Positions 1 to 29,844 of a DNA stretch of 29,844 nt are shown here, one piece after another. The stretch covers positions 1 through 29,844 of IMG/VR virus record IMGVR_UViG_3300042893_001274, one strand, 5' to 3'. The DNA is from a virus. Within the stretch, counting starts at the first letter, position 1, and each line of letters opens with the position of its first letter. The notes under the pieces are model-generated. The model was given only the letters and a program-made list of their open reading frames with translations. It searched no databases and was not told the DNA's origin. The position numbers and the translations under genes are program-made.

Positions 1-1365
1 TCTTACGTTATTATCTCCATTACCTATCGACATTAATTCAGCTTCGGCACCACCATTAGAAGTTGGTGAATCATTATAGAATCTTGTACCGCCGTAATTC
101 CAGTACCCACCAATGCGAATACCTGTATGGTAACCAATAATTAAATCTGGATATGGATAATCCCAACCTCCTCCAGCTTGACCAATTGAATAGTGATTTG
201 CTCCAAAAGTTACATTAGAATTTCCACCAACACCCGTGAAAGATAAACGGGATAAAGTTCTTTCTGTATTGTCTATTGTTGCGCCAGAAATTCCCTGCGC
301 TCCTGTTGCGCCAGTTGATCCTGTAGATCCAGTTGAGCCAGTCGCGCCTTGTGAACCAGTATTACCAGTATTACCTGTTGCGCCTGTCGCCCCCTGCGCG
401 CCTGTAGCGCCTGTACCGCCTGTAGATCCAGTTGAACCTGTTGCACCTTGCGAACCGGTATTACCAGTATTACCTGTTGCGCCTGTCGTCCCCTGCGCGC
501 CTGTTCTTCCTTGCGTTCCTTGAGCGCCTTGCGAGCCAGTAGCTCCTGTTGAGCCTTGTGAACCTGTAGCGCCGTTAGTACCAGTAGTTCCCTGCGCGCC
601 TGTAGCTCCAGTAGTTCCTTGTGCTCCAGTTGCGCCTGTTGAGCCTTGCGAACCAGTAACGCCTTGTGTACCTTGAACTCCTTGAGTTCCTTGTGGGCCT
701 TGCAAACCTTGAGTACCTTGAACACCCTGCGTTCCTTGTGGGCCTTGTAAACCTTGCGTACCCTGAACGCCTTGAGTTCCTTGAACGCCTTGCGTACCCT
801 GAACGCCTTGAGTTCCCTGTGGACCCTGAGTTCCTTGTACGCCCTGCAAGCCTTGAATACCTTGAATGCCTTGCTTACCAGCATCAGCGTTCCAAGTTGA
901 TCCATCGCTAAACACAGATATAGATTGATATTGCGGCAAAGAATAAGTATCTGCGCCATCAATCTGACCAACTCCAGAAGCGTTAACTGTAACAGTTCCA
1001 GCTCCTTTATTTTTGATTACAAACTGTCTTCCAGCGTTGCCAGAAGCGTAGATTAAACTAATTGTCTTTGGATCAGCTGAACTTGAGATAATAACATCGT
1101 CAGCAGTAGAAACTGTATAATCAACGAACTTGGTTGATACATTTCTAATAAACGAATCAACATCTAATGTACCAAAAACACCAGAAGGTAAATTTGCAGT
1201 TCCAGTTAGATTAGATGCGTCTGCGTAATAAGATGAAAGCTGCCCGCTTAAGCGAGTTGAACTATAAGCTATGCCACTCTGCGCGTTTAAGAAAACGCCA
1301 GTATCAACATCAACGATTTGAAAATCAACTTGTTGAGGACTTGCTCCTAGATAGTAAACTCCCAT
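1..1365 (-). CDS. Collagen-like tail fibre protein, C-terminus beyond window
   Basis: The reading frame is open from the ATG at 1365 to the left edge, at least 455 codons, with no stop in the window, so the gene is partial at its 3' end. Residues 1 to about 160 form a globular fibre N-terminus starting [12 protein letters not shown]. From about residue 163 to 363 nearly every third residue is glycine, giving some 67 Gly-X-Y triplets: first Gln-rich (GVQ/GTQ/GPQ), then Thr/Ala/Ser/Asn-rich (GAT/GST/GNT). After this a non-repetitive domain begins, with motifs such as [10 protein letters not shown] and RFYNDSP, as expected of a receptor-binding tip. Collagen-like shafts are well known in phage fibres. 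It is the last visible gene of the fibre cluster, 35 nt after the preceding gene, with no clear ribosome-binding site. The identification as a virion fibre is strong; its exact place on the tail is inferred. Confidence 0.85.
353..503 (-). repeat. 99-bp internal duplication in collagen-like region
   Basis: The block beginning at 353 and the block beginning at 452 are offset by exactly 99 bp (33 residues) and are near-identical over about 50 bp, differing at two positions. The flanking codons are also similar. The offset keeps frame, so it lengthens the Gly-X-Y shaft by 11 triplets. It looks like a recent slippage or recombination product. Confidence 0.75.
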
Positions 1366-1400
1366 ATTGCTTTATGTTAATTTCAAAATTCATCGCCCAC

Positions 1401-3431
1401 TTATGAAACGACAGCGCTAATTACGCTAGCAGTCCATTTGATTGTAGCGGCGGCTTCGCCTTTAACTTGGAGCTTTAGAGAATCTGTTGTATTGTCGCCA
1501 TCAACGAACACTTCCCAAGGAGCGTTGCTTTCAGAAGCGAACTTTGTGACGATAGCGTTAGCGACAAGAGCTGTATTACCAGCTTTGTTAGCAACCAAGC
1601 AATCATAAGACCAAGAAGCGGCTTTGGCGTTTGTTGTATCGAACGCTGTGATTGTTCCTTTGAAAGAAGCGGCAGAATTATTTGCGATAGTGACTCGTCC
1701 AGATGTTCCGTTTAAGAACATTTCTGTGGTTGCGTCGTCTGTAGTTGTGCAGTAAACTGCAAAGTGATCAGACTTAGCTTGAGCAGAACCTGAAACTGTA
1801 ATGCCACCGATAACAAGATCGTTAGCTGTGCCAGAACCGTTTGTGGTGATGTAATCAAGTGTTACTTGACCAGTGCGAGGATAAAGAACGTCAAGGTCAG
1901 TTGTTTGAACGCCAAGACCAGTGATGTGACCGTAAATATCAACTAGACCAGTGAAATTCTGGATTACAACGCCTTGAGTATTTGTGCTAACTGTGCTAAC
2001 GGCAGCAGATGTATCTTCGTGAGAAACAACAATCAGATTAGAACCATTGTCAGTAACAAGAATTCCGCTAGAGCCGCTAATAGTAATGTCATTTACGTCG
2101 CCATTAGAGCCTGTGATGCGGATAATCGCATCATTAGTTCCACCAGCAGCGACAGCAAGGTCGTACATGGTGAATTCCGATGTGATCGGCATATTGTAGT
2201 ATGTCGTTCCATCGTTTGTGAACTGCCAGCGATCAAGACCTTCGTTCCAGCGGAGAGCTGTGTTTGCTTCTGTGCCGCGTTCAATTTCAATACCACCGTT
2301 TTCAGTTGGTACTGCTCCAGTAAAGTCAGCGTTAAGAGTAATTAGCGCATCACCGATGTTTGTTTCGGTTGTGTTAATGTAGGTTGTAGTACCGCTAACA
2401 GTTAAGTTACCAGTAATGACTAAACTACCATCAAGTCTTAAAAGATTTGCGTCGGATTTGTAAGCCGAAACTTTTGTCGCGTCGTTTGGACCGAAAACAA
2501 CAGCGTCAGAGCTTTGAACAGAGTTTAAGAAAACAACTGGACCAGCTTTAACTGTTAATGTATCAGAAGCATCACTACCAAGAATCACATTACCATTTGC
2601 AGTAAGATCGCCAACTGTAATTCCGTTTGTGGTAGAATTTCCGCTGTTTGTTACGCTTTCTAAATCTCTAGCATACGATTCATTGATTAAAGTTCTCAGC
2701 AAACCAGACAAAGTATGAACAGAACCTTCACTTGGAGCAGTTGTGGTTACGCCGCTAGCAATTTGATCACGAACAATAACTGCGGTTTGACCAGTAGCAG
2801 AGAGAACGTGACCAAATGGGTCAAAAGTGAATACAACACCAGTGATAGCAGAACCAGCAGCTGCGGCAACAGTAACATCAGCTACGCTAGAAGTATCTTT
2901 GTGAGAAATTGTAATTGCATCAGTAGCAACAGAAAGTTCAAGACCAGTTCCAGCAACTACTTGAACAAAATCATTGAAAACTTGACCGCTAACACGACCA
3001 GTTAAATTGATATTAGCTGTATTAGCAGTTGGGCTAGAAGCATTAACTTGGTAAAGATTACCAGCGTTGATAGAGAGGTAGCCAGACAAGCCTGTGCCGA
3101 AATCCCATACAGAATCAGACGTTGAAACGCCTGTGCCGTTTTCCGCGACAGTTTCAGAGATATCGCGGAAAGCAGCAGAGCCAAGAGTACCAGTGAAATT
3201 GGAGATAATTCCTGTGGCAACTCTCAAGTCATAAGCTTGACCACTAAGGTAACCAGAGATACCAGTGGTAAAGTCGAATGTAGCCTTTGTGCTTGGGGTT
3301 AAACCAGTTTGTCCACCAGAAACTGTCTGGTCGATAACGTACTGTTTAAGGTCAGCGGCAACAATCGACGCAGAGCCTGTTGTAAAGTTGATTTGATTGC
3401 CGACCAGTGAGCCTGTATAGTAGATAGCCAT
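1401..3431 (-). CDS. Large tail fibre protein
   Basis: This 676-residue protein is rich in Gly, Ser, Thr and Asn and in short beta-repeat patterns such as TGISGYLSGQA and TGLSGYLSINA. Around residues 330-420 it has a block typical of T4-like and cyanophage fibres: NLTVSGTTTYINTTETNIGD, then ALITLNADFTGAVPTENGG, then a WNEGLDRWQFTNDG segment. The C-terminus (residues ~600-676) resembles the end of the neighbouring 229-residue fibre protein, with a similar LKLQVKGEAAATIKWTA / LKISALGLAATTIHWVA stretch. A GGAG ribosome-binding site lies about 10 nt before the ATG, and a CGTGTAAA promoter-like octamer lies further upstream. It probably forms part of a long or short tail fibre; position and receptor are unknown. 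Confidence 0.85.
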   Translation of the reverse strand: MAIYYTGSLVGNQINFTTGSASIVAADLKQYVIDQTVSGGQTGLTPSTKATFDFTTGISGYLSGQAYDLRVATGIISNFTGTLGSAAFRDISETVAENGTGVSTSDSVWDFGTGLSGYLSINAGNLYQVNASSPTANTANINLTGRVSGQVFNDFVQVVAGTGLELSVATDAITISHKDTSSVADVTVAAAAGSAITGVVFTFDPFGHVLSATGQTAVIVRDQIASGVTTTAPSEGSVHTLSGLLRTLINESYARDLESVTNSGNSTTNGITVGDLTANGNVILGSDASDTLTVKAGPVVFLNSVQSSDAVVFGPNDATKVSAYKSDANLLRLDGSLVITGNLTVSGTTTYINTTETNIGDALITLNADFTGAVPTENGGIEIERGTEANTALRWNEGLDRWQFTNDGTTYYNMPITSEFTMYDLAVAAGGTNDAIIRITGSNGDVNDITISGSSGILVTDNGSNLIVVSHEDTSAAVSTVSTNTQGVVIQNFTGLVDIYGHITGLGVQTTDLDVLYPRTGQVTLDYITTNGSGTANDLVIGGITVSGSAQAKSDHFAVYCTTTDDATTEMFLNGTSGRVTIANNSAASFKGTITAFDTTNAKAASWSYDCLVANKAGNTALVANAIVTKFASESNAPWEVFVDGDNTTDSLKLQVKGEAAATIKWTASVISAVVS

Positions 3432-3457
3432 TTTTTAAATTCTCCGTTATTAAATTA

Positions 3458-3465
3458 TTTACACG
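3458..3465 (-). promoter_or_regulatory. Candidate late promoter octamer CGTGTAAA
   Basis: On the minus strand the octamer CGTGTAAA lies 26 nt upstream of the ATG at 3431, in the short gap after the 3475-4164 gene, followed by AT-rich sequence and a GGAG ribosome-binding site. It differs at one base from the octamer seen before four other minus-strand genes. Assignment as a promoter is an inference from recurrence. Confidence 0.45.
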
Positions 3466-3474
3466 ATTTTGTTG

Positions 3475-4164
3475 TTATTTTACTTGTATTAAATCTAGAA
3501 ATGCAACCCAGTGAATTGTAGTCGCCGCCAAACCTAAAGCGCTGATCTTCAAGTAACCATAAGTTGTGTCAGCGTCGATTAAGATTCCGCCAACTGCCAA
3601 CTCATCAGTTATTCCGTTCACAATTGTTCCTCCAACAATTTCTGTGAATCCTGCGCTTATACCTTTCTTAATTGTGCCTTCTGCGTTAAACGTTGATGTT
3701 AAACCAGCAGTTGATCTTCCAATAACTCTCACTTTAAAGAACCATGAAGTGTTATTAGGCAAAGTTAACTTCTTGATTTGATTTGGAAACGCCAACTCAT
3801 AAGTTCCAGTTGTTGTTGTTTCTCTTTTTAAAATAAATTCGGAATATTGAGCATCACCAGCTTGAGAAAAACTGCCATCAGCAGCTGTACGAATACCACT
3901 TAAAGTATTGTCTGTTCCACTACCAAGAAGAAGTGTGCCTGAGACAGAGACATTCTTTTCAAAGAATACGTCGTGAGTAGGATCAATCTGATCTGCGAAA
4001 ATACCAGTAACGAAATTGTATTGACCACTTGTTAAGTGATAATATTGACCACCAGTTCCTCCTTGTAAGTCAGGAAGCGAGTTATGATTGAACTGATCCG
4101 CTTCAATAATTTGAATCGGCCCATCATCATTACCAGATATAATAATTTCAACTACTTCGGGCAT
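3475..4164 (-). CDS. Tail fibre or baseplate-associated fibre protein
   Basis: This is a 229-residue protein. The N-terminal ~65 residues contain a phage fibre motif (LPDLQGGTGGQYYHLTSGQY) seen in many tail-fibre and appendage proteins. A short beta-repeat follows (VSVSGTLLLGSGTDNTLSG), then a C-terminal beta-rich domain with the FPNQIKKLTLPNNTSWFFKV and TTIHWVAFLDLIQV segments. The C-terminal domain is shared in outline with the adjacent 676-residue fibre, suggesting a common trimerisation or tip module. It starts 1 nt after the stop of the upstream 113-residue gene, so the two are probably translated from one message. Its role as a virion fibre is well supported; its exact location is not. 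Confidence 0.8.
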   Translation of the reverse strand: MPEVVEIIISGNDDGPIQIIEADQFNHNSLPDLQGGTGGQYYHLTSGQYNFVTGIFADQIDPTHDVFFEKNVSVSGTLLLGSGTDNTLSGIRTAADGSFSQAGDAQYSEFILKRETTTTGTYELAFPNQIKKLTLPNNTSWFFKVRVIGRSTAGLTSTFNAEGTIKKGISAGFTEIVGGTIVNGITDELAVGGILIDADTTYGYLKISALGLAATTIHWVAFLDLIQVK

Positions 4165-4165
4165 T

Positions 4166-4507
4166 TTATGAGAGTGATGTTATGCCTGATGTTACCGAAA
4201 TAACTCCTTTTAATATTTTTTGAAATGTACCATTATCAAATTTTACTAAAACATCATACTGCAAATCGCCCGGATGTAATGCCGCAGTTTGCGCAGCAGT
4301 TAAAGCAAGTTTGATTGATCCAATACTAGGATTTGTTTTCGTTACTGTAAAAGCAACAAGTGTTGGCGAATAATAATTCTGTTTTATTTCTGCATCAATT
4401 GTTGCAGAAGTAAGATTGATTGCTACGCCTCCAGCATCTTTAAGTATAAGACTAACAGAATAATCTGTATTTGTTTCTATGGAAATGTTGTAAGTAGAAG
4501 CAGACAT
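4166..4507 (-). CDS. Small beta-sandwich virion protein, probable fibre/baseplate accessory
   Basis: This 113-residue protein has no signal peptide or membrane segment. The pattern is alternating hydrophobic beta strands with a TYNISIETNTDYSVSLILKD start, then a GVAINLTSATIDAEIK segment and a LHPGDLQYDVLVKFDNG segment. This arrangement is common in small phage proteins resembling the N-terminal domain of baseplate upper or fibre-support proteins. It is the first gene after the terminator at 4536-4564 and runs directly into the fibre gene downstream, so it heads the fibre operon. The family is assigned by pattern only. No clear Shine-Dalgarno sequence precedes the ATG. Confidence 0.7.
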   Translation of the reverse strand: MSASTYNISIETNTDYSVSLILKDAGGVAINLTSATIDAEIKQNYYSPTLVAFTVTKTNPSIGSIKLALTAAQTAALHPGDLQYDVLVKFDNGTFQKILKGVISVTSGITSLS

Positions 4508-4528
4508 TGTTAGAAGCGTTCATTTAAA

Positions 4529-4536
4529 TTTACACA
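4529..4536 (-). promoter_or_regulatory. Candidate late promoter octamer TGTGTAAA
   Basis: The minus-strand octamer TGTGTAAA begins in the T-tract that closes the terminator at 4536-4564 and ends 21 nt before the ATG at 4507. Transcription would thus restart immediately after the terminator to express the fibre operon. It is one base away from AGTGTAAA. Confidence 0.5.
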
Positions 4537-4564
4537 AAAAGCGCACTTTTAAGGGTGCGCTTTT
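4536..4564 (-). terminator. Intrinsic terminator, possibly bidirectional
   Basis: A perfect inverted repeat (AAAAGCGCAC at 4536-4545 and GTGCGCTTTT at 4555-4564) has a 9-nt loop and T-tracts on both sides, so it could stop transcription from either direction. On the minus strand it separates the 162-residue gene (4587-5075) from the fibre operon. Confidence 0.8.
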
Positions 4565-4586
4565 GAATTTTAATTAAAACTAGACT

Positions 4587-5075
4587 TTAGTAGATGATGA
4601 AACCTGTACCAGTAGCAACCAAACCCATAACATCATTAAACATACTCTTGTTTACAACTTGAGTTGGTCTTGCTTGATAATAATTATAAGCATAAACAAG
4701 TTTGTTAACTTCTTCCATATGACTTTTCGATAAAGAATGAAACTGTTTGCTCACTTCGTTTGTATTAACAAACACAATTGTATTGTCTTCGTCTTTTAAA
4801 GACAAGATTCCGTTTCCAGAGGAAGAACCAATAGATTTGATGACGTTTCTCGACTTCTTTTTGTAGTAGCTCGCCATATAAAGATGCTTGAGAATATCTT
4901 GTTCTTCTTTTCCAAGACTAGCATCTTCGCCTGTGAAATTAGTAAAAATCAAGTTGTTGATTTCGCCTAAGTTTGCGGTAATCCAACCAGAAATGACACT
5001 GATATTAGCTTCTGCTACATCAGCGTCAAATTCGTAGAAGAATATACCGCTTGCTACTTGTTCGATATTAGCCAT
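4587..5075 (-). CDS. Virion-region protein of unknown function
   Basis: This 162-residue protein begins MANIEQVASGIFFYEFDAD and has no recognised domain. It contains a helical stretch with a basic patch (YMASYYKKKSRNVIKSIG) and a Tyr-rich helix (VNKLVYAYNYYQARP). It overlaps the end of the upstream 131-residue gene by 8 nt and is followed by a terminator. Placement between the capsid gene and the fibre genes suggests a head-completion, connector or tail-assembly role, but this is inference from order alone. Confidence 0.75.
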   Translation of the reverse strand: MANIEQVASGIFFYEFDADVAEANISVISGWITANLGEINNLIFTNFTGEDASLGKEEQDILKHLYMASYYKKKSRNVIKSIGSSSGNGILSLKDEDNTIVFVNTNEVSKQFHSLSKSHMEEVNKLVYAYNYYQARPTQVVNKSMFNDVMGLVATGTGFIIY

Positions 5076-5463
5076 TTAAGATTTTGTTCATAGCAATCTT
5101 CTGTTTTTCAGAAAATAGCTCTTTTTGTTTTGGTTGAGGAGAAAAATAACCACGACTCTGAACGTTCTGAGTGTCAAACTGCCTCATCAAACGCTTCTTT
5201 AACATAGGCTTGCTGCCAGATTGATCAATGTAAAGACGACGCGCCAACGCTTGCATTTGCATCTCGTTCATCTCATCTAAATTTTCTTCAAAGATAGAGC
5301 GATTTGCTGTGCCAAAAATATTTACTTCTTTAACGCCTAAAGCGGTTTCTAGTTCACGAACTTTATCACGATACTCCTTAGAGTTCTTATCTTGAATGCT
5401 GTTTAAAGCACTCATAAGACTCGGATTTTCTTTAACTTTAGACTGTCCAGTTGATGTTTCCAT
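5068..5463 (-). CDS. Unknown protein with SAP-like helical segment
   Basis: This 131-residue protein is highly charged and predicted helical, with a stretch near residues 65-95 (MQMQALARRLYIDQSGSKPM followed by a basic LKKRL motif) that resembles the helix-extended loop-helix of SAP-type DNA-binding modules. The resemblance is weak and was judged by eye. It is the first gene after the capsid-gene terminator and has a promoter-like AGTGTAAA plus an AAGG ribosome-binding site upstream. It is co-transcribed with the overlapping downstream gene. Function is unknown. Confidence 0.75.
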   Translation of the reverse strand: METSTGQSKVKENPSLMSALNSIQDKNSKEYRDKVRELETALGVKEVNIFGTANRSIFEENLDEMNEMQMQALARRLYIDQSGSKPMLKKRLMRQFDTQNVQSRGYFSPQPKQKELFSEKQKIAMNKILNG

Positions 5464-5482
5464 ACTAGATGATACCTTACAG

Positions 5483-5490
5483 TTTACACT
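5483..5490 (-). promoter_or_regulatory. Candidate late promoter octamer AGTGTAAA
   Basis: The minus-strand octamer AGTGTAAA lies 19 nt upstream of the ATG at 5463 and 18 nt downstream of the terminator at 5509-5535, with an AAGG ribosome-binding site between it and the start. This is the clearest example of the recurrent motif as an independent start of transcription. Confidence 0.55.
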
Positions 5491-5508
5491 TTTCTAGAGT
5501 ATAGAGAA

Positions 5509-5535
5509 TAAAAAACCCGCCTCTTTCGAGGCGGG
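5509..5535 (-). terminator. Intrinsic terminator after the major capsid gene
   Basis: On the minus strand an 8-bp GC-rich stem (CCCGCCTC / GAGGCGGG, 5516-5535) with a GAAA loop is followed by a run of T (5509-5515). It sits 20 nt after the stop of the capsid gene. Confidence 0.92.
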
Positions 5536-5554
5536 CTTCGTAAGAACTATTCTA

Positions 5555-6694
5555 TTAGACGATCTTGCCAACAAGCGCACGATTGTCGAGAATCATGCGG
5601 CCTTCTTCCATCGAGCCGAAATAACCGATCTTATTTTGGCGGATGCTGAATTGGTCGTCGGCAACGAGCGTGAATTCCGAGTTGGAATCTGGATCGGTAG
5701 CGACAACACGAAGGAGTGACTCGCGGCTGCGGTCAATACCAACGATGATTTCTTGTGTGGAACCAGTGAAGTCACCAGAGCTTGTACCATCAGCCTTTGT
5801 GAAGGTGGTGGCGTCAGCAGCGGTGTCGAAAATGGTGTTGAACTTTTGGCCTTTGCCCATTTCAACGAATTCCAAGATCGAAACGCCGTAGAAGCTTGGA
5901 ATGCCAGCTGCACCGTAGATAGCGGAGCGCATTTCGTCAGTGGCAGGAATGCCAACTGAAGAAGCTGTGCCGCCAGCAGCGGTGATACCAGAAACGGTGT
6001 TGATTGGGTTATAAGCCATTGCACGAATTTGCTCAACGATTTCTGGGGAAACCAGAATGTCGGTCAAACCAGCGCGAGCGCCACCAGCAGGAGTACCGTT
6101 AGCCCACGATGTGGAGATACGCTTTGCGAGGGTGAGCAGTTCGTTCAAGTCAGCCAAGAGGAAACGACCAGCTTGGTTAGCTTTTTGAACGTGCTGCTTG
6201 CTGTTTGTGGTGGCGGCTGCGAGAGCGGCCATTACCAGCGAGGCGGAAGTGCGTTCTTGTTTCAAGAGAACTTCTTGGGCCATGCGGGTGAAGGTTTTCG
6301 CTACAACGTCCATACGATGTTTGGCAGCGTACTTACGATCAAACGACAGAGCGCTGTCGAGGCTGTAAGTAGCGACTTTCAATTCGGATGTGGTTGGGAG
6401 AACTTGATTGGTTGGAAGACCACCAGCGACTGACTGAGAATATACTGTGATATAGTCTTCGTCATTGATGTCGAAGTAGAGGTCGAGCGGAATGCTGGGA
6501 TTGTCGTCGGCATTGAATGGCAGAGTTGTGAACAAGTTGCTCAGTGTAGGAGCGTTGTTGATAACTTCTGCAAGTACAGGTCCGATGAAAGAGGCGAGAG
6601 CAACTTGCGCATCGTAAGCGATGGTGCGGTTGCGGCTAGCCATAGCTTTGATAAGCTCAATCTGTTCTGGTGTGCGCTTTAATGTGATTTTCAT
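5555..6694 (-). CDS. Major capsid protein
   Basis: This 379-residue protein has the look of an HK97-fold major capsid protein. A helical N-terminal part (about residues 1-50) is followed by a beta-rich segment ending in YITVYSQSVAGGLPTNQVLP and a long helix-rich domain with the LDSALSFDRKYAAKHRMDVV and MAQEVLLKQERTSASLVMAA segments. A late domain carries YGVSILEFVEMGKGQKFNTIF and the closing strand NKIGYFGSMEEGRMILDNRA. Position after portal, protease-scaffold and decoration-like genes is the standard head-gene order. An AAGGA ribosome-binding site precedes the ATG, and a strong terminator follows the gene, as expected of the most abundant virion protein. Confidence in the role is high; sub-family is not determined. 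Confidence 0.9.
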   Translation of the reverse strand: MKITLKRTPEQIELIKAMASRNRTIAYDAQVALASFIGPVLAEVINNAPTLSNLFTTLPFNADDNPSIPLDLYFDINDEDYITVYSQSVAGGLPTNQVLPTTSELKVATYSLDSALSFDRKYAAKHRMDVVAKTFTRMAQEVLLKQERTSASLVMAALAAATTNSKQHVQKANQAGRFLLADLNELLTLAKRISTSWANGTPAGGARAGLTDILVSPEIVEQIRAMAYNPINTVSGITAAGGTASSVGIPATDEMRSAIYGAAGIPSFYGVSILEFVEMGKGQKFNTIFDTAADATTFTKADGTSSGDFTGSTQEIIVGIDRSRESLLRVVATDPDSNSEFTLVADDQFSIRQNKIGYFGSMEEGRMILDNRALVGKIV

Positions 6695-6728
6695 TATAAA
6701 TTTTTTCCTTTTATATTTTATTGTTCAA

Positions 6729-7349
6729 TTACATACGCAGACCTACAACAGCGAAACCGCCGTTGAATTGATCAGCAACACCGTTAAGAGTTGTGCGTGA
6801 GCCTGTTCCAAGAACAAGGCCGAGTTTGCCAGCGTCACTGTGAGCGCAGCCTGTAACTTTACCACCATTGGCGGAAAGTTTGAAGCCAGAGCCAACTGTG
6901 AGGGTACCGTCGATAGCGCCAGCGCCAAGCGAGAAGATACCACGAGTAGCAACTGGAACAGCTTGACCAGGCAGAACACACATCAGCTCTTCCGCTTTTT
7001 GGCGGTAGTAGAGAAGTTTTTCGCCGTTTTCATCTGTTTTAGCAGTTTGACGGAGAGTGATGCCGAGGCAGTTTGTGAGGTCGCCAGAGGCGGCAGGTGT
7101 AACCTTGAGGTTAACCTTTGGATATTGGGCAGCACCGATATGCGGATAATCGGTTTTGCCGAGGTATGAGTCGGAAGCGTATGAAACAGGATCTAAGTCA
7201 AAGTTACCTGCGGAAACTTTAACGAAAACACCTGCGTCACCGCTGCCAACGCCTGTTGTGCTCTCGTTAACGGCAGCGTCAACAAGGGCGTACATATTGA
7301 CCACGTCAAACTCATTGAGTTGACGGAATGGTAAGAGACGAATAGCCAT
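6729..7349 (-). CDS. Head decoration-like protein
   Basis: This 206-residue protein is rich in Gly, Ala, Ser and Val, with repeated short beta strands (GIFSLGAGAIDGTLTVGSGF, LGLVLGTGSRTTLNGVAD). It lies between the protease-scaffold gene and the major capsid gene, where many phages encode a capsid decoration or stabilisation protein. A good AAGGA ribosome-binding site lies before the ATG, consistent with high expression. The role is inferred from position and composition. A head fibre is an alternative. Confidence 0.75.
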   Translation of the reverse strand: MAIRLLPFRQLNEFDVVNMYALVDAAVNESTTGVGSGDAGVFVKVSAGNFDLDPVSYASDSYLGKTDYPHIGAAQYPKVNLKVTPAASGDLTNCLGITLRQTAKTDENGEKLLYYRQKAEELMCVLPGQAVPVATRGIFSLGAGAIDGTLTVGSGFKLSANGGKVTGCAHSDAGKLGLVLGTGSRTTLNGVADQFNGGFAVVGLRM

Positions 7350-7384
7350 ATTGTTTTCCTTATTATATATTTACTTGATTGTTA

Positions 7385-8998
7385 TTATTTAGAATAGCTT
7401 ACGCTAATGTTTTCACGCGAAAAAGCTTGTGCAAACTTATCGCGGAAGTTGATTTCGACAGATGTTTGACTATCTGGCGCGGTGTTTGTAGCAACAGCGC
7501 TTTCGAGAGCAGCTGTAATGTCAGGTTTCTTGTCTTCTACCTTTGTTTCAACAACGGTAGCAACAGAAGCTTTGCTAACTTCTTTGAGGCGAGCTTCAAC
7601 TTGTTCTGAAATCTTCTTTTCGATTTCAGCGGCTTGCGCCTTGATGAAGTCCTTGCTCTTGTGTTTCCATACAACACCAAATTTTTCTTTGTAAGAAGCG
7701 AAAGCTTCTTCAACAGAATCAAGAGTTTGAACTTCGCCAATGATAACCTTGCGGTCTTCGTCAGAGAGTTCGTAAGCAGCATCAAGTTCGCTAACGCGAG
7801 CATTGAGGCGAGCAACGGCTTCTTCTTGAGTTTTCTGTTCTTTAATTTTATTCAACTCTTCTTGAGTTGCGGCCAAAGAAGCTTTCATTTGTTCAACAGA
7901 AGCAACAGTTTCGTTGTAAAGCTTCTGAGCTTGTTCTTTAGCATTTTTTTCGGCAGCGATTGAATCGCGGTATTCTGTGTCTTTTTGTTTGATAGCTTCT
8001 GTGAATTGGCTGGTCATTGAAGCAACAGCTTCTTCACCGAACTTTTTCTCAAGAAGAGCACCCTTGAGTTCTGCGATAAGTTTTTCTAAGTCCATATGGT
8101 TTATATTTTTTACATTTTTTATCTCTAAAATGGAATTTGATTTTTTATTCATTAAAAACGCCATCACCTCGTGACGGTAATCTTTTGATGAATCTTGCAT
8201 CTCTAAATCTTGCGGCTCCTCCTCTGAAGCTTCATCTTCGGAGTCTCGGAGAGAAACTGAAACCTTAGAATCAAATGCCACTACGCCATTAACTTGCGCA
8301 GCTGGATTTGTAGTGAATCCTCCTCCTAGCGGATAGATTTCTCCAACGATAACTCTGTTAATCGCTGTGCCATCTTGCATTCTTCCGTTGCCGCCTCTAC
8401 TTTTTAAAAATTTTGAGTATTCTGCAACAGTTTCTGGATCAGTAATGATGTCCGCTTCTTTTAAATTGTCGCTTCCAACAGCTAAATAATAACTGCTAAA
8501 ACCAATTTCCCAACTTGCCGAAATTGAGTTTCTGAACGAATCAGCAGGATCAGAATTGCGAATCATCAAAGAAGTAAAAGACGAATCTACTGTTTTATAA
8601 ACAACTCCTGCAACTGATAAATAAAATGGATCTAATGTTTTGCTCGCTTCTTCTTCTGTCATGGAGACATTGTCGCTTAATCTATTAAATCCGTAGTTAG
8701 TGATATGACCGATAACACGTTTCTTGTTATGCTCGATATTTAGATACTTGTTAACAAATCTTTTAGCGATTTTAGCAGCAGTAGCTCCTGAAATACCGTC
8801 GCCATTATGGTTTACCATATTTGGCACAGCTAAGTTAAAAGACACTCCTAATAAATCAGGATTATCTTCAAAGTTAATATTTGGAGAGAGCTTTTTCAGC
8901 TCATCAAGAGAAGCTTTGGAAATTTGAAAATCTTTGCTGCCCACTTTGTGACAAGCGACAGAAATGTTATCTAATTTCGTCTTATACTTAAACGCCAT
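7385..8998 (-). CDS. Prohead protease fused to scaffold
   Basis: The 537-residue protein has two parts. Residues ~1-250 look like a prohead maturation protease: a NIEHNKKRVIGHI segment (candidate catalytic His) and, about 70 residues later, SISASWEIGFSSYYL (candidate catalytic Ser), as in serine proteases of the HK97/T4 prohead type. Residues ~270-300 are an acidic, flexible linker. From about residue 302 to the end it is long, charged and helical, rich in Glu, Lys, Gln and Ala, as expected of an internal scaffold. An internal Met starting MDLEKLIAELKGALL (ATG at 8095) could give a separate scaffold product. It starts 4 nt after the portal stop. Protease plus scaffold in one frame is known in other phages. 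Confidence 0.85.
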   Translation of the reverse strand: MAFKYKTKLDNISVACHKVGSKDFQISKASLDELKKLSPNINFEDNPDLLGVSFNLAVPNMVNHNGDGISGATAAKIAKRFVNKYLNIEHNKKRVIGHITNYGFNRLSDNVSMTEEEASKTLDPFYLSVAGVVYKTVDSSFTSLMIRNSDPADSFRNSISASWEIGFSSYYLAVGSDNLKEADIITDPETVAEYSKFLKSRGGNGRMQDGTAINRVIVGEIYPLGGGFTTNPAAQVNGVVAFDSKVSVSLRDSEDEASEEEPQDLEMQDSSKDYRHEVMAFLMNKKSNSILEIKNVKNINHMDLEKLIAELKGALLEKKFGEEAVASMTSQFTEAIKQKDTEYRDSIAAEKNAKEQAQKLYNETVASVEQMKASLAATQEELNKIKEQKTQEEAVARLNARVSELDAAYELSDEDRKVIIGEVQTLDSVEEAFASYKEKFGVVWKHKSKDFIKAQAAEIEKKISEQVEARLKEVSKASVATVVETKVEDKKPDITAALESAVATNTAPDSQTSVEINFRDKFAQAFSRENISVSYSK

Positions 8999-9001
8999 GA
9001 A

Positions 9002-10993
9002 TTACTTTACAGCAGAATGATACAAAATAGCCGCAGAATATTCGTCCAATAGAAATTCATCAGCAGTATCAGTGATTTCTTTCATTGGTTGAAGCTTTTC
9101 GATATTGCCTAAATCTTGTACACAAGCTTGTAGTCTAGTTGTCCATTCTTCTTTGCTAGAAGCAGCAACAACTTTCTTACATAGCTCGATTACGCTCGAT
9201 TTTTGCTGATCGTTAAGCTTAGATACGCCAAACTTTTCAGCAGTGAACGTCTCAGAAGCTTTCATGAAAGCGTCAACTGCATAAACAGTAGATTGAATAT
9301 CAGAAGTAGAAGCTTTTGACTTTGTTCCTAGCGGTCTGCCAGGTATAGAGTTCTTTGGTTTCGCCGTTGGAGTTCTAGAAAGTTTATTAACTGGCTTTCC
9401 AGCGGCAACAGGAGCAGCTGGCTCTGGTGCGTTTGGATCTTCAGTCATTGGAACGCCGCCAACAAGAGGATTGTAGTATCCTTTCTTTCTTTCTTCTACG
9501 AGTTTGTCTTGAGCTGGACTTAATTCTTCCGAAGAAGGCAATTTGCCGTTAGCCATAGCTTCAATACCTTGTTCTGGAGTGATAATCGACAGCTCCATCA
9601 AACGGCTAACTGTGCGCATATATTGAATCTCGTCTTTAAGATCAATTTGTTTAAATTTAGCAGTAGGATAAGCTTTAAATCCTAAATCTTTTGAGATGCG
9701 AATGATTTCTGGTTGAAGAATGTCGTTCAAGAAACAGTTGCGCGATTCTTTAAGGCGCTCCATGAAGAAGCCAATCTTCGCGGTCTGACCGTTGTACTTG
9801 TCGTCGCCAACAAGAACGTTCATTAAGCCTTCTTTAATATCTTGATTAAGAATCTTGTATTTTTCTTCGCCAACAACCTTCTTTAAGTCAGGAATAATGA
9901 ATTCAGCTTTTGTTGTATGGTCAGAAACGAGAACTCTGCCAACGCTTTCGTTCATAAACAACGATTGCATTGCCGCCATATTTGCTGGATTGATGCCGCC
10001 CTCGTCAGGAGGCGCGCCCATAGTGATAAGCAACAATACATTCTCTACTGTGCGAGAAATAGCTTGGTCAATATGCTTTAATTCCAGTTTCGCATTAACA
10101 TCTTCCATGATCGGAAAGGTAAACGGAATTGCAAATGGCTCGTAGTCTTGTTTCTTATAGAAAGAGTATAGCAAAAATGATGGATCAAGTTTAATCTTTA
10201 ATCCATCTCTAAAATAAGCCTTATCTTTAACCTTCTTCTGCATATCAGCAGGAAGAGCTTTAAACAATTCTCTATCTGCGTCGTCTTTTGGATTTCTGAG
10301 TCTTTCTAACTCGTATTCAGAAAGAAGTTTTTCGTAAATCGCTTCTGAAAATGAAGCGGAAACTTTAGCAACGATTTCGTAAGGATTAATTAAGATGTAG
10401 CGAAGAGGAATCTTGTTATTGACGACTCCGTTTTCGCTTAAACCAGACAAAAGTTTAAAATCTTCTGCTTTAAATTTTCCGTCGATACGGTAATAGAAGA
10501 TGTTTCCGCTGCGATAGTATTCGCGGAAGTATTGGTCTTTCAATTTCCATAGTTTGATCTTCTCAAACCACTTAGTAAAGAATTCTCTACTACGCGCAGT
10601 GCCGCCTTCAAGATAAATCTCTGTATTAGCGAACTCTGTGGCAATGTCGATTGTGTTTCTAACTAAAGCGACGTTTGCGTAAGCCTTTTGGCAAAGCAAA
10701 ATAGCATCACGAATGTCAACACCGTCTTTAGAGAACTGATAAGGAAGCATTCCTTGACTCAAAAGAGCATAGCGGCGAATGTTGTGGTCAGTTCCGTTTC
10801 TTGGAATCTTTGTGCTCTGTGCTGTGTCTGTAGCTCCTTGAACTGGACGGCTATAAGAAGCTTTGGCAACTTCTGTGAAGTAAGATTCTCCTAAAAGCTT
10901 TGGTTCGTAGTTGTTATGAACAGGAAGCGAGCTGCTTTCTGGCTTGTTGAACTTGCTCCAATAGTCCGACTTCTTGTTATATGAACGCGACAT
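9002..10993 (-). CDS. Portal protein
   Basis: This 663-residue protein lies between the large terminase and the protease-scaffold gene, the classic position for a portal. Visible portal-like features are a long alpha/beta core with an early DIRDAILLCQKAYANVALVR helix, a YYRSGNIFYYRIDG strand pair, a large helical stem region around the LELKHIDQAISRTVENVLL segment, and a flexible Pro/Ala/Lys-rich linker near residue 520-565 followed by a helical C-terminus. It would form the dodecameric ring at one capsid vertex through which DNA enters. The start codon has no clear ribosome-binding site, but an AGTGTAAC promoter-like octamer lies 17 nt upstream of the ATG. Confidence 0.88.
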   Translation of the reverse strand: MSRSYNKKSDYWSKFNKPESSSLPVHNNYEPKLLGESYFTEVAKASYSRPVQGATDTAQSTKIPRNGTDHNIRRYALLSQGMLPYQFSKDGVDIRDAILLCQKAYANVALVRNTIDIATEFANTEIYLEGGTARSREFFTKWFEKIKLWKLKDQYFREYYRSGNIFYYRIDGKFKAEDFKLLSGLSENGVVNNKIPLRYILINPYEIVAKVSASFSEAIYEKLLSEYELERLRNPKDDADRELFKALPADMQKKVKDKAYFRDGLKIKLDPSFLLYSFYKKQDYEPFAIPFTFPIMEDVNAKLELKHIDQAISRTVENVLLLITMGAPPDEGGINPANMAAMQSLFMNESVGRVLVSDHTTKAEFIIPDLKKVVGEEKYKILNQDIKEGLMNVLVGDDKYNGQTAKIGFFMERLKESRNCFLNDILQPEIIRISKDLGFKAYPTAKFKQIDLKDEIQYMRTVSRLMELSIITPEQGIEAMANGKLPSSEELSPAQDKLVEERKKGYYNPLVGGVPMTEDPNAPEPAAPVAAGKPVNKLSRTPTAKPKNSIPGRPLGTKSKASTSDIQSTVYAVDAFMKASETFTAEKFGVSKLNDQQKSSVIELCKKVVAASSKEEWTTRLQACVQDLGNIEKLQPMKEITDTADEFLLDEYSAAILYHSAVK

Positions 10994-11010
10994 ATGATTA
11001 TATATTAAAA

Positions 11011-11018
11011 GTTACACT
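11011..11018 (-). promoter_or_regulatory. Candidate late promoter octamer AGTGTAAC
   Basis: In the 58-nt gap between the terminase stop and the portal ATG the minus strand carries AGTGTAAC followed by a very AT-rich leader. It is one base different from AGTGTAAA and lies in one of the few intergenic gaps of the late block. Confidence 0.42.
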
Positions 11019-11051
11019 AAAAGTATCAAAAGTACTTTTATGACTTTCGTT

Positions 11052-12923
11052 TTACCTCACGAAGAACGGAGTAAAAGTTTGCGGCTGTTGTTCTGGACAA
11101 TCCATCATATCAAAATAGATTTTCATCATCCAGTTGCCTAATACTAAGCAAGAGTATGAGTCTTTACGGGTTTTTTCTGCTCCACTTTGTCTTTTTAGTT
11201 CTGGCGGCAAGTCAAAACTCTGATGTCCATTAGCTGTTGTTGTTGGAATGATTAAGGAACATTGCGCTTTAACCAATTCGATCAAATCAGATTGATGATC
11301 AACGAAATCGACCATCTTTGCATCGTTCGTTTGATTATCTTCTTGATCACGGAAGAATTTAATCGTTTTAATTGGAATGGTCTTGTTCTTTTGAGCTGTG
11401 AAATCGTTATCAACAGCTTCTGCGGCGAACAACATCTTTCTATGATCGAAGTTAGATTGCAATAACTCGTTAGCGTAGCGAATCCAAGAGCTTGTTGGAA
11501 CTCTAAGGTAACAAATGCGAGTGTCTTTTAAATTATACGCTCTTCTTGCTCTACGAATTTCGTCTTGATACTTTTCAGGCGAATCAAAATCAGCTTCAAA
11601 CATTTTAATTTCGATTTTAGCGTTTTTAAATACTTCGCTTTCGTTTGCGGCATTAATAAACTGCACGCCGCCGTTATAGTCTCCGCACATTCCAACGATG
11701 TTGAAGTTATTCATCAAGTAAGCTAAATAGTCGATGTGCTTTTTAAGATTAGTTCCTGATACAGCGTAATTATGAACGAGAATTCCTTTGCGATTAGGAA
11801 CATCGAGCTTAATAAGGTTCATGGCAAAGTCGTCAGACGATTCATTCTCTGCCCACGAAGGATCGAAGCTTAAAATATAATCAGAACCTTTCTGACCAGC
11901 CACTTCAATAGCCTGTCCTTCAAGCGGCTTGATTGTGCATTCGTGCATCTTGCTTAGTTTAAAGTAACCAGAAGAATCGTCCATGAATCTAGAACCGAAT
12001 TCTCTTTGGAACTGTGATTCAGACATAGTTGACTTGGCTTGAGTCAGCAAACTTTCATCGTAAAGACCATGAGGAGCTACATCATAAGCGAAATGCAAGA
12101 TAGCTCTAGTCGAATTACCTTTTCCATCCTTTTCCGGAAACTTGATAAGCGATTCATATTGCTTATACAACTTATACATATACTCAAACTGATAAGACGC
12201 AGAAGACAGTACAATAATTTTATTATTCGGCCATCTAAAACGCTCTTCTTCAGTCATATCTCCTCTAGCGATCAACTGAGTCTCCAAATCATATACTTCT
12301 TTTCTCTCTGTTGGATTTTGCACAACAGAAAGGAACGGAATAATAACTTCGTTAAAGATTCTTTCGGGCATCAACAAGAACTCGTCAATCATCATACGGT
12401 GAAAGCGAAAACCACGAAGCTTTTCACCGTCACCAAGTGGTAAGCAGGTAATTTTGCTGCGGCCAAACTCCATTGTCCATTCGTCCGAACTCTTAGATAC
12501 CTTTGTGATAGCTTGCTTTAAGAAAATAGCATTTGGCTTGTCCGCGATTTCCTCAATCTTGCGGAAAATCATCTTTGCTTGACGAAATGTTTTACTTACA
12601 ATGCCAATGTGAACACCTTGATTCAAAATCGCGTCTAATGCAGCGAAAACAGCACAGGTGAAGCTCTTGGAGAGACCGCGACTCCATACCATCATGGAGT
12701 AATCTGTTTCAAACATCGTTTTAATTGCGAGATGCTGAAACGGAAACGGTTTTACACCACAAATAATCTCAGAAGCGAACGAAATGTTGCTGCGCAGAAA
12801 TTTATATAGAAGAATCTTAGCTTCGCGCTCTTCTAGATAACCTTCTTTCTTTAAAATCTCTTCGTTTACTTTATTGCTATTGTAAATGCTTTTTCTTTTT
12901 TGGTCGCCAACGATCCAAGCCAT
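11052..12923 (-). CDS. terL: Terminase large subunit
   Basis: This is the ATP-driven DNA-packaging motor and headful nuclease. With the start at 12923 it has 623 residues, normal for T4-type large terminases. The ATPase half has a deviant Walker A, WSRGLSKSF (residues 80-88), and Walker B MMIDE (177-181). The nuclease half has LSFDPSWAE (Asp354), CGDYNGG (Asp415) and FVDHQSDLIEL (Asp542/Asp546), a plausible RNase H-like metal-binding set. The open frame extends to 12980, but the ATG at 12923 (MAWIVGDQ) is preferred because AAAGGA lies 6 nt before it. This start overlaps the end of the ERCC4-nuclease gene by 58 nt, which suggests coupled translation. Confidence 0.93.
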   Translation of the reverse strand: MAWIVGDQKRKSIYNSNKVNEEILKKEGYLEEREAKILLYKFLRSNISFASEIICGVKPFPFQHLAIKTMFETDYSMMVWSRGLSKSFTCAVFAALDAILNQGVHIGIVSKTFRQAKMIFRKIEEIADKPNAIFLKQAITKVSKSSDEWTMEFGRSKITCLPLGDGEKLRGFRFHRMMIDEFLLMPERIFNEVIIPFLSVVQNPTERKEVYDLETQLIARGDMTEEERFRWPNNKIIVLSSASYQFEYMYKLYKQYESLIKFPEKDGKGNSTRAILHFAYDVAPHGLYDESLLTQAKSTMSESQFQREFGSRFMDDSSGYFKLSKMHECTIKPLEGQAIEVAGQKGSDYILSFDPSWAENESSDDFAMNLIKLDVPNRKGILVHNYAVSGTNLKKHIDYLAYLMNNFNIVGMCGDYNGGVQFINAANESEVFKNAKIEIKMFEADFDSPEKYQDEIRRARRAYNLKDTRICYLRVPTSSWIRYANELLQSNFDHRKMLFAAEAVDNDFTAQKNKTIPIKTIKFFRDQEDNQTNDAKMVDFVDHQSDLIELVKAQCSLIIPTTTANGHQSFDLPPELKRQSGAEKTRKDSYSCLVLGNWMMKIYFDMMDCPEQQPQTFTPFFVR

Positions 12924-13840
12924 GATTGATCCTTTTCTATGAAGTATTGAATGTCTGTTTCCCAAAGTTTTGGGCCGCAAACGAGAAGTTTAGGTATTAA
13001 CGCTACGCTATTTTTTCTGCTACCAGAAAAAACGAATTGACAGTTCTTGTGGAACTCTTGTTGCAACAAACGCATATTGTGATATACGAATTTTAAGTTG
13101 GATTTATGTGAGGTGAAGTCGTTATTGTTCTTGATCTGATCAAAACTAGATTCCACTACAATAAACAAGAAACAATCCATAGATTTGCATCTCTCGATCT
13201 CTCTTTTAAATCTGTCAAAGTTTTCTCCAACTAAAGTGCTCTTAAAATCACCTTCTGATTTTCTATCAACAAATGTTTTAGAATAATTTTGCCCACCAGC
13301 AGTATAGTCTCCAAAATCTAGCTTAACTTCTCTCTGATTCTGAAACTGCAATGGCTGCTGCTCTCTTGTATCAATGAATATATTAACGTTAGAGTAGTCA
13401 GAGTAAAAATCTTTGTGGATATTCTTTGTGAACATTGGCTTTATGCCAATCTCAGAACAAGCCGCCGAGTAAGAACCGTAATGCTTCTTGAAACAGTCGA
13501 TACTTGGCAGTTCGCTTGTCTCAATTTCGATATGACTAGGCGCAACAACTAATTCTTTGTTAGCTACTCGCCTTTCAAGCAGTTGTTTGATATACGGTTT
13601 AACAACTTCTGCTTTTTCAAAGTTGCACCACTTTAATAACTGCTCTCTGTTCTCGAAATCCTTTTCAAAATAAGACTCTTTATCCTTGAAGCTTAGCTTT
13701 GTACCAGTTAAGAGGTTTTTCTTCGGGTAATGGGCGCAGTAGTAGTCTGCAAGCGACATCTTATGCTTCTTCAAATGAGTATGAAGACTTCTTTCGCTTG
13801 GAAAATCTTGATTACATTCTTTGCACTTAAACGGCATCAT
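12866..13840 (-). CDS. C2H2 zinc-finger / ERCC4-type nuclease
   Basis: This 324-residue protein opens with a classical C2H2 finger (Cys6, Cys9, His22, His26). After a middle region of about 120 residues there is an ERCC4/XPF-type nuclease core: FIDTREQQP with Asp157, DFGDYT with Asp178, VDRK at 191-194 and Asp198, then a LFIVVES strand. The fold class acts on branched or flapped DNA in archaeal and eukaryotic repair; phage members are less studied. Here it lies between the putative small-terminase-like gene (14-nt overlap) and the large terminase (58-nt overlap), so it is translated with the packaging genes. It may resolve replication junctions before packaging or supply a site-specific cut. 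That role is inference; the domain call is strong. Confidence 0.85.
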   Translation of the reverse strand: MMPFKCKECNQDFPSERSLHTHLKKHKMSLADYYCAHYPKKNLLTGTKLSFKDKESYFEKDFENREQLLKWCNFEKAEVVKPYIKQLLERRVANKELVVAPSHIEIETSELPSIDCFKKHYGSYSAACSEIGIKPMFTKNIHKDFYSDYSNVNIFIDTREQQPLQFQNQREVKLDFGDYTAGGQNYSKTFVDRKSEGDFKSTLVGENFDRFKREIERCKSMDCFLFIVVESSFDQIKNNNDFTSHKSNLKFVYHNMRLLQQEFHKNCQFVFSGSRKNSVALIPKLLVCGPKLWETDIQYFIEKDQSWLGSLATKKEKAFTIAIK

Positions 13841-14903
13841 CTAATGATATGCCCAAGATACGAGCTTTCCACTCAACCATACTTTCAAGCTTGCCAGCTT
13901 CCTCTCTAACAAGAGTCTTTTGCATTTCAGCGATCTTGATCATGTTAGCGCGCTCTTCTTCGTCTTGAAACAGCTGAACAATAGCTAAGATAGAAGCATT
14001 CTCCTTTTGTCTAGCGTTGATGCGCCCTGATCTATCACCTTGAAGCTTTTTAATCAAGCTTTCTACGCGGCCTTCGCATTGATGATACTCGCCGCTCTTC
14101 GCTTTGATGATTTCGGCAAGACGAATACTCATTTCGTTCTGCTCTTGAGTATCTTCAAACATTTTATTCAGCTTATCCAAGTGTCTTGAAGTTGTTTCCA
14201 AGTTGATAATTTCTTTGCACACGTTCATGTACAAATTAACTTCATCAGCAGTAAGGTCAGGCTTGTCCCAAGTCATTCTAATGAACTCTTCCTCGAAAAT
14301 ATTACGATCTTCTTGTGATGTATAGCAGTTAATGATCTTTTGAAACCGCGAGTTGGCTAAATTGATAGTAAGCTTCTCAATACAGAATTTATGTTGGCGG
14401 TTTAATTTTTCTTTATTGATCTTTTCGCCAGTAGCTTGATTGATTTTGTTAACTACGCGCTCAACAGAACGCGGAACTAAATACTTTACGCCAATAGCGC
14501 TTTCGGATTCAGGTTGACCTTCTGCGTTTACCGTTCTAATGAAGTTTGCCACAGCTCTTTGCTCAACTCCAAGGTTAACAATTCTGCGATCAGGAAAAAT
14601 GAGTTCGGCAATTCTTACAGCAGACAATCCAATAGCTGTTTGATCAATAATAAACTCTTTTTGAGACTCTGAGAACTCAATGTCCGCTGCTCTTTCATAC
14701 TTAGATGTTTTATAATTGATTTTGTTGCTTGCTAAGAACGATCTAATAGCAATTCCCTGCTTAGACCGCCCATCAAGCTTCTCATTAGCAAAGAATTTGC
14801 GCGTGATAGTATTTAAATCAGGAAATTGTTTGGCTAAGTCTCTAATTTGTGTTGCCTCTTCGTTTGTGAAAGAGATGTCTGTTGTTTCTTGTTTAGCTTC
14901 CAC
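13827..14903 (-). CDS. Putative terminase small subunit-like DNA-binding protein
   Basis: This 358-residue, mostly helical protein has two possible helix-turn-helix units in its N-terminal half, one around ATQIRDLAKQFPDLNTITRK and another around IIDQTAIGLSAVRIAELIFP. The C-terminal half is rich in charged helices, with a possible coiled coil near LESLIKKLQGDRSGRINARQ-like sequence and ending at KARILGISLDDAV. It lies immediately before the ERCC4-nuclease and large-terminase genes, overlapping the former, where a small terminase would be expected. No diagnostic motif was found, so the assignment rests on position and DNA-binding appearance. A transcription factor is an alternative. Confidence 0.6.
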   Translation of the reverse strand: MEAKQETTDISFTNEEATQIRDLAKQFPDLNTITRKFFANEKLDGRSKQGIAIRSFLASNKINYKTSKYERAADIEFSESQKEFIIDQTAIGLSAVRIAELIFPDRRIVNLGVEQRAVANFIRTVNAEGQPESESAIGVKYLVPRSVERVVNKINQATGEKINKEKLNRQHKFCIEKLTINLANSRFQKIINCYTSQEDRNIFEEEFIRMTWDKPDLTADEVNLYMNVCKEIINLETTSRHLDKLNKMFEDTQEQNEMSIRLAEIIKAKSGEYHQCEGRVESLIKKLQGDRSGRINARQKENASILAIVQLFQDEEERANMIKIAEMQKTLVREEAGKLESMVEWKARILGISLDDAV

Positions 14904-15600
14904 TTAAAATATCCTCCGATTGTAAAATTTTTAGAGCTACTTGTCTAAATAGCTTCTTAAGATTTTTGATTTGTTTATATCCAGCCTTTTTACCCTTTTC
15001 GTTCGTCTTGTAGCCCATTTCCGCCGCTACCTTCTCCTCGTCCACACCGTCAACGAAAAGCCTTGTATAGACCCTGTATTGCTTAGGAGCAAGGTATAAG
15101 CGCATTTCTTCATGAAGGCGAGCTGCGCTAGATAAAATGTCAAAATTCTGATCTCGCATTGAGTGAACAGCATCTGTGTGGCCTTCGATAGATACACAAA
15201 GCTTAACATCGTATGCACTCTTTTTTGTTTTCTCCCATTTCCTGTATAAAGGACATTCAGAACACTGTCTTCCGCTTGGTGTGATCGAGCACGCTGGTGG
15301 TTCGTTGCCTTGATTATACTTGCAACCTAAACATGGGCGAGTATAGTTAGAGTAGTTGTTGCGAAGCAAGTTCTTGATCTGATTAGAAGTGATTCTAGCT
15401 ATCCAAGGTTCAAGTGCGCGATCTTGCTTCCACATATGCCACTTCTTTGAGATATGGAATCGCACAATCTGTGCGACATCTTCGTAATCCATCCAACAAA
15501 TAGCTTTGAGCTGCCAGATATATCTGTGCTTCTCAATGATTTTGTCTATAATGTCTTTTTTATCTTCGTAGGTTATCTTACCGAGCTTTTGAGCTTCCAT
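14893..15600 (-). CDS. Sigma-70-like factor with zinc-binding insertion
   Basis: With the start at 15600 (MEAQKLGK) the protein has 235 residues. Residues ~20-85 resemble sigma region 2 (DYEDVAQIVRFHISKKW followed by LEPWIARITSNQIKNLLRNN). Residues 90-116 hold five cysteines (90, 93, 104, 113, 116), a probable zinc site inserted between regions 2 and 4. Residues ~165-225 resemble region 4 (YRVYTRLFVDGVDEEKVAAE, then a basic recognition-helix-like segment). Sigma-like late factors are known in T4-like phages (gp55). It would direct host RNA polymerase to late promoters, possibly the AGTGTAAA motif. The frame is open to 15732, but the shorter start gives only a 23-nt overlap with the upstream zinc-ribbon gene. 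No strong ribosome-binding site decides. Confidence 0.78.
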   Translation of the reverse strand: MEAQKLGKITYEDKKDIIDKIIEKHRYIWQLKAICWMDYEDVAQIVRFHISKKWHMWKQDRALEPWIARITSNQIKNLLRNNYSNYTRPCLGCKYNQGNEPPACSITPSGRQCSECPLYRKWEKTKKSAYDVKLCVSIEGHTDAVHSMRDQNFDILSSAARLHEEMRLYLAPKQYRVYTRLFVDGVDEEKVAAEMGYKTNEKGKKAGYKQIKNLKKLFRQVALKILQSEDILSGS

Positions 15601-15955
15601 ATTTTTCGGGAGATAGGCCATCAATACCATCAGAGCGCTTTGCTTTGAATTTCTTAGCTTGCGCTTGCATGGGATTCCGTTGTAGATCTTCAAGGCTGAA
15701 GGCTTTAAAGCCTCCTTCCATTGCGATTTCAACGTCTAACGACTCTATGTGTGGAAGCTCCTCAATATCGGAAGAATCTTCGTCATCGTCTTCTACTTGT
15801 GAACTGCGAATAGCAGTTGGTTTCTGCTGAACTTTTGCCGTTGACTGTTGAACAGCTTTCGAGCCAAAAGAAGAACCGCATTTTGAGCAAAAGTTTGGCG
15901 CAAATCCAACATACTCATGTTTTGCGCCGCACGATGAACAGAAAGTGATAGCCAT
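15578..15955 (-). CDS. Zinc-ribbon protein
   Basis: This 125-residue protein has a zinc ribbon at its start (CSSCG at residues 6-10 and CSKCG about 14 residues later), then a Gln/Ser/Thr-rich linker, an acidic stretch (VEDDDEDSSDIEELPHIESL) and a basic C-terminus. The ATG at 15955 is preferred over one at 15979 because the protein then opens directly on the ribbon and the gene starts 4 nt after the previous stop. It is located immediately before the sigma-like factor, overlapping it. An RNA-polymerase or sigma-associated role is possible but unproven. Confidence 0.78.
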   Translation of the reverse strand: MAITFCSSCGAKHEYVGFAPNFCSKCGSSFGSKAVQQSTAKVQQKPTAIRSSQVEDDDEDSSDIEELPHIESLDVEIAMEGGFKAFSLEDLQRNPMQAQAKKFKAKRSDGIDGLSPEKYGSSKAR

Positions 15956-15959
15956 ATTA

Positions 15960-16301
15960 TTATTTAGATATGCGGTCAACCTTATCGTTAAGGTTTTCCA
16001 GCTTTACTAATATCTTAGTAATATCTTTCTGTATTTCAACCATTTTGTCTGTATTAACTGGCTTTCCTTCGTCATCTACTATCTTTGAAAGGCGTCGAGA
16101 AATATTTTTTACCTCTGTATTAACGTAAGACATTTGCTCTGCCTGAACTTTCATCTCTAAAGCAACAGGATTAAAATCATCCTTCTTTACATACGTTGTA
16201 TTTAGGTAGTACAACGTACAGGCGATCAAAATTCCGCCAAATACCTTAATAATATTTGCCCAACTATTCAACTGAGACGTTTTTGACGTTGCGCTGCTCA
16301 T
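15960..16301 (-). CDS. Single-pass membrane protein with coiled coil
   Basis: This 113-residue protein has one hydrophobic helix at about residues 17-35 (IIKVFGGILIACTLYYLN) and a long charged helix after it (VALEMKVQAEQMSYVNTEVK, then a second helix with LVKLENLNDKVDRISK). The topology is that of an inner-membrane anchored coiled coil. It could be a holin or spanin-like component or a superinfection-exclusion protein; no motif decides. The start overlaps the end of the PhoH-like gene by 38 nt. Confidence 0.72.
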   Translation of the reverse strand: MSSATSKTSQLNSWANIIKVFGGILIACTLYYLNTTYVKKDDFNPVALEMKVQAEQMSYVNTEVKNISRRLSKIVDDEGKPVNTDKMVEIQKDITKILVKLENLNDKVDRISK

Positions 16302-17043
16302 CTTTTATTCTATAACGGAGATTAATATTGTTAATCTTCTTTACAACAAATTTTAAGATTTCGCTTCTTTTAATATCTTCTTCAGAGAACTCAAAAGTAT
16401 AGATTCCTTTTTCCATGCAGTCTTCTCCAGTGAAAAGTTCAAAGAAATCAAGGAAACCATTCTTAACTTTAATGTCGGACTGCATAAAATCTCCGCATAA
16501 AAAGATTTTTGTACCTTCTCCGATTCTAGTTAAGAGAGTTGTAATCTCTTTAGCTGTAAAGTTTTGCACTTCATCAGCAATAATGATTTTATCAGTGAAT
16601 GTGCTGCCTCTTAGGAAGTTAACTGGTATTGCGGTAAGCCTACCATCGTCTTTAAGACGGTAAGCATCAGTAGCTTCGATCATTTCGTGAACTTTATCCT
16701 CAAGAGGAATCAAGTAAGGCGCAAATTTGTCGCCAACTGTTCCGGGCAGTGCTCCTAGAGATTTCTCTCCGCTCTCTGCGATTGTTCTAATGTAAATGAT
16801 TTCTTTGTCATTGTTGCTAATGAGGTTTAACGCTGCGTAAACAGCCATAAATGTCTTTGATGTTCCCGCTGGTCCAGCGATGAAAGAGATTTTGGTCTGC
16901 TCGTTTAAAAGTATTTTTAATAAGTCTTGTTGCTTATCTGAAAACTTAAATTTTCTTTCTTTAAATTTGATTTCTTGTTTTAGTTGCGGAATTGTGATTC
17001 CCGCAGGTTTAGTTTTCTTGTTCTTAGGGGCTTTTTTTGCCAT
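16264..17043 (-). CDS. phoH: PhoH-like P-loop ATPase
   Basis: This 259-residue protein carries the PhoH family signatures: FIAGPAGTSKT (Walker A, residues 54-64), a conserved YIRT and ESGEKSLGALPG segment, and IIIADEVQN (Walker B, 153-161), followed by a CGDFMQSD segment. An N-terminal basic tail (AKKAPKNKKTK) precedes the core. PhoH-like proteins are very common in phages of aquatic and other bacteria; an ATPase or RNA-related role is suspected, and the link with phosphate starvation is not general. It is transcribed within the late block between the tail tube gene and a membrane protein gene. Confidence 0.92.
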   Translation of the reverse strand: MAKKAPKNKKTKPAGITIPQLKQEIKFKERKFKFSDKQQDLLKILLNEQTKISFIAGPAGTSKTFMAVYAALNLISNNDKEIIYIRTIAESGEKSLGALPGTVGDKFAPYLIPLEDKVHEMIEATDAYRLKDDGRLTAIPVNFLRGSTFTDKIIIADEVQNFTAKEITTLLTRIGEGTKIFLCGDFMQSDIKVKNGFLDFFELFTGEDCMEKGIYTFEFSEEDIKRSEILKFVVKKINNINLRYRIKDEQRNVKNVSVE

Positions 17044-17049
17044 AAAGTG

Positions 17050-17838
17050 TTAAACCATCTCTTCAATAATCTGCAATCCTCCTTTAGCTACTCCGTTGGA
17101 ATCAACAGAGAGACTTTGATTAGATAAAACGCCAGCTACCGAAAAAACAGTAGCGTCCGACATTGTAATTGTGCAGGTTACTGTTGTGTTTGGTTGATAA
17201 TCAGATAGCCAATCTGCATTGGACAGTCCGTTTACTTGCAAAGATTTTGTAACTTTAGAAACGCTAACTTTTTCGGGATATTCCGAGCCAATAACAAAAT
17301 TTGGAACTCTATCAACTTGAATATCGAAAGAAATATTCTCGTACTGTGAGATTGGAGTAGTGGAAAAGCTTGGAGCAGAGAATTGAATTGTTGTTGCTCT
17401 TAAAGGCGAGAGCAAAACCTCAGAAGAAGCTTGCTGTTCAGTATAAGCGTAAACTCCTGTGCCATTAGCTAATCCGTAAGAGTCGAATTGTAAAGCGGCA
17501 GACGCAACTTTCCAAGGTTCAAACGATGCGGAAAAACTTTTTAAATAACATTTACTAAATTGGTAATCTGGAACTTTGATTGCTGATCCGCCAACAGAAT
17601 CTCCAGTTAAATTGATGATTTTGTTGATTTCTCCAGAAACTAAAAGAACATTTGCGGAAATACTTGAACTTTTTGGGCCAGTTTGAATGTAGTAATCCAT
17701 CTCCTGACCAATTCTTCTAACTCTTTTTAAACTAGTTGTGTTTGATGCGCTTAAACTAGTTGCGTACAAGATGTTGTCGGTAGCGCTATCAGCGTTCGTA
17801 AAATACGCCCTGATTTTATCGTAAGTAACGTAAGGCAT
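17050..17838 (-). CDS. Putative tail tube protein
   Basis: This 262-residue beta-rich protein opens with MPYVTYDKIRAYFTNADSAT and contains a tail-tube-like pattern: a YFKSF-like strand in DYQFSKCYLKSFSASFEPWK, followed by alternating strands with NISFDIQVDRVPNFVIGSEY and closing TVTCTITMSDATVFSVAGVL. Tube proteins that form the hexameric inner tail tube often have this length and composition. The assignment is by pattern and by the presence of the other virion genes downstream. A different tail or neck protein remains possible. The ATG is 4 nt after the stop of the upstream membrane protein. Confidence 0.65.
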   Translation of the reverse strand: MPYVTYDKIRAYFTNADSATDNILYATSLSASNTTSLKRVRRIGQEMDYYIQTGPKSSSISANVLLVSGEINKIINLTGDSVGGSAIKVPDYQFSKCYLKSFSASFEPWKVASAALQFDSYGLANGTGVYAYTEQQASSEVLLSPLRATTIQFSAPSFSTTPISQYENISFDIQVDRVPNFVIGSEYPEKVSVSKVTKSLQVNGLSNADWLSDYQPNTTVTCTITMSDATVFSVAGVLSNQSLSVDSNGVAKGGLQIIEEMV

Positions 17839-17842
17839 CTGA

Positions 17843-18208
17843 TTATTTTACACTTTTTTTGAACTGTTTAAGATCAGCGTCGTCAATCATTGCTAGCCGT
17901 TTCAAGAACTTGACATTTTCCAGTTTCACGTTCTGCATAACAAGACGACTGCCGCCAGTAATGATTCCTTCTTCGTTTACGTCGTAGATAAACAAAGTTG
18001 TTGACATTAAGCCGATTCTCACAATTCTCGCTGGGCTTTTTGTGCCGTCCCAAAACATTAAAACGTCATCTTCTTTTAATCCAGATGTCATTTTAAAGAT
18101 AATGCTCTTGACAATGTTGATGATAAATTCTTTAAACAGCAACGAAGCAACGCCCGCTACCAAAAGTACCGAATTTTGAGAAATAAAAGAATTCATCTGA
18201 TCTTCCAT
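17843..18208 (-). CDS. Small membrane protein with MscS-like beta segment
   Basis: This 121-residue protein has a hydrophobic N-terminus (SVLLVAGVASLLFKEFIINI) likely to span the membrane, then a segment LKEDDVLMFWDGTKSPARIV and IGLMSTTLFIYDV that resembles the beta domain of small mechanosensitive-channel proteins. It ends in a basic helix. It is the first gene of the leftward block, with AGTGTAAA 7 nt before the ATG. The MscS resemblance is short and may be only structural; function is unknown. Confidence 0.75.
   Translation of the reverse strand: MEDQMNSFISQNSVLLVAGVASLLFKEFIINIVKSIIFKMTSGLKEDDVLMFWDGTKSPARIVRIGLMSTTLFIYDVNEEGIITGGSRLVMQNVKLENVKFLKRLAMIDDADLKQFKKSVK
17847..17854 (-). promoter_or_regulatory. 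AGTGTAAA copy overlapping gene end
   Basis: The minus-strand octamer AGTGTAAA spans the last sense codons of the 17843-18208 gene, just before its stop, and lies 8 nt upstream of the ATG at 17838. As it also encodes Ser-Val-Lys it may be coincidental; it is listed because it repeats the motif seen in non-coding gaps. Confidence 0.3.
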
Positions 18209-18215
18209 GCTATTT

Positions 18216-18223
18216 TTTACACT
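18216..18223 (-). promoter_or_regulatory. Candidate late promoter octamer AGTGTAAA, start of the leftward block
   Basis: The minus-strand octamer AGTGTAAA lies in the 52-nt divergent gap between the leftward late block and the rightward block that begins at 18261. Its end is only 7 nt before the ATG at 18208, so if it is a -10-type element the transcript would be nearly leaderless. Confidence 0.48.
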
Positions 18224-18260
18224 TTAACTGGAAAAACCACCTCTTGAACTACTATAACTT

Positions 18261-18509
18261 ATGAACGGAAAAGGATCAAAACGTCGCCCATCTTCTATCT
18301 CTTCTGACGAATTCGCAAACAGAATTGATGATATTTTTAAAAAGAAAAATAAGGTGCAAGTGCCTGTTCTTCAAGACAAAGACGGCTACTTCATTGTAAT
18401 TCCAAAAAAAATGCTCAAAAAGGCTGGACTTAATGAAGGAGATAGTGTTGATTTCACTCCATCAGGAGACGGATACCTCGTTTCCAAAACTTTAAAACCA
18501 AATAAATAA
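18261..18509 (+). CDS. AbrB/SpoVT-like DNA-binding protein
   Basis: This 82-residue protein has two parts. The N-terminus MNGKGSKRRPSS followed by DEFANRIDDIF matches a small-protein theme seen in many phages. The C-terminal ~50 residues (VPVLQDKDGYFIVIPKKMLK, then LNEGDSVDFTPSGDGYLVSK) form a swapped-hairpin AbrB/MazE-like DNA-binding domain with the typical IPKKMLKKAGL-type core. It is the first gene of the rightward block and so is placed to act as a regulator, perhaps of the divergent gap beside it. No ribosome-binding site is obvious. Confidence 0.82.
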   Translation: MNGKGSKRRPSSISSDEFANRIDDIFKKKNKVQVPVLQDKDGYFIVIPKKMLKKAGLNEGDSVDFTPSGDGYLVSKTLKPNK

Positions 18510-18513
18510 TTTT

Positions 18514-19074
18514 ATGGGAATGTTCGACACAATTATCGTTAGCGACACTCTTCCTTACTCAGAGGAAATGATTTGCCTTGGCCTAAACTCTAATAACGGC
18601 GATTTTCAAACTAAAGATTTGATCAATTGCTTAGAAACTTATATTATCCAAGGCAAAAAACTCTTTGTACGAAAATACGAAGTGAATAAATTTGTCGAGC
18701 CAGAAAAGCCATCTGGCCCTTGGGATTTCGGCCATATGGAAAGAAGCGGAGAGTATCTTGAACAAGTTAACCATCACGGCAAGATCGTTTTCTACACTTA
18801 TTACCGAGACGTTCTTGATCTTTGGGACTGCTCCGTAGATTACGAAGCTACTTTCACTCACGGCGTTTGCGATAGCATTGTTTTGGCGAAATTCACTAAA
18901 GAATCAAACAAAGAGAGACTAGAAAATGAGAAGAGATGGAAAGAGCAGATCGCTAAAAACCATAATCTTTGGTACAATAAGTATATTTTTTATACTCTCA
19001 CTTACCGCAATTTCTCTCGCTACAAATATAAGTTTTTTACAGCAATCGCTAACTTTTTTCACAAAATCGCATGA
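18514..19074 (+). CDS. Conserved phage protein (MGMFDT family), unknown function
   Basis: This 186-residue protein opens MGMFDTIIVSDTLPYSEEM and has FQTKDLINCLETYIIQGKKL near residue 30, a pattern recognisable in small phage proteins of unknown function. The C-terminus is basic and aromatic (YNKYIFYTLTYRNFSRYKYK) and might touch a membrane. It lies 4 nt after the AbrB-like gene and overlaps the next gene by 4 nt. Confidence 0.8.
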   Translation: MGMFDTIIVSDTLPYSEEMICLGLNSNNGDFQTKDLINCLETYIIQGKKLFVRKYEVNKFVEPEKPSGPWDFGHMERSGEYLEQVNHHGKIVFYTYYRDVLDLWDCSVDYEATFTHGVCDSIVLAKFTKESNKERLENEKRWKEQIAKNHNLWYNKYIFYTLTYRNFSRYKYKFFTAIANFFHKIA

Positions 19075-19289
19075 CCTTAACAACTAACAAAGAAATCTAC
19101 AAAGGAGACATCGTTGCAATGACTGCTGCGGTGTATCAAGAACTCGCAAATCGAGACATTCGTTTTAATTCTGTGCGAGAAGATGATGAATTTTACGATT
19201 TCTTATCACAAAGTCTTGACATTTGGTTTAAAACCGACCACTCTAAAAATTATGAACTCAAAAACTCTCTCAGAGATTCCTCTCTTTAG
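19071..19289 (+). CDS. Small hypothetical protein
   Basis: This 72-residue protein has no recognised domain and is acidic in its second half (SVREDDEFYDFLSQSLDIWF). The ATG overlaps the stop of the preceding gene by 4 nt, a translational-coupling arrangement that supports it as a real gene. Confidence 0.65.
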   Translation: MTLTTNKEIYKGDIVAMTAAVYQELANRDIRFNSVREDDEFYDFLSQSLDIWFKTDHSKNYELKNSLRDSSL

Positions 19290-19539
19290 CGCAGATTTGG
19301 CCGATAGTCTCACATCAACTAGCCTCAAATGGCATTATGAGAATACAATGCAAAATGTTAAAATTTTGCAGTCTAAAAAGAAATTAGAAAGTTGGGAAAC
19401 AGAGGATTTGGAATACAACCTCACTCTCGCGGGTGCTCTTCGCATAGTTTGTGATTATTATGGAGTAGAAACTAATGAAACCAAAGAAAAATCTAAAAAA
19501 CAAAAAACCAGCAAAGTTAAAGCTTCCAAAAAAGTTTGA
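19252..19539 (+). CDS. Small hypothetical protein with basic tail
   Basis: The preferred ATG at 19252 gives 95 residues starting MNSKTLSEIPLFSADLADSL, overlapping the upstream gene by 38 nt; an ATG at 19183 would give 118 residues but a far larger overlap. The middle is helical and the last 15 residues are Lys-rich (KSKKQKTSKVKASKKV). No function is apparent. Confidence 0.65.
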   Translation: MNSKTLSEIPLFSADLADSLTSTSLKWHYENTMQNVKILQSKKKLESWETEDLEYNLTLAGALRIVCDYYGVETNETKEKSKKQKTSKVKASKKV

Positions 19540-19711
19540 AGGCCACATTAACGCGCTAAAAGCTTACTCTACGGAAACGCAAGAGAAGCTCTTGTCCGAT
19601 ATTTTAATGACTGCTTATGTAATCGGTATTGAATCTACCGTTAGCGAAGAATATAAAACATTTTTAAAGTATATCGTAGATGGCGACAAAGAAATGGTTG
19701 AATTCGTATGA
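19475..19711 (+). CDS. Small hypothetical protein with basic N-terminus
   Basis: This 78-residue protein begins MKPKKNLKNKKPAKLKLPKK and continues with two predicted helices. It overlaps the previous gene by 65 nt, where both frames encode Lys-rich sequence, and overlaps the metallophosphoesterase start by 4 nt (ATGA). The 3' coupling supports it as real. Confidence 0.65.
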   Translation: MKPKKNLKNKKPAKLKLPKKFEGHINALKAYSTETQEKLLSDILMTAYVIGIESTVSEEYKTFLKYIVDGDKEMVEFV

Positions 19712-20343
19712 AAATTATTTGTATTTCAGACACTCATGGACTTCACGGTCATTTAAAAGGTAAGATTCCAGATGGAGATATGATTATCCACTCTGGAGAC
19801 TTTTGTAATGGCGGCGATTACTTTGATTGCGTCGAGTTTTTCGCATGGTTCGGCTCTTTGCCGCACAAATACAAGCTTGTTATCGCTGGTAATCATGATA
19901 AATGGATGGAAAAAGCAAGCCGTTCTGAAATCAACGCGATCATACCGCCGGGCATTCACTATCTTCAAGATGAAGGCGTCACAATTGAAGGTTTAAACTT
20001 TTGGGGATCGCCAGTTCAACCAGAATTCTTTGATTGGGCGTTTAATCGCAAACGCGGATTGGCTATTCAAGAACATTGGAACTTGATTCCAAAAAATACT
20101 GATGTTTTGATTACTCATGGTCCACCTATGAGTATTCTTGACAAAGCTCCGGGCAATGTTCACGTTGGATGCGCCAACTTATTCACTACAATCACTGAAA
20201 ACCTTAAACTTAAGCTTCATGTTTTTGGCCATATCCACAATGGCTACGGCATTGAAGTTAAAAACAACACTATGTTTGTTAATGCAGCTATCTGCACTGA
20301 ACAATACAAACCAATTAACACTGCTAGAACAATCGAACTCTAA
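19708..20343 (+). CDS. Calcineurin-like metallophosphoesterase
   Basis: This 211-residue protein has the complete metallophosphoesterase motif set: ISDTHG (Asp8, His10), HSGDF (Asp31), AGNHDKW (Asn62, His63), ITHGPP (His137) and FGHIHNGYG (His175, His177). These coordinate two metals for phosphoester hydrolysis. The length and the DTHGLHGHL start resemble the MPPED/239FB-like group of compact phosphoesterases. The substrate cannot be told; nucleotide or RNA-end processing is plausible in a phage. It overlaps the upstream small gene by 4 nt and lies within the rightward operon. Confidence 0.93.
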   Translation: MKIICISDTHGLHGHLKGKIPDGDMIIHSGDFCNGGDYFDCVEFFAWFGSLPHKYKLVIAGNHDKWMEKASRSEINAIIPPGIHYLQDEGVTIEGLNFWGSPVQPEFFDWAFNRKRGLAIQEHWNLIPKNTDVLITHGPPMSILDKAPGNVHVGCANLFTTITENLKLKLHVFGHIHNGYGIEVKNNTMFVNAAICTEQYKPINTARTIEL

Positions 20344-20348
20344 ATAAT

Positions 20349-20948
20349 ATGACAGCAGAAGAATACATTTCACAAGGTAAAGAAAAAACAGAAAAGAAAG
20401 TATGGTTTTGGCCTACTGGGTGGTACGTTGCGCCATACGCTCTAGGTTTTAGAGAGTGGGACAAGTATTACGCTTACTTGTCCGTTCAGTATCCTGTTCA
20501 GCGTTTCCTAAGAGAAACTTATGATGATTGCTATTATTCAGTTGGTTCCAATTACCGATTTATTAAGCGCAAAATCAAGAATTTCTTGCGTCATCCACGC
20601 AAAGAGTTTCGTAACGCTGTGTTTGATAAGAGCGGAGAAATGGATATGGTCGAAATTATTGTTTTGTTTCATCTTGCTTGCGTTGTTGAGCTAGTTGAAA
20701 GAGAAAAATATCTTGAACATATTTGTTCAGAGACTGAAAAGGAAATTCAATTCGTTAAACAACTTAAAGAAGCTTACGATTACGCTAAAGGTGGACGGCA
20801 AAAGCTTTTAGACGATATTCACAATCACGCTTTGAGTTTAGAGAATGATAATTTCACAGCTTACATTGAAATGGACAAACACCTTAACGAATGCGACACA
20901 GTTTTGTGCGACTTTGTGGTTAAAAACCGCGAAAAGTTTTGGACCTAA
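20349..20948 (+). CDS. Conserved phage protein, unknown function
   Basis: This 199-residue protein begins MTAEEYISQGKEKTEKKVWF and is rich in aromatic residues in the first half (WFWPTGWYVAPYALGFREWD). A central basic segment (FIKRKIKNFLRHPRKEFRNA) precedes a long helical, mixed-charge part. No catalytic motif was recognised. It lies 5 nt after the phosphoesterase and 1 nt before a small membrane protein gene. Confidence 0.78.
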   Translation: MTAEEYISQGKEKTEKKVWFWPTGWYVAPYALGFREWDKYYAYLSVQYPVQRFLRETYDDCYYSVGSNYRFIKRKIKNFLRHPRKEFRNAVFDKSGEMDMVEIIVLFHLACVVELVEREKYLEHICSETEKEIQFVKQLKEAYDYAKGGRQKLLDDIHNHALSLENDNFTAYIEMDKHLNECDTVLCDFVVKNREKFWT

Positions 20949-20949
20949 A

Positions 20950-21156
20950 ATGAAAAGCTTAGTTTTTAGATTAATTTGGGCGCTATTAGCTATCCCAGCC
21001 TTTATTGTGCTGGGAGGCTTAACATTCTTGATTCAAATGACCTTTAACTCTAAAGAAGCCGGGCGTGACTTTGTTAAAGGCTTAAAAGAATTGTTTTTTT
21101 ATATTAAAAATGGTTCTCAGCCACCTTATGAAGAGGATTTGAATGACGCAAACTGA
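20950..21156 (+). CDS. Small membrane protein
   Basis: The ATG at 20950 gives 68 residues with one strong hydrophobic helix at about residues 5-30 (VFRLIWALLAIPAFIVLGGL) and a charged tail. It starts 1 nt after the preceding stop and overlaps the HNH endonuclease gene by 14 nt. Longer frames beginning at 20845 lie inside the upstream gene and are rejected. Role unknown. Confidence 0.72.
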   Translation: MKSLVFRLIWALLAIPAFIVLGGLTFLIQMTFNSKEAGRDFVKGLKELFFYIKNGSQPPYEEDLNDAN

Positions 21157-21679
21157 TACAATAGTTGATACTTTAGTGACGCATCAAACTGTAACACATA
21201 AAACTTGTCGTGCTTGTAAATTGCTTAAGCTTTTCTCTGATTTCTATGTGAATAAGGCAGGTCGATTTGGTCTTAGGGGAAGTTGTAAAGAATGCCATGA
21301 TAAAACTCCACATAGAAATTTAAAAACGAGGAGAGATGTAGCAAGATGTTTAAAAATTAGTTATATTAACCATTTAGGCGGCGCATGTATCAGATGCGGA
21401 CATTCTGTTCCGGAAGCAATAGACTTTCATCACATTGTCCCGTCAGAGAAAAAGTTTGAGATAGGAGAGTGTAGAAGAAAATTAGATGATGAAGAACTTA
21501 TAAAAGAACTACAGAAATGCGCCCCATTATGCAAGAACTGCCACGCCGAATTTCACGCTGGAAGATTTGATTTAGAACCATACCTACACAAAATACCAAA
21601 ATTTAATGAAAACACTGAAAAACAGGATAGTACTGGGGATGACCTTGTACTTGGGATTCAAATTAGCAACTTTGATTGA
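21143..21679 (+). CDS. HNH endonuclease with zinc-binding cysteines
   Basis: This 178-residue protein has an N-terminal zinc knuckle (Cys22, Cys25, Cys48, Cys51), typical of a small family of phage HNH proteins with a KxCxxCK.L..FxxF pattern. A second cysteine pair follows (Cys82, Cys85), then the HNH core: AIDFHH (94-97), LCKNCHAEFH (129-138). It would cut double-stranded DNA, as a homing or restriction-like nuclease. The sequence after residue 150 is low in motifs. The start overlaps the membrane protein gene by 14 nt. Confidence 0.9.
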   Translation: MTQTDTIVDTLVTHQTVTHKTCRACKLLKLFSDFYVNKAGRFGLRGSCKECHDKTPHRNLKTRRDVARCLKISYINHLGGACIRCGHSVPEAIDFHHIVPSEKKFEIGECRRKLDDEELIKELQKCAPLCKNCHAEFHAGRFDLEPYLHKIPKFNENTEKQDSTGDDLVLGIQISNFD

Positions 21680-21711
21680 GCTATTTTTAATATTTTTAAT
21701 TAAGGCATAAC

Positions 21712-22233
21712 ATGAACAAATACATATTCGTTGACTTAGATGAAACATTAATCCATACTTATGGATTATTCTCCAAATCAGTTATGCCCGGTTATCAAAA
21801 GATAACTTTAAGCTCAAAAGAGCATTATAATACGAAGGTTAGAGAATGTTCTGTCGCGTTTCTTGAGCAAGCTCGTAAGAAGGCTAAGGTTTTTATGCTC
21901 ACAGTAGCTACAAGAGACTATGCTCTTGCCATGAACAAAGCCTTTTCCTTTGGATTTGAGGCCGAAGATATATACTCTCGTGAGGATATTCGCGGGCGCA
22001 CTGGCAAAATTCCTCAAATTGAACCGGGCGCTGTTTGGTTGTTCGATAACCTTCCAGAAGACTATAACGAAGAAAAATGTCGCTATTTGGCGCATTTGGG
22101 GCCGTTGAATTACGTTCAAGTTTCCGAATTTGACCATTATTCAGGCTCTTCTACTACTCTTCCTGATTATACGGTAGATAAAGAAGATATCTCTAATGAG
22201 TTGTTGGCGCTTTTAGCGGAAAAGGTTAAGTAA
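21712..22233 (+). CDS. HAD-like phosphatase
   Basis: This 173-residue protein has the haloacid-dehalogenase catalytic motifs: FVDLDETL (nucleophile Asp8, acid Asp10), Thr64 in MLTVATRD (motif II), Lys99 in GRTGKI (candidate motif III) and WLFDNLPED (motif IV, Asp112). The DLDET form resembles the FCP/NIF-type and 5'-nucleotidase-like branches. It has no obvious cap domain. Substrate unknown; nucleotide dephosphorylation is a common role for phage HAD proteins. It is preceded by an AT-rich gap of 32 nt with TTAAGG before the ATG. Confidence 0.88.
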   Translation: MNKYIFVDLDETLIHTYGLFSKSVMPGYQKITLSSKEHYNTKVRECSVAFLEQARKKAKVFMLTVATRDYALAMNKAFSFGFEAEDIYSREDIRGRTGKIPQIEPGAVWLFDNLPEDYNEEKCRYLAHLGPLNYVQVSEFDHYSGSSTTLPDYTVDKEDISNELLALLAEKVK

Positions 22234-22242
22234 AGTATTTAT

Positions 22243-22947
22243 ATGGCGCTAACTAAAAAAGCAAAACAAACAAATCAAAAAAAAGAGTTAATTGTGACGG
22301 CAGAAATGCTTGCTGAAATTAGACTCTTAGTAAAAAGAATCGGCGGAATAGAAAACTTCAACTATGCAATGGATGTTTGGGAGTATAAGGGGCCAAAAAA
22401 AAGGATTGAAGATGTTATTTCTCCAGAACAATTAGCTAAGATGTATTATCATGACGAAGATGGAAATTTGTTTTTAAAAAACAACAGTGGTAATAAAAAG
22501 GCTGGTGATAAAGTTGGCTTTTTAAAACGTCAGGGATATATAGTAGCCAGTATAAAATTTGAGGGTTATTATTTTACGGTTTTTCTTAATAAAATTATTT
22601 TTTGTTTACATAATGGTCGTTGGGCCAAAAAAGGCTATAAGGTAGATCATATAAATGAAGATAAAACAGATAATAGACCTTGCAATCTAAGAGAAAGTAC
22701 TAATTCTCAAAACGCCAGTAACAAATCATTGTACGAAAGTAACAAATCAGGGGTAAAAGGTGTTTTTGTGCGTTCTATTTCTGATGATCGCGTGCGTGTT
22801 GATGCTTGTGTTTCTTGTAATGGGAAGAAATATTTCAAGTCGATGACTGTTAAAAAAGAATTTGTTGAAGCTACAATTCAAATACTTAAAGCTTGGCGAG
22901 ATGAAATAGGTCGAAAATTACACGGAGAATTTTTCAACGAAGGTTAA
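22243..22947 (+). CDS. HNH homing endonuclease, AP2-like DNA-binding type
   Basis: This 234-residue protein has an N-terminal helical region, an HNH_3-type core (VDHINEDKTDNRPCNLREST followed by NSQNASNKSL), and then a SGVKGVFVRSISDDRVRVDA segment resembling the AP2-like DNA-binding strand module of phage homing endonucleases. The spacing HNH then SGVKGV is characteristic of free-standing homing enzymes that copy themselves between phages. It is followed by another gene of this class 3 nt later. Confidence 0.9.
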   Translation: MALTKKAKQTNQKKELIVTAEMLAEIRLLVKRIGGIENFNYAMDVWEYKGPKKRIEDVISPEQLAKMYYHDEDGNLFLKNNSGNKKAGDKVGFLKRQGYIVASIKFEGYYFTVFLNKIIFCLHNGRWAKKGYKVDHINEDKTDNRPCNLRESTNSQNASNKSLYESNKSGVKGVFVRSISDDRVRVDACVSCNGKKYFKSMTVKKEFVEATIQILKAWRDEIGRKLHGEFFNEG

Positions 22948-22950
22948 TTT

Positions 22951-23547
22951 ATGAATCAAGAAAATCAACAGCCAGAAGAGCTATCTATGTCTTTTCAAGA
23001 AAAAGATGCGATTTTTCGTTATAAAAGAAGCCAGCATATGGATATAGACGAGTTTGTAAAGCTTTATTTTGAATACAAAAATAGACCAACTCCAGAAGAT
23101 TTGTCGGAGTCATTTATCGCTGATTTTGAAAAAGGCACATTAACTAACAGAAATTCAGGCAAAGAGATTACTAGTATATGGAACGGATACAAAAGGACCT
23201 CGTTTAAAAGAAAAAATCACCATGTTCATACTTTGCTATATACTATGTATCACAAGCGTTGGCCTGAAATAAATATGCTTGTAGATCATAGAGATAAAAA
23301 TCCCTTAAATAACTCTATATCTAATTTATATGAAGTTACTATGAAGCAAAATAATAACAATAAAAAACTAAAAAATTATAAGTACGGAATATTCATATTA
23401 ACGTTTAAAGATGGATCTAAAAAATACCGTGTTAAAAGATGCGGCAAACATTTAGGTTATTTTGAAACACATGAAGAAGCTATGCTCGTTTCTTTAGCCT
23501 ATGATAAACAGCTAGAAGAAGAAGGAATTAAGCCAAAGGCTAGGTAA
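22951..23547 (+). CDS. HNH homing endonuclease, second copy type
   Basis: This 198-residue protein carries the core LVDHRDKNPLNNSISNLYEV followed by NNNNKKLKN, the same class as the upstream endonuclease but clearly divergent, and a basic C-terminal module (GSKKYRVKRCGKHLGYFETH) with a FETHEEAMLVSLAYDKQL helix like the AP2-type partner domain. It ends the rightward gene block and is followed by a long non-coding region, so it may have invaded the operon end. Confidence 0.9.
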   Translation: MNQENQQPEELSMSFQEKDAIFRYKRSQHMDIDEFVKLYFEYKNRPTPEDLSESFIADFEKGTLTNRNSGKEITSIWNGYKRTSFKRKNHHVHTLLYTMYHKRWPEINMLVDHRDKNPLNNSISNLYEVTMKQNNNNKKLKNYKYGIFILTFKDGSKKYRVKRCGKHLGYFETHEEAMLVSLAYDKQLEEEGIKPKAR

Positions 23548-23685
23548 AATTCTCCCCCGCCCGGAAAGTGAGTTTTTGTTCCTATTCTTTTAGATATTTT
23601 CTCATTTTCTCAGAAAAGGGTGGGGGGATAGTGTTTCTTTTAGGTATGTTTATATACAGGTAAGATATATAAGCTAATCAAGGGT

Positions 23686-23720
23686 AAGTAAAGCAAGTAA
23701 ATGTAAGTGAGATAAGTAAA
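23686..23720 (+). repeat. Phased AAGTAAA-like repeats
   Basis: AAGTA/AAGTG copies begin at 23686, 23695, 23705 and 23714, spaced 9, 10 and 9 bp, close to one helical turn. They could bend DNA or bind a protein on one face. Confidence 0.6.
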
Positions 23721-23806
23721 GATAGCCTTGGGGGTAATTAAATTAAGATGGTTTAAATTGATGGTAGAGTGAGGAATTACCATCCCCCCCCGCGCCCTAT
23801 ACAATT

Positions 23807-23945
23807 CGCTATATACTTTTTTATATAAGGGCGGGGGGTGTATATAGCGCTATATACTTTTTGATATAGTGCTATATCATTTTTGATACAACGCTATATC
23901 ATTTCCTCGCGCCACTATAGAATTCGCTATAGTGTTTTTCGCATC
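23807..23945 (+). repeat. Iteron-like repeats, about 22-bp spacing
   Basis: Units beginning CGCTATA or TGCTATA lie at 23807, 23848, 23870, 23892 and 23925, spaced 41, 22, 22 and 33 bp. The first three continue into AC/CATTTTTTGATA-like sequence, the fourth into CATTTCCTCGCG and the last diverges to CGCTATAGTG. The two 22-bp intervals equal two helical turns, as in iterons or operator arrays. Confidence 0.6.
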
Positions 23946-24080
23946 CTACCAAAAAAACAAAAAACGTGTCAAGCGAATTTCTAAAAATAAAAAAATAGTT
24001 CGTGCGATTTTTTTCTTGAATTCGGCAAATAAAAATGCACGCTGTTTTTCGTTACCAACAACAACACAAAAAAAACACAT

Positions 24081-24611
24081 ATGAAAACAGCCACCGCCAC
24101 CGCCACCGCAACCGCAACCGCAACCGCCACCTTGTCACCAATCGCCGCCGCACTTTTGAGCGTGCCCGCCGGTCAATTTGTTGGCGTCTCATGGAGCCGC
24201 CCGATGAAAACCCGCAAAGGAGTTTCCGACATCATCACAAAATCAGTCCGCTCAACGGTTCAAGTCGGCGCAAAGCACGACAACCGCCAATCGGTCATCG
24301 AGGCCCGCGCCAATGGCGACGCGCCCGCAGAGAATCAGGGTTTACCGTGGGGCAAATGGGTTGACGGCATGGAGAATCGTTTGATAGAGCACAAGGGAGC
24401 TTTCTATCTCCGCCTTTACCCCGTGAACAACAGCGACGGCACGCCCCGCGCTTGCAAAACCGTTTTCCGTCTCAACGGGAAAAGCGTCTCCCGTGCCGTG
24501 ATCGAGTCCCTTTGCCTCGCGTCTGAATTTGCCGAGAAAAAGGAATTTGCTTGTTATACGCTAGGGGAAAAAAATTTGATTGCGGTGCGGAGCGTGCGCC
24601 GCGTAAGCTAA
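24081..24611 (+). CDS. Unknown protein with Thr-Ala repeat N-terminus
   Basis: This 176-residue protein begins MKTATATATATATATATATL, a dipeptide repeat made by near-identical 6-nt units (ACCGCC/ACCGCA), then LSPIAAALLSV, a hydrophobic stretch. The rest is a mixed alpha/beta protein with SWSRPMKTRKGVSDIITKS and LYPVNNSDGTPRACKTVFRL. No domain was recognised. The base composition is clearly more GC-rich than the genes to the left, and the leader is A-rich without a ribosome-binding site. It ends 24 nt before a strong terminator. Confidence 0.75.
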   Translation: MKTATATATATATATATLSPIAAALLSVPAGQFVGVSWSRPMKTRKGVSDIITKSVRSTVQVGAKHDNRQSVIEARANGDAPAENQGLPWGKWVDGMENRLIEHKGAFYLRLYPVNNSDGTPRACKTVFRLNGKSVSRAVIESLCLASEFAEKKEFACYTLGEKNLIAVRSVRRVS

Positions 24612-24637
24612 CGCAAAGCAACGCAACGCAACCAACG

Positions 24638-24665
24638 ACCCGCCCCGAAAAGGGCGGGTTTTTTC
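24638..24665 (+). terminator. Intrinsic terminator (copy A)
   Basis: An 8-bp stem ACCCGCCC/GGGCGGGT (24638-24659) with loop CGAAAA is followed by T6. The 30 nt from 24636 to 24665 are identical to the terminator at 28630-28659. Confidence 0.93.
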
Positions 24666-24668
24666 GTG

Positions 24669-24782
24669 CCCCTACCCCTACCCCTACCCCTACCCCTACC
24701 CCTACCCCTACCCCTACCCCTACCCCTACCCCTACCCCTACCCCTACCCCTACCCCTACCCCTACCCCTACCCCTACCCCTA
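24669..24782 (+). repeat. CCCCTA array, 19 exact copies
   Basis: A perfect tandem array of CCCCTA, 114 bp, begins 4 nt after the T-tract of the terminator. The complementary strand is TAGGGG repeated, with strong potential for G-quadruplex formation. Frames through it are low-complexity shadows. Confidence 0.95.
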
Positions 24783-24790
24783 CGCATCAC

Positions 24791-24837
24791 GCGCACACGC
24801 GCACACGCGCACACGCGCACACGCGCACACGCGCACA
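24791..24837 (+). repeat. GCGCACAC array, about six copies
   Basis: Nearly six copies of the 8-bp unit GCGCACAC follow the CCCCTA array after a 8-nt spacer. The tract is strictly alternating purine and pyrimidine, the pattern that favours Z-DNA, and ends in an A-run. Confidence 0.9.
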
Positions 24838-24936
24838 AAAAAAAGAGGCGAGCCGCTAGGCCCGCCCCGTTTTATCGCTTGGCCCTTTGCTTTGATAGCA
24901 TAAACCAGAGCACCACCAAAAAGACGATAAAAGAAA
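24838..24936. other. Gap between repeat arrays and gp88-like gene, no gene seen
   Basis: With the arrays before it this makes a stretch of about 325 nt without a convincing gene. A minus-strand frame with a short hydrophobic segment (FFYRLFGGALVYAI) crosses it but runs into the repeat and lacks support. Confidence 0.5.
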
Positions 24937-25653
24937 TCACGCGCCGCCCCCCGTTTGAATGACGAAGCCGCTTGCGTCCTTTTTCGCTTTTCCCTTCGCA
25001 TACAACGCAACCACAGCGCCGCCCCGCTTGTCTAAAAAACGCAGATCCGACTTGTCACCGTCCACCACTTCAAACCCTTTCCACGTTTGCGGGTAATTCG
25101 GCGAGGAAAACACCGCCGCAACGTTGCCGCCCGCAGCCAACACTGCGAGCGCGTCCGTTTCGTTTGATTCAGAGCGCGAAAACGTCAAATAATAATTCGA
25201 CGGCATTTCCCCGCGAGCGTGCGCGAGCGCACGCGAAACGCTTTTCGTGTAATCATAAAATTGCACGGACGGAAATTTTTCGAAAATCCCCAAACGTTCC
25301 CAGGGAACGTCGCTCGTCCCGTTCAGCCGCACGCAATACCCTAGCCCCAATTTCGCCGCCCGTTTCATGCCGCGCGCGATGTCCTTTTCTAACTGTTCAA
25401 AAAATGCTTTTTTATCCGTAAAAAATAAACGTGTCTTCCGAATTCGACCGAGGCGAACGTTTGACATCCGACCCCGCCCCGCCGTGAAAAGGCAGGACAA
25501 GAGACAACCCGCCGAAGCATTCACGCAAAGATTTCCAAATCCTCCTTCATTGGCCGGAGCCAAGTATAAAATGCCCGTCAAGTAATTAAGCAAAGCGCCT
25601 TTTGACGTTTTCGCGTCCGCGCCGAAAGCAAGCAAGGGAAGTGTTTTTTTCAT
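24937..25653 (-). CDS. gp88-domain protein
   Basis: This 238-residue protein matches the phage gene-product-88 pattern by eye: a cysteine-containing opening GFGNLCVNASAGCLLSCLFT (Cys43, 50, 54) followed by AGRG, then RKTRLFF, VRLNGTSDVPWE (about 108-119), SVQFYDYTKS, NYYLTFSRSESN, a GGNVAAVF strand, VVDGDKSDLRFLD and AKGKAKKDASGFV. The family is found in mycobacteriophages and other phages or plasmids; its function is not established. It is the only minus-strand gene in the 24-28.6 kb segment. The upstream leader is A/T-rich with a TTGGCACGCCAA palindrome. Confidence 0.85.
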   Translation of the reverse strand: MKKTLPLLAFGADAKTSKGALLNYLTGILYLAPANEGGFGNLCVNASAGCLLSCLFTAGRGRMSNVRLGRIRKTRLFFTDKKAFFEQLEKDIARGMKRAAKLGLGYCVRLNGTSDVPWERLGIFEKFPSVQFYDYTKSVSRALAHARGEMPSNYYLTFSRSESNETDALAVLAAGGNVAAVFSSPNYPQTWKGFEVVDGDKSDLRFLDKRGGAVVALYAKGKAKKDASGFVIQTGGGA

Positions 25654-25740
25654 CGCAGGAAATAAACCACACCCAACGAAAAAAAACGACTAAAAAATAA
25701 AAAAAAATCTTTGCTAAAAAAACGAGGTTGGCACGCCAAA

Positions 25741-25800
25741 ATGTTCCACGCTGCGCGAAATGTTCCACGAAAATGTTCCACGGTGCCGAAATGTTCCACG
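25741..25800 (+). repeat. Four ATGTTCCACG repeats (parS half-site-like)
   Basis: Exact ATGTTCCACG copies begin at 25741, 25760, 25773 and 25791. TGTTCCACG is the left half (plus one base) of the parS-like palindrome at 27476-27491. They lie in the divergent gap upstream of the gp88-like gene. Confidence 0.75.
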
Positions 25801-25813
25801 CCGTTTATTGAAG

Positions 25814-25830
25814 TTGAGACCTAATCTCAA
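25814..25830. repeat. Palindrome TTGAGA-CCTAA-TCTCAA
   Basis: A 6-bp perfect inverted repeat with a 5-nt spacer directly before the second CCCCTA array. A related palindrome with an 11-nt spacer precedes the fifth array at 28670-28692. Confidence 0.65.
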
Positions 25831-25834
25831 AACG

Positions 25835-25999
25835 CCTACCCCTACCCCTAAAAATTTCCTACCCCTACCCCTACCCCTAAAAATTTTCCTACCCCTACCC
25901 CTAAAAATTTTCCTACCCCTACCCCTAAAAATTTTCCTACCCCTACCCCTACCCCTAAAAATTTTCCTACCCCTACCCCTAAAAATTTTCCTACCCCTA
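25835..25999 (+). repeat. CCTACCCCTA / AAAATTTT composite array
   Basis: Seven units of CCTA plus one to three CCCCTA are separated by AAAATTT(T). The full units are 24 or 30 bp long, differing by one CCCCTA copy. It is C-rich on the plus strand like the other arrays. Confidence 0.92.
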
Positions 26000-26005
26000 G
26001 ATTTG

Positions 26006-26069
26006 TTATTAGGTATTAACACGTTCACCTTTCATGTTTGTTATTAGAACAGAACTCATTCACCTTTAC
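26006..26069 (+). repeat. 29-bp repeat, two copies
   Basis: Units at 26006-26034 and 26041-26069 share TTATTAG and TTCACCTTT with the four units at 28833-28955. They immediately follow the CCCCTA array. Confidence 0.75.
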
Positions 26070-26167
26070 TATTTGCCGAAACTCTTGTCAAGCTTTTTTC
26101 TCAAAAAATAAAAAATAAATCTAAAAAAAAACTTGCAACCACCACGAAAAAAAAATAGTTTTTAGCC

Positions 26168-26401
26168 ATGACCAACATTCACGGAAAAAAAACCCTCTTG
26201 TTAAACGGCGAAAAAATTGAAGTTAATTTTTTCAACGACGTACTTGGCTATACTAATCTTGGCGCAGCAAACGGCTGGAAAACTCGCCCCGCCGTTTTGT
26301 CCGACGTAACCGACTTGAAAGAAATTCGGCTTTCTATGCACGAATCCCTTTACATTTCGCCATCTAAGAAATTAGCTTTCTGGGCTGACTCGTCTGGTTA
26401 A
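26168..26401 (+). CDS. Small hypothetical protein
   Basis: This 77-residue protein (MTNIHGKKTLLLNGEKIEVN, later a LSMHESLYISPSKKLAFWAD segment) has beta-rich character and no recognised domain. The leader is A-rich without a ribosome-binding site, as in the other genes of this segment. A short CCCCTA tract follows its stop directly. Confidence 0.65.
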   Translation: MTNIHGKKTLLLNGEKIEVNFFNDVLGYTNLGAANGWKTRPAVLSDVTDLKEIRLSMHESLYISPSKKLAFWADSSG

Positions 26402-26406
26402 ATTTT

Positions 26407-26421
26407 CCTACCCCTACCCCT
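26407..26421 (+). repeat. Short CCTACCCCTACCCCT tract
   Basis: Fifteen bases of the repeat, preceded by AATTTT as in the composite array, occupy the gap between the 26168 gene and the next possible start at 26430. Confidence 0.85.
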
Positions 26422-26429
26422 CAAAAAAA

Positions 26430-26594
26430 ATGAACGAATACGAACTCGCTGAAATCTTTATCGCAAACAACTTTTCCCGTTACCAAACCATTCAACACCT
26501 CAACAAAAATGAAATCCCTTTGCCTTCTCCTCGCGTTTTTTTCTGGGCTGAACTCATTGCACAGCAAATCGGTTGTAACAGTCAGCGCAACTGA
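26430..26594 (+). CDS. Possible 54-residue protein overlapping the wall-hydrolase gene
   Basis: The frame MNEYELAEIFIANNFSRYQT continues to a stop inside the SleB-like gene, overlapping it by 86 nt in another frame. The A-rich leader resembles those of neighbouring genes, and the sequence is not low in complexity. It may be real or only the leader of the next gene. Confidence 0.4.
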   Translation: MNEYELAEIFIANNFSRYQTIQHLNKNEIPLPSPRVFFWAELIAQQIGCNSQRN

Positions 26595-26946
26595 GATTGT
26601 CGCCGCAACTTTGATTGCCGAGGCTGGCGGCGAGCGCGATTTTCGCGCAATGTCTGCTGTTGCCGAAGTGATTTACAACCGTTCAATCTCGCGCAAACTT
26701 TCGCCAATGCAAGTTTGTTTGCAGCGCAAACAGTTCTCTTGTTGGAACGGCAAAGATGTTGAAGCTGAGATCAACAAAGCAAAGAAACACAAGAAATGGT
26801 CAAACGCTCTCAAAATTGCTCAAAATCTTGGCTCCACTAATTACACGAAAAACGCACAGTTTTATCACACGACAAAAATAAATCCATCTTGGAATAAAAA
26901 AATGCTTGCAACAGTTACAATCGAAAATCATATTTTTTACAAATGA
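26509..26946 (+). CDS. SleB-type cell wall hydrolase, secreted
   Basis: This 145-residue protein has a signal peptide-like start (MKSLCLLLAFFSGLNSLHSK, about 20 residues) and a compact Hydrolase_2/SleB domain: AATLIAEAGGERD (candidate catalytic Glu38), AVAEVIYNR, VCLQRKQFSCWN and AQFYHTTKINPSWN. The family cleaves peptidoglycan glycan strands. In a phage it may act as the endolysin or an entry enzyme, and the signal peptide would carry it across the membrane without a canonical holin. It overlaps the next gene by 4 nt. Confidence 0.88.
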   Translation: MKSLCLLLAFFSGLNSLHSKSVVTVSATEIVAATLIAEAGGERDFRAMSAVAEVIYNRSISRKLSPMQVCLQRKQFSCWNGKDVEAEINKAKKHKKWSNALKIAQNLGSTNYTKNAQFYHTTKINPSWNKKMLATVTIENHIFYK

Positions 26947-27221
26947 GAATCACACCCGCAGAAATCGGAAACAATTACAAAACCGGAACTATCTTTGGCT
27001 TCACCATCGACGAAATTTCAAATGCTCTCGGCTTTCAACCTACTGCGAGCATAGATGGAAAATGTTGCGCCGTCTGGTATTTCACAGCGGAATTAGATGG
27101 TCAAAACCACGACTGCTCAATCTGGGACTGGAAAGGATCTAGTTCTGAAAAATACTTTTCTTGCTTCATGCCCGACGAAATTCGGGACGAGATGGAGAAA
27201 TACATAAAACAAAAAAACTAA
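26943..27221 (+). CDS. Small conserved-looking protein, unknown function
   Basis: This 92-residue protein (MRITPAEIGNNYKTGTIFGF) contains LGFQPTASIDGKCCAVWYFT and CSIWDWKGSSSEKYFSCFMP, a pattern of small phage or host proteins with no known role. Its ATG overlaps the hydrolase stop by 4 nt, which supports co-translation. Confidence 0.72.
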   Translation: MRITPAEIGNNYKTGTIFGFTIDEISNALGFQPTASIDGKCCAVWYFTAELDGQNHDCSIWDWKGSSSEKYFSCFMPDEIRDEMEKYIKQKN

Positions 27222-27228
27222 ACGAAAC

Positions 27229-27420
27229 ATGAAAACATCCGTTAAAGAAGATACAATGAGCATCTGCATGATCGCTCAAAACGAAAAAGATCGAAGGCTC
27301 CTTACTCGTATGGAGGCGAAGATTGATAAAATCAAAGGACATTCTATATCTTTAAATTATATGAACCACCCTAGAAATCAACGAGTAACTAAACTATTCA
27401 TTCCAATTCAAAAAAGTTAA
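27229..27420 (+). CDS. Small basic hypothetical protein
   Basis: This 63-residue protein (MKTSVKEDTMSICMIAQNEK) starts 7 nt after the previous stop and ends 29 nt before a strong terminator, so it is likely the last gene of its operon. A start at the internal Met at codon 10 is possible. Confidence 0.6.
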   Translation: MKTSVKEDTMSICMIAQNEKDRRLLTRMEAKIDKIKGHSISLNYMNHPRNQRVTKLFIPIQKS

Positions 27421-27449
27421 TCTTTAAATAAATAATTCATCCAAAATTT

Positions 27450-27476
27450 GCGAGGCGTAACTGCCTCGCTTTTTTT
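27450..27476 (+). terminator. Intrinsic terminator
   Basis: Stem GCGAGGC/GCCTCGC (27450-27456, 27463-27469) with loop GTAACT, followed by T7. It ends the operon 26168-27420. Confidence 0.93.
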
Positions 27477-27491
27477 GTTCCACGTGGAACA
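27476..27491. promoter_or_regulatory. parS-like 16-bp palindrome TGTTCCACGTGGAACA
   Basis: This is a perfect palindrome and fits the bacterial ParB-binding consensus TGTTNCACGTGNAACA at every fixed position. It begins at the last T of the terminator. No ParB gene is in the window. Confidence 0.65.
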
Positions 27492-27543
27492 AATTTTCCT
27501 ACCCCTACCCCTACCTACCCCTAATCAAAATTTTCCTACCCCT
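27491..27543 (+). repeat. CCTACCCCTA / AAAATTTT tract
   Basis: Two short C-rich tracts (27498-27523, 27535-27543), each preceded by A3-4T4, directly follow the parS-like site. Confidence 0.9.
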
Positions 27544-27566
27544 GTTTTATTTTACCAGAATAAAAC
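27544..27566. repeat. AT-rich 8-bp inverted repeat
   Basis: GTTTTATT (27544-27551) pairs with AATAAAAC (27559-27566) across a 7-nt loop, immediately after the repeat tract. Confidence 0.6.
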
Positions 27567-27609
27567 ACCGTTGTCAAAATAAATAATTTCTAAAAAGAAA
27601 AATACCGGG

Positions 27610-27637
27610 TTGACTTTGCGCCATTTTCTGATATAAG
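27610..27637 (+). promoter_or_regulatory. Candidate sigma-70-type promoter
   Basis: TTGACT (27610-27615) and TATAAG (27632-27637) are 16 nt apart. A transcript starting near 27644 would have a leader of about 170 nt before the ATG at 27814. Confidence 0.5.
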
Positions 27638-27771
27638 CGCGCCGCGCAATTTTCCCAACAAAAAATCAAAGCACTTGTCAACACCTTCCGCAAAAATACC
27701 CAAAGATTCTTTTCAACTAATTCGTCAAAAAGGCTTGCACGGTCTAAACAGATACTTCAGTTTTTCCTCAT

Positions 27772-27790
27772 CGACTAGATCACCTAGTCG
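27772..27790. promoter_or_regulatory. Operator-like inverted repeat CGACTAG-N5-CTAGTCG
   Basis: A perfect 7-bp inverted repeat with a 5-nt spacer (ATCAC) ends 23 nt before the ATG of the DUF932 gene. It could be a repressor site or a leader hairpin. Confidence 0.55.
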
Positions 27791-27813
27791 CAACCAATAA
27801 AACACACAAAAAA

Positions 27814-28611
27814 ATGGAAACTGTAAATGTCCCCCAAGTTAATCAGAAGCGCGAGTTGAACCTGCACGTTGCAGGAGGCAGAAACGTCGCCGTAGAATTT
27901 GCCGATATCGGCAACGTCCCCTTGCCCGAAACTACCCGCAGCTTCGTGCCAGTGAGCCACAATCGCATGGTCGAAATTTTCCGCGACCAGCTCGCAGAAA
28001 AAGGCCTGAGCGTAATCAAAGAACACCACACCCTTGCAAAATATGGTCAAAATTACTTTGGCTTGTTTCAGATCGACATGAAAAAAGACGGCGCTACCTC
28101 TGGCACCGTTGTCGGCTTGCGTAACTCGCACTGCAAAGATTTTCGCGCTGGCATTTGCGCTGGCAACGCACCTTTCGTCTGCGACAATCTTGTTTTCCAC
28201 AACGAAATTGTGATCGGTCGCCGCCACACCACCAACATCATGCTCGACCTACCCAAGAAAATGGGCGAAGCGCTTGGTAAGCTTGGCGAGATGTGGACGA
28301 ACCACGAGACCCGCGTCAAAAAATACACGAACACGAATCTCGACGACGAGACCGCTGGAAACCTCATCTTGCGCTCTTATCGGTCTGGCGCAATCGGCAA
28401 AAATATGATCGCCGATGTGCTCGACCAGTGGGACAAGCCCTTGCACGAAGAGTTTGCACCGCGCAACCTCTGGAGCCTTCACAATGCCTTCACCGAAATC
28501 TACAAGGGGAATTTGAACGCTCTCCCGATTCGGTCCTCGATCCTTCACAGCGTCCTCGACCCATTCGCAGGAATCAACGTTGTTTTGCCTGCCGAGATCG
28601 GCGCTAACTAA
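27814..28611 (+). CDS. DUF932 family protein
   Basis: This 265-residue protein has the DUF932 pattern: YVPVSH-like opening at FVPVSHNRMVEIFRDQLAEK, a FGLFQIDM strand, VVGLRNSHCKDFRAGICAGN and APFVCDNLVFHNEIVIGRRH, then a mainly helical C-terminal half. The family is common on phages, plasmids and integrated elements and has no proven function. The gene has its own probable promoter and operator-like repeat, an A-rich leader without a ribosome-binding site, and its own terminator. It is more GC-rich than the late block. Confidence 0.88.
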   Translation: METVNVPQVNQKRELNLHVAGGRNVAVEFADIGNVPLPETTRSFVPVSHNRMVEIFRDQLAEKGLSVIKEHHTLAKYGQNYFGLFQIDMKKDGATSGTVVGLRNSHCKDFRAGICAGNAPFVCDNLVFHNEIVIGRRHTTNIMLDLPKKMGEALGKLGEMWTNHETRVKKYTNTNLDDETAGNLILRSYRSGAIGKNMIADVLDQWDKPLHEEFAPRNLWSLHNAFTEIYKGNLNALPIRSSILHSVLDPFAGINVVLPAEIGAN

Positions 28612-28631
28612 TCGCAGAGATCGCCAAAGCG

Positions 28632-28659
28632 ACCCGCCCCGAAAAGGGCGGGTTTTTTC
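28632..28659 (+). terminator. Intrinsic terminator (copy B)
   Basis: Stem ACCCGCCC/GGGCGGGT with loop CGAAAA and a T6 tail. It is identical over 30 nt (28630-28659) to the terminator after the 24081 gene. Confidence 0.93.
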
Positions 28660-28669
28660 TGCTCCACCG

Positions 28670-28692
28670 TTGAGACTGAGAACCAATCTCAA
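28670..28692. repeat. Palindrome TTGAGA-N11-TCTCAA
   Basis: Inverted repeat arms as at 25814-25830, with a longer spacer, just before the fifth array. Confidence 0.6.
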
Positions 28693-28696
28693 TTCA

Positions 28697-28825
28697 CCTA
28701 CCCCTACCTACCCCTACCTACCCCTACCTACCCCTACCTACCCCTACCTACCCCTACCTACCCCTACCTACCCCTACCTACCCCTACCTACCCCTACCTA
28801 CCCCTACCTACCCCTACCTACCCCT
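28697..28825 (+). repeat. CCTACCCCTA array, 12.9 copies
   Basis: A near-perfect tandem array with a 10-bp period, distinct from the 6-bp period of the 24669 array but built from the same CCCCTA core. The G-rich strand is minus. Confidence 0.95.
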
Positions 28826-28832
28826 GTTTTTA

Positions 28833-28955
28833 TTATTACTTATTAACGCATTCACCTTTCGTTATTACGTATTAAGTAGTTCACCTTTCGTTATTAAGTA
28901 TTATCTAGTTCAGCTTTCGTCTTTTAGTATTAAGAGATAAGTGGTTCACCTTTTG
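28833..28955 (+). repeat. 29-bp repeat, four copies
   Basis: Units 28833-28861, 28862-28890, 28891-28919 (29 bp each, head to tail) and 28920-28955 (36 bp) share TTATTA-N-GTATTAA and TTCACCTTTCG, with the third carrying TTCAGC. They lie between the CCTACCCCTA array and the tRNA genes. Confidence 0.85.
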
Positions 28956-28968
28956 TCTCTAAAGAAAT

Positions 28969-29040
28969 GGGCAGAGAGGGACTTGAACCCCCGATCACAG
29001 AATTATGAGTTCTTTGCTTTAACCACTAAGCTATCTGCCC
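28969..29040 (-). tRNA. tRNA-Met (CAU)
   Basis: 72 nt fold into a full cloverleaf: acceptor GGGCAGA/TCTGCCC, D arm GCTT/AAGC, anticodon loop CTCATAA (anticodon CAT), T arm GGGGG/CCCTC with TTCAAGT. No CCA is encoded. The G1-C72 pair argues against an initiator; tRNA-Ile2 with a modified C34 is an alternative for this anticodon. Confidence 0.93.
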
Positions 29041-29042
29041 GA

Positions 29043-29117
29043 TGGTGTCCCCAGAAAGAATCGAACTTTCATTGAGGCTTTAGAAGAGCCTTGTATTATC
29101 CGTTATACGATAAGGAC
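29043..29117 (-). tRNA. tRNA-Arg (UCU)
   Basis: 75 nt including an encoded CCA (29043-29045). Acceptor GTCCTTA/TGGGGAC with two G-T pairs, anticodon stem AGGCT/AGCCT, loop CTTCTAA (anticodon TCT), T arm GAAAG/CTTTC. It reads AGA, a frequent codon in AT-rich phages. Confidence 0.93.
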
Positions 29118-29124
29118 TAAACTA

Positions 29125-29295
29125 TTAAGCTATTTGTTGTTTAAGCTTTTCTCGTTGCAATTTCCTCATTTCGTTCTGATACTTGCGATCTTTCTTCTCA
29201 TCATACTTGAGAGCTTTATCGAATTCAGCTTTATACTTACTGTAAATGAATCGCAGTGTATTCATTGTGGAAGTTGCTTCTTCTGGTAGGGGCAT
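29125..29295 (-). CDS. Small charged helical protein
   Basis: This 56-residue frame (MPLPEEATSTMNTLRFIYSK to a KLKQQIA end) is rich in Lys, Glu and Gln. It starts 1 nt after the stop of the upstream small gene and ends 8 nt before tRNA-Arg, so it lies in the same message as the tRNAs. It is short, but position and composition support coding. Confidence 0.6.
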   Translation of the reverse strand: MPLPEEATSTMNTLRFIYSKYKAEFDKALKYDEKKDRKYQNEMRKLQREKLKQQIA

Positions 29296-29296
29296 T

Positions 29297-29482
29297 TTAG
29301 TGAATTAAAAAGTAATCTTTGCTATGGGAGTAAATCTCAAAGTCTGAGAGGTCTTTCTTTTCTACAGCTTGGCGGAGAATTTCTAATACCTGCTTTTCGG
29401 CTTCTTCCTGAGAAGCAGCTTCAAGCAAATTATAAAAATTAACAGAGAAAGCATAAGTTGTTTTGGTTTTAGTTTTAGCCAT
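29297..29482 (-). CDS. Small hypothetical protein
   Basis: This 61-residue protein (MAKTKTKTTYAFSVNFYNLL) has a beta strand, a helix with EAASQEEAEKQVLEILRQAV, and a closing strand DFEIYSHSKDYFLIH. The beta-alpha-beta plan is common in small phage proteins. It starts 5 nt after the Api92-like gene. Confidence 0.68.
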   Translation of the reverse strand: MAKTKTKTTYAFSVNFYNLLEAASQEEAEKQVLEILRQAVEKKDLSDFEIYSHSKDYFLIH

Positions 29483-29487
29483 AAGTT

Positions 29488-29844
29488 TTATTCCTCGTAA
29501 GGTTCCCAGTTAAATTCAGCAGTGGCAAGTTCTTTCCACTCTTCTTTGCTAGGGTCTTCGTAGCATACTGCGTTACGAAGAGCGCCATTAGAATAGACAT
29601 CTTTGCCAACAAAGCACATACCTTCTTCAAGATAAGAGTGTTCAATTGTAATCTCTGGAAAAGATTCTGAGAGCTTAGCGATAGCTAAGTTAGGCGGTCC
29701 CCACGCACTGTTGAAGTGGATAAGTATCGCACTGTCTCCGCTGAAAGTGATTTCAGCCTCTACGTCCACGTCCCATTTAGTTCCCCAATTCTCGATGCGC
29801 CAATTATGCCAGCCTTCATCTTCCAATAAGATTTGATCCATTGG
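29488..29844 (-). CDS. Api92-like ferredoxin-fold protein, start beyond window
   Basis: The C-terminal part of the family is visible: WRIENWGTKWDVDVEAEITF, then HFNSAWGPPNLAIAKLSESF, then HSYLEEGMCFVGKDVYSNG. Members normally have an N-terminal region before this WGTKWD motif, and the frame is open to the right edge, so the ATG at 29841 is probably internal and the gene partial. Function unknown. Confidence 0.8.
   Translation of the reverse strand, partial: PMDQILLEDEGWHNWRIENWGTKWDVDVEAEITFSGDSAILIHFNSAWGPPNLAIAKLSESFPEITIEHSYLEEGMCFVGKDVYSNGALRNAVCYEDPSKEEWKELATAEFNWEPYEE

What the first reader, a model, noticed from the sequence alone, without database searches (positions are those of the whole stretch)
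24669..28825. CCCCTA/CCTACCCCTA arrays fill the gaps of one 4-kb segment
The arrays at 24669-24782, 25835-25999, 26407-26421, 27491-27543 and 28697-28825 share a TACCCCTA core, are all C-rich on the plus strand, and lie at transcription-unit boundaries, three of them just after a terminator. I saw none in the other 25 kb. The units differ (6 bp; 24/30 bp with AAAATTTT; 10 bp), so this is not one duplicated block. The TAGGGG strand could form G-quadruplexes. Possible roles are transcription insulation, replication pausing or a recombination substrate.
Basis: partly seen in the sequence, partly recalled or inferred. Interest (0 to 1): 0.75.

Follow-up and report, generated by a model that had tools for sequence, protein, structure and literature searches.

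The report
Phage spacer repeats shared with bacteria
A bacterial virus carries long C-rich repeats in the gaps between genes of one small region, where a close relative carries a different repeat, and one family of bacteria carries the same motif beside its own genes; what the repeats do, if anything, is not known.

Summary
Five CCCCTA/CCTACCCCTA arrays (49 TACCCCTA, all on the plus strand, against 0.21 expected) lie only between genes of one 4-kb module, and nowhere else in a 75.6-kb record of the same phage. They are not an assembly accident: two records carry all five, and a third record and an about 90-98.5% identical strain carry array 1 up to a contig end. The only difference between the two full records is 13 against 10 copies in the last array. 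They are lineage-specific: a syntenic relative (terminase 98% identical) has none, and three of its matching spacers hold TGTTCCACG repeats; 0 of 50 searched related records have CCCCTACCCC. The same core forms 18 hairpins in a distant relative, and short, nearly always intergenic arrays in one Opitutae family (38 of 79 genomes), where 90 of 103 examined arrays point outward toward the genes, much like the published GGGNATC repeats. The phage does not follow that rule (1 of 5), and only 2 of 5 arrays fit a strict G-quadruplex motif. Best reading: a simple-sequence repeat that spread among permissive spacer slots by slippage and spacer recombination. A Rho-loading role (C-rich, G-free RNA) remains open. 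Host unproven.

The parts
24669..24783 (+). Array 1: (CCCCTA) x19.2, no G on the plus strand
   Evidence: same in G001; record G285 (L170, L338) and the strain L184 end inside it
25835..25999 (+). Array 2: 24/30-bp units CCTACCCCTACCCCTAAAAATTTT
   Evidence: same in G001
26407..26421 (+). Array 3: 2.5 copies, 5 bases after a stop codon
27498..27543 (+). Array 4: CCTACCCCTA-type units
28696..28825 (+). Array 5: ACCTACCCCT x13; x10 in record G001
24637..24660 (+). Terminator-like hairpin before array 1; its 30-base block (24636-24665) is identical to 28630-28659
28631..28654 (+). Terminator-like hairpin before array 5
27450..27469 (+). Terminator-like hairpin before array 4
25814..25830 (.). TTGAGA..TCTCAA inverted repeat before array 2
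28670..28692 (.). TTGAGA..TCTCAA inverted repeat before array 5
26002..26071 (.). Two TTATTA..TTCACCTTT repeats after array 2
28829..28957 (.). Four TTATTA..TTCACCTTT-like repeats (29-bp period) after array 5; similar repeats stand at this place in the relative G290
25742..25800 (+). Four TGTTCCACG repeats spaced 19/13/18, the repeat type found in the matching slots of G290
27476..27491 (.). TGTTCCACGTGGAACA palindrome before array 4
24081..24611 (+). p176 gene before array 1; no Pfam or PHROGs family at E 0.1; no match in G290
24937..25653 (-). Gene product 88 family gene (PF17338)
26168..26401 (+). p77 gene, upstream of array 3; no match in the relatives' pieces searched
26509..26946 (+). 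Cell wall hydrolase gene (PF07486)
27814..28611 (+). DUF932-like gene (PF06067, 21.8 bits, below the 23-bit cut-off)

Best explanation
The arrays are a simple-sequence repeat family (core CCTACCCCTA) that spread, in one phage lineage, into spacer slots of a module whose spacers are already built from exchangeable repeat parts. They grow and shrink by slippage, move between spacers by copying or recombination of spacer blocks, and persist because the room between a gene's end and the next gene's control region tolerates them. Their common orientation follows the C-over-G bias of the plus strand there. Shown: lineage specificity, a different repeat in the matching spacers of a close relative, a copy-number difference between two assemblies, mosaic spacers, strand bias. 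Inferred: slippage and ectopic recombination as the mechanisms, tolerance rather than function, and an origin linked to an Opitutae host.
For: Window and G001 are identical over 29.8 kb except for three 10-bp units in array 5. The syntenic relative G290 has no CCTACCCC; three of its matching spacers hold TGTTCCACG repeats, and the 29-bp repeats beside the tRNA genes are kept. 0 of 50 related records (50 sent of 80 found) have CCCCTACCCC; 7 of 7 other records found by DUF932 have no CCTACCCCTA. The 28-base unit of array 2 and three units of array 5 were found in viral contigs only in G001. The 30-base terminator block at both ends of the segment is identical, while G290 has another terminator after DUF932. 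Three genes between slots (p176, p77, p63) have no match in G290. Without the arrays the skew is -0.11 to -0.17 over 24-29 kb, and the minus-strand gene gp88 is also C-rich on plus at third positions.
Against: Array 1 keeps its place after the same terminator in a strain about 90 to 98.5% identical, although the bases just before the array differ, so it has persisted. All arrays lack G on one strand and four of five exceed 40 bp, which selection could also explain. The 13-against-10 difference could be an assembly effect. The same core in a distant relative, in other phages and in a bacterial family is more than undirected slippage predicts. The strand bias is weaker in the matching part of G290, so it is not a fixed property of the module.
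Confidence: 0.5

Rival explanations
1. Transcription insulation by RNA: the arrays give C-rich, G-free RNA after stop codons and terminators, which loads Rho and stops read-through.
For: All five arrays have no G on the plus strand, and four of five follow a plus-strand gene; three stand after a terminator-like hairpin.
Against: In the bacterial family with the same motif, arrays in the half of a gap next to a stop codon are mostly G-rich in the sense strand (32 of 44, my sum). Array 2 lies in a divergent gap and array 3 is 15 bp. The relative G290 does without them.
Confidence: 0.2
2. Recombination cassettes: repeats in spacers give homology for swapping genes between related phages, like the promoter-terminator cassettes (PeSLs) of T4-type phages.
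For: Spacers are mosaics of shared parts; p176, p77 and p63 have no match in G290 while their neighbours are kept; the spacer after DUF932 differs from that of G290 in terminator and repeat.
Against: 0 of 50 searched relatives hold the motif, so it offers no homology with most partners; no recombination junction inside an array was seen.
Confidence: 0.15
3. G-quadruplexes of the TAGGGG strand pause RNA polymerase or the replication fork.
For: G4Hunter 1.6 to 2.7 on the minus strand; arrays 1 and 5 hold 4 and 3 strict motifs, the only strict motifs in the window.
Against: Arrays 2, 3 and 4 do not meet the strict motif; orientation is constant in all gap types.
Confidence: 0.1
4. Assembly artefact or foreign telomere-like contamination.
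For: Two records end inside array 1; TAGGGG looks telomere-like (recalled).
Against: The arrays are internal to the phage module in two records that are identical apart from copy number; a third record and a diverged strain carry array 1 in place.
Confidence: 0.02

Closest known systems
GGGNATC-type quadruplex-forming intergenic repeats of Xanthomonas and Nostoc (Rehm et al. 2015, PMC4692102)
   Same: Short G-rich unit, mostly intergenic, variable copy number; the Opitutae family follows a matching orientation rule (90 of 103)
   Different: Unit here is 6, 10 or 24/30 bp, not 7. The phage arrays are confined to 4 kb, longer, all in one orientation, and do not follow the rule (1 of 5). In the Opitutae family arrays in divergent gaps are not under-represented (29 of 103 against 75 of 310 gaps), unlike in the paper
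Cyanobacterial short tandemly repeated repetitive (STRR) sequences (recalled; one search listed only two papers holding the term)
   Same: C-rich tandem repeats between genes
   Different: Heptamers in cyanobacteria (recalled); here hexamers and longer units in a phage
Promoter early stem-loop cassettes (PeSLs) of T4-type phages (seen only as described in passages of PMC4503421)
   Same: Repeated parts in spacers beside terminators, between genes that differ among relatives
   Different: Simple tandem arrays; no promoter consensus shown; the phage is not shown to be T4-like
GGGGTAGG..CCTACCCC hairpins of the distant relative G281
   Same: Same core; one hairpin stands beside a p176-like gene
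   Different: 18 inverted hairpins, 10 of them outside ORFs by a crude caller, instead of direct arrays (plus one run of direct copies)

Membership tests
GGGNATC-type intergenic quadruplex repeats | Short G-rich unit in tandem | tested here: met
   phage; Opitutae family; unit 6/10/24-30 bp, not 7
GGGNATC-type intergenic quadruplex repeats | Spread over the whole genome | tested here: not met
   Phage: confined to about 4 kb of 75.6 kb. Opitutae family: on many contigs
GGGNATC-type intergenic quadruplex repeats | Over-represented in non-coding DNA | tested here: met
   Phage: 5 of 5 arrays, non-coding share 0.33. Family: 214 of 222 CCCCTACCCC outside my gene calls
GGGNATC-type intergenic quadruplex repeats | G-rich strand antisense upstream of genes and sense after stops | tested here: not met
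   Phage: 1 of 5. Opitutae family: 90 of 103
GGGNATC-type intergenic quadruplex repeats | Four G-runs able to form a quadruplex | tested here: inconclusive
   2 of 5 phage arrays meet the strict motif; no biophysics
PeSL cassettes of T4-type phages | Composite promoter plus stem-loop in spacers | tested here: inconclusive
   Terminator-like hairpins at 3 of 5 arrays; promoter scan 10 found against 7.4 in shuffles, uninformative
PeSL cassettes of T4-type phages | Lie between genes that turn over among relatives | tested here: met
   p176, p77, p63 without match in G290; one close relative only
Simple sequence repeat (micro- or minisatellite) | Tandem units with copy-number variation | tested here: met
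   13 against 10 copies in array 5; two assemblies only

The most novel reading that the evidence does not exclude
CCTACCCC/TAGGGG is a gene-border signal shared by a family of Opitutae and by unlike phages that infect them: the bacteria use short outward-pointing arrays, one phage lineage uses hairpins, another uses long direct arrays, and all are read by the same host factor (for RNA 3' ends, Rho, or DNA).
Probability: 0.12. Interest if true: 0.75.

Novelty: new variant of a known kind. Interest (0 to 1): 0.45.

Why it matters
It is a case in which matching spacers of two closely related phages hold different repeat families, so repeat turnover can be followed in a small genome. It gives a sequence-based lead, so far unproven, to a host group for uncultured phages. 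It also adds a bacterial family (Opitutae) with dispersed G-rich intergenic repeats that follow an orientation rule described before in Xanthomonas and Nostoc, a rule whose cause is unknown.

Tried and rejected
Coding repeats: ORFs run through the arrays, but array 5 has a 10-bp unit, array 2 has one 23-bp copy, and the matching spacers of G290 hold other DNA; rejected. Chimera or contamination: rejected.

Host by phage genes in the Opitutae family: GP88 and terminase, 0 of 79 genomes each, with no positive control. A 19.6-kb DNA search gave 8 matches in 5 of 79 genomes: 7 over the low-complexity start of p176, and one at 5507-5538 that looks on inspection like a terminator hairpin. The terminase profile over 387 genomes of the phylum gave 11 weak partial matches (20 to 28 bits) in 10 genomes. 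GC of 0.65 in the fetched family loci against about 0.40 in the phage also speaks mildly against. TGTTCCAC and TTCACCTTT are not strongly enriched in those loci (23 against 13.8 and 5 against 1.3 expected).

A three-unit pattern gave 44 stretches. Of the 43 other than G001, the longest ORF over the main array is on the C-rich strand in 33 (my reading of the listing, a crude test), so most look like coding Pro-Thr repeats; two of the other 10 are G285 and L184. The array-2 unit was not found in genome contigs. The 57 genome loci include 48 outside the Opitutae family, in many taxa; I did not test whether these are coding. The reversed control pattern rang 8 times in the relative G296; on inspection these are scattered single copies in what look like coding repeats. 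Two single CCTACCCC occur in G307. Rfam gave the two tRNAs and one match below its gathering score, antisense to a tRNA.

Literature: in the listings I saw no report of these arrays; subscription journals were mostly not searchable. Papers seen: PMC4692102, abstract and two sections; PMC7015867, abstract; PMC4503421, passages; PMC4177764 and PMC5348500, reference lines only; Arbiol 2010 is not held and, like Comeau 2014, was seen only as a citation.
Full report
The arrays are real. Tandem Repeats Finder and the raw sequence place them at 24669-24783, 25835-25999, 26407-26421, 27498-27543 and 28696-28825. TACCCCTA occurs 49 times, always on the plus strand, against a mean of 0.21 in 100 shuffles. 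All five lie outside the genes that I accept; the five gaps make up 33% of 24081-28967. Three follow a terminator-like hairpin; array 2 is in a divergent gap; array 3 is a short run just after a stop codon, in a gap of 29 bases (107 if a 54-aa ORF read at 26430 is not a gene).

They are not an assembly accident. The window is an IMG/VR virus record. A 75,627-base record, G001, is identical to it over all 29.8 kb except that array 5 has 10 instead of 13 copies. A third record, G285, is identical where compared (10685-24760) and ends inside array 1; a diverged strain (L184; stretches of 90, 92 and 98.5% identity) has the same terminator followed by at least 12 copies of CCCCTA, again at a contig end. 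So two records show all five arrays and two more show array 1. In G001 the motif is confined to the same 4 kb.

They are specific to this lineage. I could send 50 whole records, and 0 of 50 hold CCCCTACCCC; many are short fragments that may not cover the module. G290 is the informative one: its terminase is 98% identical and it covers the module in the same order (GP88 79%, hydrolase 66% and 95% in two pieces, DUF932 65%). In its gp88-hydrolase gap, its longer stretch before DUF932 (which holds other ORFs) and its gap between DUF932 and the tRNA genes, TGTTCCACG repeats and a CCGGGCCGGGCCCGG block stand where the window has CCCCTA arrays; in the first of these the window has TGTTCCACG repeats as well as the array. 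The 29-bp TTATTA..TTCACCTTT repeats next to the tRNA genes are kept. p176, p77 and p63 have no match in G290. Seven other records found by DUF932 have no CCTACCCCTA.

The spacers are mosaics. The 30-base terminator block at 24636-24665 is identical at 28630-28659; the TTGAGA..TCTCAA inverted repeat and the TTCACCTTT repeats occur beside arrays 2 and 5; TGTTCCAC occurs beside arrays 2 and 4. G290 has a different terminator after DUF932. This is what copying of spacer blocks would leave, though no breakpoint was observed.

Orientation. All five arrays are C-rich on plus whatever the direction of the neighbouring genes. Without the arrays, the segment still has a negative GC skew (-0.11 to -0.17 per kb, 24-29 kb) after a positive one (0.10 to 0.21) in the 3 kb before, and gp88, on the minus strand, is C-rich on plus too at third positions. 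Strand composition can therefore account for the orientation without transcription; the bias is weaker in the matching part of G290 (0.00 to -0.09). Arrays 1 and 5 fit the strict quadruplex motif; arrays 2, 3 and 4 do not.

The same core elsewhere. A scan of 84,980 species genomes for three-unit arrays gave 57 loci; 9 of them lie in 8 genomes of one family, and their record titles name Opitutae, Opitutus or Verrucomicrobia/Verrucomicrobiota. The other 48 lie in many taxa. In that family 38 of 79 genomes hold CCTACCCCTACCCC, six of them once and one 51 times; the reversed control rang in 4. In the class, 10 of 188 genomes match, nine of them once, fewer than match the reversed control (about 35, my count), so outside the family the motif is at background. 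In 60 loci of 10 family genomes (652 kb, all chosen around arrays) my own gene caller puts 214 of 222 CCCCTACCCC between genes. Of 110 arrays there, 103 lie between two called genes, and 90 of the 103 point outward: the C-rich strand runs toward the nearer gene. By my sums, 58 of 59 arrays next to a gene start and 32 of 44 next to a gene end fit. Of 22 close pairs, 20 are inverted. Rehm et al. describe a matching placement for GGGNATC repeats and leave the function open (PMC4692102, abstract and two sections). The gene caller is home-made, so the counts are approximate. The phage arrays do not follow this rule: 1 of 5.

A distant relative, G281 (terminase 38%, p176 32%, DUF932 20%), has 18 GGGGTAGG..CCTACCCC hairpins in a region of small genes, and a run of the G-rich strand. 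With a crude ORF caller 10 of the 18 lie outside ORFs; the other 8 overlap ORFs of 45 to 99 aa, which may or may not be genes. Other phage records carry repeated near-perfect palindromes with the same core and gave no protein match to our phage in the stretches held; two records with a single hairpin, L479 and L486, do share GP88 and other proteins with it. This recurrence is the best reason not to call the arrays meaningless.

Host. Nothing beyond the shared motif ties the phage to the Opitutae family: no GP88 or terminase in 79 genomes, without a positive control, no convincing DNA match, no close terminase in 387 genomes of the phylum.

Judgement. I favour a simple-sequence repeat spreading among permissive, exchangeable spacer slots (0.5), over Rho-type insulation (0.2), recombination cassettes (0.15) and quadruplex pausing (0.1). 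The kind is known; the setting, a phage whose spacers hold another repeat family than those of its close relative, and the bacterial family are the additions.

Noticed in passing
25742-25800; L432 and L433 (G290), L440 (G303), L442 (G307): TGTTCCAC repeats spaced about 19/13/19 bases, on one strand within each cluster, in several related phages: looks like a protein-binding element.
   Followed up: partly
27476-27491: TGTTCCACGTGGAACA palindrome, resembling a parS site (recalled resemblance).
   Followed up: no
24783-24837: A second tandem array, (CGCACACG) x6.8, abuts array 1.
   Followed up: no
23797-23939: Block of ATATAGCGCTATAT-like palindromes in a long gap, close to where the GC skew changes sign; possibly a replication origin.
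   Followed up: no
L465, L466, L472, L482: Other phage records with several palindromes of the form TAGGGGGTAGGGGG(T/A)CCCCCTACCCCCTA or close to it; their place relative to genes was not tested.
   Followed up: partly
L334 (G281), 34.8-48.4 kb of the record: 18 GGGGTAGG..CCTACCCC hairpins in a distant relative, 10 of them outside ORFs by a crude caller.
   Followed up: partly
24081-24160; L184 about 7981-8060: Low-complexity TATATA start of p176, encoded by a hexamer repeat, longer in the strain L184.
   Followed up: no
293-879; L150: Long 9/18-base repeats, collagen-like in the reading frame, in tail-region genes.
   Followed up: no
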